Shown: piece by piece, positions 1 through 64,000 of the stretch | How the letters are laid out: each line of letters opens with the position of its first letter | Numbering within the stretch: position 1 is the first letter of the stretch | Assembly: GCF_000801105.2 (NCBI RefSeq) | Contig: NC_079517.1 | Coordinates: 23,442,973-23,506,972 of the forward strand | Origin: Raphanus sativus | Lineage: Eukaryota; Streptophyta; Magnoliopsida; Brassicales; Brassicaceae | Reading direction: 5' to 3' | Length of the DNA: 64,000 nucleotides | The notes under the pieces: generated by a model | Told to the model about the DNA's origin: nothing | Databases searched by the model: none | What the model saw: only the letters and a program-made list of their open reading frames with translations | Program-made: the position numbers and the translations under genes

Positions 1-250
1 CAGCTACATCGATCAACAACTCTGGATGAGTATTGATCGATTCTTCTCCGAATGTTGACTTCCGACTTGGTCTTGAATGGTCAACTAGGGTGTATTATCT
101 CTTGTGCTCCAAAATGATCCAAAAGCATCACTTTATCACGAAACATTCCTGAACCTAATAACATACCTAACAGGCTAGAAAACACATTAGTTATATAATA
201 AAAATATCATTATACCATGGTAGAAAATGGGTGAAATCCATGGTATATCA
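1..250 (-). repeat. Partial 3' LTR of element A
   Basis: On the minus strand the LTR starts TGATATACCATGG at position 250, directly after the polypurine tract. The same 5' LTR sequence occurs at 16701 descending, with scattered substitutions, and again in inverted orientation at 23399 ascending. About 1.07 kb of this LTR should lie to the left of the window. The two TCGATCGA sites of the other copies are mutated here. Confidence 0.85.
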
Positions 251-262
251 ACTCCCCCAGAC
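251..262 (-). other. Polypurine tract of element A
   Basis: On the minus strand this reads GTCTGGGGGAGT immediately before the LTR start TGATATACC. The position and composition are those of a plus-strand primer site. The equivalent site in element B is GTGTGGGGGAGT at 63313-63324. Confidence 0.8.
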
Positions 263-1658
263 TTACTCATTTGCTTGTCCTCAAGCAAAAACTCAGTAGT
301 CTTTGGAAAAGGTTTGAAAATAGTAGGGACTCAGAGACTCAAAACATTGAAGTCATCACTCAATGGATTCGCAATTCATATCTAAACATCCTAATCACAG
401 AAGTTCATTATGCATTATCCTAGCTTAGCAACCAAATTCATCTAGTCCACAACTTAGCAAATCTTATCTGACATTCCCTCTACTAACCTCATTTCTTAAC
501 ATAAAATAAAAGTGCAGGCTTTACCTTGGGAGTATCGATCAAAGGACACATGGATTTAACTCAAACAAGTATCTGAGCACACATGTAGTCTTCTCTGATC
601 CCTTTCTCCCCTCATCTCTCTTCTCTGGATTTCTTATTAGTTTCAATTTCAATAGGTTTTGATGCCAACACAGGTCATCTATTCTATCTCATTGACATTG
701 CAATTGTAACTCATAAATTTTGACAAAGTGTAGCGAATGATGGCGTCTCAAGTAATTTACCTATCCCGTTTCCACAATGTGTGATCATCCCTGGGATTTA
801 GAATAATGGGGTCGCAGGTAATTTACATATCCCTCTGCCTCTCAAGAAATCATTTCAATCTTTTATAACATAAACTTAGATCTTTGAAATGCCGAAGAGA
901 GAGAAGGAAGAGAACCAGAAACACACAGACTTTTTACCTTCCAGACTTGTAAGAGGATTCAGATCTAGTGATTACCAAGCCCCAAGACAAGCAAATAAAG
1001 TCAGTATTAGTGTTGCAGGTCAGCTTTGGTTCCTTCAAACAATCTTAGCAAGTGTGTATAGGTGACAGGTATATCCACTTTAGCATCTTTAGTACTATCT
1101 GCAATTAGTAATCTAGAATTGTGCTAGAGAGTGGTTAAATAATCAAGTATAAATCAATATCAATGTCCCTATTTTAGTACTTATGTGAAAAATAATTTGA
1201 AAATAATTTTAAATAAAAACCAAAATAAAAACACATATTAGTAAACCTCCCCCCAGACATAAATTACACTGTCCCAGTGTAACACAACCGGTGTGAAGTG
1301 AAAAAAAATAAATCATAAGTACTTAATGTAACAAGATAGAACGACTAAACCTGACCGCAATGGCGTCGATCGATACGTATAGAGATACGTCGATTGTCGA
1401 GCGATGCGACTTGATTGTGTCGGTCGACGGAATCGTCATTCTACTTGGATCTTAAAAATCTGCAAAAACCAATGTGAAAAATAAAAGTAAAAATGTAACA
1501 AAAACTTTAAAATAAAATAAAACCTAATAGTGGGTTGCCTCCCACTCAGCGCTTTGTTATAGTCATTTCGCTTGACTTTGGTGGTATGTGACTCAGTTGG
1601 TTCAGAAACTGCTACTTGTTGGACAACAAGCATCAATTTCGTGTCTCCTCCTATCGAA
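263..1658 (-). other. 3' non-coding region of element A with a second purine tract
   Basis: No convincing coding frame is seen over about 1.4 kb between the last ORF and the LTR. The stretch is AT-rich. It contains a second polypurine-like tract, minus strand TCTGGGGGGAGG at 1257-1246, about 1 kb upstream of the terminal tract. One TCGATCGA site lies at about 1366-1373. The short open frames here are not supported by composition or similarity. Confidence 0.6.
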
Positions 1659-3446
1659 TCATGTGGCAATGAAGCTTCTTGTGGCATCATCACTTATGAG
1701 CTGTTTTTCATCCATCTTGAGGACGACATCTGTGAGGTTCCTCAGACTTCTTTCAATTGATTTGATGCTGCCAACATTCATGTAGACGGTGTTGTAGGCA
1801 TATTCTGACAGCTCCCTCAGTTCATTCTGCATAGCGTCGATCTTGTAATGAATCAGCTGATCTCGGTCTGTCAAGGACTCGGTGTCGATCGATGCTACAA
1901 CGTATGCGTCGGTCGTTTCGCTGGGAGTTCTGTCGGTCGATCCAGTGGTAACCGTGTCGATTGATTCTGAAAGCTGACCTTGGTACTCAAGAGTTCTATG
2001 AATAGCAAGTACATCATTCTTCAGTAGACCAGTGGCTCTGCATAGGTTGGTCACTCTTTCGTTGAGAGGGTCGTCAATGTCATTGCATCTCTTGTTGGGC
2101 CTCTCCTCCATAGCATCAATAGCTTCGTATAGCTTGTGTTTGATCTGATCAACTTTTGCTGCAGTGTAAGTTATCTGCGCTGGTGGTTGCTGGATGTCGA
2201 TCGATTTAGATCTAGTCCTGTCGATCGATGTCACGTTTCTGCCACATAAACCAAGGTGGTCCTGAACTATGCCAATGTCTTGTTGCATCTCGTTCATCTG
2301 TTGTGACAGTGTATCCAGGTATCGCATGATAGGCGAACTGTAGTTGTTGTGCTTTTCCTCATACAATTTCATCCTTGCTTCCATTTCTGCGAACCTTATG
2401 TCGATCGATGGTGAAGGTGGTGTGTTGATCGACAGAACAGTAGCATTCTGAGCCTGACCTTTCCCGTGAATTGTTGCCAACTCTTGCTGTAGAAGATCAA
2501 TCCTCTTGCTTAACCGTTCGACATTGTTGTTGAGAGGGCTGTAGACGTCTCCAATCCGTGTGTTGATGTAAGCAATCTCACATTCATCTCTTTTAGGTGA
2601 TGAACATTCTGGTTGGGTGTTGGATGTAGTCTTGCCGATATCGATCGATGGAAATGGTTCTGTGTCGATCGATATTGGTGGCGTAGCTTCCTTCTCAAGC
2701 ATGTTTCTAATGCTCTCAATCTCCATCTTTAGCACTGCCATATCACTTTGAATAGCTTCATAGCTGCGATCCAATGGTTGGTAGGTATCTTCCACCAGTG
2801 TGCGGAATTCTTCCTCCAGGTGTGCCTGAGCTCCCCACACATCAGTCACCATATCATCTATCTCCTCCTTTCTGTAGGGCACTGGTGCTGGTCTGTATGC
2901 ATGGTAATGGTGTGCATGTTCTGGAAGGCTTAAACAACTCCTCTGAAAAAGAGATGCTCTCTCCAGGATTTTTCTGATCTGCTCTTTGGTGACAGGGATG
3001 ATTTCACCATCAACTCCCCTAGCATGTCCAAATTCATCTCTGTGGACACCAAATTCGTCCCTCTCTTCCCATCTGAATCTTCTGGATCTGTTGGTTTCAA
3101 AGGCACGTCGTCCAAACTCAATACGTCTGTCGGTCGATTTGGCTCTTGCGCTGTCAATCGATCTGGGTATCTCCCCGTCGATCGATGGTGTTGAAACGAT
3201 ATCGATCGATGGTGAGCTCCTATGTTGACCGAAACTTTGAGGAACTGTATCCTCTGTCATGGTAAAGTGGTGGTTATCATGGACGTGAGCTAGGATGTCT
3301 GGATGGCCACGTTGATGTGTGAACAGGTTGTCTGGTCCATTGGCAGCTTGAAGGATGTCTGCTATGTCCTCCCTGGATATGTGTAGAATCCTTCCATCCA
3401 TGGCTCTTGCAAAGCCATCTCTATCCTTGAAAAATACCAAATTCAT
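1659..3446 (-). CDS. SID-repeat ORF of element A (Arabidopsis retrotransposon ORF-1-like)
   Basis: This is an open frame of 595 codons from an ATG at 3446. The N-terminus carries a DRDGFARAMDGR module followed by REDIADILQAANGPDNLF, and a related module (DEFGHARGVDGEIIPV) recurs around residues 140-155. The rest is hydrophilic and coiled-coil-prone, punctuated by SID triplets encoded by TCGATCGA (for example PSIDIV, PSIDGE, FPSIDIGK, PSPSIDIRF). From memory this matches proteins annotated in Arabidopsis relatives as retrotransposon ORF-1 or hypothetical; no enzymatic domain is seen. The true reading frame probably began upstream: the preceding frame ends LTPNEFGIF at about 3440 and an extra T in a T-run shifts it into this one. 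Its function is unknown; it may be a structural or gag-associated protein. Confidence 0.6.
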   Translation of the reverse strand: MNLVFFKDRDGFARAMDGRILHISREDIADILQAANGPDNLFTHQRGHPDILAHVHDNHHFTMTEDTVPQSFGQHRSSPSIDIVSTPSIDGEIPRSIDSARAKSTDRRIEFGRRAFETNRSRRFRWEERDEFGVHRDEFGHARGVDGEIIPVTKEQIRKILERASLFQRSCLSLPEHAHHYHAYRPAPVPYRKEEIDDMVTDVWGAQAHLEEEFRTLVEDTYQPLDRSYEAIQSDMAVLKMEIESIRNMLEKEATPPISIDTEPFPSIDIGKTTSNTQPECSSPKRDECEIAYINTRIGDVYSPLNNNVERLSKRIDLLQQELATIHGKGQAQNATVLSINTPPSPSIDIRFAEMEARMKLYEEKHNNYSSPIMRYLDTLSQQMNEMQQDIGIVQDHLGLCGRNVTSIDRTRSKSIDIQQPPAQITYTAAKVDQIKHKLYEAIDAMEERPNKRCNDIDDPLNERVTNLCRATGLLKNDVLAIHRTLEYQGQLSESIDTVTTGSTDRTPSETTDAYVVASIDTESLTDRDQLIHYKIDAMQNELRELSEYAYNTVYMNVGSIKSIERSLRNLTDVVLKMDEKQLISDDATRSFIAT

Positions 3447-3983
3447 TAGGTGTTAGTGAAGCATTCTTGATATCATAAGAATTATGAAAACGAGATTGAG
3501 CGCTGGTAAAGGAAACGATCGATGGTGCAGTGGTGATGGCGATCGGTGATGATCGTTTAGCTGCTTGGTTGGATCGATTGTTCTTGATGTTGCAGGTCTC
3601 CATGGTGATGTTGCTTGTTTCCGGAGGCTGCTGTGTATGTGTTGTTGAAGTTTGGATTTTCGTGGTTGATTTTGACAACTTTATAAACCCTTATGTTGCT
3701 CTAATCGGTGAAATTCCGATTTTGTCCTTTAAGTCGTCTGACTCAATATCGATCGATGTGATGCTTGCAATGTCGATCGATGGACGATGTCGTTTTGCTG
3801 GATGCGGTAGAGAATCGATCGATGGTGGGCGGTGGATGTCGATCGATTTGGAGCAGGTTTTTCTTGGGAAACTATTTTCAAATCTATCATTCTCCATTTA
3901 GTGTTCCCAAGCTCTTTCTTCCCAATAATCTTCATCATATTCTTCGATGTGGTCTTCATTGTGGGCAGATCTAGTTGTATCTA
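3421..3983 (-). pseudogene. Frameshifted upstream part of the SID-repeat ORF
   Basis: Two short open segments lie upstream of the 595-codon frame. Segment 3897-3691 contains KSIDIHRPPSIDSL and PSIDIASITSIDIE, the same SID spacing as the main ORF. Segment 3678-3421 ends ASLTPNEFGIFQG and stops where a one-base shift would join it to DRDGFARAMDGR of the next frame. I read these as one ancestral coding region broken by indels. No catalytic motif is present. Confidence 0.5.
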
Positions 3984-4575
3984 CTACAAAACTTTCATGA
4001 AATCCGCTACCTGCCAACTCCTTACTGAGTATTCATCTTCTTTGTTGTAGGGTTGGATGGCGAAATTCGGGTAGAAATGATCTGGTAAATCGAGTTCATC
4101 ATCTGGTGTATCTCTGTCTATCGATAATCCAAAATTGGTGTCGATCACTTCTGACTCGCGGGTGTCGATCGATGAAGTAGTGAGGTCGTCGATCGATCCT
4201 GAGTACTCTGATTCGTACTCTACTTCACAATTACAAACTGCAATAATACCAAGATCATTTTCTTTTTCCACGGTTTTGGCTGGTGTTTTCCCAAGTTTGA
4301 CAGGGTCGTAGTGGATATCTGGATCTATCATAGTCAAGCACATCCTGTTGGTGTTCAAGTCACATAAAGCTCCTACTGTAGCCAGAAATGCTCTTCCAAG
4401 TAGAAGGGAAGAGTTCCAATTTACTTTGATATCCAGGACATGAAAATCCACAGGGACAATGGCATTACCAATCTGCACTTCCAGGTCTCTGATCAAGCCT
4501 CCAGAATTTTTCTGAGTGTAATCCACAAATGTGAAGATCTCTGGTGAAGGCTCTACTTTCAGACCCAGATTGTGA
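3984..4575 (-). pseudogene. Retropepsin-like protease remnant of element A, active site deleted
   Basis: The frame reads FVDYTQKNSGGLIRDLEV, then VPVDFHVLDI and LLLGRAFLATVGA, which is the C-terminal half of an Athila-type aspartic protease (flap and LLGRPFL-type motif). It then runs on as a linker with SIDDL and SSIDTRE. The open frame has no ATG of its own and continues from upstream. Upstream, the segment that should carry the D-T/S-G catalytic triad is missing: the frame passes from FAIPCVVE to a stop and then into LGLKVEPSPEIFT. Catalytic activity is therefore not expected. Confidence 0.65.
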
Positions 4576-5573
4576 GGAAACTTCCCACGATCACTCTACT
4601 ACACAGGGTATTGCAAACTTCTCAGGATCACTCTTTTTCTTCAATGTGATCCTCCTCCTCATGTCTTCTCTGACTATGTCAAACATTCTCCTAATGTCAT
4701 TTTTACTCTCCCTTGTCACTCTAAAGAACATTCACAATCTGCTTGTGAAGTAAACCTCCTCAAAGGTTTTTTCCAGTGGGATTCTGATAACTCTCTTAGT
4801 AAAACCATCTATCTCTTTCTCATTAGCTTCCCTCTTAAGGTTTTAGGAGTTTTCTCCTTCCTACTCCTTAACCTTCTTCCTTCAGTTCCCTCTGATGCTG
4901 GTGTAGTGTCTGAAAGGTTACTGGTAGTCTCTGTAGGGTCAGATGGTGGTTTCGGTGTTGGTCGGAGTGCATTGATTCGGTTGCTCTCAATTGCTGGTAT
5001 TTGCACTCGGTATGTGAGAGGTGCGTGTCGATCGATATGTGGAGAAAAAGGTCGATCGATGCGTGTCTCATCATTGTGTCGATCGATGAGTAGCTCGCCT
5101 AGTCGGTCGATATTTTCGTATGTGAGAGTGGGTGGATGTGGATGCGAAGCCGTGAATTCAGCATATGTCAAAATCCTAACCGCATTGCAATCTGCAGTCG
5201 TATCTGGAAATGACATCGATTGTGTCGATCTATATGGGCTATCTGGTGTTGATCGACACCATTGCGATTCACCAAAACTTAGTGAACTTTCCACTTTGAA
5301 ATCTCCTTCTTGAAGCTTTTCATGCTTCAGCACTTGCCAGAAATCATCATCTATGATGGCATTCACGTGGTGTTTCATTCTTCCCTCTCCTACTTCCTTA
5401 GAAGTTCCAGTTCTCCTGATAGAGTCTTCAGTTTCAACAATTTGTGTCTCAAGCTTCCTGACTTGAGTACAAATGGTGTGTATTCTTGTGTTCAGATTGT
5501 TGAAGACAGAGTCAATCTTTCCATTGAAGTCCACTGTTAGCTTCTGCTGTCCTTCAAGAACTCTATCAATCAT
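4576..5573 (-). pseudogene. gag C-terminal and linker region of element A
   Basis: An open frame from an ATG at 5573 to 4809 (254 codons) starts MIDRVLEGQQKLTVDFNGKI, a coiled-coil-like segment with an N-N-L-N heptad style. It is followed by IDDDFWQVLKHEKLQEGDF and a basic end (RSRKEKTPKTLRGKL). This is the usual organisation downstream of an Athila gag. Below 4809 the reading continues in broken frames as a segment with KNDIRRMFDIVREDM before the protease remnant. Three TCGATCGA sites (about 5027, 5050, 5079) fall here in a frame giving IDR rather than SID. Confidence 0.5.
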
Positions 5574-6939
5574 GGCATCAAACTTACTCTCCTGGGTGGG
5601 TGGTGGTGGGTTTTGGTAGATGAGTTCCTGGTGTTGTTGAAAGGTTTCTGATACTGTGAACTCTGGTTGTAGTTACTCTTCTGACCACAGCCAAAAAAGT
5701 TTATGTTGCCACTCTGGTTTCCAAACCTCTGAAATCCAGTACCTCTAATGTAGTTCACATCTTCTTTTGTATCATCTTCTCTAGCCTCTCCTTCTTCAGC
5801 TGAGCAGACTGGCTTCCCTAGAAACACATGTAAAGCATCTATCTTAGCTCTGACTTCACTCATCTGGTCCTCCCCGATGGCTGCAACAAATTTCTTCTTA
5901 TCAGAGTCAGTGTTCTTGGTGCTGGTGCTGTTGGCTAGGTTCTCAATAAGTCTCACAGCATCTATTGGATTCCTGGTGTTGAAGTTCTCCTTGCTAGCAG
6001 TATCAAGAGCCATCTGATACCTCAAGGCGATACCTCTATAGAAAGTGCTTAGCAGCTGCACTTCATTGAATCCATGGTGTGGACAGTCTCGCTAGAAGAA
6101 CTTAAATCTGATCCACGCGTCCTTAAAAGTCTCACCAGGCTTTTACGCGAAAGTGGCAATTTTGCTCCTTAAGTCTTCAGAACGTGCCTCATAAAAGAAA
6201 TTACGCAGGAAGGCGTTTTTTGTGTCGGCCCAGGATGTTAGTGATCCTGTAGGTAACTGCTTAAGCCAGTGTGAAGCTTCTCCAATCAGTGAGTATTTGA
6301 AGAGCTTGCAGAGTAGGTAGTCCTCAGAGACTTCATCCATGCGGATGGCAGCTATAAGATCCTCGAACCTCTCTAGATGGTCCATAGGATGCTCGTGTGA
6401 TAACCCAGCGTAAGGTATCTGTGACACGAGACAGTAGTACTGAGGCTTGAGCTCGAAGTTCGGCTTCTGAATCTCTCGAAGTCGAATAGTGCTGATCTGT
6501 TGGTGTAGTACTCATCAGGACGATTGTAGTCTGCCAACGATCGTGTTTGAGCTTCTTCTGTAGCCTTAACTTCTGGCTCAGGGATTATATTTCCCTGTGC
6601 ATCTAGCTTCTGACCTGTTGCATTACGGAGATGACCATCCTGGTCATAAAGGTTTCCATTCTCGTCCTGCGTGAGAATAACAATCGCAACCATGCCTCGC
6701 GGGTTTGTGTGGATCGATGTACGGTCGGTAGTGTCGAACGATATGGAGCAGCGAAGAGTATCAGTCGACGGTGGTGTCTGAGTATCGGTCGACGGTTGAA
6801 CGTGAATATCAGTCGACGGATCTACGGTTCTGTCGATCGATGCGGAGCGTAGGTCTTTGCGGATTGAACGTTCCAAGTGTGCAGGATCTTCTGAGAATAG
6901 TAGTGTATTTCCCTTATTGCTTCTGGTACTGCTGGACAT
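5570..6939 (-). pseudogene. gag of element A (Retrotrans_gag domain), frameshifted
   Basis: The start is an ATG at 6939, about 95 bp downstream of the PBS. The first frame (6939-6373) is Ser/Thr/Asp-rich with decayed SID repeats (ASIDRTVDPSTDI). The gag core follows in a second frame (6427-6143): HPMDHLERFEDLIAAIRM, LLCKLFKYSLIGEASHWLKQ and WADTKNAFLRNFF, which are hallmarks of the plant Retrotrans_gag domain. It ends at an in-frame stop at about 6143, and a third frame (6061-5570) continues LLSTFYRGIALRYQMALD to a Gln/Asn-rich tail without a clear CCHC knuckle. At least two stops and frame changes make it non-functional. Confidence 0.75.
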
Positions 6940-7033
6940 GTACCTGAAAAGACAAGAAAAATTTTAATCAGAAAGGGGTAAAAGAAAAAGAAAAACCCAT
7001 AATTGATAAAATTAAATCTAATGCGATCAAAGC

Positions 7034-7051
7034 TCCCCGGCAACGGCGCCA
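7034..7051 (-). other. Primer-binding site for tRNA-Asp (element A)
   Basis: The minus strand reads TGGCGCCGTTGCCGGGGA, an 18-base match to the complement of the 3' end of plant tRNA-Asp including CCA. It lies 4 bases inside the LTR end (TATCA at 7060-7056). This primer choice is typical of Athila-type elements. Confidence 0.9.
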
Positions 7052-7055
7052 AATT

Positions 7056-7950
7056 TGATACGGCTCAAATTAACCTAATGAATGCCTTACTCTCTCAAAT
7101 AAGAGGTTCAGCTGTAGTACTTAGGGATCGAATCACGAGGAGTTAGGGAACCAATTAAATACTATCAATTAATCAATCCTAGGTGAAGTTGTTTTTTTTG
7201 ATGAAATGTAAATGACAATCCTAAAATGAGCAAGGTAGTTGCTTTAACTAACAACATGATGGTTGTTTAAATGATAATGAAGAGTGCTAGATTTAGGGCT
7301 TTTATTCAGGAATGGAGATTATAATATCTATAAATGCCTAATAAGTTGCTTGCATGATATTAAAGAACCCAACCGCTTAACAACCAGTGATGTCTCACTG
7401 GTTAAATAACTAGATCTCTGATATCAACTGTCCTCTGTTGATCAGAAAAAGAGTTGATCGATATCCTTTAGAGATATCGAGCGATACACCTTTCGCAGCC
7501 CGTTGGGATATCGATCGACGGCTTCTAGAAATGCCTAGGCGTGAGCCGATAATGAACACTAGGTCTCAAGGAGGGCTCTCGCTCTTCTCAACAGGAGACA
7601 AACTAGCTGAAACAGATAATTCAAGATATAAAGATCCTAGTGATCTATGCTCTAGTTAGCTACTCTAGAACAAGCATAGGGTTCAATCCATTTGATGAAT
7701 ATCACAACTTAGCAAATATAGTTTGGGGCTAATCCCACAAACTTGTTTAAACCCTAGATCTAACAAGTAGACTACTCAGACATAACTAAGCAATTCATAA
7801 CACAGGATAGGTAAAGAAATTGCATTAGATAGAGAATAGAAAACAAATGGAGTTCAATCACAAATCTCTCAATGATCTCTCTCCAATCTCTCAAAACAAA
7901 TAAAACTCTAGCTTTCTCTCACACTCTCTGATTGCTTGCTTTTTGGCTTT
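7056..7950 (-). repeat. 5' LTR of element A, PBS-proximal part
   Basis: This part runs from the LTR end TATCA (next to the PBS) to the CACTA insertion point. It is the transcribed R/U5-like portion of the LTR, with TCGATCGA at about 7508. The 3-base host duplication TTT (7948-7950) abuts the CACTA element, and the LTR resumes at 16280. Together the two parts give an LTR of about 1317 bp. Confidence 0.75.
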
Positions 7951-8749
7951 TACAAGAAATATGTACATTCTTAGCGCTGAAAATAAGCTATCGTAGGATT
8001 TTCATAGCGAATTCATAAATGCTATGTCATCGACAGCTATCGTAAGTACCCCTCCTACGATAGCATTTTTATGTGACGCTATAAAATGTGTGGTTACGAT
8101 AGCAATACCTTTAAGATATAATTAACTTAACAACAACACGCGTATCTTTTGTTACCAATTGTTTACGAGTTATTTTCGTGCTATGATAGGTCACTCTTCA
8201 ATAGCAATCACGTATCGCTATTATATTTTGTACTACTATATATATGTAACATACAATAGCTTTGTTTTATTGCTCTGTTAAATTTTGTTATAGCTTTCAC
8301 ATATTGATGATAGAGTAATTCGGTATGTTTTTTAAAATGATATGATAGTTTATCATAACAATTATTTTTTTGCCATTGTTGACTTGTTTCACTGCTATGA
8401 TATACTCGATGATGGTTTTCAAAATAGAAACGCTATAAGAAAACTTAACCATTCATAACATATGTCATAACCATTCATAACATACATATGCCGCTGAGAA
8501 AAAGGATCACACCTTCAGTTTCAAAACAGAAAAGATGTAGCTAGTACATATGCCGCTGAGAAAAAGGATCACACCTTCATAATCAAACATAAGTTCATTA
8601 CCCTAGTTTCTAATCGAACATAGCTTCATTACCCCCCTTCTGGACCAAACTTCTTCATTCCCCCTGCAGGCTGCAACAATCAATAAGTCTCATTAGTTTA
8701 TCAATCACAGATGCAGATTTTAAAGACAAAGAACAACACTTACATCAGC
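7951..8749. other. Left subterminal region of CACTA1
   Basis: No gene is seen. About 500 bp is rich in GCTATCGTA, CTACGATAGC and GCTATGATA motifs in both orientations, the kind of subterminal array bound by CACTA transposase proteins. A 34 bp direct duplication that includes GCCGCTGAGAAAAAGGATC occurs at 8484-8517 and 8546-8579. Confidence 0.65.
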
Positions 8750-11546
8750 CTAGAATATGACCAGTTTATCAATTGGCCAAGCAATTGATGATGAACCATG
8801 TGCATCTTTCAAAGACTCTATTTTATCTGATTTCCTCCAAACTTCTGCATCTTCCACCATCACCACATCTACCCATACTCTAGCTGCATTCGGACCCAAG
8901 CGTACAAAATGAACCATTTGATTTGGGTATGTTGAATTTACATGCCCTTTAGCAACAACTTGTTTCCTCTCACCAACGTCCATCAATTTGCATTTCTGAT
9001 TCACTTTAATAGCTCCATTTCCCTGATTTAGCTGACAAGGTTACAATATAAACAATTTAAAACTCAGACAATAATATAACAAGATGATTTGAAAATACGC
9101 AGTCAATATTACCTAACTTGGTGCTTGAAACTTCTCAGTTGTTGTTTTATATGATGTTGCTCCTGATGTTCCTCTTGCGTTTACACATGCACCTCTTGAG
9201 TTTCCTACTGATGATGCAGTGTTTGGAAGAGGATTTTGCTTTCTTGTTGCTTCTGGTGGGTTTTCAAATACAACTTTCCGAGCAAGCCATGATATAAAAG
9301 ACATTACGCAGTCATCCAGATATGCCTCATCCATCGTAGGCCTCCATAAATACGTACCAGATTCGTGTACAACATCTAGGAAGACTTTAACTGCTTTCGG
9401 TCCAAGAGGAAGACCATTAACCAATGCTTTTGGTTCTTGTGTTTGCCAACGGCCTTCACCAACTACTAGATTATCATCAGTTAAATCTAGTAGTTTGCAT
9501 TTGTTGAGAGAATTAGTTTTCGACCCCTGTCAAAAAAACAGATGCGAAAATAATTTAATGACAGACCAAACCAATTTGAAAACACACATGCGAATGCAAC
9601 AAAATACACTTACGAGTGGTGACATGTCTTCAGGTTGAGCCCGTTACCTAGTTCAACACATTTATTCTTAGGCCATGCAATAATGTGGCCTACAGCTTCC
9701 TTGATTGTGCACATGTTACTCCCAGGTCTCCACAGGAACGCTTTAGGTTCAGTAGCAGCATCTACCATCACTTTAGCATCAGTAGGGCCTAATCTACTGT
9801 CATTCACTATATCATTTGGGTCTGATGAAAGGATACGACCCTCTGCAACGTTTCCATCTTCATCAGCCCAATCAATCAAAAGACACCTCTGTGTTGCTTT
9901 TGTGTTCACACTCTGTTAAATGATCAGTTAAAAAATGTGAGTGGAAAATAGCTAGAAAACAAATAATTGATGTGTAACTTGATGACTTAATCTTGCAGCT
10001 GAGTTTTCACCCACTTCATTCTCTTCTCTCTGTAACATACACCCAAAACAAAGCTTAGTATTAAGTTATAACCTAATAATCAGATGAAATTATAAACGTA
10101 TAAGTGTCTGACCTGTTTATTGACTTTGGCTAGTTCAGCTTGTAACTCATTAACCTTTTGCTGGAGATGAATTTGATTCTCTTGCATTTCAGAAATGGAC
10201 TTGTGCTTCATTTGGAAGCAAGCTAACTTGGTCTTACTCATATTTCTGCCCATTGCTCTCATACGACCAGGATTATCAGGTCCTAACAGTTGGTTGAGTG
10301 TATCTTCATGTTCATTTGTACCAGATGATTGATTAGCACCATTAACAAGCTCAGCTGCCTTTCGCTGTACATCAGAAAAGAAACCAGTAACCTTAGAGGC
10401 TTGTAACGAAGAACAAAAACCCAAACCAAAATCAGTATAAGAAAATTGAAGTTTTTAACTTACAATTCTCAGCAGCATTCGTGTTGATAGGAGTACCATC
10501 TTTCCTGGTACGTGACTTCACTCATATTTTAAGCCTCGACACTTCAGATGGGTCGGCAGTAGTTTTTTCTGTCAAAATATTATATGTCAACAGCCTTGAC
10601 TAACAATTTATAATGACAAAAACATGAAGCATGTATGCTTACCATATCTTCTGCTAGCCTAACCATTCCCTTGCGACTACAAGTATGAGGAATCTGGTTG
10701 CGTCTTCTCTCCTTGTAGCTATCACTCAGTACCTTAAATTCATGACTAGTTTTCAGCTTTACAAATTTGCGCCACTCAACTGGGGGACATTCTTAGGTCT
10801 CAGATTCATCCTTTGTTTGTTATTTTCAGCTGCATTGATTTGGGTTACCAGGCGTGACTTCGATGATCTCCATAATCCTCCCATCTGCTTAAGCACTACA
10901 ACCCTTTGGTAGTCCTCATCAACTTCAAACCTTGCCTGCATTTACATAGTAAACAAATCAGTAACCCTGACAGGAACTGTCTTCACATCTTCTGTATAGA
11001 AACTGTTACCTGAACTGATTTCCAGAGCACTGTCTTCACATCTTCTGTGAGTGTTTTCCAACTTTCAAGTGTGACAGGAATGTGTTCTCTTACCAATGGA
11101 CCTAAATATGAAGACAGCTTGACTGAACCAGGACCGTAAGGTTCTCCCATGAAGGTGAAATCTACATGAACTCTGCTATTTGGATCTTTGGCAATGTCTT
11201 TCATCATTGTTGGTCCACGCTTTCTCTTACGGGAGCTTGACTCTACAGGCTCCGGAACTGTAGAGTGTTCTTCAGTCTCTTGGACATTATGGTGGTCTTG
11301 TTCTATCACATGTTGCTCAACCTCAGCTTGTTCCGTCTCATGTTGCTCATCCTCAGCTTGTTCCGTCTCAAGTTGCTCACCTTCTTCTGGTTCTGTCCCA
11401 GGTTCGTCAACTTCTCCTGGTGCTGTCTTATCTAGATCGCCTTCTTCTCCTTCTATGACAGGTTGTCAAGTACATACGAACTCAACTTCATCATCTACTT
11501 TTTTCTTGGCCTTTCTTCCTCTTTTGCTTTTCTTTCCACATGCCAT
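8750..11546 (-). pseudogene. CACTA1 second gene: Transposase_24-type N-terminus with three DUF8039-like repeats
   Basis: This is a multi-exon gene starting at an ATG at 11546 (MACGKKSKRGRKAKKK, basic). It is followed by an acidic Glu/Gln-rich repeat (ETEQAEDEQHETEQAEVEQH) and a Transposase_24-like region (VDFTFMGEPYGPGSVKLSSY; then FEVDEDYQRVVVLKQMGGLW in the 10941-10759 exon). A coiled coil (QENQIHLQQKVNELQAELAK, about 10190-10120) follows, then three tandem homologous modules on separate exons at 9909-9610, 9424-9113 and 9004-8750. Each has the pattern LGP.A.VxVD then W(R)P/RK and an IAWP/ISWL end. An in-frame TGA follows codon 26 (FVCT), so as sequenced the protein would be truncated. Exon borders are approximate. 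Such proteins accompany TNP2 in plant CACTA elements and probably act in DNA binding. Confidence 0.65.
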
Positions 11547-11589
11547 TTCAATTTACCTGAAACAAATTATGAAAGGAAGATTTAGTTCC

Positions 11590-11740
11590 AAACAACCAGA
11601 CAGTGACCAATCCAAACAAGCAGACAGTGACCAATCAATACAAGCAGACAATGACAATGACCAATCAATACAAGCAGACAATGACCAATCAATACAAGCA
11701 TAAATGACCAATCAATTCAAGCAGAAAATAACAATGACTA
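11590..11740. repeat. Short tandem repeat upstream of the CACTA1 second gene
   Basis: About six imperfect copies of a roughly 24 bp unit containing GACCAATCAATACAAGCAGA lie between the start of the second gene and the 3' end of TNP2. The unit may have arisen by slippage. An open plus-strand frame through it is a by-product of the repeat. Confidence 0.75.
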
Positions 11741-11750
11741 AGGATACGTT

Positions 11751-14700
11751 TCACACATAGATGCCTTCACAATCAGTTCTGACATTCTCAGCCTCATCAA
11801 TGTCAATATCCATGTCAATATCGGATGGCAATGGCCCAATGTCTGCAGACCCTTCTTGAATGTCTTTCTTACTGTATCTTCTCGAAGGACCTCGCATTAC
11901 AGTATACCAATGTGATAACTCATTTTCTCGAGAGTAGAAGACTTGCTTAGCTTGAGATTCTAGTATGCACGGATCACTTGAAAACGATGCTTGACTATGA
12001 TGCAGGTTAACTAGTGTAAAACCATCTTCAATCTTCACTCCATTACTCTTTACAGCCCATTGACACCGGAACAGAGGTACATAGAAGATATTATAATCCA
12101 TCAAAATGATGTCAGTGACTCTGCCATAGTAAGAAACCAAATCAACAACGTGTGATGTATCTTTGGCACTAGATCTACAAACTGCAGTAGCCTCATAATA
12201 AACTCCACAATTCTGACTTCTCCTATCAACTGATGCTGTATGAAACCTCTGCCCATTTACTATGAAGCCTGTGTACGACCTTGCAGAACAACGTGGACCA
12301 TAAGCTATCCACTTAAGTGTTTCTGCATGCTCTGTAGAATCAAGAGGCACCTGACAAGGTAAAAACAAGTCAAACACATGTCTACAGTAATAAGAGAACT
12401 TATGAAAAAAAGTTACCTTTTCTTTTAGCCAAGATGCAAAATTCTTAGTGTGCATACTCCATAAAGTTGATGCATCTCGGCGACATTTGTCATATGATTC
12501 TTGTAAATGGTGTAGATGCTCACTTGTGAAAGATTGAAATCAAAAGAAATGAATCAATTGGTTGATCATACATATAAATGAGTGCGAAATGGAAAATAAA
12601 TAGAGTGGTGCATGTACTTAATCTATGTATGGTTCGACGAGAGCCATGTTCTGGATGATAGCAAGATGTGCTACTTTCTTTTACATTTCTGTGAGCGAAA
12701 ATGAAGTGCCGGTGGATATTGGACTACCCTCTAAGATGTAATTGTTCTCATACTCTATGTTTCTGTCCATTTTATCTTGTACATTCGTTGTCTTCTTCAA
12801 GAATTCACTGCAAAACCTGATGCATTCTTCAGCTAAATATGATTCAGCGATGCACCCCTCTTGTCTTGCAGTATTTCTCACATAGTCTTTTAGGACTTTC
12901 ATATACCTGAATCGAAGGTGAGTATAATTAGATTAGGCATCAGCTAAAGCAAATGAAATTTTAAACAGTCATATATATAGTACCTTTCAAATGGGTACAT
13001 CCATCTAAACTGAACTGGTCCACCAAGCCGAGCTTCTCTTCCTAGATGCACTGTCAAATGGACCATGCTATCAAAGAAACTCGGAGGGAAAAAACTTTCA
13101 AACAAGCAAAGAGTCTCAATAATCTCAGCTTCCATAACCAATAGCTTCTCCCTATCAATAAATCTCTGACACAGCGTATTGAAGAATGCGCACAATCTAA
13201 AAATTGCTAGAAGAGGTCCTTTAGGTAACAACCCTTTAAGCGCAATAGGAAGAAGTTGCTGCACTAGGACATGGTAGTCATGTGATTTCAGACCTGTCAC
13301 TTTACAATCATCTAATGAAACACCTCTTGATATGTTAGAACAATATCCGTCAGGGCCTTTGAAGTCAAATAGTCTCCTACAAAAGATCTTCTTCTCTGAC
13401 TTGGACAAAGACCACGGTGCTGGAGGAAGATATGTGCGTTTACCCTGAATTTTTGGGTGCAACTCCGGCCTAATACCAAGCTCCTCCAGATCTTTCCTAG
13501 CCGGAAGACCATCCTTAGATTTCCCACAATGCAACAATGTAGAAACTAAACTCGCAGCCACATTTATCTCCACGTGCATTACATCTAAGTTGTGCCTCAC
13601 CGGAAGTTCTTATTCAAAACAGAAAGAAAACAAGAACTTAAAATTAATCACAACATATTGATTGAAAATGTTAAAAATCACAAACGCAAGCGTCATACAC
13701 CTCCCAGTATGGTAGCCTGAAAAAGATTGATCTCTTCTTCCATCTTGATAACTCATCCTCATCGACTTGAACTTCTTCTTCTTCCTCTTCCTCTTCCTCT
13801 GACTCACTGGGTAAACTCTCATTAGCAGAGCCTAAATCAGTACTAAGAACCCTTTTCCTCTTACTTGCAGATCGTTTAAAATTCCCAGTGTCATTGTTGA
13901 AGTTTCTCAGGTTTTGAGAAAATTCACGCCGAGTTAGTATTCTTCCCCTTCTCCCTTGTTCAGCTTTTCCATCAAACCACCTCTTCTTTCCCCTAAAATT
14001 ATGAGGTGGTGGCAGACCCTTTCTATGGCACATGTAAACATGTTTTCTGCTGAACTTTAGACACATACTGTCGGTTTTTTTACCACAAAGCGGACACCCC
14101 ATTTTACCCATTACTTTTGCAGCCTGCAAGGTTCCCATAAGCGGGAAAATCGCTGTCCGTCCAAAGCAGCATTGCCTTCAGACTAAAAGTATCTCGACTT
14201 ACAGCATCAAAGGTTACCTCTCCAATGCTCCACAGTTGATTTAGATCGTCTATAAGGGGTTCTAAATACACATCAATGCTATTACCTGGTTTTTGTGGAC
14301 CAGGAATCAACAATGAACGCATTATGTTCTCCTTCTTCATGCATAAGTCAGGCGGTAGATTGTAGTTCACTAACAACACAGGCCAGCAACTGTACGTCGA
14401 GTTCTTCATATTGAACAGATTAAATCCGTTAGTTGAGAGACCAAGCCTGAGGTTCCTCGGTTCAGCTGCAAAGGTAGGGTATTTAGCACTCATCTGATCC
14501 CATGTGACTGAATCAACAGGATGCCGAAGTTTTCCATCATTTCTTTTGTTGCTAAAGTGCCACCTCAAATCCTTTGTCATCTGCTCAGACCGGAACATTC
14601 TCTTCAGTCTTGTATTATTGGAAAGTAACGTAATACTTTCTGTGGGATGCCTTTCTTGTTCTCACCAGTATGCATATTAGTTTTCCATCTTGAAGCCTTG

Positions 14701-15396
14701 TATTTTGGACACTTCTCAAGATCCTTGAACCTCTTTCTCAATAAACAGCAGTCATTGACACATGCATGAATCTTCTCGTAACCCATATCAAACGATTTCA
14801 GAAATTTCTTCACCTCATACAGTGAAGTGTGGAGCACATTATCCTCTGGTAACATCTCCGGTAAGGTCTCCAGAAGATCATTGAAGCTCTTGTCAGACCA
14901 CCCATTCTGAGTCTTCAATCTAAATAATGAAACAATTGCAGATAGCTTGCTATGATTTACACAGCTCGGATACAAAGGGGTTCCAGCTACAGCTATCTTT
15001 GCCAAGAATTCATCTTCTTTCTTGTCGTCTCCCTCTACCATCTCAGATAACTCCCCTGTACCCGCTAACTCTTCATCTAAATACTCAGCAGCTCCGTATA
15101 ACCCAAAGATCTCATCAGCCCATTCAGTTATGCTGCTTTCACAATCAACCAGACCGATTCTTGTAAGCCACATCCATTCCCCTAGTAACCAGATGATCAA
15201 CTACAACATCTCCTGAGTGACGATCTATATTGCGGCAGTCAATGCACGGACATACAATCATATCAAACCCTCCCAAAGCTGCAGCCACATCCCGTACAAA
15301 CTTTGTAGCCCCACTCTCATAAGCAGGATCAACTCTTAAATAGATAATGAAAAGGAAAAAAAAAAAAAAAGTAATGTCCACCATTATCAGTAGCAA
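11751..15396 (-). pseudogene. TNP2-like CACTA transposase, frameshifted
   Basis: The domain order is that of plant TNP2 proteins. A Transpos_assoc zinc-finger-like module (FDMIVCPCIDCRNIDRHSGD) is at 15320-15160. The Transposase_21 core follows (PVDSVTWDQMSAKYPTFAAE and LRLGLSTNGFNLFNM at 14520-14400; WTDSDFPAYGNLAGCK; KMGCPLCGKKTDSM at 14110-14060). Then come an acidic run of nine Glu, DUF4218 (RHNLDVMHVEINVAASLVST, 13600-12944, continuing 12902-12681) and DUF4216 (AYGPRCSARSYTGFIVNGQR, 12455-11751). Plausible GT-AG introns separate the 14138, 13600, 12902 and 12455 exons. Frame changes at about 15160, 14610 and 14135 each break a conserved motif, so this copy is very probably inactive. Confidence 0.8.
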
Positions 15397-16276
15397 AAAA
15401 TAAGAAACAACTACTGAAAGATAACATATATGATTAAAGTCATTACCTGCTAAGATGAACCCAAGCCTTTTCCACCATTACCAGTAGCAAAAATCAAATC
15501 AACGCATTCGTAGTCACACAGAACTCAATATATGACACAAAAAATTATCAGTAGCAAACAGATAACTCAATATATGTAAATGAATCCCTAATCAGTAGCA
15601 AACAGATAACAAACAGATAACTCAATCGAATCCCTAAAGTCAATCAGCACTAAAATGAATGGTTACTCAATATATGTGTAAACGAAGTGAAGATGAAATG
15701 AATCGAATCCCTAAAGTCAATCAGTAGCAAACAGATAACTCAATCGAATTCCTAAAACGAAAACAAAGAGATTGAGCTAAGAGATTGAAAATGCTAACTC
15801 AATCGAATCCCTAAAACGAAAAACAAAGAGATTGAGCTAAGAGATTGAAAATGCTAACTCAATCGAATCCCGAAGCAAATATGAAATCAAAACATGAAAT
15901 TGAGCTAAGTATCGACAAAGATGATATCACGAAACATCTCTTTGATTTGGGCTAAGTGTCGACAGAGATGGCGCAATGAAGCTAAGTGTCTCTTCGATAC
16001 CTTCAGCGACAGAGAGAGAGGAGAATGGAGCTGAAATGGCGGATGGGAGAAGCGGAATTGTGGTTTGGAAGGTTCAATCGATGGAGATTCGAGCTCATTT
16101 GATTTTTGTCTAACTTATTACACGGAAAAACTAATTTTGGGTTCCCGCTTATTGAAACTCTATAATAGCGTTTATATAACCCTATTATATTATACGATTT
16201 TTTAAATGTACCTATCATAGCAGTTTAATAAAACGTGCTATTATAATGTGCTATCAATGTGGACTTTTTTGTAGTG
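15397..16276. repeat. Right subterminal region of CACTA1 with tandem repeats
   Basis: At 15540-15900 it holds diverged direct repeats built around AGCAAACAGATAACTCAATC and GAGATTGAGCTAAGAGATTG; two nearly identical units of about 70 bp are adjacent at 15740-15880. From about 16150 to the terminus there are short ATAGC/GCTAT motifs like those of the left end. No supported gene. An 83-codon frame reaching 15396 probably includes intron or leader sequence upstream of the TNP2 zinc-finger exon. Confidence 0.65.
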
Positions 16277-16279
16277 TTT

Positions 16280-16701
16280 GAAGCTTCGCTTGCCGTCAAA
16301 AACACTTAGGCAGGGTTAAAAACTCGTCAGGGGAAATCCCGTAATTTGGTGAAGTCTTGGTGAAGTAGTCGGCTAAACCATTTCGTCCTCGCTATCGATC
16401 GACAACACTTGATGTGTATCGATCGATTATAATCTTCAAGTACGTGGATCTTCACAGCTACATCGATCGACAACTCTGGATAAGTATCGATCGATTCTTC
16501 TCCGATTGTTGACTTCCCACTTGGTCTTGAATGGTCAACTCGGGTGTATTATCTCTTGTGCTCCAAAATGCTCCAAAAGCATCACTTTATCACGAAACAC
16601 TCCTGAACCTGAAAACATACCTAACATAGAAAACACATTAGTTATATAATAAAAATATCATTATACCATGGTAGAAAATGGGTGAAATCAATGGTGTATC
16701 A
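16280..16701 (-). repeat. 5' LTR of element A, outer part
   Basis: This begins on the minus strand with TGATACACCATTG at 16701 and runs to the CACTA insertion point. It aligns with 1-250 and with the inverted copy at 23399-23838, and carries four TCGATCGA sites between about 16393 and 16493. Confidence 0.85.
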
Positions 16702-16836
16702 CAAAGCCACCAACAGCCAGTCCCGAAACATACAAAGTTACACGACCTCCTACGGTCGCGGCATAAACAAATAAACGGCCACACTCGGCATAGCACACAG
16801 CAAACACAATGAAAAGGGATATAATCCCAGAAAACT

Positions 16837-18691
16837 TCAAAAATCTAAATCTAAGTCGCAATATCCAGAGAGGGAAAACACAAACAAGCTCGCAGGCTGG
16901 TCTACCTCTTGGCCCCCGCCTCCGGCCTCTCCGCCTGCGCCCGTTTCCACTGTATCCTCCGAAACCTCGATGGGATCCCAGAGCTTTCTTACCCTTCCCT
17001 CGATTGGAGGAACCAGGGATTCGGCGTCAGCACAGCCCCTCATGAGAACATTCATCTCGGCGACCTCGGCGGGAAAGGAGAAGTACTCGCCCTGCGTTTT
17101 GTGGAGAGTAGCAACCGAGCCTCGGCACTCGCGAAAGTCACCCACGGTTTCCTGAGCTTCCTTCAAGATCCCGAACTCAGTGGCAAACATTCCGGCCATC
17201 CGCCTCATCTCGGCAACCACTCTCCTTCCCTTCCTTTCCGCACGTATGAGGGCTCGAGAATGAAATTCGGCCTGTTTACGGTTTTGTTCCTCAACCCCTG
17301 CCGGTATCGGAAAAGCTCTCTTTCGACCTCCTCGGATTTGAAGCGAGATAGTCGCCCTGCTCGGAAGTTTCCTTCGATCGCCGCGCCCCATACTCTCATC
17401 CCCTGCATGAACTTAAGGTCAAAGAAATGTACACATTATTACAAAGATACGATCAAAGTTCAGAGGACAAACCTCGTTGATTAAACGAGACCAGTCAGCG
17501 GTGACCTTCCTCCTCGCTTAATTGTCCAGCGACTCGTCGGACGTAAACGCGGGAGGGAGGTTGTCGAAAAAATCACCAGGGGGAGGAACCGCGCTAGTTC
17601 CACCCCTTTCTTCTGGGGTGAAACTAGGGTTCCATCCCGGCAGCGGATGATCTCCCGAGGCAGCTTCGAAGGCAACACCTTTGTCCTTCCGAGATCTGTT
17701 TTTCAGCCTCTGAGTGGACAAGTCGGAAATTTGCTCAACGAGAGGCTGGGGAGTGCTTCGCGATCGGTGGAGCTCCACCGCGCTTCGGATCCGTTCAAGA
17801 GTGAAGGAATCTAGAAAAACGGCCTTGACCGAAGAAGATCTCGCTTAGCGAAAAGATCGTTGGGGACCTCCGGAAAAGGGTTGTTCCCTGCATGAAATAA
17901 TTTTTTTAATTTCTTCACGCACCTTAAACAAAACATCTCAAAACAGAAAGCAAAAGGTAGTCATATTACCGTGACCGTAATGCCATTCCCGACGGAGTAG
18001 ATCGAGGAAGCTTCCTTCGACGGACTCCTCATCTATTTTGACAAAGAAGAAATGCTCGAACCAATCTTTGGGGTTCGAAGTAGTCCCATGGATTATCGTC
18101 AGATTGTTCCTTGCCTTTATGGAATATAAACCTTCGGTCGTCATTGGTCTGGTAGTCCAGAACCCCTCGAAGTCGCCAGGGCCGAGATCCATCCCCAACT
18201 CATAGCTCAAGATCACCACGCCGAGCCAACTCTCCATGGCTGGAATATTCAGCTGGCCCATAGAGAGCTCGAAACGGTGAAGGGCACGGGCGATGACGCC
18301 AGGGATCGGGAACCACATGCGGCAGTGCGACAAATAGGCCTCGTAGCAAGTAAAGAAACCTGGCGGAGGGTTCCTCGCGCTCTCGTTGCCGACCAGAATT
18401 CGGAACGTGACTCCATTCAGAATTTGGTAAAAGTTCCAAAGGGTCGTGAGATACTCGGGAAAAAACCGCGCTTGGTGTGAATGACGCGCTAGGCGCCCTC
18501 GGAGGACACTTGGGAATAGGATTCTCTTGCTGAGGCGGAGGCGATCCACCAAGAGCTATGTAGTACGCCTCCCTTTCGTCTTCCTCAACCACGAACTCAT
18601 TTTTCGGGCTGATCACTTTGTTGGCAGGAAAATCGTCCGGAGACGAATGAGAAGAAGAATTCTTCTTGGAAGATCTTGATTTTAAAGACAT
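16837..18691 (-). pseudogene. Antisense ORF of Tat element 1 (putative gypsy-type transposon protein, PF04195-like)
   Basis: This reads opposite to the host Tat element, just inside its 3' LTR. It starts at an ATG at 18691 (MSLKSRSSKKNSS, Ser/Lys-rich). The conserved domain is in a shifted frame at 18552-17938: ARFFPEYLTTLWNFYQILNG, FTCYEAYLSHCRMW, ELSMGQLNIPAMESWLGVVI and NPKDWFEHFFFVKI. A GT donor at about 17970 (GHG then GTAATATG) and further exon-like pieces (NNPFPEVPNDLF at about 17870; SDESLDN near 17520; a coiled-coil-like exon 17391-16837) suggest a spliced gene. An indel between the first two segments and internal stops argue against function. Antisense ORFs at this position are known in Tat-lineage elements; their role is unknown. 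Confidence 0.65.
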
Positions 18692-18785
18692 CGTTTCTTT
18701 GAAAGAAAGGAGAGGATTCTTAAGAGAGAGATTCTTGGAAAATTCCTAAGTATAAAGATCTCGGGTAACCAGGGCCGAGATCCAT

Positions 18786-18793
18786 CTTTATAG
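18786..18793 (-). promoter_or_regulatory. Possible TATA box for the antisense ORF
   Basis: The minus strand reads CTATAAAG about 95 bp upstream of the ATG at 18691. The spacing suits a short 5' leader. No experimental support. Confidence 0.45.
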
Positions 18794-18908
18794 GCAAATT
18801 TTTTACTATTTACTCTGACTCTCGGCAACGATTACGTCTCCACACTTTCCGAACGAGCTATACCGCAAGCTAAGACCTGGTTACCCGAAGCACCACGGTT
18901 CCTAGCTA

Positions 18909-18920
18909 GCTGGGGGGCTA
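18909..18920 (+). other. Polypurine tract of Tat element 1
   Basis: A GGGGGG-containing tract (TGGGGGGCTA) lies immediately before the LTR start TGTTGAGTC at 18923. Confidence 0.65.
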
Positions 18921-18922
18921 AC

Positions 18923-20358
18923 TGTTGAGTCAAAATCGGTCAAGACGAAATCGATGTCCGAAAGTCCTCGAAAAAAAAGTAATATTTAAAACCTCGAAAA
19001 ACCGAGAAAACGAATAACCGAAATAGGTCACCCGATGAAGAGGGTTCCGGGCGCCGGGCGCCCAGACCAACGTCTCGGTTTTGGGCGCCGGACGCCCAGA
19101 CCAACGTCTCGGTTCTACGCGCCGGGCGGCCAGACTGAAGTCCTGGGCACCGGGCAACCAGACCGAAGTCCTGGGCACCGGGCGACCAGACCAACGTCCT
19201 GGGCGCGGGCAACCAGACCGGCGTTCCGTTACTGCGCGCCGGGAAGCCAGACCGAAGTCCTGGGCGTCGGGCATCCAGACCGACGTCCTGCTTCTGTATG
19301 TCGGGCGGCCACACCGAAGTCCTGGGCGCCGGGCGCCCAGACTCACGTCCTAGGCACCGGGTGTCCAGACCGACGTTCCATTTCTGCGCGCCGGGCAGCC
19401 AAACCGAAGTCCTGGGCACCGGGCGCCCAGACTCACGTCCTAGGCACCGGGTGTCCAGACCAACGTCATGGGCGCCTGGCGACCAGACCAACGTCCTGGG
19501 CACCTGGTGACCAGACTGACGTTCCATTTCTGCGCACCGGGCGGCCAAACCGAAGTCCTGGACACCGGGCTCCCAGACTCACGTCCTGGGCGCCGGGCGT
19601 CCAGACCAACGTACTGGGCGCCAGGCGTCCAGACCGACGTTCCGTTTCTGCACGCCGGGTGGCCAGACCGAAGTCCTGGGCGCCGGGTGTCCAGACCGAC
19701 GTCCTGTTTCTGCGCTCCGGGCGCCCAGACTCTTGTCCTGGGCGCCGGCCATCCAGACCGTCGTCCCGTTTCTGCGTACCGGGCAGCCAGACCGAAATCT
19801 TGGGCGCCGGGCGTCCTGACCTACGTCCTAGGCGCCGGGCTGCGGGTCGTTCGGCAAGTACGGCCAATCCCTCGTAAAACCATCCCGACACTAGCCCAGT
19901 CCTATACTTTGAATCCTTGCTTGAAGCCTCGCAGTACGAATCTTTAGAATCGTGAATCTAAGACTCCCGTTTCGTTTCAATCTGAATCGTCGGGGAAGTT
20001 TCAGGAAATCGCGAAAGGTTCGACGGATAGATTTCAATTCATCGTATAGGACTATGACGGTTATCTTAAACACCAATCATCTCAACTGTACGAGGAATTG
20101 GGGATCTTTCGGAAGATTGATATCGTGACAAGAGTACCTTCTCGGCAAAATCGTAGAAACGTCTGAGGTCTAAAGAATGGCCCGAAAGGGTCCAAACACG
20201 ACCAAACGGCCCGTTCACGATTTTTTAAATCTAATTTGAGATAAGTATGATGGTTTTTATTTATCTTTACATAACAAGATAAATGTCAAGTTTCCAAAAG
20301 ATAAATGTCAAGTTTCCCGAAGATAAATGTGAAGTTTTCCGATAGACATGAAGTTTTC
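18923..20358 (+). repeat. 3' LTR of Tat element 1, truncated
   Basis: This starts TGTTGAGTCAAAATCGGTC after the purine tract. Its later part shares phrases with the Tat element 2 LTR (GGCCC..CACGATTT..TTAAA near 20205 and 36645, then a TATGA(C)GGTTTATG-like segment). The expected CCCACA-type end is absent, and sequence beyond about 20358 belongs to another element. Most of its first half is a GC-rich minisatellite. Confidence 0.7.
19039..19850. repeat. GC-rich minisatellite within the Tat LTR
   Basis: About 28 imperfect tandem copies of a roughly 28 bp unit, consensus close to GGGCGCCGGGCGYCCAGACC plus RAMGTCCT. Some units carry an extra TTCCGTTTCTGCGC insert, giving a longer higher-order period. 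The unit contains self-complementary GGGCGCC/GGCGCCC cores. Because the array lacks stop codons, it yields long open frames on both strands (up to 280 codons) that are not genes. Confidence 0.9.
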
Positions 20359-21671
20359 ACTTGCCTTTTAAACATCACTCTTGGTGCGTGAGGCTGTCTC
20401 ATCTTTCTCCAGTGCCTAGTATTGTACCCCTCCTGCATATTCATTTTTTTGAACTTGAATTTCCAAGTTTTGACATATTTCCTCAGCTCCTTATTTATCA
20501 CTGATGTTTTATTTACCAATGCTGTCTCATGAACAATTCCACTACTCCAAGTTGATTCTACTTGTAGATGCACTGCTACTGCAGAACAACCTGTAACACC
20601 AGTTTCACCATCATTGGTTTCTTGACCAGTTTCAGCAAGTGAGTTCCTTGGTACGACTTCTGTCTCTTGAACAGGTGCAGAAATCGATATTTTCTGGTGC
20701 ACTCCTGCAACAGAAGCGACAGAAACTACTTCCACCGATGCAGTCTGCTTATCTATTTCTGTCTCATGCACCACTTCTTTGCTACAAGCTGATTCATCCC
20801 TAAAATTCCCAGTTACTGAATCACAACTCAGATCAGTCTCAAGAATTAAATCTCTCTCAAGCAATGTTGCAGGCTGCATAGGAACTTCCATCAATGTCTC
20901 AGCAAGGATATCTTTCTCGAGTATTATTTTAGAAGCCATAGAAACTTCTGCCATTACTTCAACAGATTTCTCCTCAATGACTTCTGTATCTGATGGCTTT
21001 GTTATCTGCATTTCAACCTCCATAACCGAATCAGAATCAGCGCTCTGCATACTCTCCGTGGCTGCATGTGCACATCCCAAACCAGTTTCTAGATCAGCAG
21101 AAACATCTTCCTCATTTGGTAATGCTGTCTTCTTCAACAATTCTATCTCAGGCACAACTTCACTGCTACAAGATGATTCTTCTATAAGCGAACAACTCAA
21201 CTTCAAACTCTCAGTGAAATCTGTGTCATTTCGCATAGCAGTCTCCTGGTGCAACTCATGAACTGACTCCTTTGTTAACACTGAATCGGTCTCATCATCT
21301 ACTGCAACAAAAGTTTCATTCTTCACTCTTTCTTTCTCGTGACTCAAAACATTGTCAAAACCTTGTCGCTTCTCTGCCTCACGATTAATGAAATCTTCTT
21401 GGCCTCTAGCATATCGAGCTTTCAGTATGATCTTCTTCTCTGGATCATCATCCTCGCCAAACCTCAGCAGAAACGTTTCCTTCATCTCTTTCCAGCTAAT
21501 GATAGGCTTTAACGAATAGATGTAACTTTCAGCTTCTCCCCAAATAAATCCATGAGCCATGTGTAACTTCTCGAAATCAGTGTGCCCCTTCCGGTCAAAG
21601 TAATCCTCCATCCAAGAGATCCACTCCCTCAATTCAACATAGGGAAACACCAGAACCTCTACGATTCCCAT
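20286..21671 (-). CDS. gag-like ORF of a degenerate non-autonomous retroelement
   Basis: This is an open frame of 461 codons from an ATG at 21671. Residues 10-75 are gag-like (YVELREWISWMEDYFDRKGH, AHGFIWGEAESYIYSLKP, WKEMKETFLLRFGE), the usual plant Retrotrans_gag signature with W and LRFG anchors. The remaining 350 residues are acidic, Glu/Val/Thr-rich degenerate repeats (SCSSEVV, SACSKEVVHETEID, VQETEVVP). No zinc knuckle, protease or polymerase is seen. The last dozen or so codons run into the Tat LTR, so the original C-terminus has been replaced. Upstream is a candidate LTR (21901-22329), with a leader of about 230 bp between. Which lineage it belongs to is not clear. Confidence 0.5.
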   Translation of the reverse strand: MGIVEVLVFPYVELREWISWMEDYFDRKGHTDFEKLHMAHGFIWGEAESYIYSLKPIISWKEMKETFLLRFGEDDDPEKKIILKARYARGQEDFINREAEKRQGFDNVLSHEKERVKNETFVAVDDETDSVLTKESVHELHQETAMRNDTDFTESLKLSCSLIEESSCSSEVVPEIELLKKTALPNEEDVSADLETGLGCAHAATESMQSADSDSVMEVEMQITKPSDTEVIEEKSVEVMAEVSMASKIILEKDILAETLMEVPMQPATLLERDLILETDLSCDSVTGNFRDESACSKEVVHETEIDKQTASVEVVSVASVAGVHQKISISAPVQETEVVPRNSLAETGQETNDGETGVTGCSAVAVHLQVESTWSSGIVHETALVNKTSVINKELRKYVKTWKFKFKKMNMQEGYNTRHWRKMRQPHAPRVMFKRQVKTSCLSENFTFIFGKLDIYLLET

Positions 21672-21900
21672 AGTTTCGCTCTCCAGTCGCTAACGCACAA
21701 ATCCTGACAAAAATAACAATTCGAGTCTCACTTGTAACGATCGACGACGAATTCTCCGATCAATCCCTTCGCCAATCGCTTGTAACTGCAGCACCGCTCC
21801 AATCAAATCGCTCCGTCAATCGCTTCACCACTCCGTCAACACCGTTGCACAACCGTCACCTCACACCGCGTTGGATCCGAACCAGTATCACTGCACCAAT

Positions 21901-22329
21901 GATGGAGTCTTGATATGCAGAACTCTATGAACTCTTCTTATTGATCACTCCAAACAAGATTACAAGATATAACAGAGAATAACAAGATGATAACGAATAG
22001 CTTCGAGCTTGACTCCGGCTAAGCTATCATGGCGAGCTTCACCTTCGTCACCGATCTCATGGCGATCGGGTCAAAATGACTCATGGGGTCAATCTTACTT
22101 CAACATCAAAGCATAATCTTTCCTCTTCACCTGACTCTGTTCTTATACTCTCCTCCCTCCACGAGTTGCATCCAACTTCCGTAACAGCAAAGCTTCAGAT
22201 TCACCAAGAGTCTTTGCTTTACCTCTCTTCCTTAGCCACGTCATAAGCTCACACTGCCACATCAGACTCAGATAATAGAAGTCTATCAGTTCAATAAGTT
22301 TTTTAGGCCAATTCTTGTTGTGTCTAACA
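21901..22329 (-). repeat. Candidate 5' LTR of the gag-like element
   Basis: On the minus strand a segment starting TGTTAGACACAACAAGAATT (22329) and ending ACTCCATCA (about 21901) has TG...CA ends and lies directly upstream of the gag-like ORF. The sequence after it does not match a primer tRNA that I recognise, and no second copy is present in the window. This is a suggestion only. Confidence 0.35.
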
Positions 22330-22908
22330 ACCTTGTTCAATATGATTCAGTTCAGGTTATCGATCATACTCCTATGCTATTCCAATTATCCTACCATCAA
22401 GGTATTAGTTAATTACTAATAAGAACAAGCAGTAACGTTAATCCATGTGAAGGAAACAATATGATTACCCACTAGGTCTATCATTCACAAGATCATCAAA
22501 ATCTTAGCAAATTCCTAAATCTAACAGGTGATTTAGTTAGACGTGATCACGCAAGACATATCCATTTGTTGAATGAATTGCATAAAAAATTGACGTTAAG
22601 AAATATAAGAGTTCCAATCATTCTCAAAGGAGTTATGTTCTTCTCTCCAGAACCTCCATAAAATAATAAGGAACTTTCTTTGCAAATAAGTAAATTTCTG
22701 AGCTAAAGTTCAATTACTGAAAGTCAAGTTAGCTTTGCCAAGCCGTAACACCGTCGATCAACCCCCAGTTTATATCCCGACTCCAACTCTGCATATCTAG
22801 AGGTTTTCTTCACTCTTACATTCATTTTTCTCTATAATCTCAAGAATACTCCAAAACACATCTATACCTGAAAATATCCTAAAATAAACTCAAAATGCAT
22901 AATAAAAC
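22330..22908. other. Unassigned repeat-like DNA, possibly Athila LTR leader remnant
   Basis: No gene is seen. The minus strand has phrases similar in style to the Athila leader at 7700-7800 (GTTAGATTTAGG, AGCAAAT..), which suggests a decayed LTR fragment. There are no clear boundaries. Confidence 0.3.
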
Positions 22909-23267
22909 TGTGACACCCCGTCATGTCCGTCGGACCCTGGCTCACAGTCTTGCAGTGCACCGACCCCAACCCCTCCATTATGAGTTTTTACTAACCCCAT
23001 AATTAGGTTCTTTGTGAGTCTCGAACCCAAGACCTCACCCTTTACCAACCTTCCCACAGGACAAGCTGTCACCAATTGATCTGCAGATCAATTGGTGACA
23101 GCTTGTCCTGTGGAGAGTTGTTAAAGGGTGAGGTCTTGGTTTCGAGTAACTCCAAGCGCATCAATAACCTACCGGTGGATGTGGAGGTGTTTCCTCCCAA
23201 GGTGAGGGGTTAGGGTAGGTGCGCTGCAGAGCTGTAAAATCTTGGGTCCGCGGGACAGGTTATCACA
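22909..23267. repeat. Foldback (inverted-repeat) element
   Basis: The ends are imperfect terminal inverted repeats: TGTGACACCCCGTC at the left and, reading in from the right end, TGTGATAACCTGTC (11 of 14 identical). The core is a perfect 60 bp palindrome at 23054-23113 centred on CTGCAG. Imperfect pairing continues outward (CAAGACCTCACCCTTTA against TAAAGGGTGAGGTCTTG), giving arms of about 75 bp. No coding capacity and no clear target-site duplication. It could be a MITE-like foldback or two head-to-head copies of a short interspersed repeat. Confidence 0.7.
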
Positions 23268-23398
23268 TAATTGTAACAACCCGAGTTGTGATATGTGAAA
23301 TGACTTAAGATAATTGATTTGACTACCTATGTCACCAAAGTTGACTTACTTTTTCCGTCACACATCCGTTTAGAACTCCAGTGTTAAGCGTGCTTGGG

Positions 23399-23838
23399 TG
23401 ATATACCATGGATTTCACCCATTTTCTACCATGGTATAGTAGTATTTTATTATATAACTAATGTGTTTTCTAGCCTGTTAGGTATGTTTTCAGGTTCAGG
23501 AGCGTTTCGTGATAAAGTGATGTTTTGGAGCATTTTGGAGTACAAGAGATAATACACCCGAGTTGACCATTCAAGACCAAGTCGGAAGTCAACATTGTGA
23601 TAAGAATCGATCGATATTCATCAAGAGTTGTCGATCGATGTAGCTGAGAAGATCCGCGTACTAGAAGATTATAATTGATCGATACACATCTAGTGTTGTT
23701 GATCGATATCGAGGACGAAATGGTTTAGCCAACTACTTCACCAAGACTTCACCAAATTACGAGATTGCCCCTTACGAGCTTAAATATTCCTGCTAAGAGT
23801 TTTTGACGGCAAGCTTTGAACAAGTCTTAGGCAGAAGC
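23399..23838 (+). repeat. Inverted LTR fragment of the element A family
   Basis: This begins TGATATACCATGG on the plus strand and parallels 250 to 1 and 16701 to 16280 in opposite orientation, including the TCGATCGA sites near 23605 and 23629. It stops where TGTTGGGG begins at 23839, so only about the first third of the LTR is present. No internal region of the family is attached. Confidence 0.85.
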
Positions 23839-24007
23839 TGTTGGGGAAAAATATCCAGACATAAGTTTTCTCCAGCTTCCGGATAGGTCCTCGACTTCCG
23901 GACCCTTGCTCAAGGAGAAACCAGGGTCGACCCCTGCCTTAGGTCCGACCCCCTTGATCGGACCGGCCCCTTGAAGCAAAATAGAAGTTTTCCGCCTAAG
24001 AGCAAAC
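23839..24007 (+). repeat. LTR-like fragment beginning TGTTGGGG (left part)
   Basis: This starts TGTTGGGGAAAAATATCC and is cut at 24007 by the GAG-type element. Sequence at 35986-36139, with a TATA-like CTATAAAAGG at 36047-36056 and an AAACCCTAG leader, may be its continuation on the other side of the insertion. The link is inferred from style and position, since no uninterrupted copy is in the window. Confidence 0.4.
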
Positions 24008-24960
24008 TGATAGAACCAAAATCAGGATCACTCTTTCGGTAAGGTTGATATGGACTCTGATCCGGAAGGATAGAGAACTGGTGGGATGAATGGTGACACA
24101 ATGAGATGCGGAAAGGCGCAATGATACTACCAGACTTCAGTTGTTGCTTGGATGTGACGCACCGGTCCAACAAAGGAAGGATTAAGACTTGGAGATAACC
24201 TCACCAAGAAACTAGAAATGTTCTTGACAAAGAACAGAGAGTAAAAACTCATAAAAGAAAGAAAATTCGTTGATGGCATTGCAATGAAATGGGACTACAA
24301 TATATAGAGTTTTGAGTCAAAGAGAAATAAAGAAAATTGCTGAAAACAATGCATAGAAAACATAAATTTGACTAGATCTAGTCAAAGTGTGGAAAGCAAG
24401 GAAGACTAGTCAAAGTGAGAATTCTGATGTTGACTAGTCCAGATTCAGAAAGATTTCCAGGTTCAAGCTGGTCGTGCACACCATGCTGGAAAGGATACGG
24501 ACACACGCGGGACGATCCACACATGTCTGAATTCGCGAGAACTAAACATCAACTGATTTGTATATGGCATAACTCCCTCATCTGAACTCCGTTTTATCTG
24601 ATTCTTCTTCGAGGAGTTCCATAATTGAGTTGATCACATTCTACAAGTGGTTTCAAGCGAAGAAACATCATGGTTTAGAAGATATGCTTCGAACAATGAA
24701 CGTATATCTGTGTTGCTTCTCAGGTGGTTTGATGGTCGAACCAGCTCGGAAGGTCGAACCAACTTGCTCAGCTCGTCCGGGTGGATGTTAGTCCAGCTCA
24801 GCTCGTCCATGATAGTGTCAGTCCAGCTCACTTGAGTATTCAGTCCAGCTCACTTGAGTAATCTGATGAGAAAACCTCTGCTAGGTCTAACTGGTCGACA
24901 AGGTCACCACCTTGGGCCGTGTCCATGAACCAAGCAGGACGGTGCTGGATTTTGGGTGCA
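24008..24960 (-). repeat. 3' LTR of the outer GAG-type element
   Basis: On the minus strand it starts TGCACCCAAAATCCAGCACC and ends GGTTCTATCA. It pairs with 35012-35985. A TATA-like CTATATAT (minus strand, about 24307-24299) would serve as promoter. The ORF of the element ends inside this LTR at 24840. Confidence 0.85.
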
Positions 24961-26103
24961 TCATTCTCTCCCTCTTCAAAAGGATTTGTCCTCAAATCCA
25001 TTTTACCTGTATCAAAAGGAAATAAATCAGATTCAAAGGAATTAAAATTCAAGGAAAATTCAGTGAATGAAAAGTTTGGACAGAAACTTCCTTGGTGGTC
25101 TGAACCCATTTCCATCAAGTATGTATGGTTCCATGTTCCATGAACACAAGTCCTTAGGCGTTCACCAAGGCTTGCTCTCCTTGGAAGCTGATCATGCTTA
25201 TCCTGTTCATCCAAAACAACTAGAGAAACCACATCAAATCTGCGAAAGAAATAATCAAAAGATTTCTCTATCCTTGAGACATCAAAAACAGGATCCAAGC
25301 TCTTAGGATAATCATCAAGCACGTGGGTATACATCAAGAAAGTGAACTGACTGCCCAAAATCGGTTTACTAATTTCAAAATCAGGCCAAGGTGTGAAACT
25401 GCTAGAAAAAGAATGAGACAATGCTAAATCTGAAAGCTTTTTATCATGAACGAAATCAAAAGGTTTCTTTGAATGAAGTAATTTCGGTTCATGCTCTTTC
25501 CTACACCAAATCTCTTTCAAAGCACATCTCAATGAAAACAAATCATGAAATGGTTTAAGCAAAACGTTTTTCAACCAAGTAAAGATTTGATTTTGCTTAA
25601 AAATTCTCGGTTTCAAAACATTTTCATGAAAAGAAGGGACAATCAATCCTTGATCCTTACAGTGCTTTTGGTTTGGACAGGAGGTGGACTGAGGAAACAC
25701 CTTTGGTTTAGTTATGACAGATTGCTCCAACAGTTTCAGTTCCTGTGACAAAGAAACAAGACTACTTGGCTGTACCGGTTCAAGATGGTTAACTTCATCA
25801 CAAAACTGTTTATTTTCAAGTACCATATCAGAATAAGAAGAAGAAAGTAAAAACTTAGCTTCCAAGAAGTTTCTGAGAATGATTTGTGTCAGAACTGACT
25901 GTGTAGATTGATCTCCTGGTCGCCAAGGTCTGGTTTGAAGCTGATTGGATTGGCTAGCTTCCCATTGAAGCAAGTGTAGAACAGGTTTGGCCGGTTTTTG
26001 AGAATGGATCATAACTTCATGATTACATGGCCATTTTTCCTGATATTGAGCTTTCTGGAAAGTGGAGAGATTCATCTTGAATCCTATGATCGGCTTTGGC
26101 TCA
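24840..26103 (-). pseudogene. C-terminal part of the outer element's GAG-type ORF
   Basis: This open frame continues the ORF of 34533-32536 once the 26109-32530 insertion and one GGCCG copy are removed; the boundary residues KKRP and EPKPIIGFKM then lie in one frame. It is hydrophilic with many Phe-Ser/Lys-Pro segments and no recognised catalytic domain. Near the end it reads MDLRTNPFEEGENDAPK, similar to [14 protein letters not shown] at the end of the autonomous gag-pol, and it stops inside the 3' LTR. As it stands it has no start codon near the insertion that would give a sensible protein. Confidence 0.7.
24961..24978 (-). other. Polypurine tract of the outer GAG-type element
   Basis: The minus strand is GAAGAGGGAGAGAATGA directly before the LTR start TGCACCC. 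Confidence 0.65.
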
Positions 26104-26108
26104 GGCCG

Positions 26109-26884
26109 TAACACGACCCTAGGATGAACTCTGGATGATATTGGATAGATCCTTGCAAAGATGAATCAAACTCAATCTTTCAAGGCTTGTGGATGCGATT
26201 GGTAACACAAAGAGATACGGATTACTCTTTGATACTCCTAGACGACTACTTTAGATATGACACACTAAAGGAGAAGTCCTTAGACTCTGGATATGACACA
26301 CCAGAACTCTCGAACTCTTGTTGATAGCAATAAGAGAAGAGAAAGGTTTTTAGGTTAAAAGATGATACTCTTATTAGACTTGCTCGACCAGATTATATAG
26401 TGAGAGCCTTGTACATGCACAAGGTCTCGGAAATAACTAATAGTCATAAAGGAACAGGCTCCCTTTGACTTGTGTAATCGAAATAAAAAGCATAGTCTAA
26501 GATAGAATAAGATACATAATGTAGTCTGGTCCGAGAGTATCATACTAGGTGATTTGAAATAGCAAGACAAGGCCTCGTTAAAAACCTATCTTAGCAAAAC
26601 CCAATGGGACAAAAACTAAGACAGGAAAAGAGCACACTTCTCTTGCTAGCCTAGATGATACTCAGCTTGATGGTATGATGACTTGAATGGTGATGAGTGG
26701 GTCTTGAAGTATCAAGCTTCCTTCAAGATTTTCTTTCTTCAAAGACTTTCTGATTAAGCCTCCAATAGCTTCCTTGAGCTTCTTTGATCTTGCACGAGTC
26801 ATGGGACCTTTAGAAAGGTCTAAGGCATCTTCTTCTTCAGCTGGTTGGTCCTTGTTCTTCTTGACATGATCTGGAATCATATCA
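26109..26884 (-). repeat. 3' LTR of the autonomous Gypsy element
   Basis: It pairs with 31755-32530 at equal length. A TATA-like CTATATAATC lies on the minus strand at 26400-26391. The stop codon of gag-pol (26662) is inside this LTR. Confidence 0.92.
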
Positions 26885-29800
26885 TTCCCTCCCTCTTGAA
26901 AAGGATTTGTCCTCAAATCTGGATCATCTGCAATAAAAGGAACCAAATCAGCAACATTAAAACTATTACTCACATCATACCTTCCCTTTAGATCAAGCTT
27001 GTAGGCATTGTTGCTGAGCTTCTTCACGATCTCAAATGGTCCATCAATTCTTGGCATCAGCTTGGACTTCCTCTCGTTTGGAAATCTTTCTTTTCTAAGG
27101 TGAACCCAAACAAGATCTCCTTCTTCAAAGATCATCTCACGCCTGCCTTTGTTTGCATGCTTAGCATACAACTTTGTTTTCTCTTCAATGTTGTGGCGTG
27201 CTTGCTTGTGGATCTCCTGCACCATCTCGGCCTTTCTTTTTCCATCAAAGCTAACTCTAGCACACTCAGGTAAAGGCATTAGATCCAAAGGAGAAGTGGG
27301 ATTGAACCCATAAACAATTTCAAATGGTGAAAATTTGGAAGCAGAATGCACAGCATGATTGTATGCAAATTCACAATGAGGTAAATGTTCTTCCCAAGAT
27401 TTCAAATTCTTTTTGATGAATGCACGCAAGAGAGCACCTAGTGTTCTATTCACTACTTCAGTTTGACCATCAGTTTGCGGATGACATGTAGTAGAAAACA
27501 ACAACTTAGTTCCTAGTTTAGACCACAATGTTTTCCAAAAGTAACTAAGGAACTTAGTATCTCTATCTGAAACAATGGTTTTAGGCATGCCATGCAAACG
27601 AACTATCTCCTTAAAGAACAGATTAGAAACATGCAATGCATCATCAGTTTTATGACAAGCTATGAAATGCGCCATCTTAGAGAATCTATCAACAACAACA
27701 AAGATAGAATCTTTTCCAGTTTTAGTTCTAGGCAATCCAATAATGAAATCCATAGAAATGTCATTCCACGGGTGATAAGGAATAGGAAGAGGAGTATACA
27801 AACCCTGAGATTGCAATTTGGACTTAGCTTGTTTGCAAGTTGCACATCTTTGACATATCTTCTCCACATCTTTCTTCATGTGTGGCCAAAAGAAGTGATC
27901 CTGCAAAACCTTAAGAGTCTTGGCAATGCCAAAGTGTCCCATCAAGCTTCCTCCGTGAGCTTCCCTGGTAAACAACTCTCTCATAGAACAATTAGGCACA
28001 CATAAGCGGTTATCATAAAACAAATATCCTTCATGCCTAAAGTAGTGACCTTTAGCAACCTTTTCACAAGATAGATAAGCCTCTTTAAAGTCAGGATCAG
28101 TTTCATACATCTCTTTGAATTGCTCAAATCCTAAGAGCTTAGCATCTAGAGTGTTTAAGAGAACATACCTTCGAGAGAGAGCATCAGCAACAACATTTTC
28201 TTTACCTTGTTTGTATTTGATGACATAAGGAAATGTTTCTATGAACTCAACCCATCTGGCGTGTCTCTTGCTGAGCTTGCTTTGGCCCTTTAAGTACTTA
28301 AGAGACTCATGATCCGTGTGTATCACAAACTCCTTAGGCCAGAGGTAGTGTTGCCAAGTCTGCAAAGCTCTCACAAGCGCATAGAGTTCCTTGTCATACG
28401 TTGCATAGTTGAGTGTAGCTCCTCCAAGCTTCTCACTGAAGTAAGCTATGGGTCTCTTATCATGCATCAAGACAGCACCAATACCTATACCGGAAGCATC
28501 ACATTCGATTTCAAAGGTTTTATTAAAATCTGGAAGTATAAGAAGAGGGGAATTAGTAAGCTTCTCTTTTAGGCATTGAAAGGCAGCTGCTTGTGCTTCT
28601 TCCCATTTAAAGCCCACGTCCTTCTTGATGATTTCGGTTAGTGGAGCTGCAAGAGTGCTGAAATCCCTCACAAATCTTCTGTAGAAGCCAGCAAGACCAT
28701 GAAAGCTCCGGACCTCACTGATTGTCTTAGGGATGGGCCACTCTTGTATGGCTCTTATCTTTTCTTGATCAACCTTAACTCCATCTGCACTCACAACAAA
28801 GCCTAAAAAGACCAAGTTATCCGTACAAAAGGTGCATTTCTTAAGGTTAGCATAAAGCTTTTCCTTTCTTAAAACATCAAGAACAGACCTAAGATGAACT
28901 ATATGATCTTCTAAACTCTTGCTGTAGACAAGGATGTCATCAAAGTAGACTACAACAAATGAACCTATGAGTGATCTAAGCACATGATTCATCAACCTCA
29001 TGAATGTACTAGGTGCATTTGTCAATCCGAATGGCATAACTAACCACTCATACAAACCATGTTTAGTTTTAAATGCAGTTTTCCATTCATCACCTTCTTG
29101 CATCCTAATCTGATGATAGCCACTCTTTAAATCAATTTTAGAAAAGATGCTAGAACCATGCAATTCATCAAGCATATCATCAAGTCTAGGAATAGGGTGT
29201 CGATACTTCACCGTGATATTGTTGATTGCTCTACTATCAACACACATGCGCCAGCTCCCATCCTTCTTGGGTACTAGTAAGACAGGTACAACACAAGGAC
29301 TCATGCTCTCACGGATGTGACCCTTCTCCATCAACTCATCTACTTGTCTTTGTAGCTCTTTGGTTTCTACTGGATTGGTTCTGTAGGCAGGTCGGTTAGG
29401 GAGTGTGGATCCAGGTACAAAGTCAATCTGATGTTCAATCCCACGTATTGGTGGCAACCCTGTAGGACTATCATCTGGAAACACATCATCATATTCCTGC
29501 AAAAGAGATAACATCTCACTCGGGTATACCGGTGCAAAGTCAGTTAGATTCAAAAGAGATTCTTTGTAGATGAATAAGAGAATAGATTGATTAGAGTGAA
29601 GAGATCTCTTGATATCACCAGTTTTGGCATAGAAGTTGTGTTGCTTGGTTTGAGTCGGTTTAAGATCAATCTCCTTTTTCTTTTGAAGCTGCAGCTGATC
29701 TTGATGTACTTCTTTTGGAAATAGTGGCACTAGTACTGTCTTTCTGCCTTTAAACTCAAAGGAGTGCTTGTTGGTAAAGCCATCATGAACTACACGTCTG

Positions 29801-31395
29801 TCAGATTGCCAAGGCCTTCCCAGCAGTATGTGACTTGCTTCCATAGGCAAAATGTCACACAATATCTCATCCTCATATCTTCCAATGGATAAAGGAACTA
29901 GAACCTGATCAGAGACCCTCATCTCGCCCTCATCATTGAGCCACTGGAGTCTATAGGGTTTTGGATGTTTCTGAACCTTTAATCCAAGCTTTTGAACCAT
30001 AGTTTCACTCGCAACGTTGACACAACTACCACCATCAACTATGAGGCTGCATACCTTTCCTTGTACCAAGCACCGTGTGTAGAATAGGTTCTCTCTTTGC
30101 TCAAGCTCTTCGGTCTTGGTTTGAAGACTAAGGTTTCTCCTTGCCACTAGTAACCTCCCATTGACTGGCTCTTCTTCATACTCTTCTTCAGACTGATCCT
30201 TAGTATGATCTTCTTTCTCAGCTTCAGATTCAAACTCGCCATTATCAAGTAGTATCATTACCCTTTTGTTGGTACATTCATTGGCATAGTGACCACGACC
30301 TTGACACTTGAAGCACTTGACATCTCTGGCTCTTGAACTAGTTGTTTCAATCTTGCTTTTATCTTTGTTGTAGATGCTAGACTTGGGTTCTTCTTTCGGC
30401 TGAGGCTTGCTATCTCTCATATGGGATGGTTTCTCTTCTTTAGTGTACTGATACTTGCTGGACCCATAGTTGCCTCGCGAGTGATGCTTCCTCTTAATCT
30501 GTTGCTCCACCAGGATAGCTTTGTGCAACATCTCTTCTATCTCAATGTAGTGTTGCATCTCTACACTGTCTTGAATCTCGCGGTTAAGTCCTCCAAGAAA
30601 CCGGGCCATAGAAGCTTCTCTGTCCTCAGATATTCCAGCTCTCAACATCAGCAACTCCGTCTCCTGGTAGTACTCTTCCACAGTCTTGGATCCTTGTGTA
30701 AGTTTTCTCAATTTCTGATGAAGATCCCTGTGGTAGTGGTTAGGCACAAACCTTTTGCGCATAAGAGACTTCATCTCTTGCCAAGATTCAACTGGATACT
30801 CTTGGTTGAGTCTTCTACTAGTTACCAATTGATCCCACCAACTCAAAGCATAGTCATGAAACTCAGTAGCTGCAATTTGGATTCTTTGAGCGCTGGTGTA
30901 GTGTTTGCAATTGAAGACTAGCTCAATCTTCTTCTCCCACTCCAAGTAAGCATCCGGATCAACCTTGCCATGAAAAGGAGGGATTTTGATCTTTAATCCA
31001 TTGAACTCATCTTTCTGAGTCCTTCTTTCATCATGATCACGTCTCTGCCTTCTCCTACTACCTCTGGATGAAGAAGATCCACTGAGTTCAGACCGGTGAC
31101 GCTCATAGTAGTTGTCTGTTTCATGAGATTCAGCATGCTCTCTACGATCTCTCCTTGGTTCAGGCTGATTATGTGGACTCTGATCTCTTCTGTCTCTCCT
31201 AGACTCATTACTATGGCCCTGACCAGTAGCTTGTCGTAGCTCTTGCCTTATCTCATCACGAAGACCCGTGATGCTAGTCTTGATCATATCCGCCACAGTA
31301 GTGATTAGGGTTTGCTTTAACTGCTCCGTCATCTCCTCTCTTAGAACTCTACTCTGTCTCACAAGCTCCGCCTCCTCATCTGACTCATTCACCAT
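26662..31395 (-). CDS. gag-pol polyprotein, 1577 codons, intact
   Basis: The start is the ATG at 31395 ([14 protein letters not shown]); eight in-frame codons upstream begin with TTG and are less likely to be used. Domains in order: Retrotrans_gag (about 135-260, [20 protein letters not shown]), CCHC knuckle (about 360, [14 protein letters not shown]), aspartic protease (about 455, [14 protein letters not shown] in place of DTG), reverse transcriptase ([16 protein letters not shown] at about 816), RNase H ([18 protein letters not shown]), and integrase with an HHCC finger (about 1150, HFGIAKTL...CATC) and D-D-E residues in [16 protein letters not shown] and DGQTEVVNR (about 1216, 1273, 1310). 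The C-terminal tail ([15 protein letters not shown]) runs into the 3' LTR. No stop or frameshift. It should provide all proteins for reverse transcription and integration. Confidence 0.93.
26885..26897 (-). other. Polypurine tract of the autonomous Gypsy element
   Basis: The minus strand reads AAGAGGGAGGGAA directly before the LTR start TGATATG. It is similar to the tract of the outer element (GAAGAGGGAGAGAATGA). The tract lies within the coding frame. Confidence 0.75.
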
Positions 31396-31740
31396 TGGTA
31401 CCTGAGACAAAGGAAACAATCAACAAGTAAGATGTTCAAGAAAAATTTAAAAAGAAAAACAACTTTGATTAAAAGGAATAACTTGCGATCTAAGGCAAAA
31501 CAATTTGAAAGATCAAAGCTTGATAACTTTTATCACACGAAATCGAAACAGATCAAGATCAAATATGAAGAAACTTCTTAGATCTATCAGGATTTGATTC
31601 AAACAACAACAATAGATATTGAAACGAACAGATCTAGTGAAATAACACAACAAAGAACACAGATCGATTGGCGGATTCAAAAGAAGTTGAAGGGTTCTAT
31701 TTGAAAACAACAAAAGATCGAAACTTCCCTATCCAGAGCT

Positions 31741-31752
31741 GCTCTGATACCA
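31741..31752 (-). other. Primer-binding site for tRNA-iMet (autonomous Gypsy element)
   Basis: The minus strand reads TGGTATCAGAGC, the common plant tRNA-iMet primer site, two bases inside the 5' LTR end. The 345 bp leader (31396-31740) to the gag ATG has no other feature that I can support. Confidence 0.9.
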
Positions 31753-31754
31753 CT

Positions 31755-32530
31755 TAACACGACCCTAGGATGAACTCTGGATGATATTGGATAGATCCTT
31801 GCAAAGATGAATCAAACTCAATCTTTCAAGGCTTGTGGATGCGATTGGTAACACAAAGAGATGCGGATTACTCTTTGATACTCCTAGACGACTACTTTAG
31901 ATATGACACACTAAAGGAGAAGTCCTTAGACTCTGGATATGACACACCAGAACTCTCGAACTCTTGTTGATAGCAATAAGAGAAGAGAAAGGTTTTTAGG
32001 TTAAAAGATGATACTCTTATTAGACTTGCTCGACCAGATTATATAGTGAGAGCCTTGTACATGCACAAGGTCTCGGAAATAACTAATAGTCATAAAGGAA
32101 CAGGCTCCCTTTGACTTGTGTAATCGAAATAAAAAGCATAGTCTAAGATAGAATAAGATACATAATGTAGTCTGGTCCGAGAGTATCATACTAGGTGATT
32201 TGAAATAGCAAGACAAGGCCTCGTTAAAAACCTATCTTAGCAAAACCCAATGGGACAAAAACTAAGACAGGAAAAGAGCACACTTCTCTTGCTAGCCTAG
32301 ATGATACTCAGCTTGATGGTATGATGACTTGAATGGTGATGAGTGGGTCTTGAAGTATCAAGCTTCCTTCAAGATTTTCTTTCTTCAAAGACTTTCTGAT
32401 TAAGCCTCCAATAGCTTCCTTGAGCTTCTTTGATCTTGCACGAGTCATGGGACCTTTAGAAAGGTCTAAGGCATCTTCTTCTTCAGCTGGTTGGTCCTTG
32501 TTCTTCTTGACATGATCTGGAATCATATCA
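31755..32530 (-). repeat. 5' LTR of the autonomous Gypsy element
   Basis: It pairs with 26109-26884 and is flanked outside by GGCCG at 32531-32535. It carries the same TATA-like sequence at about 32046-32037. Because the outer ORF reads into it in frame, it also supplies about 75 C-terminal codons of a chimeric frame (see 32308-34533). Confidence 0.92.
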
Positions 32531-34533
32531 GGCCGCTTCTTCACAAGGCTTGAATCTGCTTCAAAAGCTGGGTGCTCGCAGATAGATGGACTGGGAAATC
32601 GCCTGTTTGAAAAATTCATAACTCCTTCCTCCGTGAAGCTTTTCAAGTCATTCCAAGCCTCAGTGAATCTTTGGGGAGTTGGCGTTCCAGGAAAATTGGA
32701 GTCAAGACGAAAGACTTTCCGGACGCTGAGATATTCGCTTTGGACTGAACCTATGTCGCTGGCATCTCCAAGGTGGCCAGTTTGAGTGGATGTATCAATG
32801 CATCTCCAAATTTCAGGCTGACGAGCATGGTCAATGCTTTCTCTTCTCTGAGGCTGAATCTGTTTATCCTGGACACTCAAAACAAACATTAAAATACCAG
32901 GATAATATGTGCAAGACATGTACTTGTGCAAATCAGAAATCAAGCTATCTTGTCCAAGAACAAGTAGCACACATTCCAGCCTGTCAAGATGCACATCAAA
33001 GTAAACATTACAGACCAGAATGGTGTCAAGGCTCATGATTTCATAGTTCCTAAAGAACAATTTCACATCATGTACAAGTTTCTCAGATGTAGAACACAAA
33101 AGATCAAGCTCAAACTGAGAATTACTTTTCCAAGGCTCAATATGTTTTTCAAAGAAGGTGTTGCAAATCAGAATGCTTTCAAGGCATGAAACACCATAGA
33201 ACATATTCAAGACGAGCCTAGGTTGATCATATTCAGAACACAAAAGCTTTAGATCAAGATAATATTCAAAATAAGAAGGGGCAGGTTTCAAATCAGAATC
33301 ACAACAAATCTCGGTTTCAGTTCTAAGTGATTTTTGTTCTAGCAAAGTCTTAACCATAAATTCGTCTAAGACACAAGGGAATGCAAACAAATCACCAGTG
33401 ATCAGTACATGACTAGAGAAACTCAGATCAAAACCATTATCCTTGAAACAAACAAAGGAATCACAAGGTTTTCGGAAACAAAAATCTGGTTGTTGCAAAA
33501 CAAGCTCAAATGATTTTTCAAGATGATCAAAACCTTTGTGATGTTTCAGAAACTGATCAAAACTCAAAACAAGACCAGAAGAGATGTCATTGTCATTTAG
33601 AAAACGTTTTTGATCAAAGAGTTTATCAGGTTCAAGTTTCTCAAAAGAATGAATCAAGTTATCAAAAATGGAATTTGAAACACAAAATTCTTTCACATTG
33701 TCTAGACCAAAACTTTTGACATTATGAGAACTGATTCCAACAAACAATTCAGGCAGAGAATAAATAAAATCAAGTTTCTCACAGTGCTCTTGAATGTCAG
33801 TGGATAAAAGGGGAGGAGTTGTGCCGGGATCAAAGCAAAGATGACTGTCCATGTTGATGCTTGGTGCTTCCTCATCAAAAACTGGACCAGGTTCGTCCTC
33901 CTCATGAAAGATAGGACCTAGATCATCATCCAAAGGTGTCCTAGTGCCAGGAAGTCGTCCATGATGTGGATGGTTGAATGGCTCTACCTCAAAATCCTGT
34001 GAACTAAGAACAAGACTGCTCGGAAGTTCCGACTCAAAACAGGTTAGTACATCGTCAATCATAAAATCAGATTTTGGAGAAGGAAGATCACATTCATCCT
34101 CACAGGTGATCAAACTTCCAATTAGCTCTTCATCAGATTCATCATAAATGGATAAAGAATCTGAAAAATCTTTAAGCTTTTCAAAATGATTTTCAGATTC
34201 ACCTTGAGTTTTCTTACTGATGAACAAGGATGGCTCAGCTACAGGTGCACGTGTGGCTGTGCTCTTCTTGTGGCTCTTGCTGACGTCCTTGAGAGCTTTC
34301 ATCATTCCCTTCTCAAAGTTATCACAAAACTCTTGGACATCAAACTGGAGCAATCGCCTCTTTGGATCAGCCACATCTCTAGATGGTCTAGAATGCTCTC
34401 TACATCTTTGGTTTGGCTTTTCCTGCACACTAACAAACTCATCAAAATTATTCAAAGGTTATTTAAATGGAGTTTGAGAGGCAGAATGTCGTGGGGGTTT
34501 CTCCTTGCTACTTCTCCAGTGAAGACCAAACAT
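32308..34533 (-). pseudogene. N-terminal part of the outer GAG-type ORF, fused in frame to LTR sequence
   Basis: The likely original start is the ATG at 34533 (MFGLHWRSSKEKPPRH), but codon 25 is TAA; the long frame then stays open from about 34458 to 32308. It is acidic and hydrophilic with repeated Phe-Asp/Ser-Phe segments (LSSQDFEVEPF, DDLGPIFHEEDEPGPVFDEE) and no recognised enzyme domain. Around 32760-32600 it reads TGHLGDASDIGSVQSEYL and FTEAWNDLKSFTEEGVMNF, clearly related to the LTR-encoded frame of the tandem element at 38121-49470. At 32536 the insertion begins, and the frame continues through the 5' LTR of the autonomous element, ending in the same [10 protein letters not shown] tail as its gag-pol. 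Confidence 0.7.
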
Positions 34534-34996
34534 TTTAACCTGAAAATCTCAACACAAAAGTTAGTAGATAAAATTCCTCACTCTCTCAAGTGTTTAATCT
34601 CACCCACTCAAGTGTTTTCTCTCGGATTTTATGGTGATCACACAAGTTTCTTCTCAATGTTCTAAGAGAACAGATCAAGGGATCCCAATGGGCAAATCCA
34701 AGCAAGATCAAAGTGTTTAAGATAGAAAGATAAGAGATTTAAAGGGGAACCCGCCTTAACCACCTCAAAGGCCGGATTTCTCTTCGGCCAGCAGGCTTTC
34801 TCTTCCACCACCACACCACAAACAAACAAACTTTGAAACTTTTTTTTTATATAATCTTTTTTTTTTATTGCATAAACTTAGATCTTTTTTTTATGGGGGT
34901 AATGAGAGGCCCGGGTTCAAGATAGATAGATGAAAAAGTGTTTAGAAGAAATGAAGAGATGAAAAAAATGGATAGAAATAGAGTTACCGGAAGAGT
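34534..34996 (-). other. 5' leader of the outer GAG-type element
   Basis: This is non-coding sequence between the PBS and the ATG at 34533, with T-runs near 34840-34890. I see no other feature in it. Confidence 0.5.
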
Positions 34997-35009
34997 GGCT
35001 CTGTTACCA
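34997..35009 (-). other. Primer-binding site, tRNA-Met type with one mismatch (outer element)
   Basis: The minus strand reads TGGTAACAGAGCC, one base different from TGGTATCAGAGCC, and lies two bases inside the LTR end at 35012. Confidence 0.8.
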
Positions 35010-35011
35010 CT

Positions 35012-35985
35012 TGATAGAACCAAAATCATGATCAGTCTTTCGGTAAGGTTGATATAGACTCTGCTCCGGAAGGATAGAGAACTGGTGGGATGAATGGTGA
35101 CACAATGGGATGCGGAAAGGCCCAATGATACTACCAGACTTCAGTTGTTGCCGGATGTGACGCATCGGTCCAACAAAAGAAGGATCGAGACTTGGAGATA
35201 ACCTCACCAAGAAACTAGAAATGTTCTTGACAAAGAACAGAGAGTAAAAACTCATAAAAGAAAGAAAATTCGTTGATGGCATTGCAATGAAATGGGACTA
35301 CAATATATAGAGTTTTGAGTCAAAGAGAAATAAAGAAAAGTGCAGAAAACAATGCATAGAAAACATAAATCTGACTAGATCTAGTCAAAGTGTGGAAAGC
35401 AAGGAAGACTAGTCAAAGTGCGGATTCTGATGTTGACTAGTCCAGATTCAGAAAGATGTCCAGGTTCATGCTGGTCGTGCACACCATGCTGGGAAGGATA
35501 CAGACACACGCGGGACGATCGACACATGTATGAATTCGCGAGAACTAAACATCACCTGATTTGTACATGGCATAACTCCCTCATCTGAACTCCGTTTGAT
35601 CTGATTCTTTTTCGAGGAGTTCCATAATTGAGTTGAGCACATTCTCCAAGTGGTTTCAAGCGAAGAAACATCATGGTTTAGAAGATATGCTTCGAACAAT
35701 GAATGTATATCTGTGTTGCTTCTCAGGTGGTTTGATGGTCGAACCAGCTCGGAAGGTCGAACCAACTTGCTCAGCTCGTCCGAGTGGGTGTTAATCCAGC
35801 TCAGCTCGTCCATGATAGTGTCATTCCAGCTCACTTGAGTATTCAGCTCATCCAAGATTGCATAGATGATAACGAAATTGGCATAATCTGATGAGAAAAC
35901 CTCTGCTAGGTCTAACTGGTCAACAAGGTCACCACCTTGAGCCGTGTCCATGAACCAAGCAGGACGGTGCTGGATTTTGGGTGCA
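35012..35985 (-). repeat. 5' LTR of the outer GAG-type element
   Basis: It pairs with 24008-24960. The region near 35847-35886 (CTCATCCAAGATTGCATAG..) has no counterpart in the 3' LTR, and scattered substitutions are present, so this pair is clearly older or more recombined than that of the inner autonomous element. Confidence 0.85.
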
Positions 35986-36139
35986 TTAGAAACTTCCATT
36001 TTTCCGATTATGGAAGAGTTCTATTATTTGAAGCCGACATCTACAACTATAAAAGGGGAGCCCAAACCCTAGAATGAGGGATCGACTATTCGAGACTTAG
36101 AGATTAGATTTTAGGCGACTAGAACTAGGGTTCATACAC
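35986..36139 (+). repeat. LTR/leader-like fragment (right part)
   Basis: This lies between the outer GAG-type element and Tat element 2. It contains CTATAAAAGG at 36047-36056 and a downstream AAACCCTAG..AACTAGGGTTC leader-like segment. It is possibly the continuation of 23839-24007. Confidence 0.4.
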
Positions 36140-36351
36140 TGTTGGGGTCAAAAACCGTCGTTACGAAGTTAGTATCGAAACATTCGATAAAATAAAACTT
36201 TATTTATTTTTATGAAAAGAAATCGTAAAAATCGTTACCTTGTGAAAAGTTCCGCAATTAAATAAAGTTCTCGTTAAAAGACGATCATCGGAGATAACAA
36301 AAAATCGTTAAAACACGAGGATGGGGGCTTGACAATCGCAGGATCATAAGA

Positions 36352-36377
36352 AGCTCGGTCGCTATAGCGACCGAGCT
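36352..36377. repeat. 26 bp perfect palindrome in the Tat LTR
   Basis: The half-site is AGCTCGGTCGCTA, read identically on both strands around the centre 36364/36365. A related half (CGAGCTCATACGCAAGCGATCGAGC) follows. Confidence 0.85.
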
Positions 36378-36883
36378 CATACGCAAGCGATCGAGCATTC
36401 GTACATCGATCATTTTCCAAAACATCAAAAGTCTTCTGAAACGACGATACGACGTAAAACTATGCATCCTCGACTATCCATATAGCCGTTCTCCGCAACC
36501 CACGACTAACCATTTCTTGATATCTCGATCAAATGGGATCGTCCGTTCGGTTTACGATAAAACCGCGGAAACTTAACTTTATCGGAGAAATCGTTAAAAA
36601 CGTCTCAAATCAAAAAAGACGGCCCAAAGGGTCCTAAACTTGATTCGAGGCCCACTTACGATTTCTTAAAAACCCATAAACCTTATGACGGTTTATGTTT
36701 GGAGAATAAGCATCAGTTTCCGCGGATAAATGGAAACTTTCCGCAGATAATCATGACGATGGGAAAAAATGGAATATTCCCATTTTTCGACTATGACGGC
36801 TTAAGGGCAAAAGGGGGAAGCGTAAACCGACCTTGGAGGGAGTATATAAGGAGCTCAAGGCGAGAGGCATAGAAAGAAGGATC

Positions 36884-36983
36884 NNNNNNNNNNNNNNNNN
36901 NNNNNNNNNNNNNNNNNNNNNNNNNNNNNNNNNNNNNNNNNNNNNNNNNNNNNNNNNNNNNNNNNNNNNNNNNNNNNNNNNNN
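36884..36983. other. Assembly gap (100 N)
   Basis: Exactly 100 N bases lie within the Tat LTR, just after its TATA-like sequence. The round number suggests a gap of unknown size. The 61-codon frame spanning it is meaningless. Confidence 0.98.
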
Positions 36984-37333
36984 TTTTCAGAGCAAACTTA
37001 GCACTTAGAGCATTTTAGGCAACTTTCCGTTTTTGTTATTCGAGCTGCGACTCAATTAGGTTTAGCCACCTTCGGGTATTAGAACTAGGGATCTTGCCGA
37101 CAGCTCTTGTAGCCGAAGCACGTTACCTTGTTGTTGTTATGCTCAAACGCGGATTCGGAATAAAATCCTTTATTGCTCTCTATTTACGATTTTTATTTTA
37201 TTTCTCGTTATTGTCGTGTTCTGATTGCTTGACGTGTGGTTTCTCAGAAATCCGGGACCTCAGGGAAATTAGGGTTTTCCTAGTTTCCTTATTTATACGA
37301 TAACTTGACGGTGCGAATTTCGGTTCCCACAGT

Positions 37334-37350
37334 TTGGCGCTAGAAGGATG
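37334..37350 (+). other. Probable primer-binding site of Tat element 2
   Basis: The sequence TTGGCGCTAGAAGGATG follows the LTR end by two bases; TTTGGCGCYAGAAGG is the usual sequence here in Tat elements. I cannot name the primer tRNA with confidence. Confidence 0.6.
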
Positions 37351-38120
37351 GGAGGTACGGATCAATCTTACCCGCAAAAACCGCTCAACAATCAGAAACG
37401 AGATTGAAATCTCATCTTTCCCAGACGAGATCTCATTCAGCGAGAGAGCAGCGGTCGAACGGACCAAACCTCGCGACGACCTCTTGGTAATTGAGCTGAT
37501 AATCCACGACATCGACGTCGCAAGAGTACTGATTGACACCGGAAGCTCGGTTAACATCATCTTCAAAGAGACTCTCGCAATGATGCAGGTCGATCCATCG
37601 AAAATCACTGAAGACTCCAGCCCGCTGGTAGGGCTTTCAGGAGAACCCACTATCGCTTCGGGGTCGATCAGTTTCGCAGTAAAAGCCGGAACGGCAGAAA
37701 TAATCAGGGAATTCCTAGTAGTGGATCTCCCGGAATCGTATAACGCGATCATGGGCACTCCCTGGATAAATTTCATTAGAGCAGTTCCGTCAAACGTATC
37801 ATCTGTGCCTTAAGTTTCTGACCCCCCCACGGGATTTAAACGATCTGGGGAAATCCCAGAATGTTGCGGATATGCCTCGCTGCGGAACTCAAGCGCAAGA
37901 GGTCCGATCTCGACACCGCTCCCAAGAAAACTAAGAAAACGATTTCAGACGATGACACGCATGATTTGGCTGAACTCTTCTGGCAATCTCGAAGGGCTGA
38001 TGCCATAGAAGAAAAATGCGAACCAACCTGTGAACCCGTAATTACGGTTTGTCTCGATGACGCATTCCCAGAGCGATGCGTCGAAATCAGAGCCAATCTC
38101 CGCGAACCCTTGAAGACAAA
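37344..38120 (+). pseudogene. Protease region of Tat element 2 (gag missing)
   Basis: The first frame (to 37813) carries the retropepsin signature VARVLIDTGSSVNIIF with an intact DTG and, further on, YNAIMGTPWINFIRAVPS. It stops at 37813 and reading resumes from 37861 in a frame with KRKRSDLDTAPKKTKK and ERCVEIRANLREPLKTK, the normal linker to RT. That linker is cut at 38120 by the tandem GAG-type array and continues at 49471 with KLVTCLKKNLHTFAW. The PBS lies directly against the protease side, so at least the whole gag has been deleted. Confidence 0.75.
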
Positions 38121-38121
38121 A

Positions 38122-39483
38122 TGTTGTGGGCACAGGGTCAGGCCTTCCGGAAATATGGAACTGAGGCTTAGTCCAATAGTTCGGATTGGTACCTGAAACA
38201 AAGAGTGAACCTTTTTATGAGTTTTATATATTTATGATGCAAACAGAAGAAATTATGAATATGAATCAGAATGATAATAAGAATAAAAGCAAATAGAAAA
38301 GGGATAGATTGATGGAGATGGGATCTTTGTTGCTGGACTGAAGTCACTCTCAACAAGATCAAATGGATGGAAGATGGATAGAAGATGGATAGATATGGGA
38401 TTTGCTTGCTGGACTGAAGTCTCTCTCAAGGCAAATCAGTAGATGGAAATGATGGGGGATTGAGGACGCCACAAGACACTATGGAAAGGAGTCTTGATAA
38501 ATCAAGGTGCTCTGGAGCTGCTTCTCACAAACTCTAAAGACTTGAAACAATAGTTTATAAGAAAACTAGAAAACTGAATAATTCATATTACTTTCAAAGA
38601 TGGGCGATTATTACAAAGACAACTACTGAGCTTATATAGGCTCGACCTTGAGACTCTCTAACAGTCTAAAAATGACTAATGGAAAGAAATAAACTTGAAA
38701 TAAAAGTCTTGGAAGCAAAGGCTTTGATGGCTCCAAAGAAATAGCTTTTAGCTTGATTTATGCTCTCTTCAAAGGGGAAACTTGATCTGATCTTGTATCT
38801 TGATGTTTTCTTGAACCTGGATGGTTTAAAAGGATAGGAAAGCATCCTGGGAATCTTCTTCATGGCTGGATAGGAGCTGATCACGTTCCTGGTTTGAACA
38901 GAAAAGAGCTGTTGGACATTAATGTCGGTTTGCTCCAAATATGGTAAGTGTGATTGCAAAAGAATCCATCTGATCCTCTGGCTGCTGGTGCATGGTATGA
39001 AGTCTTGGATGTATTCTGGTTGGCTTAGAGTATCTCCTGGTTTCCTCAAATAGGTTTGGATCGGACCAAATTGAATTGTTTGACAGCTTTCCCAAACTGA
39101 TGTCGGGTTGACCGGTTTTGGGAATTTGAGTAAACCAAGTGGATCTTCTGGTTGGATTGGACTTTGGGCTTGGTTCTTCTTGCTCTGGACTCCTAAAAGG
39201 CTCTCTTTAATATAATAACTGGCTTCAGACGAGACCTCTTCAGGGTTAGACTTGTATGGACCGAAATGTAGCTGATCTGACCCATTGGATGTTGAGAAGA
39301 TGGGCTGACTTGTAAAATTCATAACTTCCTGATCCGAGAAGCTTTTCTTGAATTTCCAAGCCTCAGTAATTCTTTGATGAGTTAGGCTTCTTCGAAAATT
39401 GGTTTCATGATAAAAATCCTTCTGGTTGTTGAGATATTCGCCTTGGACTGAACCTCTGTCGCTGGCACCTCCAAAGTGGCCGG
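38122..39483 (-). repeat. LTR copy 1 of the tandem array, 5'-truncated
   Basis: On the minus strand it ends CCCACAACA at 38122. It lacks about 60-70 bp at its other end: GTGGCCGG is followed directly by TTGTGGGCAC of copy 2. It encodes a 275-codon minus-strand frame (39493-38666) homologous to those of the other copies. A TATA-like CTATATAAG lies at 38639-38631. Confidence 0.85.
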
Positions 39484-40870
39484 TTGTGGGCACAGGGTCA
39501 GGCCTTCCGGAAATATGGAACTGAGGCTTAGTCCAATAGTTTGGATTGGTACCTGAAACAAAGAGTGAACCTTTTTATGAGTTTTATATATTTATGTTGC
39601 AAACAGAAGCAATTATGAATATGAATCAGAATGATAATAAGAATAAAAGCAAATAGAAAATGGATAGATTGATTGAGATGGGATCTTTGTTGCAGGACTG
39701 AAGTAACTCTCAACAAGATCAATGGATGGAAGATGGATAGATATGGGATTTGCTTGCTGGACTGAAGTCTCTCTCAAGGCAAATCAGTAGATGAAAATGA
39801 TGGGGGATTGAGGACGCCACAAGACACTATGGAAAGGAGTCTTGATAAGTCAAGGTGCTCTGGAGCTGCTTCTCACAAACTCTAAAGACTTGAAACAATA
39901 GTTTTTAAGAAAACTAGAAAACTGAATAATTCATATTACTTTCAAAGATGGGTGATTATTACAAAGACAACTACTGAGCTTATATAGGCTCGACCTTGGG
40001 ACTCTCTAACAGTCTAAAAATGACTAAAGGAAAGAAATAAACTTGAAATAAAAGTCTTGGAAGCAAAGGCTTTGATGGCTCCAAAGAAATAGCCTTTAGC
40101 TTGATTTATGCTCTCTTCAAAGGGGAAACTTGATCTGATCTTGTATCTGGATGTTTTCTTGAACCTGGATGGTTTAAGAGGATAGGAAAGCATCCTGGGA
40201 ATCTTCTTCATGGCTGGATAGGAGCTGATCACGTTCCTGGTTTGAACAGAAAAGAGCTGTTGGACATTAATGTCGGTTTGCTCCAAATATGGTAAGTGTG
40301 ATTGCAAAAGAATCCATCTGATCCTCTGGCTGCTGGTGCATGGTATGAAGTCTTGGATGTCTTCTGGTTGGCTTAGAGTATCTCCTGGTTTCCACAAATA
40401 GATTTGGGTCGGACCAAATTGAATTGTTTGACAGCTTTCGGTTTGACCGGTTTTGGGAATTTGAGTAAACCAAGTGGATCTTCTGGTTGGATTGGACTTT
40501 GGGATTGGTTCTTCTTGCTCTGGACTCCTAAAAGGCTCTCTTTAATATAATAACTGGCTTTAGACGAGACCTCGTCAGGGTTAGACTTGTATGGACCGAA
40601 ATGTAGCTGATCTGACCCATTGGATGCTGAGAAGATGGGATGACTTGTAAAATTCATAACTTCCTGATCCGAGAAGCTTTTCTTGAATTTCCAAGCCTCA
40701 GTAATTCCTTGATGAGTTAGGCTTCTTCTAAAATTGGTTTCATGAAACAAATCGTTCTGGTTGTTGAGATATTCTCCTTGGACTAGACCTCTGTCGCTGG
40801 CACCTCCAAAGTGGCCGGTTTGGATAGTTGGTTGACCTCTGGTTCAGCTACTGGTTCGATGACCACATCA
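39484..40870 (-). repeat. LTR copy 2 of the tandem array
   Basis: It lacks two or three terminal bases at the junction with copy 1 and ends at TGATGTGGTC (40870) next to the purine tract of the first internal region. Relative to copy 3 it lacks a stretch after TTTGACAGCTTTC near 40438 (CCAAATTGATGTC is missing). Confidence 0.85.
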
Positions 40871-43037
40871 TCCCCTCCCCCTTGTGAAGGTTTTGACCTC
40901 AAAACTGGATAACCTGATACACCACAATAGAGCAAGTCAGGTTTCATTCTCTTTTGGGAGTTTATAACCTTAGCTTGATACAATGTTGGTTTGGTAATGG
41001 GCTGTGCATCTGGTGGCTCTTCTTTAAAAAGATGGGAGATGATCACGCCTCTGGCTTGGATAGTGTCATTTCTTCTCTTCTGGAGTTGATGGTACTTCAC
41101 ACTACTGGTAACCTCATTGTTGATCATCTTTGGGACTGATTCTCCAAGCAATAAAAGATTATCCGGTGGGATATCTTTAAAGCTTTCTTCTTTGCAACCT
41201 AGGCTGGTATGACCATCTTCTTGTCTTATTCCTGGATCAAAACTCTCTGGAAAAGACAAGTGAGTCATATCTAAATAAACAATTGTCATAGATGTTTTAA
41301 GATCAGAGAAACTTCCCTTGCTGAATTTAAATGGGACTAGTTCAGCATCACTTTTATGGACAGCATCTATTGACAATATGGTTAAGGCATCTTGTTGCAA
41401 GACTTCATCACGAATTGGAATGCCTTTTTCTTTGCTTATACCTGGGTCAAAACATCTTGGCAAAGACAAGTTTATTATACCAAAGTAAAGGAATTTATAA
41501 ACTGATGAAAACAAAGAACAAAGAACCTTACTTTCAGCTGTGGAAGGAAGAAATTTTATTTCTTTGTTTGGCTTGCTCTCACCTTGGTCTCCTGTACCTA
41601 TTTCACTTTCCCTTGGACAAGACAAGTGCATTAATCTTATCATGGAAATAATAATAGCTTTCTGATCCATAGTGAAATTTACCTCAGGTTTTGGCACTTG
41701 AACAATTCTTTGTTCAGATTTTGGTTTCCACTTGTGGTGTGGATTTTGATTGAGCTCATGGTCTCGCTCGGCCCTTGGCACTTCAGTATGCATAGAGCTC
41801 TCATCTGGTATCCCTGTACCAATAATATAAAAATTTAAACCAGCATCTAAAGGTGATGTTAAACACTTACCTTGGTTTGATACTTTGATTATTGGTTTTG
41901 CTTCTTTAAGCAACAAATCATTTCTTCCAGCCTCACTTATGGCTTCCTCCTCTTTATCAATGCCATGCTGGTAGACTAGGTCTTCTCTTTTAAGTTCTTG
42001 CTCCTTAATTCCTGATATAATACCTTTTGACAAAGACAAGTGCATTATACAAGAATTTGGAACCAACAAATCAGATTGAATAAAACTATCACTTATTTTA
42101 AACAATTCAGTTTTTGTTTCTAGTGATGTTTCTTTCAATACTTGTTTAATTGGACAAGCTTCAGCAAGGTGTCCTATTTTAAAACATGTCTGATCTTTCA
42201 GAATTTTAAAATCTGAAGACTTACCTTGGCTTGATGTGTCCTCCTCTTTGGGTTCTAAAATCTCCTTGTTCCTTGGACATAATTCTTTTTGAACTTTGAT
42301 TCAAACAAGGATGTGGATTTCGGATTTTTCTGGACCTCAGGACCTGTCTTAACTTTCTTTGACAAAGACAAGTGTCTCATACCAGTGGGAGATGATTCAT
42401 AAACCAATTTACCAAGTATAGGATTTACCATAGCCTTTACTTGACCACTTTCATGTTCTGGTTTTGGAGTTGGCTTGCACAGCATGTATGGACTGATGCT
42501 TTTAGTCTCCTTCATGGTCACTGGCACGCCATGGTGTTGGGACTTCTCTACAAACTCCTTGTACATTCTGATTTTGACGTCTTTCCAATCTAACAATTGT
42601 TCAGTGCTCTCCTTTAACCACCATGTGTAGGCATCTTTGGTAAAGGCTTGGACAGCTTGTAACAACATCTTTTCTTTGGGAACTTTGTTGGAAAGCAGCC
42701 ACTTATCCATGTTCTTTTCCCATCTTAAATACACCTCTGGGTTCCTGCTTAAACCTGAAAACACTAAGATGTCAGATGTATAAGCACAACTTTTGATTAC
42801 TTCCCTTTTCGGACCGATTGATGTGTATGGAGCTCTCCATGAGGGGTCTGGTGGTTTGGGCTCGACATAAACAGCCTCAGGTACTTCTCCAAATCTACTT
42901 TCTCCAGGTTTTGGTCGTCGGCCTTGTGCCTTGTCTCTTTTCTCCATCTGAGCAATCTGCTTTTTGAGTTTTTGTAAGGCTACAACTTGCTGGCTCAGTG
43001 TGGCCTCCATTGTTTGGCCTGGTTCTTTCACTCCCAT
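40783..43037 (-). pseudogene. GAG-type ORF, internal region 1 (frameshifted)
   Basis: This is the same protein as 45083-47338 but broken. The N-terminal frame (ATG at 43037 to 42255) loses phase at about 42298, where the other copy has one more T (GAACTTTTGATT against GAACTTTGATT), and ends NYVQGTRRF. The rest reads in a second frame (42138-40783). The two copies are otherwise near identical, with a handful of substitutions. Confidence 0.85.
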
Positions 43038-43768
43038 TTCTTCCTGCAACAATCTCAAAGATCAAGTGAAGAATAGAAAAATCTGATTGAACCAAAATAA
43101 ACCCAATGCAATAATGAAATTTAAACTAAACCGAGAAATATGCAATTATGAACCGATATGAAATAAACTATGCAATAAAAACTTTTTATTTTTCTTTTCT
43201 GATGCAAGCACGAAATGGAGAGACAAATATGATATGAAACAATAACTAGGATGATTTTTTTTTGAATTTTCAGATTTGATATGCAATGCAAACAGAAATG
43301 GAAACAACTTAGAATGCATAATTTTTTTGACTTTTTTTTTAAAATGGAAACAAATAAATGCAAACACTTTTTTTTTTATAAATGCAAATATCAAAATGAT
43401 GAATCAAATATGATATGCACGAAATTAAAATGATATGCTTTTTTTTTTAACTTTGCAATGCAAGAATCAAAATAATGCAAAATGCAGATTTTTTTTTTTT
43501 AAATGAATGCACAAAATATAAATATGGCAAATGGAGCTGGGCAACGAATGCAAACAAGCTAATGAGTAAAACTTGAATCCTAGATGATCTAAACGAAAAT
43601 AAAATTGTCTTCCTCTTTTTATACATTTTTTTTAATGCAACAAGAACACAAAAATGCAGAAACTGTTTTTATTGCTTTTTGATTTATAAAGACAAAACAA
43701 ATGCAAGCAAATATGAAATGCAAGGATAGATATCACCTTAGTCAGGAGCTCGGGCTCTGATACCAAAA
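43038..43768 (-). other. 5' leader of internal region 1
   Basis: About 730 bp is very AT-rich with many poly-T tracts and ATGCAA repeats between the PBS (minus-strand TGGTATCAGAGC, 43765-43754) and the ATG. No gene. The same leader recurs at 47339-48069 with small indels in the T-runs. Confidence 0.7.
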
Positions 43769-45170
43769 TGTTGTGGGCACAGGGTCAGGCCTTCCGGAAA
43801 TATGGAACTGAGGCTTAGTCCAATAGTTCGGATTGGTACCTGAAACAAAGAGTGAACCTTTTTATGAGTTTTATATATTTATGATGCAAACAGAAGCAAT
43901 TATGAATATGAATCAGAATGATAATAAGAATAAAAGCAAATAGAAAAGGGATAGATTGATGGAGATGGGATCTTTGTTGCTGGACTGAAGTCACCCTCAA
44001 CAAGATCAATGGATGGAAGATGGATAGATATGGGATTTGCTTGCTGGACTGAAGTCTCTCTCAAGGCAAATCAGTAGATGGAAATGATGGGGGATTGAGG
44101 AGGCCACAAGACACTATGGAAAGGAGTCTTGATAAGTCAAGGTGCTCTGGAGCTGCTTCTCACAAACTCTAAAGACTTAAAACAATAGTTTTTAAGAAAA
44201 CTAGAAAACTGAATAATTCATATTACTTTCAAAGATGGGTGGTTATTACAAAGACAACTACTGAGCTTATATAGGCTCGATCTTGGGACTCTCTAACAGT
44301 CTAAAAATGACTAAAGGAAATAAATAAACTTGAAATAAAAGTCTTGGAAGCAAAGGCTTTGATGGCTCCAAAGAAATAGCCTTTAGCTTGATTTATGCTC
44401 TCTTCAAAGGGGAAACTTGATCTGATCTTGTATCTGGATGTTTTCTTGAACCTGGATGGTTTAAGAGGATAGGAAAGCATCCTGGGAATTTTCTTCATGG
44501 CTGTATAGGAGCTGATCACGTTCCTGGTTTGAACAGAAAAGAGCTGTTGGACATTAATGTCGGTTTGCTCCAAATATGGTAAGTGTGATTGCAAAAGAAT
44601 CCATCTGATCCTCTGGCTGCTGGTGCATGGTATGAAGTCTTGGATGTCGTCTGGTTGGCTTAGAGTATCTCCTGGTTTCCACAAATAGATTTGGGTCAGA
44701 CCAAATTGAATTGTTTGACAGCTTTCCCAAATTGATGTCGGTTTGACCGGTTTTGGGAATTTGAGTAAACCAAGTGGATCTTCTGGTTGGATTGGACTTT
44801 GGGATTGGTTCTTCTTGCTCTGGACTCCTAAAAGGCTCTCTTTAATATAATAACTGGCTTCAGACGAGACCTCGTCAGGGTTAGACTTGTATGGACCGAA
44901 ATGTAGCTGATCTGACCCATTGGATGCTGAGAAGATGGGCTGACTTGTAAAATTCATAACTTCCTGATCCGAGAAGCTTTTCTTGAATTTCCAAGCCTCA
45001 GTAATTCCTTGATGAGTTAGGCTTCTTCTAAAATTGGTGTCATGAAACAAATCGTTCTGGTTGTTGAGATATTCTCCTTGGACTAAACCTCTGTCGCTGG
45101 CACCTCCAAAGTGGCCGGTTTGGATAGTTGGTTGACCTCCGGTTCAGCTACTGGTTCGATGACCACATCA
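43769..45170 (-). repeat. LTR copy 3 of the tandem array
   Basis: This is 1402 bp, complete, and shared as the 5' LTR of internal region 1 and the 3' LTR of internal region 2. It contains a 249-codon minus-strand frame (45050-44301). Confidence 0.9.
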
Positions 45171-47338
45171 TCCTCTTCCCCTTGTGAAGGTTTTGACCTC
45201 AAAACTGGATAACCTGATACACCACAATAGAGCAAGTCAGGTTTCATTCTCTTTTGGGAGTTTAGAACCTTAGCTTGATACAATGTTGGTTTGTTAATGG
45301 GCTGTGCATCTGGTGGCTCTTCTTTAAAAAGATGGGAGATGATCACGCCTCTGGCTTGGATAGTGTCATTTCTTCTCTTCTGGAGTTGATGGTACTTCAC
45401 ACTATTGGTAACCTCATTGTTGATCATCTTTGGGACTGATTCTCCAAGCAATAAAAGATTATCCGGTGGGATATCTTTAAAGCTTTCTTCTTTGCAACCT
45501 AGGCTGGTATGACCATCTTCTTGTCTTATTCCTGGATCAAAACTCTCTGGAAAAGACAAGTGAGTCATATCTAAATAATCAATTGTCATAGATGTTTTAA
45601 GATCAGAGAAACTTCCCTTGCTGAATTTAAATGGGACTAGTTCAGCATCACTTTTATGGACAGCATCTATTGACAACATGGTTAAGGCATCTTGTTGCAA
45701 GACTTCATCACGAATTGGAATGCCTTTTTCTTTGCTTATACCTGGGTCAAAACATCTTGGCAAAGACAAGTGTATTATACCAAAGTAAAGGAATTTATAA
45801 ACTGATGAAAACAAAGAACAAAGAACCTTACTTTCAGCTGTGGAAGGAAGAAATTTTATTTTTTTGTTTGGCTTGCTCTCACCTTGGTCTCCTGTACCTA
45901 TTTCACTTTCCCTTGGACAAGACAAGTGCATTAATCTTATCATGGAAATAATAATAGCTTTCTGATCCATAGTGAAATTTACCTCAGGTTTTGGCACTTG
46001 AACAATTCTTTGTTCAGATTTTGGTTTCCACTTGTGGTGTGGATTTTGATTGAGCTCATGGTCTGGCTCGGCCCTTGGCACTTCAGTATGCATAGAGCTC
46101 TCATCTGGTATCTCTGTACCAATAATATAAAAATTTAAACCAGCATCTAAAGGTGATGTTAAACACTTACCTTGGTTTGATACTTTGATTACTGGTTTTG
46201 CGTCTTTAAGCAACAAATCATTTCTTCCAGCCTCACTTATGGCTTCCTCCTCTTTATCAATGCCATGCTGGTAGACTAGGTCTTCTCTTTTAAGTTCTTG
46301 CTCCTTAATTCCTGATATAATACCTTTTGACAAAGACAAGTGCATTATACAAGAATTTGGAACCAACAAATCAGATTGAATAAAACTATCACTTATTTTA
46401 AACAATTCAGTTTTAGTTTCTAGTGATGTTTCTTTCAATACTTGTTTAATTGGACAAGCTTCAGCAAGGTGTCCTATTTTAAAACATGTCTGATCTTTCA
46501 GAATTTTAAAATCTGAAGACTTACCTTGGCTTGATGTGTCCTCCTCTTTGGGTTCTAAAATCTCCTTGTTCCTTGGACATAATTCTTTTTGAACTTTTGA
46601 TTCAAACAAGGATATGGATTTCGGATTTTTCTGGACCTCAGGACCTGTCTTAACTTTCTTTGACAAAGACAAGTGTCTCATACCAGTGGGAGATGATTCA
46701 TAAACCAATTTATCAAGTATAGGATTTACCATAGCTTTTACTTGAACACTTTCATGTTCTGGTTTTGGAGTTGGCTTGCACAGCATGTATGGACTGATGC
46801 TTTTAGTCTCCTTCATGGTCACTGGCACGCCATGGTGTTGGGACTTCTCTACAAACTCCTTGTTCATTCTGATTTTGACGTCTTTCCAATCTAACAATTG
46901 TTCAGTGCTCTCCTTTAACCACCATGTGTAGGCATTTTTGGTAAAGGCTTGGACAGCTTGTAACAACATCTTTTCTTTGGGAACTTTGTTGGAAAGCAGC
47001 CACTTATCCATGTTCTTTTCCCATCTTAAATACACCTCTGGGTTCCTGCTTAAACCTGAAAACACTAAGATGTCAGATGTATAAGCACAACTTTTGATTA
47101 CTTCCCTTTTCGGACCGATTGATGTGTATGGAGCTCTCCATGAGGGGTCTGGTGGTTTGGGCTCGACATAAACAGCCTCAGTTACTTCTCCAAATCTACT
47201 TTCTCCAGGTTTTGGTCGTCGGCCTTGTGCCTTGTCTCTTTTCTCCATCTGAGCAATCTGCTTTTTGAGTTTTTGTAAGGCTACAACTTGCTGGCTCAAT
47301 GTGGCCTCCATTGTTTGGCCTGGTTCTTTCACTCCCAT
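45083..47338 (-). CDS. GAG-type ORF, internal region 2 (751 codons)
   Basis: The start is the ATG at 47338 (MGVKEPGQTMEATLSQQVVA). Residues 10-40 form a coiled coil with a basic end. Residues 80-165 resemble a Retrotrans_gag domain (SGLSRNPEVYLRWEKNMDKW, EKMLLQAVQAFTKNAYTWWL, KDVKIRMNKEFVE). Around 285-296 a degenerate zinc knuckle (CFKIGHLAEAC) lacks the first Cys. The remainder repeats an LSFP/LSLP-x-S/CFDPGI-type motif (MHLSLSKGIISGIKEQ, IHLSLPRCFDPGISKEKG, THLSFPESFDPGIRQEDG). The frame enters LTR copy 3 and stops at 45083. No protease or polymerase, so mobilisation would need a helper. The homologous reading in LTR copy 4 suggests the ancestral protein continued further into the LTR. Confidence 0.8.
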   Translation of the reverse strand: MGVKEPGQTMEATLSQQVVALQKLKKQIAQMEKRDKAQGRRPKPGESRFGEVTEAVYVEPKPPDPSWRAPYTSIGPKREVIKSCAYTSDILVFSGLSRNPEVYLRWEKNMDKWLLSNKVPKEKMLLQAVQAFTKNAYTWWLKESTEQLLDWKDVKIRMNKEFVEKSQHHGVPVTMKETKSISPYMLCKPTPKPEHESVQVKAMVNPILDKLVYESSPTGMRHLSLSKKVKTGPEVQKNPKSISLFESKVQKELCPRNKEILEPKEEDTSSQGKSSDFKILKDQTCFKIGHLAEACPIKQVLKETSLETKTELFKISDSFIQSDLLVPNSCIMHLSLSKGIISGIKEQELKREDLVYQHGIDKEEEAISEAGRNDLLLKDAKPVIKVSNQGKCLTSPLDAGLNFYIIGTEIPDESSMHTEVPRAEPDHELNQNPHHKWKPKSEQRIVQVPKPEVNFTMDQKAIIISMIRLMHLSCPRESEIGTGDQGESKPNKKIKFLPSTAESKVLCSLFSSVYKFLYFGIIHLSLPRCFDPGISKEKGIPIRDEVLQQDALTMLSIDAVHKSDAELVPFKFSKGSFSDLKTSMTIDYLDMTHLSFPESFDPGIRQEDGHTSLGCKEESFKDIPPDNLLLLGESVPKMINNEVTNSVKYHQLQKRRNDTIQARGVIISHLFKEEPPDAQPINKPTLYQAKVLNSQKRMKPDLLYCGVSGYPVLRSKPSQGEEDDVVIEPVAEPEVNQLSKPATLEVPATEV

Positions 47339-48069
47339 TTCTTCCTGCAACAATCTCAAAGATCAAGTGAAGAATAGAGAAATCTGATTGAACCAGAATA
47401 AACCCAATGCAATAATGAAATTTAAACTAAACCGAGAAATATGCAATTATGAACCGATATGAAATAAACTATGCAATAAAAACTTTTTATTTTTCTTTTC
47501 TGATGCAAGCACGAAATGGAGAGACAAATATGATATGAAACAATAACTAGGATCATTTTTTTTGAATTTTCAGACTTGATATGCAATGCAAACAGAAATG
47601 GAAACAACTTAGAATGCATAATTTTTTTGACTTTTTTTTAAAATGGAAACAAATAAATGAAAACACTTTTTTTTTTATAAATGCAAATATCAAAATGATG
47701 AATCAAATATGATATGCACGAAATTAAAATGATATGCTTTTTTTTTTTAACTTTGCAATGCAAGAATCAAAATAATGCAAAATGCAGATTTTTTTTTTTT
47801 AAATGAATGCACAAAATATAAATATGGCAAATGGAGCTGGGCAACGAATGCAAACAAGCTAATGAGTAAAACTTGAATCCTAGATGATCTAAACGAAAAT
47901 AAAATTGTCTTCCTCTTTTTATACATTTTTTTTTAATGCAACAAGAACACAAAAATGCAGAAACTGTTTTTATTGCTTTTTGATTTATAAAGACAAAACA
48001 AATGCAAGCAAATATGAAATGCAAGGATAGATATCACCTTAGTCAGGAGCTCGGGCTCTGATACCAAAA
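47339..48069 (-). other. 5' leader of internal region 2
   Basis: AT-rich leader with T-runs, a near copy of 43038-43768. The PBS TGGTATCAGAGC is on the minus strand at 48066-48055. No gene. Confidence 0.7.
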
Positions 48070-49471
48070 TGTTGTGGGCACAGGGTCAGGCCTTCCGGAA
48101 ATATGGAACTGAGGCTTAGTCCAATAGTTCGGATTGGTACCTGAAACAAAGAGTGAACCTTTTTATGAGTTTTATATATTTATGATGCAAACAGAAGCAA
48201 TTATGAATATGAATCAGAATGATAATAAGAATAAAAGCAAATAGAAAAGGGATAGATTGATGGAGATGGGATCTTTGTTGCTGGACTGAAGTCACCCTCA
48301 ACAAGATCAATGGATGGAAGATGGATAGATATGGGATTTGCTTGCTGGACTGAAGTCTCTCTCAAGGCAAATCAGTAGATGGAAATGATGGGGGATTGAG
48401 GAGGCCACAAGACACTATGAAAAGGAGTCTTGATAAGTCAAGGTGCTCTGGATCTGCTTCTCACAAACTCTAAAGACTTGAAACAATAGTTTTTAAGAAA
48501 ACTAGAAAACTAAATAATTCATATTACTTTCAAAGATGGGTGATTATTACAAAGACAACTACTGAGCTTATATAGGCTCGATCTTGGGACTCTCTAACAG
48601 TCTAAAAATGACTAAAGGAAATAAATAAACTTGAAATAAAAGTCTTGGAAGCAAAGGCTTTGAAGGGTCCAAAGAAATAGCCTTTAGCTTGATTTATGCT
48701 CTCTTCAAAGGGGAAACTTGATCTGATCTTGTATCTGGATGTTTTCTTGAACCTGGATGGTTTAAGAGGATAGGAAAGCATCCTGGGAATCTTCTTCATG
48801 GCAGGATAGGAGCTGATCACGTTCCTGGTTTGAACAGAAAAGAGCTGTTGGACATTAATGTCGGTTTTCTCCAAATATGGTAAGTGTGATTGCAAAAGAA
48901 TCCATCTGATCCTCTTGCTGCTGGTGCATGGTATGAAGTCTTGGATATCTTCTGGTTGGCTTAGAGTATCTCCTGGTTTCCACAAATATGTTTGGGTCAT
49001 ACCAAATTGAATTGTTTGACAGCTTTCCCAAATTGATGTCGGTTTGACCGGTTTTGGGAATTTGAGTAAACCAAGTGGATCTTCTGGTTGGATTGGACTT
49101 TGGGCTTGGTTCTTCTTGCTCTGGACTCCTAAAAGGCTCTCTTTAATATAATAACTGGCTTCAGACGAGACCTCTTCAGGGTTAGACTTGTATGGACCGA
49201 AATGTAGCTGATCTGACCCATTCGATGCTGGAAGATGGGCTTACTTGTAAAATTCATAACTTCCTGATCCGAGAAGCTTTTCTTGAATTTCCAAGCCTCA
49301 GTAATTCCTTGATGAGTTAGGCTTCTTCTAAAATTTGTTTCATGATAAAAATCCTTCTGGTTGTTGAGATATTCGCCTTGGACTGAACCTCTGTCGCTGG
49401 CACCTCCAAAGTGGCCGGTTTGGATAGTTTGGTTGACCTCCGGTTCAGCTACTGGTTCGATGACCACATCA
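48070..49471 (-). repeat. LTR copy 4 of the tandem array (outermost 5' LTR)
   Basis: This is 1402 bp. Compared with copies 2 and 3 it has one more T in TAGTTTGGTTGACC (about 49427-49440), which keeps EPEVNQ in frame with QTGHFGGASDRGSVQGEYL. Its own frame is interrupted further on, at about 49230 (GATGCTGGAAGATGG lacks bases present in the other copies). Confidence 0.9.
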
Positions 49472-50668
49472 CAAAGCTCGTAACTTGTCTTAAGAAAAAT
49501 CTCCACACATTCGCATGGGCTGCGGAGGACATGCCAGGAATCGACATTAACATTACCTGCCATGAACTAAAGACCGACCTAACGTTTAAACCAATCAAGC
49601 AGAAAAGGCGAAAGCTAGGCCCCGAACGAGCAACCGCGGTCAACGAGGAAGTCGAAAAACTTCTAAAAGTGGGGTCCATAACGGAAGTCCGTTACCCCGA
49701 TTGGCTTGCGAATCCCGTCGTGGTCAAAAAGAAGAACAGAAAATCGCGAGTGTGCGTCGATTTTACCGATCTCAATAAATTTGCCCAAAGGATAGTTTCC
49801 CTTTGCCGCACATCCACCGGTTAGTTGAAGCAACGGCAGGAAACGAACTCTTATCCTTCATGGACGCGTTCTCAGGGTACAATCAGATTATGATGAATCC
49901 CGACGATCACGAGAAAACAACGTTCATCACGGACCGCGGAACGTATTGCTACAAAGTAATGCCTTTTGGCCTTAAGAACACTGGCGCAACGTATCAACGA
50001 CTTGTCAATCGAATGTTCGCCGATCAACTCGGAAAAACAATGGAGGTTTACATCGGCGACATGCTCGTCAAATCCCTCCACGCTAACGACCATGTCGGCC
50101 ATCTTGAGGAGTGCTTCGCTCAGTTGAATTCACATAACATGAAACTCAACCCGGCCAAGTGCAGTTTTGCCGTATCATCGGGTGAATTCCTTGGTTACCT
50201 GGTAACTTATCGCGGGATAGAAGTCAACCCAAAACAAATCGATGCACTCATCGGGGTGGCCTCTCCCAAAAACAAGCGAGAAGTACAAAGTTAACCGTGA
50301 GAGTCGCAACACTCAATCGGTTTATATCCCGCTCAATGGACAAATGCTTACCTTTCTACGATGTCTTGCGGGGAAACAAAAGATTCGAGTGGGCAGATAA
50401 GTGCGAAGACGCATTCAAACAACTAAAGCACTATCTAGCGACTCCCCCAGTTATCGCAAAACCCGTGGAAGGGGAGCCTCTATTCCTATACATAGCGGTA
50501 TCGGCAACGGCCGTTAGTGGCGTCCTGATCCAGGAAGAACGTGGAGATCAGAAACCGATCTTCTACGTAAGCAAAACATTGCTGGACGCCGAAACGCGCT
50601 ATCCTTTAATGGAAAAATTAGCATACGCAGTCGTAACATCAGCACGGAAACTTCGACCGTATTTTTAA
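49471..50668 (+). pseudogene. Reverse transcriptase and RNase H of Tat element 2
   Basis: The frame enters at KLVTCLKKNLHTFAWAAEDM and carries RKLGPERATAVNEEVEKLL and RVCVDFTDLNK. A one-base shift at about 49780 moves it to FPLPHIHRLVEATAGNELLS, SFMDAFSGYNQIMM and GLKNTGATYQRLVNRMFAD. The polymerase box reads YIGDM: the first catalytic Asp of YxDD is replaced by Gly. Another shift at about 50290 leads to ATLNRFISRSMDKCLPFYD and the RNase H-like segment. At 50666-50668 a TAA interrupts RKLRPYF; downstream SHTIVIL and beyond is in the same frame, so it is a nonsense mutation. Confidence 0.85.
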
Positions 50669-51722
50669 TCCCACACCATCGTCATCCTTACAACTTTCCC
50701 CATCCGGACTATCTTGCATAGTCCGAGCCAGTCGGGAAGGTTAGCCAAATGGGCCGTCGAACTCAGCGAGTACGATATAGATTATCGTCCCAGAACGATT
50801 GCAAAGTCTCAAGTACTCGCGGACTTTTTGGTGGAACTACCAACCAAAGCCATAACTAACAAAGAGCCTAACTCGACTTGGCTCCTTCACGTTGATGGAT
50901 CATCGTCAAAACAAGGATCCGGTATCGGCATCCGCCTGACATCGCCGACCGGAGAGATCTTCGAACAATCATTTAGATTGGAGTTCCACGCATCGAATAA
51001 CGAGGCAGAATACGAGGCCCTTATCGCGGGATTACAATTAGCCCACGGTTTGAAAATACGAAACCTCCATGCTTACTGCGACTCTCAACTGGTTGCGAGC
51101 CAGTATAGCGGGGAGTACGAAGCCAGGGACGAAAGGATGGAAGCATACCTCAAACTAGTCCAAAATTTATCCCAAGACTTTGATTCTTTCACTCTCACTC
51201 GAATTCCTCGTTCCGAGAATACGCAAGCAGACGCACTCGCAGCCCTGGCCTCGAGTTCGGACCCGGGACTTAAAAGAGTAATCCCGGTCGAGTTCATCGA
51301 ACATCCGAGCATTGGACCTCCCATCGTCATCAATCTTATTCAAGATTATAACGAAGAGGAAATCGCAGTCCAGTCAGAAGAAACGCCGGAACAAAACGAA
51401 TATGGCTGCGATACACCATGGCTGGAGACGATACGAGCGTATATCATCGACGGAAAATTACCCCCCGAGAAGTGGGCAGCTCGAAAAGTCAAAACCCAAG
51501 CCGCTCGTTATGTAACGGTCGACAGAGAAATTTACAAGTGGAAATTCTATAGACCACTCATGACGTGTTTAGAAGGGGATAAGGCGAGAAAAGTAATGGA
51601 AGAAGTTCACTCTGGTTCCTGCGGAAATCATTCCGGCGGAAGGTCACTCGCCGTAAAAATCAAATGCCATGGGTATTACTGGCCAACGATGATCGGAGAC
51701 TGCGAAAAATTCACACAAAAAA
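50669..51722 (+). pseudogene. Archaeal-type RNase H and integrase zinc finger of Tat element 2
   Basis: After the stop the frame continues to LHSPSQSGRLAKWAVELSEY and an RVT_3/aRNase H domain: LLHVDGSSSKQGSGIGI (first Asp), ASNNEAEYEALIAGLQLA (Glu), AYCDSQLVASQ (Asp) and ENTQADALAALASS (last Asp). All four expected acidic residues are visible. The second, archaeal-type RNase H downstream of the first is a known feature of the Tat lineage. The integrase H-H-C-C finger follows (CGNHSGGRSLAVKI), but an extra A in the run at about 51728 shifts the frame at the Cys pair. Confidence 0.8.
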
Positions 51723-52647
51723 GTGAAAAAATGCCAGAGGCACGCTCCGACTATTCGGCAACGTGCGGAAGAACTCTCCTCCATTACGTCACCATTCCCT
51801 TTCATGCGCTGGGCTAAGGATATCGTAGGGCCTCTTCACAATTCCAAGCAAAAATGTTTTCTGCTGGTCCTCACGGATTTCTTTTCAAAATGGGTAAAAG
51901 CCGAATCATACGCAAGTATAAAGGACATCCAAGTCGAAAATTTCGTATGGAAAAAAATTATCTGCAGACATGGAGTCCCGTACGAAATAGTAACGGATAA
52001 CGGATCCCAGTTCATCTATACTCGCTTCGAAGCATTTTGCGAAAAATGGAAGATACGATTAAACAAATCGACTCCCAGACCGTCCTTGACGGACTTAAGA
52101 AACGTTTGGATGAAAAGAAAGGAAGATGGGCGGAGGAACTCGAAGGAGTTCTCAGGTCACATCGCACAACCCCGAGGCGTGCAATGGGAGAAACACCCTT
52201 CGCCCTTGTATACGGCACCGAATGCATGATTCCCGCAGAGGTTGAATTTCCCGGAATCCGTAGACGACTTCTTCCGGAACAGGAAGAAAAAAACAATGCC
52301 ATGCTAATGGATAACCTCGATCTCGTCAACGAGAAACGAGACCGGGCCCTGACCCGAATCCAAAACTATCAACATGCAGCCGCAAAATACTATAACTCCA
52401 ACGTCCAAAATCGCCGATTTCATGTAGGAGACTTAGTTTTGCGCAAAGTCTTCCAGAACACTGCCGAACGAAACGCAGGAAAGCTAGGAGCAAACTGGGA
52501 GGGACCATACAAGATTATAAAAGTCGTCCGGCCCGGCTCCTACGAAATAGAAAACATGCAAGGTGTGAAAATCCCAAGAACTTGGAACATCATGCATCTC
52601 AAAAAAATATTATCACTAAAACATCGCAATCAAAGAACTACAAGACA
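51723..52647 (+). pseudogene. Integrase of Tat element 2, catalytic Glu deleted
   Basis: The core shows [11 protein letters not shown] (first Asp) and [11 protein letters not shown] (second Asp), but the sequence then passes from RLNKSTPR straight to a frame beginning [20 protein letters not shown]. The segment that normally carries the NGQxE motif is missing, apparently through a deletion of about 40 bp at 52070-52085 that also shifts the frame. The C-terminal part ([46 protein letters not shown]) is well preserved and ends where CACTA2 begins. Confidence 0.82.
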
Positions 52648-52829
52648 CACTACAAGAAATTTGAGTATTAGTAGCAGTTCGCGGTAGCACGAAATCACTA
52701 ACTGCTATTAAAAAGTGACAATTTTGGATGCCAATTCTACCATAGCACTAAATCAACACTATGAAATATTTTCATTAAGCGGGAAACCAGAAGTCCATTG
52801 TATAACCAATTTTTGTTTTTGGTAACACT

Positions 52830-54000
52830 TAGAAGCGCCAAGACTTAGCTAAATTTTGGTTTTGACACCAAAACTTTTGGTTTCTGGGAATTTTTCTTTC
52901 TTCGAAGTCCTTTTTTCCGTTTTCAATCCACAGACACCATCTCCAAAACTCCCCAGCATCCATCTTCTTCTTCGTCGGTCAAATTCGAGAATACGGGGCC
53001 TCACTTCTTCTCTCAAGATATTAGTAGATCAAACCTCGCTAAAGGAGAAAACCCAAGATGTCAATAACTCTTCAAAGGTTGTTGCTGGAACCGGAAGAGT
53101 TTCTAAGTCCGTTAGTCTCTTAACTCGCCGTACGTTTGCCGGTCTAGCTTCTCCGGCGGCCCCTACGCCTTCTCCTCCCTTGCAACCCGGTGATGTCAAT
53201 AAAACCAGATGCTTCCCGGTCCAATTCCACAAGTGTTAGACCCGTAACTTGCCGTATGTCTGCCGATCTAGGTTTTCCTGCCTCTGCGCCGCCTCGGTCT
53301 CGCTCTGGTGAGAGTAATTGATTTCACTTACAATGGGTTTGCTTGAATTTAGTTCTAGAATATCTACTTTCATTTGAATTGAATTTGAGCTCAAGTCTAT
53401 GGTTTTGTGTATTAGATTCTTGATACATACATGGGGTTGCTTTTAAGGAATTGAAAGGAAGCATCTTTAGATTCTCTTTGGGTTGGGTGTCATCATCGTG
53501 TTCCTTATGCTGAAGTTTTAAGAACTGTGTTATGCTTTAGGTGTTGGTGACAAGAAGGTTACTGAGCCTTACTCTGTTTACACGGTTAGAAGGAAAGCTT
53601 CCAGAAGAAAAAGGAGCAATGCCTTGCCTTCCTCTAGTGCAATGCCTTGCCTTCTTCTTGACTTAATCTCAAGCCCTGGGTATGAAACTCATTCAGTGAT
53701 ATATAATTGTTGACTCTCGGGTAATGGGAGCTATGGACATGTGGAATCAGGGTAGAACATAGTATATGCTCTCTTCTTTCGAAAATAGTAAGAAATCTAG
53801 ATGAATAACTTGTGTTAGTGTTGAACCTATGATGACCATCAAACTTATAGTTTGAAAAAATGTGTTACATGTATCTTCTCGTTGCAGCGACGAGTTAGAG
53901 ATGTAGTGGCATTGAGACAGGTCCAAGACAGAGTGAGAAGCAGAACTCGATGCAGAGGAACTCGTGAAGAAATTAATGGAGAAGCTCGTTATTAAGGATT
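52830..54000 (+). pseudogene. Gene-like fragment captured in CACTA2
   Basis: Exon-like stretches of better coding composition are separated by T-rich, intron-like DNA. The first (about 52856-53240) reads KTQDVNNSSKVVAGTGRVSK then TRRTFAGLASPAAPTP; a repeat of the latter motif follows (about 53250-53310, CRMSADLGFPASAPPR). A second exon-like stretch (about 53541-53680) reads DKKVTEPYSVYTVRRKASRR, and a third lies near 53890-54010 with DAEELVKKLMEKLVIKDYG in one frame. The basic Ser/Arg-rich character and order remind me of plant sororin-like proteins, but this is a weak recollection. Frames do not join cleanly, so I treat it as a decayed captured copy. Confidence 0.4.
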
Positions 54001-54594
54001 ATGGTTTGTTGTTTTATTCTGTTTTAGACTTTGGCTGGTCTTTCTCTGATCTGAGACTTTGCCTGGTCTTATTGAATTGGAGGAGTTCTGTTTGTTTAAG
54101 GCTGTGTGTGGAGAGGTGACTCTAGTGGGTTTGCATTTGTTGCTCAGAAAGCAGTGGAACCTCCTATGAAGGAAAGGAAGATGCTTATGTATTTGTAAAA
54201 GAAGAGACTAAAAAGAAGTGATCTGTTTCTGTCTGAACTTGAGCTCTCTATGTATGAGTATTTCTGTCTTAGATTTACATATAACATAAATAGGTTCAAG
54301 TCTTTGAGATTGAAGTTGTTTGAATTGTGTATAGGCATGAGCAAGGATGTATATTTTAGAATTTAATGAATATAAAATTTTAGTTATAGATCAAAATGCA
54401 ACATATATATGATAATTGGAGTTTTGGTATAAAATATTTTAAATACGACCATATATTTATATAATTAAATAGATATAAAAATCATTGTTTATTGCAAATA
54501 ATTATATTTTAATTTATATGTTTGACTATATATTTTATAAATTTAACGAATATAATTTTTTGTTTATTTGTATTTTGTAATTTGTATTTCAAAA

Positions 54595-54820
54595 AAAAAA
54601 CACTCTAAACCCTAAACCCTAAACATATTTTAAACCTTAAACCCCAAACATGTTTTTAAGTCCTAAACATACACTTTAATATTTTCATAATATAACTTCA
54701 ATGTTAAACTTAAAACTTAAAATTTAATAAAAATCTAATTTCAAATTTAAATCTAAACTTCAAACACTAGACCTAAATCTACACTCTAAACCTAATACCC
54801 TAAACCCCAAATTTAAATCC
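54595..54820. repeat. Degenerate telomere-like (CCCTAAA) tract in CACTA2
   Basis: This holds CTAAACCCTAAACCCTAAAC followed by decayed TAAACCT/CCTAAAC units spread over about 200 bp, then AT-rich DNA to about 55200 with the same flavour. It is an interstitial copy within a transposon, not a chromosome end. Confidence 0.7.
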
Positions 54821-55199
54821 CACATACAGAGTCATTAGTCTAATCTAATATTTGTAACATCAATTCTTAAAATTTTAAAAATTCCTAGTTTTATACTATC
54901 CAATACTTACAAAAGTTAATTTTCAAATTTTAAATCTTAACCTTGTATTTCTATATTCTAAACTAAACCTTAAATATATATAGTTCAAATCCTATACTAT
55001 AGTTCAAATGTTATATCACAAACATTAACATTTTAATAAAAACTGAGTTTTAATGCTGAAACCAAAACATAAAATCATAATTTTGTATTATCTAACATAG
55101 AAACTACCATATAAATTTACCAAAAGATAAAAACAAACAAAGAAATTATCGTGGACCACTAATATTGATATACCCGGATCACATCATTTACCGTTGGAT

Positions 55200-55880
55200 T
55201 GGATTTAATCCAACGGAAGAAATCTTACCATGCTCTCTCTCTCTCTCTTTTTTTTCACTCTCTGTCGACAGGGTCTGTCTCTCTTTACCTTTATCTTTTT
55301 TCTTCTGAAAACTCATTCTCTCCATAGATTCTCTCTCAATCTCTCAATCTCTATCTACAAAATATTTTTTTTTCCTCTTCCTCATTCATCTTCGTGATTT
55401 TTTTTCTTCTGATTTAATGTTCTTTTGTTTCTTCTCTTCTACTCATCTGTTTTTAGATTTGTTTTTTTTTTGTTTCCAGATCTGCGAAATGGTACTGTGA
55501 TAACTGAAGGTGGTGGTGCGACGACCGAGAGAGCAAGACAACAGAGGATATGGCTGAGGGTGTGGCTCGTCGCTGCATCTGTCTCTCTCTGTTTGTTTTA
55601 GATTGTAAAGTTCCCTATTTTATCCAATGTTCTTACTTAAGCTTGTGTAGAGAAGCAGTGATCTTTGGATCTGTTTTAAAGTTCAGTTTTTTAAATGTTG
55701 TTCAGGTTGGAGCCTGGAGTAAGAGGACGAACAGAGGCTTGAGGTTTATGTTATGGAGGCTGGAGGCGGAGTATTAGGGTTACGGAGCTGGAGGCGGAGG
55801 ATTAGGGTTACGGAACTGGAGGCGGAAGCTCGGGGAATGGTGGTTTAGGTCTAGGTTAATTGGGTTTTGGTTTAATGTTT
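55200..55880 (+). other. Second gene-leader-like segment and short tandem repeat in CACTA2
   Basis: This contains a (CT)n run near 55231-55248, a long pyrimidine-rich stretch resembling a plant 5' UTR with intron, then a short frame (55550-55777, 75 codons) with no recognised domain. At about 55753-55825 there are three copies of a roughly 28 bp unit (GGAGGCGGAG plus ATTAGGGTTACG). It may be another captured fragment; no protein identity. Confidence 0.35.
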
Positions 55881-56332
55881 GTAATCTATTTTTGGCTTTT
55901 GCTTTAATGTGTTCTTTAGTTATTTTGTATGATGATTAAAATTAATAAATAAATTTTAATTTTTAATTATGAATTAATTTTCGTATTAATTTTAATTATT
56001 GAATTTTTAACAATTAAATTTTAATTAAATTTTATTTAATTTAATTATTTTATTTTTAATTATAGAATTATTGTATTTATGCCAATATTAAATATTTTAC
56101 AGCAGTAAAAAATTATAAAAAGAACATCATAGCACAAATTAAAAGCTATAAAATGCTAATTTATATCGCATGATTAATGCTATGATATCTAATTTTTATA
56201 GCACACGAAAAATGCTACGATAGGAGGGGGTTTACCATAGCTGCGGCTGTCAGAGCGTTTACAAAAACGCTACTAAAGCCCTATAGTAGCATTTTTCGTG
56301 TGCTACCAATACCGATATTTCTTGTAGTGACA

Positions 56333-57434
56333 GCTTGATCCCCGGAAAGGGGTACGTAGGCAACTCGCTAACCCCCGGGTTCAGCTATCCCCCTGATTTA
56401 AAGGGGGGGGGGGGGAGCGGGGTGCGTATACTCGTATACTCCCACGACTTTCGAAATTCTTAAAAAAAAAAGACTCGAATTTTCGAAACTCTTTACAAAC
56501 AAAGACTCCGAATTTCCGAAACTCTTCGCAAACAAACAACGGATCCAGCATCCACCAAAACGATTATCACATCTAGAAAATTATCACCCGAAGACAATTC
56601 GCGGTCTAAACTACGCTATCCAAAAGCCCGTAACTCTTTTATGGCATAAGAAAAATTCATTCACCGCACTGCGAGACGTCGCTTCGTGCCCGAATAAATT
56701 TTTTCTCATACAAAACTTCTAAAACGCCTACAAAACGGCATCATGTCTTTGTTGCTGATCACAACAAACAAACTCTAACGTCCTAAACAGACAAGGCACC
56801 TAAGGGTAGGCTCTCTTACATCCGACAAGGATAACATAGCGCGCTATACAAGAAAACCGAAATTTTGTCTAAGCGCTTCGTAAAGGAAGTAGCTTCGATT
56901 CGTACTCAGACAAATCATATAAGCCGATAACACTTCACGGATTTTAAAACGGTACGAGTCAGGTTAAAATCGCAAACAGGCAAAACGAAAGCTGATTTGT
57001 CATCGCATAGCCTCAGTCCGAGAGTAAACCTAGGTCTTGCTCTAAACCCAGCCTTGCTGGTACTTAACATCTCATAGGCATAGTATCGACGCTCGATACG
57101 AGATCCTAAAATTTGTCTCTTCAGTTATGTCTGTCCGTTCTACGAACCTTCGCGTAAATTCATAAACCGCGGAAAATCTCGCTTTGTACACGCGATGGAT
57201 ACGGTCATCGTCTGAAAGGCAGGAATGAGACGACAACTCATACCCTGTCCCTCAAACTTCGATATATAGAAGTTCTCATAAATACGCAAATCTAAATTTC
57301 ATTGATTAAAAACCGTAATGCGGTAGGGATTCGAAGCCACAAGTGGCCAGTCCCGAAAATAAAAACACGGCCTTTAAAGGCCGGAACAAACTTAAACTTA
57401 GAAAACACTTGAACCAAAGACCATAACCTTAAAC
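56333..57434 (+). other. 3' non-coding region of Tat element 2
   Basis: This resumes the Tat sequence after CACTA2 (CTTGATCCCCGGAAAGGGGTACGTAGGCAACT style) with a run of 13 G at about 56403-56415, then about 1 kb without a supported gene. The end (AAGCCACAAGTGGCCAGTCC) corresponds to the start of Tat element 1 at 16703. Confidence 0.6.
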
Positions 57435-58140
57435 CTAGACGTCTCCTTCACCTGCCTCGCTCGGGGCGGCGTCATCACCGTACTCTCCAGTCGCCGAACC
57501 GGGCTTCTCGGCATCCTCCGCAGATCGCTCCATAACGCACTCAGATCGCAGATCGGACAGCAGAAGCTCGAAGTCCCTGTCCACGGATCTTAACTCGGAC
57601 CTATGGGCCGATAAGCTATCCTCCTCGGACTGAAGAGACGAAGAAGGATCGTCTTTGAGCGCACGAACAACCGCCATCCCGCCATCAATGCTTGCCGAGA
57701 TCAGATCCCTGCGGTAAACGATCTCTAAGGAGCCCATGATCTCAACAAAACCCGCTAAATGGGACTGGAACCCGGCACGCAAAGCACTCATGGCATCATC
57801 AGCACTACGAAGCGTCAAGTCCTCACTGGTCTCGATCTGACGCTGAAGTCGACGAACTTCCGAAGCCTTTGCCTCCTGGTCTTCTTCTCCTTGATCAAAG
57901 CACTCTCTGTTTTCCCAAGATCTCTCTCAAGCTCACCAACATGCCCCTCAAGCCCAGACACCTTAGCAGTGCAGGAATCCGTAAGCGCCATCATTGTACC
58001 CTGGATTTCGGATATCTGGCCCTGCGCTTCTCCGAGCTCCCTGGCAAGACGAGCGGCCTCGGAGGGAAAGTCGTGTTAACAAGCATAAAATCAAAGCGAA
58101 AGGATAAGTTAAAATCTGGACAACGTACCTTTCCGCGGAG
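57435..58140 (-). pseudogene. Antisense ORF of Tat element 2 (3' part), coiled coil, frameshifted
   Basis: This is the minus-strand counterpart of 16837-17391 in Tat element 1. From about 58080 it reads ARLARELGEAQGQISEIQGT then GLEGHVGELERDLGKTESAL, a strong coiled coil. A one-base shift near 57890 leads into DLTLRSADDAMSALRAGFQS and an acidic C-terminus (EKPGSATGEYGDDAAPSEAG) ending at 57435. A splice-donor-like AAG/GTACG lies near 58130, and an upstream exon fragment continues to the element B insertion. The conserved PF04195-like domain seen in Tat 1 would lie beyond element B. Confidence 0.6.
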
Positions 58141-58193
58141 AACAGGTGCAATGCGCAATACCTCCGGCAGCGAAGGACCTCCCTCGGCAGGTG

Positions 58194-60040
58194 TGATATC
58201 CCATGATTTTAATGAGTTTTAGATTCACATTTTAGCTTATTATAGTCATGGAGTTGCATATTAGGAGTATATATTGCATTAGATTGTTCATTTGCATATC
58301 ACAAGGTTTGGAGTGCACAATTGGAAGTTTTGGGGCTAAATTGAGGACGTTTCTGCAAGTTCAATAGTTTTGAGGCCGATGTGTAAGCATCCGGAAGTTC
58401 AGGGACCAGGGCTGCAATTTACCAATATTCGCTGGGGTTTAATTGGTACAATCAGAAGTTCATGGGTCAATTCGAGGGTACTTTCTGCAATTTAAGAAGT
58501 TCTGGGTGAAAGCAAAGTTATCCAAAGTCCAGGGACCAAAGTTGCAATAAACGAAGAGATCTCCATTGATGAGAAACTTGAGCTCTCTCTCTCGCCGGAT
58601 CTGAAGCACGATGGCGGCGAAGCTTATTCCGGTGACGAGCACGGCAACAACGACAGAGCAGCACGGCGAGGAGATGACCTGAATAAGAGATCCCATGGCG
58701 ACTCTGAGCACAGATGCAATGCGGTGGAGAGCTTTGACGTAACACCGAAGCTTAGTTGTGGTTAGGCTCGCAAAGCATCACGGCAACAGAGGATGTGACT
58801 TGGGCTCGGGCTTGATTCACGAAGAGGATGAAGTCTCCGACTTGGAGCCGTGGGAGATGACGAGCAGCTGAGCACCGGTGCTTTAACGTGGGCTTGATTC
58901 CGACGAGATGGTGAAGCTGAGAAGAAGACGAAGTTGATCCAAGGCGGAGATGAGAGCTCAAGACCGGGTAGAACCCACCGGGATGAACTACTCGGGCGTA
59001 ATTTTCACACGAAGAAGAAGAAAAGACCGGGTTGGTGTACGCGGGTTGACATCGCAGGTGAAGAGAGACCGCGATTGGCCGAGATGACTTGATTATTAAT
59101 TAAATTCCGGTTTAGTCCGGTTTAGCCCTGGTTTGTGGGGTTAAACCAGTTCGAGTTTGGCATCTCCTATAAATAGATTTAGACCTAGAAACCTTATTTT
59201 TATCTCATTTTCTCTCTAGACTTTGCCTCCTTTTGTAAAAGCTTGAATCTTTTATCAATCTAAGGATTTTTGGAATCTTCATCTTATATCTTGTTTCTCT
59301 TTCTTATTCACATGATTAACCTTGAATCTCACATATACTTAAGATTTCTCATGAAGATTAGAGAGTAGACATACTTTTGATTCATGGGCTAGGGTGATTA
59401 AGGGTGATTAGTGAAGATCTAGGGTGTTTAGTCTTAGTTTTACTTCTTTCTTTGCTTGTTGAGGGTTCTCAATGCTATTTTAGTCTTGATCATACTAAAA
59501 TAGATCTCTAGGCTTTCACGCCCGAGAGGTGTTCGATGAAATGCCTGAACCAACTCTTCAATGCTTTTAGCTTACTTTGCCAAAGAGATTTGTTGTTAAA
59601 GGAGCTAAGATTGCTATTAGACTTGTTCTCCATGTTTGCTTTAGTAACATTCAACCTAAGAGATTAGATGCTTGAGTTGCTTTAGCAAAAGAACATTCAT
59701 CTAGAGATAGAGCTTGTTTAGCTTAGTGTCTAGGCATAAGGAAAGTGTTTGATTGATAGCTTGCCACTCTAGTTTTGATCTTAGTCGCCCAAAATCAAGT
59801 CCCTTGTCCCATGGGTCCACCTTAGTATTTGATTGAGTTCTTGCATTAGTTTCTAGATTGGATTTGAGATCACCTTGTTTATATTTCTAGGATCTTAGAT
59901 TGTTACCAATCATCATCTTTCTATTTGCTTAGATTAGGAAAGTTTGTGTATTCTTGGTGCTATAGATCACTAGTTCTCTGTGGGTTCAACAATCTTTTAT
60001 ACTATCATTTGACTAGGACCCTTGAAAAGTCCAATTATCA
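58194..60040 (+). repeat. 5' LTR of element B
   Basis: It starts TGATATCCCATGATTTTAAT and ends TTATCA at 60040, 1847 bp. A TATA box CTATAAATAG lies at 59167-59176. The first 680 bp match 63325-64000. The GC-rich part at 58540-58960 has long antisense open frames that are not supported as genes. Confidence 0.88.
59167..59176 (+). promoter_or_regulatory. TATA box of the element B LTR
   Basis: CTATAAATAG lies about two thirds into the LTR after a GC-rich upstream part and before a T-rich leader (TTTTATCTCATTTTCTCTC). It is repeated in the second LTR copy at 60411-60420. Confidence 0.6.
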
Positions 60041-60043
60041 AAT

Positions 60044-60061
60044 TGGAGCCGTTTTCGGGGA
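60044..60061 (+). other. Decayed tRNA-Asp primer-binding site of element B
   Basis: TGGAGCCGTTTTCGGGGA matches the intact TGGCGCCGTTGCCGGGGA of element A at 15 of 18 positions, three bases after the LTR end. Confidence 0.75.
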
Positions 60062-60063
60062 CT

Positions 60064-61034
60064 CGAAGAGGATGAAGTCTCCGACTTGGAGCCGTGGGAG
60101 ATGACGAGCAGCTGAGCACCGGTGCTTTAACGTGGGCTTGATTCCGACGAGATGGTGAAGCTGAGAAGAAGACGAAGTTGATCCAAGGCGGAGGTGAGAG
60201 CTCAAGACCGGGTAAAACCCACCGGGATGAACTACTCGGGCGTAATTTTCACACGAAGAAGAAGAAAAGACCGGGTTGGTGTACGCGGGTTGACATCGCG
60301 GGTGAAGAGAGACCGCGATTGGCCAAGATGACTTGATTATTAATTAAATTCCGGTTTAGTCCGGTTTAGCCCTGGTTTGTGGGGTTAAACCAGTTCGAGT
60401 TTGGCATCTCCTATAAATAGATTTAGACCTAGAAACCTTATTTCTTTGCTTGTTGAGGGTTCTCAATGCTATTTTAGTCTTGATCATACTAAAATAGATC
60501 TCTAGGCTTTCACGCCCGAGAGGTGTTCGATGAAATGCCTGAACCAACTCTTCAATGCTTTTAGCTTACTTTGCCAAAGAGATTTGTTGTTAAAGGAGCT
60601 AATATTGCTATTAGACTTGTTCTCCATGTTTTCTTTAGTAACATTCAACCTAAGAGATTAGATGCTTGAGTTGCTTTAGCAAAAGAACATTCATCTAGAG
60701 ATAGAGCTTCTTTAGCTTAGTGTCTAGGCATAAGGAAAGTGTTTGATTGATAACTTGCCACTCTAGGTTGGATCTTAGTCGCCCAAAATCAAGTCCCTTG
60801 TCCCATGGGTCCACCTTACTATTTGATTGAGTTCTTGCATTAGTTTCTAAATTGGATTTGAGATCACCTTGTTTATATTTCTAGGATCTTAGATTGTTAC
60901 CAATCATCATCTTTCTATTTGCTTAGATTAGGAAAGTTTGTGTATTCTTGGTGCTATAGATCACTAGTTCTCTGTGGGTTCGACAATCTTTTATACTATC
61001 ATTTGACTAGGACCCTTGAAAAGTCCTGCTATCA
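60064..61034 (+). repeat. Second, partial LTR copy in element B
   Basis: It repeats 58820-60040 from CGAAGAGGATGAAGTCTCCG to the LTR end GCTATCA, with a 240 bp internal deletion after CCTAGAAACCTTATTT (60430; 59208 to 59451 in the full copy). The sequence after its end (AATGCATTTTATC) does not contain a PBS. Confidence 0.88.
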
Positions 61035-61037
61035 AAT

Positions 61038-61517
61038 GCATTTTATCATATTGAAGCTTGTTTTGACAAGAGTTATCTATGTGCTTCATTTGATCTCGAA
61101 TCTGAGTTTTTTATTCTTAATGAACTTAGACCTCTTCTTAAACTTGCTGATATAGGGGATGAACTTGATGTGGATAAGCTCTTGCTTGAGATAGAAAACT
61201 CCTTTGTCAAAAATAATCATGAGAATATGAACATTGTGTATTATTCAGTTGATGGAGATAAAGTTGACTACTTTGTTAAGACATCGTTTGAACCTGTAGT
61301 TGATTTTATCTTTCCACCAAATGCATTCGATTCTCATGATTATTTGAACATCAAAGAGCATCTCATATTTCATGATTCATCTATAGTGAAGCTTTTTGAT
61401 GAAAAATCTGTCTATTATCTATGGACAGTAGTGTGCTCCTTTGCACACTTGGTTTCTTGTTCTTGTAGGAGAAGGACCAAAGGTGCATTGGCTCAGCCTT
61501 TTGATACTTGTGACTAG
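61038..61517 (+). pseudogene. Unrecognised ORF remnant of element B
   Basis: An open frame of about 160 codons starts just after the partial LTR without an ATG. It reads EACFDKSYLCASFDLESEFF, LRPLLKLADIGDELDV, NMNIVYYSVDGDKVDYFVKT and FIFPPNAFDSHDYLNIKEHL, ending in a Cys/Arg-rich tail at 61517. The start was removed when the LTR copy joined here. I do not recognise a domain; the acidic, Phe/Leu-rich style resembles other non-enzymatic proteins of plant non-autonomous LTR elements. Confidence 0.5.
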
Positions 61518-63312
61518 CAAGCACACAAAGTCAAGCTAGAGACTTAAAACAAGCTCACTTGGGAGGAAGTCCCATGTTTATCCTTTGTATATATTTCTTT
61601 ATCTTTCTTTTAAGTTGTTTATTAAGTATGGTTGAGGTTTTCAGGTTGGGTCTCAATGCTAGACAAGAGGTGAATGGTGGCCAGACATTGCTCACTAGAC
61701 ACCAATTCACTCCCCATGCTCCATAGAGGTACTCCTTCACCTTCCATTGTATATATCATTTTCATTTGCATTTAGACTTTATTTTGGTCATCTCTCTCCA
61801 CTTTTCACACAAGAGACTGTGTGAATTAAGTGTGGGGGAGGTGCAAGTTACTGATGTTCTTGTGTTTCTTTTCATTTAGCATGCATTGTATATAGTTATT
61901 GCATAGAAAACCCATAAAATTTGAAATTTTTTGAAAAACACAAAAAGAAGCATTTAGTTGCATCATTTGCATTTTAGGATTGAGTCTAGAAGCATTCATA
62001 TAGGTTGCCTTCATGCATAAAGGGATGATTTTACCTTGTAAAGATGCTCATGCTAAGTTCTCATTTTGGCAACCTTTGTAATCATGACAACTAGATTGAG
62101 CATTCTCTTGATAGATTGTAGACTTTGTGCCTTGAATCCTCTTCTTGAAACTCATTGGATTGTTTGAAACTCTCTCTTTGAAGATTGCTCCTGTCTTATT
62201 TAAACTCAATGTCTCTTGCTTATGGTCCTTTGTGTGCTGAGTCATGGCTTATACACACTTGAATTGTCTCATCCTTTTTGACCGATCTTCTTGACAATTT
62301 CAAGTGGTACTCCATACCTTAAACCCAAGCTTTCTTTCAAGCCATCATTGATTGTTGAGTGAGGCCTTTTTAGAAAGCTTTGCATGTGCATAATGTTGAG
62401 AGCATTGGGAACGACAATGCTTAGTCTACATTCTAGCTAGATTAGACACTCTTTTGTCTAGCATTTAGGATGGGGTGGTGAGTGTTGTGAAGCTTATTTT
62501 GGGAGTATTATTTGGTTGTGAAAGAAAAGTTTAGACTTTTAGAACTCTAGAGTGAAATCTAAGTCTCAAGGGATAGTAAAATATGATCTTTGGCTCTTGC
62601 ATTGAATGTCTTGGCCCCCAAAAAAAAAAAAGAAAGCAAAATTAAAAAAAAAATGAAAAAAGGGGGCTAACAAAGTTTAGAAAAAACTAAAAAGTGTTCA
62701 AAAGTGTAAAAATCCCTTGATTGACTTCATAAAGAAAGAGTTCTAATTGAGAAAATGTCTTGAGTTCTTTGGGAAATCTTTGGGTGAGTGATGAGAGTTG
62801 GGTTTTGGCATTTGAAATTTAAATTTGAGCTTGAATATATGTGGGAAAGGGTAGGACAATGGAGATTGAACATTGTATGCATGAGTTGATTCCATTTCTT
62901 AGATATATTATGTGCATTACCAAAGCTACTTTGATTTGAGAGTGAACCACCACCTTTAAAGATTGCTTTGAACTTTTTATTTCACCTTGAACTGAAACAT
63001 TTTCTTACCAAACCAAATGACTTGGACCTTTTGACCATATGCAAGATTTTCTATTGAGTTTGCTTAAAGATTGTTAGGGAGTTGTTGGATTTGTGGTTTG
63101 TGGAATCATGATGATGAGTGTAGAGATCAAAAGAGTTGAATAGGCCTAGAAAATTTAGAGAAGAATGGAAGTTTTGCTCTAGCTAGTTGTTATGATTATG
63201 CAAGGTTGTTAGGATGAGAGCTAAGAAGAGCATCTTTTGGTTATGAAATCCCTCTTTTCAAACCTCTCCTCCTTAGTTCTTGAAAGTTTACTTGAGGACA
63301 AGTAAAGGACTA
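61518..63312 (+). other. 3' non-coding region of element B with a second purine tract
   Basis: No supported gene. A purine tract TGTGGGGGAGGTG is at 61831-61843, about 1.5 kb before the terminal tract. An A-rich stretch lies at about 62620-62670. Composition is otherwise uniform and T-rich. Confidence 0.6.
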
Positions 63313-63324
63313 GTGTGGGGGAGT
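63313..63324 (+). other. Polypurine tract of element B
   Basis: GTGTGGGGGAGT directly precedes the LTR start TGATATCTC at 63325. Confidence 0.85.
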
Positions 63325-64000
63325 TGATATCTCATGATTTTATTGAGTTTTAGATTCACATTTTAGCTTATTATAGTCATGGAGTTGCATATTAGGAGTA
63401 TATATTGCATTAGATTGTTCATTTGCATATCACATAATTTGGAGTGCACAATTGGAAGTTTTGGGGCTCAATTTAGGACTTTTCTGCAAGTTCAATAGTT
63501 TTGAGACCGATGTGTAAGCATCCGGAAGTTCAGGGACCAGGGCTGCAATTTACCAATATTCGCTGGGGTTTAATTGGTACAATCAGAAGTTTATGGGTCA
63601 ATTCGAGGGTTCTTTCTGCAATTTAAGAAGTTCTGGGTGAAAAGGAAAGTTATCCAAAGTCCAGGGACCAAAGTTGCAACAAACGAAGAGATCTCCATTG
63701 ATGAGAAACACGAGCTCTCTCTCTCACCGGATCTGAAGCACGACGGCGGCGAAGCTTATTCCGGTGACGAGCACGGCAACAACGACAGAGCAGCACGGCG
63801 AGGAGATGACCTGAATAAGAGATCCTAGGGCGACTCTGAGCACAGATGCGATGCGGTGGAGAGCTTTGACGGAACACTGAAGCTTGGTCGTGGTGAGGCT
63901 CGCGAAGCATCACGGCAACGGAGGAGACGAGTTGGGCTCGCGCTTGATTCACGAAGAGGATGAAGTCTCCGACTTGGAGCCGTGGGAGATGACGAGCAGC
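63325..64000 (+). repeat. 3' LTR of element B, cut by the window edge
   Basis: It matches the first part of the LTR at 58194 with scattered substitutions (for example CTCATGATTTTATTGAG against CCCATGATTTTAATGAG). The remaining 1.17 kb would lie to the right. Confidence 0.88.

What the first reader, a model, noticed from the sequence alone, without database searches (positions are those of the whole stretch)
43769..49471. LTR appears to encode the conserved C-terminus of the GAG-type protein
All LTR copies keep a long minus-strand frame (for example 45050-44301 and 39493-38666). In LTR4 the internal-type frame EPEVNQ runs straight into QTGHFGGASDRGSVQGEYL; in LTR2 and LTR3 one missing T truncates it at 45083/40783. 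The same protein segment (TGHLGDASDIGSVQSEYL, EAWNDLKSFTEEGVMNF) is internal, not LTR, in the outer element at about 32760-32600. So LTR borders seem to have shifted relative to a coding region between related families, making an LTR that doubles as coding sequence.
Basis: partly seen in the sequence, partly recalled or inferred. Interest (0 to 1): 0.75.

Follow-up and report, generated by a model that had tools for sequence, protein, structure and literature searches.

The report
Retrotransposon repeat that encodes protein
In radish, a family of jumping genes runs its protein-coding frame from the middle of the element into its terminal repeat, and that coding part of the repeat is patchwork, as if swapped between copies.

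Summary
The finding is real, with corrected borders. Window 38122-49471 is a minus-strand array of gag-only LTR elements in radish. The gag frame passes in frame through the polypurine tract into U3; the U3 frame stops 27 nt before the TATA box. Two of the window's four LTRs keep it unbroken, but the gag frames here stop about 28 codons inside the LTR. Elsewhere in the genome, 12 of 21 fetched 3' LTRs keep one frame from gag into 285-360 LTR codons; Raphanus, Brassica and Sinapis gene models show it too. Selection is weak and uneven: dN/dS 0.47-0.79 (neutral simulations 0.77-0.95), with a hint of excess amino-acid change in the first part. U3 is mosaic between subfamilies whose gag ends and U5 are mostly alike. 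"Border shift" is not the best account: the outer family's internal copy looks captured from such an LTR. Coding into 3' LTRs is known for CRM and Beta Bingo elements; a gag-only, U3-filling, block-recombining version was not found in my searches. Translation is unproven.

The parts
48070..49471 (-). LTR4, 5' LTR of the array, 1402 nt, TGATG...ACA; U3 frame broken by a 1-nt gap
43769..45170 (-). LTR3, 1402 nt; U3 frame open from LTR nt 28 to the stop at 44301
39484..40870 (-). LTR2; U3 frame broken by a 13-nt gap
38122..39483 (-). LTR1, lacks the first 51 nt, fused to LTR2; U3 frame of 272 codons open
45083..47359 (-). gag-type frame, 758 codons; crosses the polypurine tract and stops about 28 codons inside LTR3 (out of phase there with the long U3 frame); no reverse transcriptase or integrase domain found in it
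40783..43058 (-). second copy of the gag-type frame, in two pieces (42255-43058 and 40783-42138)
45171..45183 (-). polypurine tract read in frame (coding ...SQGEED), directly before LTR3; same place before LTR2 at 40871-40883
48055..48066 (-). primer binding site TGGTATCAGAGC, 3 nt after LTR4; same after LTR3 at 43754-43765 (its initiator-Met tRNA type is recalled)
44301..45119 (-). U3 coding frame in LTR3, from the module start to the stop 27 nt before TATATAAG
38666..39484 (-). U3 coding frame in LTR1, 272 codons and stop
38117..38121 (+). target duplication CAAAA beside LTR1; partner CAAAG at 49472-49476 beside LTR4; joining the flanks restores an open frame of the host element
32607..32784 (-). 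homologous module inside the outer family-A element (internal, not LTR)
24962..26108 (-). rest of the family-A internal frame (382 open codons), which goes on through its polypurine tract into A's own 3' LTR and is broken there
35466..35999 (-). open frame in the 5' LTR copy of family A (LTRs about 35012-35986 and 24008-24961)
26109..32530 (-). autonomous gypsy element nested in A (LTRs 26109-26884 and 31755-32530, target duplication CGGCC); its 1585-codon gag-pol frame ends 73 codons inside its 3' LTR

Best explanation
This is a gag-only (non-autonomous) gypsy-type LTR retrotransposon family of Brassiceae whose U3 is part of its gene. The element RNA should run R-U5-gag-polypurine tract-U3-R, so the frame that starts in gag is read through the polypurine tract (as SQGGGDD) into the U3 of the 3' LTR. 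By subfamily it stops 27 nt before the TATA box, about 110 nt before it, or inside it. The U3 of the 5' LTR would be a spare copy, not transcribed from its own promoter, and each replication cycle makes both U3s from the one 3' U3 (general knowledge of LTR elements). Shown by sequence: the anatomy; frame continuity in many copies; block-wise mosaic of U3 between subfamilies; weak signs of constraint over the later codons and a hint of fast change in the first part. Inferred: that the long protein is translated; that it serves the particle or the mobilising partner; that the exchange happens by template switching during reverse transcription; and that the copy inside the outer family A is a captured piece of such a U3.
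For: Anatomy: LTR ends, polypurine tract, primer site, target duplication, restored host frame. 21 of 37 fetched loci have the gag end 63-66 nt before a TGATG start (L011: 45 nt) and 12 of these 21 have one frame of at least 123-250 codons upstream plus 285-360 in the LTR. All 12 read SQG(G/V)GDD across the tract. The same fused frame occurs in 27 of 49 gag relatives from Raphanus, Brassica and Sinapis. B. rapa P0084 has 375-aa copies at 96% identity on both sides of gag, as LTRs would. Stops: 3.2-7.9 stop-creating changes expected per pair, while the other two frames hold 4-19 stops each. dN/dS below the simulated neutral mean in 10 of 10 pairs, which share copies. Mosaic: 12 haplotypes in 31 LTRs, all four combinations of two block alleles, one U5 type; U3 differs far more than the part after the stop (for example 80 of 1067 against 1 of 511, L025 and L026).
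Against: No transcript or peptide was seen. The window's own gag frames stop about 28 codons inside LTR3 and LTR2, so this local lineage may not use the rest. dN/dS is only weakly below neutral (single pairs: 8 to 128 of 400 simulations as low), the identity mask favours low values, and a shifted frame was about as low as the true one in 2 of 6 pairs (0.63 against 0.61; 0.61 against 0.59). No excess of conservative replacements in the LTR frame (12 relatives). Indels between subfamilies are mostly not multiples of 3 and compensate (15 pairs; alignment is poor in divergent blocks). In 5 of the 12 continuous copies the last about 112 nt are in another frame than in the other seven, although the DNA there is 84-88% like L010, so constraint at the end looks like DNA, not protein. 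The 12 were picked by stop-free frame, and some unplaced contigs may repeat one locus. R also varies in blocks, so the mosaic is not only coding. AlphaFold2 gives no confident fold (mean pLDDT 46.5).
Confidence: 0.7

Rival explanations
1. LTR border shift: the segment was once internal in a common ancestor, as in family A, and a new upstream polypurine tract moved it into U3 in this family.
For: The segment is internal in A and in 7 relatives of A; three families in the window read their tract in frame, so such shifts are mechanically easy (inference).
Against: 28 relatives of A lack the module at that place; the nine internal copies are one clade inside the LTR copies by midpoint rooting; outside the module, A's left part gave no BLAST match in the gag relatives.
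Confidence: 0.2
2. Relic frame: an ancestor coded into the LTR, but now the frame is unselected read-through and looks open because of few inactivating changes.
For: dN/dS near or above 1 in the module; another frame for the last 112 nt in 5 of 12; no excess of conservative replacements; shifted frames as low in 2 of 6 pairs; breaks in the window copies.
Against: Blocks 20-60% different keep the frame open in several subfamilies; codons 140-245 show fewer amino-acid changes than neutral (53 of 84, P 0.014).
Confidence: 0.25
3. Not LTRs at all: a 4.3-kb tandem duplication of a host gene.
For: Head-to-tail 4.3-kb units and a gag-like single frame.
Against: Target duplication with restored host frame, polypurine tract, primer site, TG...CA ends, and dispersed copies with the same ends.
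Confidence: 0.01

Closest known systems
CRM-clade chromoviruses, group A (PMC3059260; passages seen)
   Same: [quoted passage not shown] most elements share TGATG (legend cut in the passage; that these are LTR ends is my reading).
   Different: There the frame is gag-pol and the LTR part belongs to integrase; here there is no pol and the tail belongs to gag, about 290 codons filling most of U3.
Bingo chromoviruses of Beta (PMC3605345; passages and section 7 seen; Reina type recalled)
   Same: [quoted passage not shown]
   Different: Autonomous gag-pol; nothing in the parts seen on mosaic or variable LTR coding.
Retroviral nef and MMTV sag (recalled, not from a call)
   Same: A protein encoded wholly or partly in U3 of the 3' LTR.
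   Different: Separate genes with their own messages; here the LTR part is the C-terminal continuation of gag.
TR-GAG and other non-autonomous gag-only plant elements (search listing only; definition recalled)
   Same: LTRs, gag-type protein, no pol.
   Different: A coding LTR is not a defining feature as I recall it; not tested on their sequences.
Onsen intra-family recombination in Arabidopsis (PMC5668417; abstract and section list seen)
   Same: Pairwise recombination between family members during transposition; a section title names recombinant LTRs.
   Different: In what I saw there is no coding LTR; here the exchanged blocks include U3 coding sequence.

Membership tests
LTR retrotransposon | Direct repeats with TG...CA ends, polypurine tract, primer site, target duplication | tested here: met
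   target duplication CAAAA/CAAAG matches at 4 of 5
Gag-only non-autonomous element (TR-GAG-like) | Gag domain | tested here: inconclusive
   The window's own frame gives no Pfam gag match. Of six of its relatives scanned, P0065 passes the Retrotrans_gag cut-off (25.4 against 24.1), P0042, P0043 and P0048 match below it, P0044 and P0058 not; P0043 has a zinc knuckle above cut-off
Gag-only non-autonomous element (TR-GAG-like) | No pol | tested here: met
   No pol domain in the 758-codon frame; the roughly 700-nt leader was not scanned with profiles
CRM-type chromovirus | TGATG LTR start and coding region into the 3' LTR | tested here: met
   against PMC3059260
CRM-type chromovirus | Integrase with CR motif or chromodomain | tested here: not met
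   No integrase in the element's frame; not filed as a CRM element
Coding LTR in the strict sense | Translated product from the U3 frame | not testable with these tools
   Gene models P0001 (LTR tail) and P0072 (gag) are named isoforms of one radish gene, LOC108821333, which is prediction, not proof

The most novel reading that the evidence does not exclude
The U3 is a recombining coding cassette: subfamilies share gag and U5 but carry divergent U3 coding blocks that reassort by template switching, the first 58 or so codons of its module being under diversifying selection, and other families pick up pieces of it. LTRs then act as a store of exchangeable protein ends for retrotransposons.
Probability: 0.35. 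Interest if true: 0.8.

Novelty: new variant of a known kind. Interest (0 to 1): 0.6.

Why it matters
A U3 that is almost wholly coding must serve as promoter region and protein end at once, and it is copied in duplicate in each cycle. That couples promoter evolution to protein evolution and makes every LTR a possible donor of a protein end. It also means that the assumption of a non-coding LTR can mislead in Brassiceae genomes, where gene models of these frames are annotated as hypothetical or uncharacterized proteins.

Tried and rejected
Chance frame: rejected (0 of 2000 shuffles as long, for each of two LTRs). Tandem host-gene duplication: rejected (dispersed copies). A folded domain: AlphaFold2 model too weak to use, so no fold search was made. 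DNA of relatives in viral contigs, bacterial and archaeal genomes and phage records: none. Conservative-replacement test: no excess in the LTR frame (12 relatives, z from -2.0 to 1.1), positive in 6 of 7 gag relatives (z 0.0 to 5.1). A first dN/dS run (55 pairs, median 0.58) was set aside because some rows held stretches in the wrong frame. Family A copies in the own genome: all 40 listed matches carry at least part of the module, but the query held it, so this says nothing on empty sites; of the 30 that became loci, 19 are free of gaps and stops over the query. Ten paper searches brought up LTR-coding plant elements only as CRM and Beta chromoviruses; a term search of PMC7264820 (additional ORFs in plant elements) gave no passage on ORFs in the LTR. 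I opened five papers in part; the other listed ones I saw as listings. The held library lacks most subscription journals.

Full report
WHERE IT IS. The window is G000:C7:23442973-23506972 of a 433-Mb assembly. Contig lengths equal those behind radish gene models (C3 is 28,415,227 bases, as for P0001; C9 is 37,282,294, as for P0092), so I take it as Raphanus sativus (tribe Brassiceae).

ANATOMY. The element reads on the minus strand. LTR4 (48070-49471) and LTR3 (43769-45170) are 1402 nt, start TGATGTGG and end CCCACAACA; TTT and the primer site TGGTATCAGAGC follow. LTR4 abuts host sequence with target copy CAAAG; the far side of LTR1 has CAAAA; the joined flanks restore an open frame of the host gypsy element on the plus strand. 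Before LTR2 and LTR3 stands a polypurine tract (AAGGGGGAGGGGA or AAGGGGAAGAGGA). LTR1 lacks these 51 nt and is fused to LTR2; the array has four LTRs and two internal parts, probably from recombination between LTRs (inference).

THE FRAME. The 758-codon gag-type frame passes through the tract into LTR3 and stops about 28 codons inside it; the copy before LTR2 does the same. A 1-nt length difference shared by LTR2 and LTR3 puts that frame out of phase with the long U3 frame; LTR4 lacks it but has another break. LTR3 and LTR1 hold 280 and 272 open codons; 2000 shuffles of each reached at most 213. The U3 frame ends 27 nt before TATATAAG, so it fills most of U3.

RELATIVES. The LTR frame finds 41 proteins (of 228 candidates; the named ones are Raphanus and Brassica); gag finds 49 (7989 candidates scored) in Raphanus, Brassica and Sinapis. 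Of these 49, 27 have the gag end followed by an LTR-type tail in one protein, 20 do not reach the gag end by the test used, and 2 have the end without the tail. P0084 of B. rapa has the tail on both sides of gag, 375 aa at 96%; P0074 and P0080 show the same with gaps, 74%.

COPIES IN THE GENOME. The LTR query gave 77 pieces from 40 scored of 966 first-look candidates. I fetched 37 places: 21 have the gag end upstream (3' LTRs), 16 not. Of the 21, 12 have one stop-free frame with 123-250 codons upstream (as far as fetched) and 285-360 codons inside the LTR; all 12 read SQG(G/V)GDD at the tract. Some unplaced contigs may repeat one locus, so the number of independent insertions may be lower. In L010 and L019-L024 the frame ends 27 nt before the TATA box, in L017 and L025 its stop codon lies in the box, in L026, L036 and L039 it ends about 110 nt before. 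In the last five copies the final about 112 nt (L010 coordinates) are in another frame than in the other seven, though 84-88% like L010 as DNA.

SELECTION. For: in 10 of 10 pairs (which share copies) dN/dS (0.47-0.79) lies below the simulated neutral mean (0.77-0.95), with 8 to 128 of 400 simulations as low; 3.2-7.9 stop-creating events were expected per pair. Limits: the copies were chosen as open, the mask on poorly aligned windows lowers dN/dS, and (6 pairs, 0.54-0.79 against 0.76-0.92) a shifted frame was about as low as the true one in 2 pairs. Against: family A versus the window's four LTRs gives 0.98-1.35 over 58 codons, and 0.93-1.70 versus seven genomic LTRs. In 15 pairs of modules, 11 of the 12 with a defined ratio exceed 1 (the other is 0.92), three at 6 to 20 of 500 simulations (L016 with L019, L025, L040: 2.36-2.94), and three pairs have 9-11 changing and no silent differences. 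Within allele groups the changes in codons 18-75 are 55 amino-acid changing of 62 (neutral about 0.76, P 0.010), in codons 140-245 they are 53 of 84 (neutral about 0.745, P 0.014), the two differing at P 0.0005; codons 76-139 look neutral (41 of 55) (stop variants left out; 22 copies of group C for the first, 10 for the others; one codon counted in two bins). These were pooled after looking and copies are related, so they are a hint of a fast first part and a mildly constrained later part. Among the window's LTRs, 9 silent and 38 changing codon differences look neutral. Conservative replacements are not in excess in the LTR frame (12 relatives) and weakly so in gag (7 relatives).

MOSAIC. I compared 20 pairs in 75-nt steps. 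In most, the last 600 nt of gag differ by 0-9% apart from a single step (24%, pairs with L017), and U5 by 0-5%; four pairs differ strongly in gag (L026-L036, L019-L023, L040-L019, L011-L017). U3 blocks differ by 20-61% in many pairs, with sharp steps, and little in others (L026-L039, L034-L035, L035-L026 over most of it). R varies too (12-32% with L010). Per pair, U3 up to the stop holds far more differences than the part after it (15 pairs, for example 263 of 836 against 55 of 540). Cut in nine blocks and grouped at 8%, 31 LTRs give 12 haplotypes; two coding blocks show all four combinations; U5 and the block before TATA are one type in all 31, the block with R two types. The 7 pairs of 5' and 3' LTRs of one element share their haplotype, so the mixing came before insertion. 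Template switching is the likely cause (inference; recombination of this kind is reported for Onsen, PMC5668417, abstract).

THE OUTER FAMILY. Family A carries the segment inside its frame, which continues beyond the nested element (382 open codons at 24962-26108). Among 70 relatives of A's left part, 7 have the module after EIWR, 28 do not, 35 are uninformative (an eighth, P0147, shows it). A tree of 39 modules puts the nine internal ones in one clade, 100/94, beside Raphanus proteins P0042 and P0061 (midpoint root). I take this as capture from a coding U3. Family A and the nested gypsy element also read their tracts in frame into their own LTRs, so three families of this window do so.

VERDICT. 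Coding into the 3' LTR is known (CRM: PMC3059260, passages; Beta Bingo: PMC3605345, passages and section 7). New here, as far as the ten searches go, are a gag-only family with U3 mostly coding, its block mosaic, and the module shared with another family's interior. Whether the protein is made is open.

Noticed in passing
window 26109-32530: Nested gypsy element (LTRs 99.9% identical over 776 nt, target duplication CGGCC) with one 1585-codon gag-pol frame that ends 73 codons inside its 3' LTR.
   Followed up: partly
window 24008-24961 and 35012-35986: LTRs of family A also hold a frame (175 open codons in the 5' copy, broken in the 3' copy) that continues the internal frame through the tract; some Brassica relatives (P0095, P0115, P0128) carry part of it at both ends.
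   Followed up: partly
window 38117-49476: Multi-LTR array with an LTR-LTR fusion, inserted in the pol region of a plus-strand gypsy element.
   Followed up: yes
L017 and L025, LTR nt 1075-1084: The stop codon of the U3 frame lies inside the TATA box.
   Followed up: partly
window 19043-19840: GC-rich tandem repeats (periods 28-146) with long open frames on both strands.
   Followed up: no
window 58194-64000: Direct repeats 58194/63325 (95%), 58820/60064 (99%) and 59443/60437 (98%); no frame of 150 codons or more listed at 53000-64000.
   Followed up: no
window 16288-16702 and 23398-23814: Inverted pair, 91% identical, about 7 kb apart, with a further copy at 1-250.
   Followed up: no
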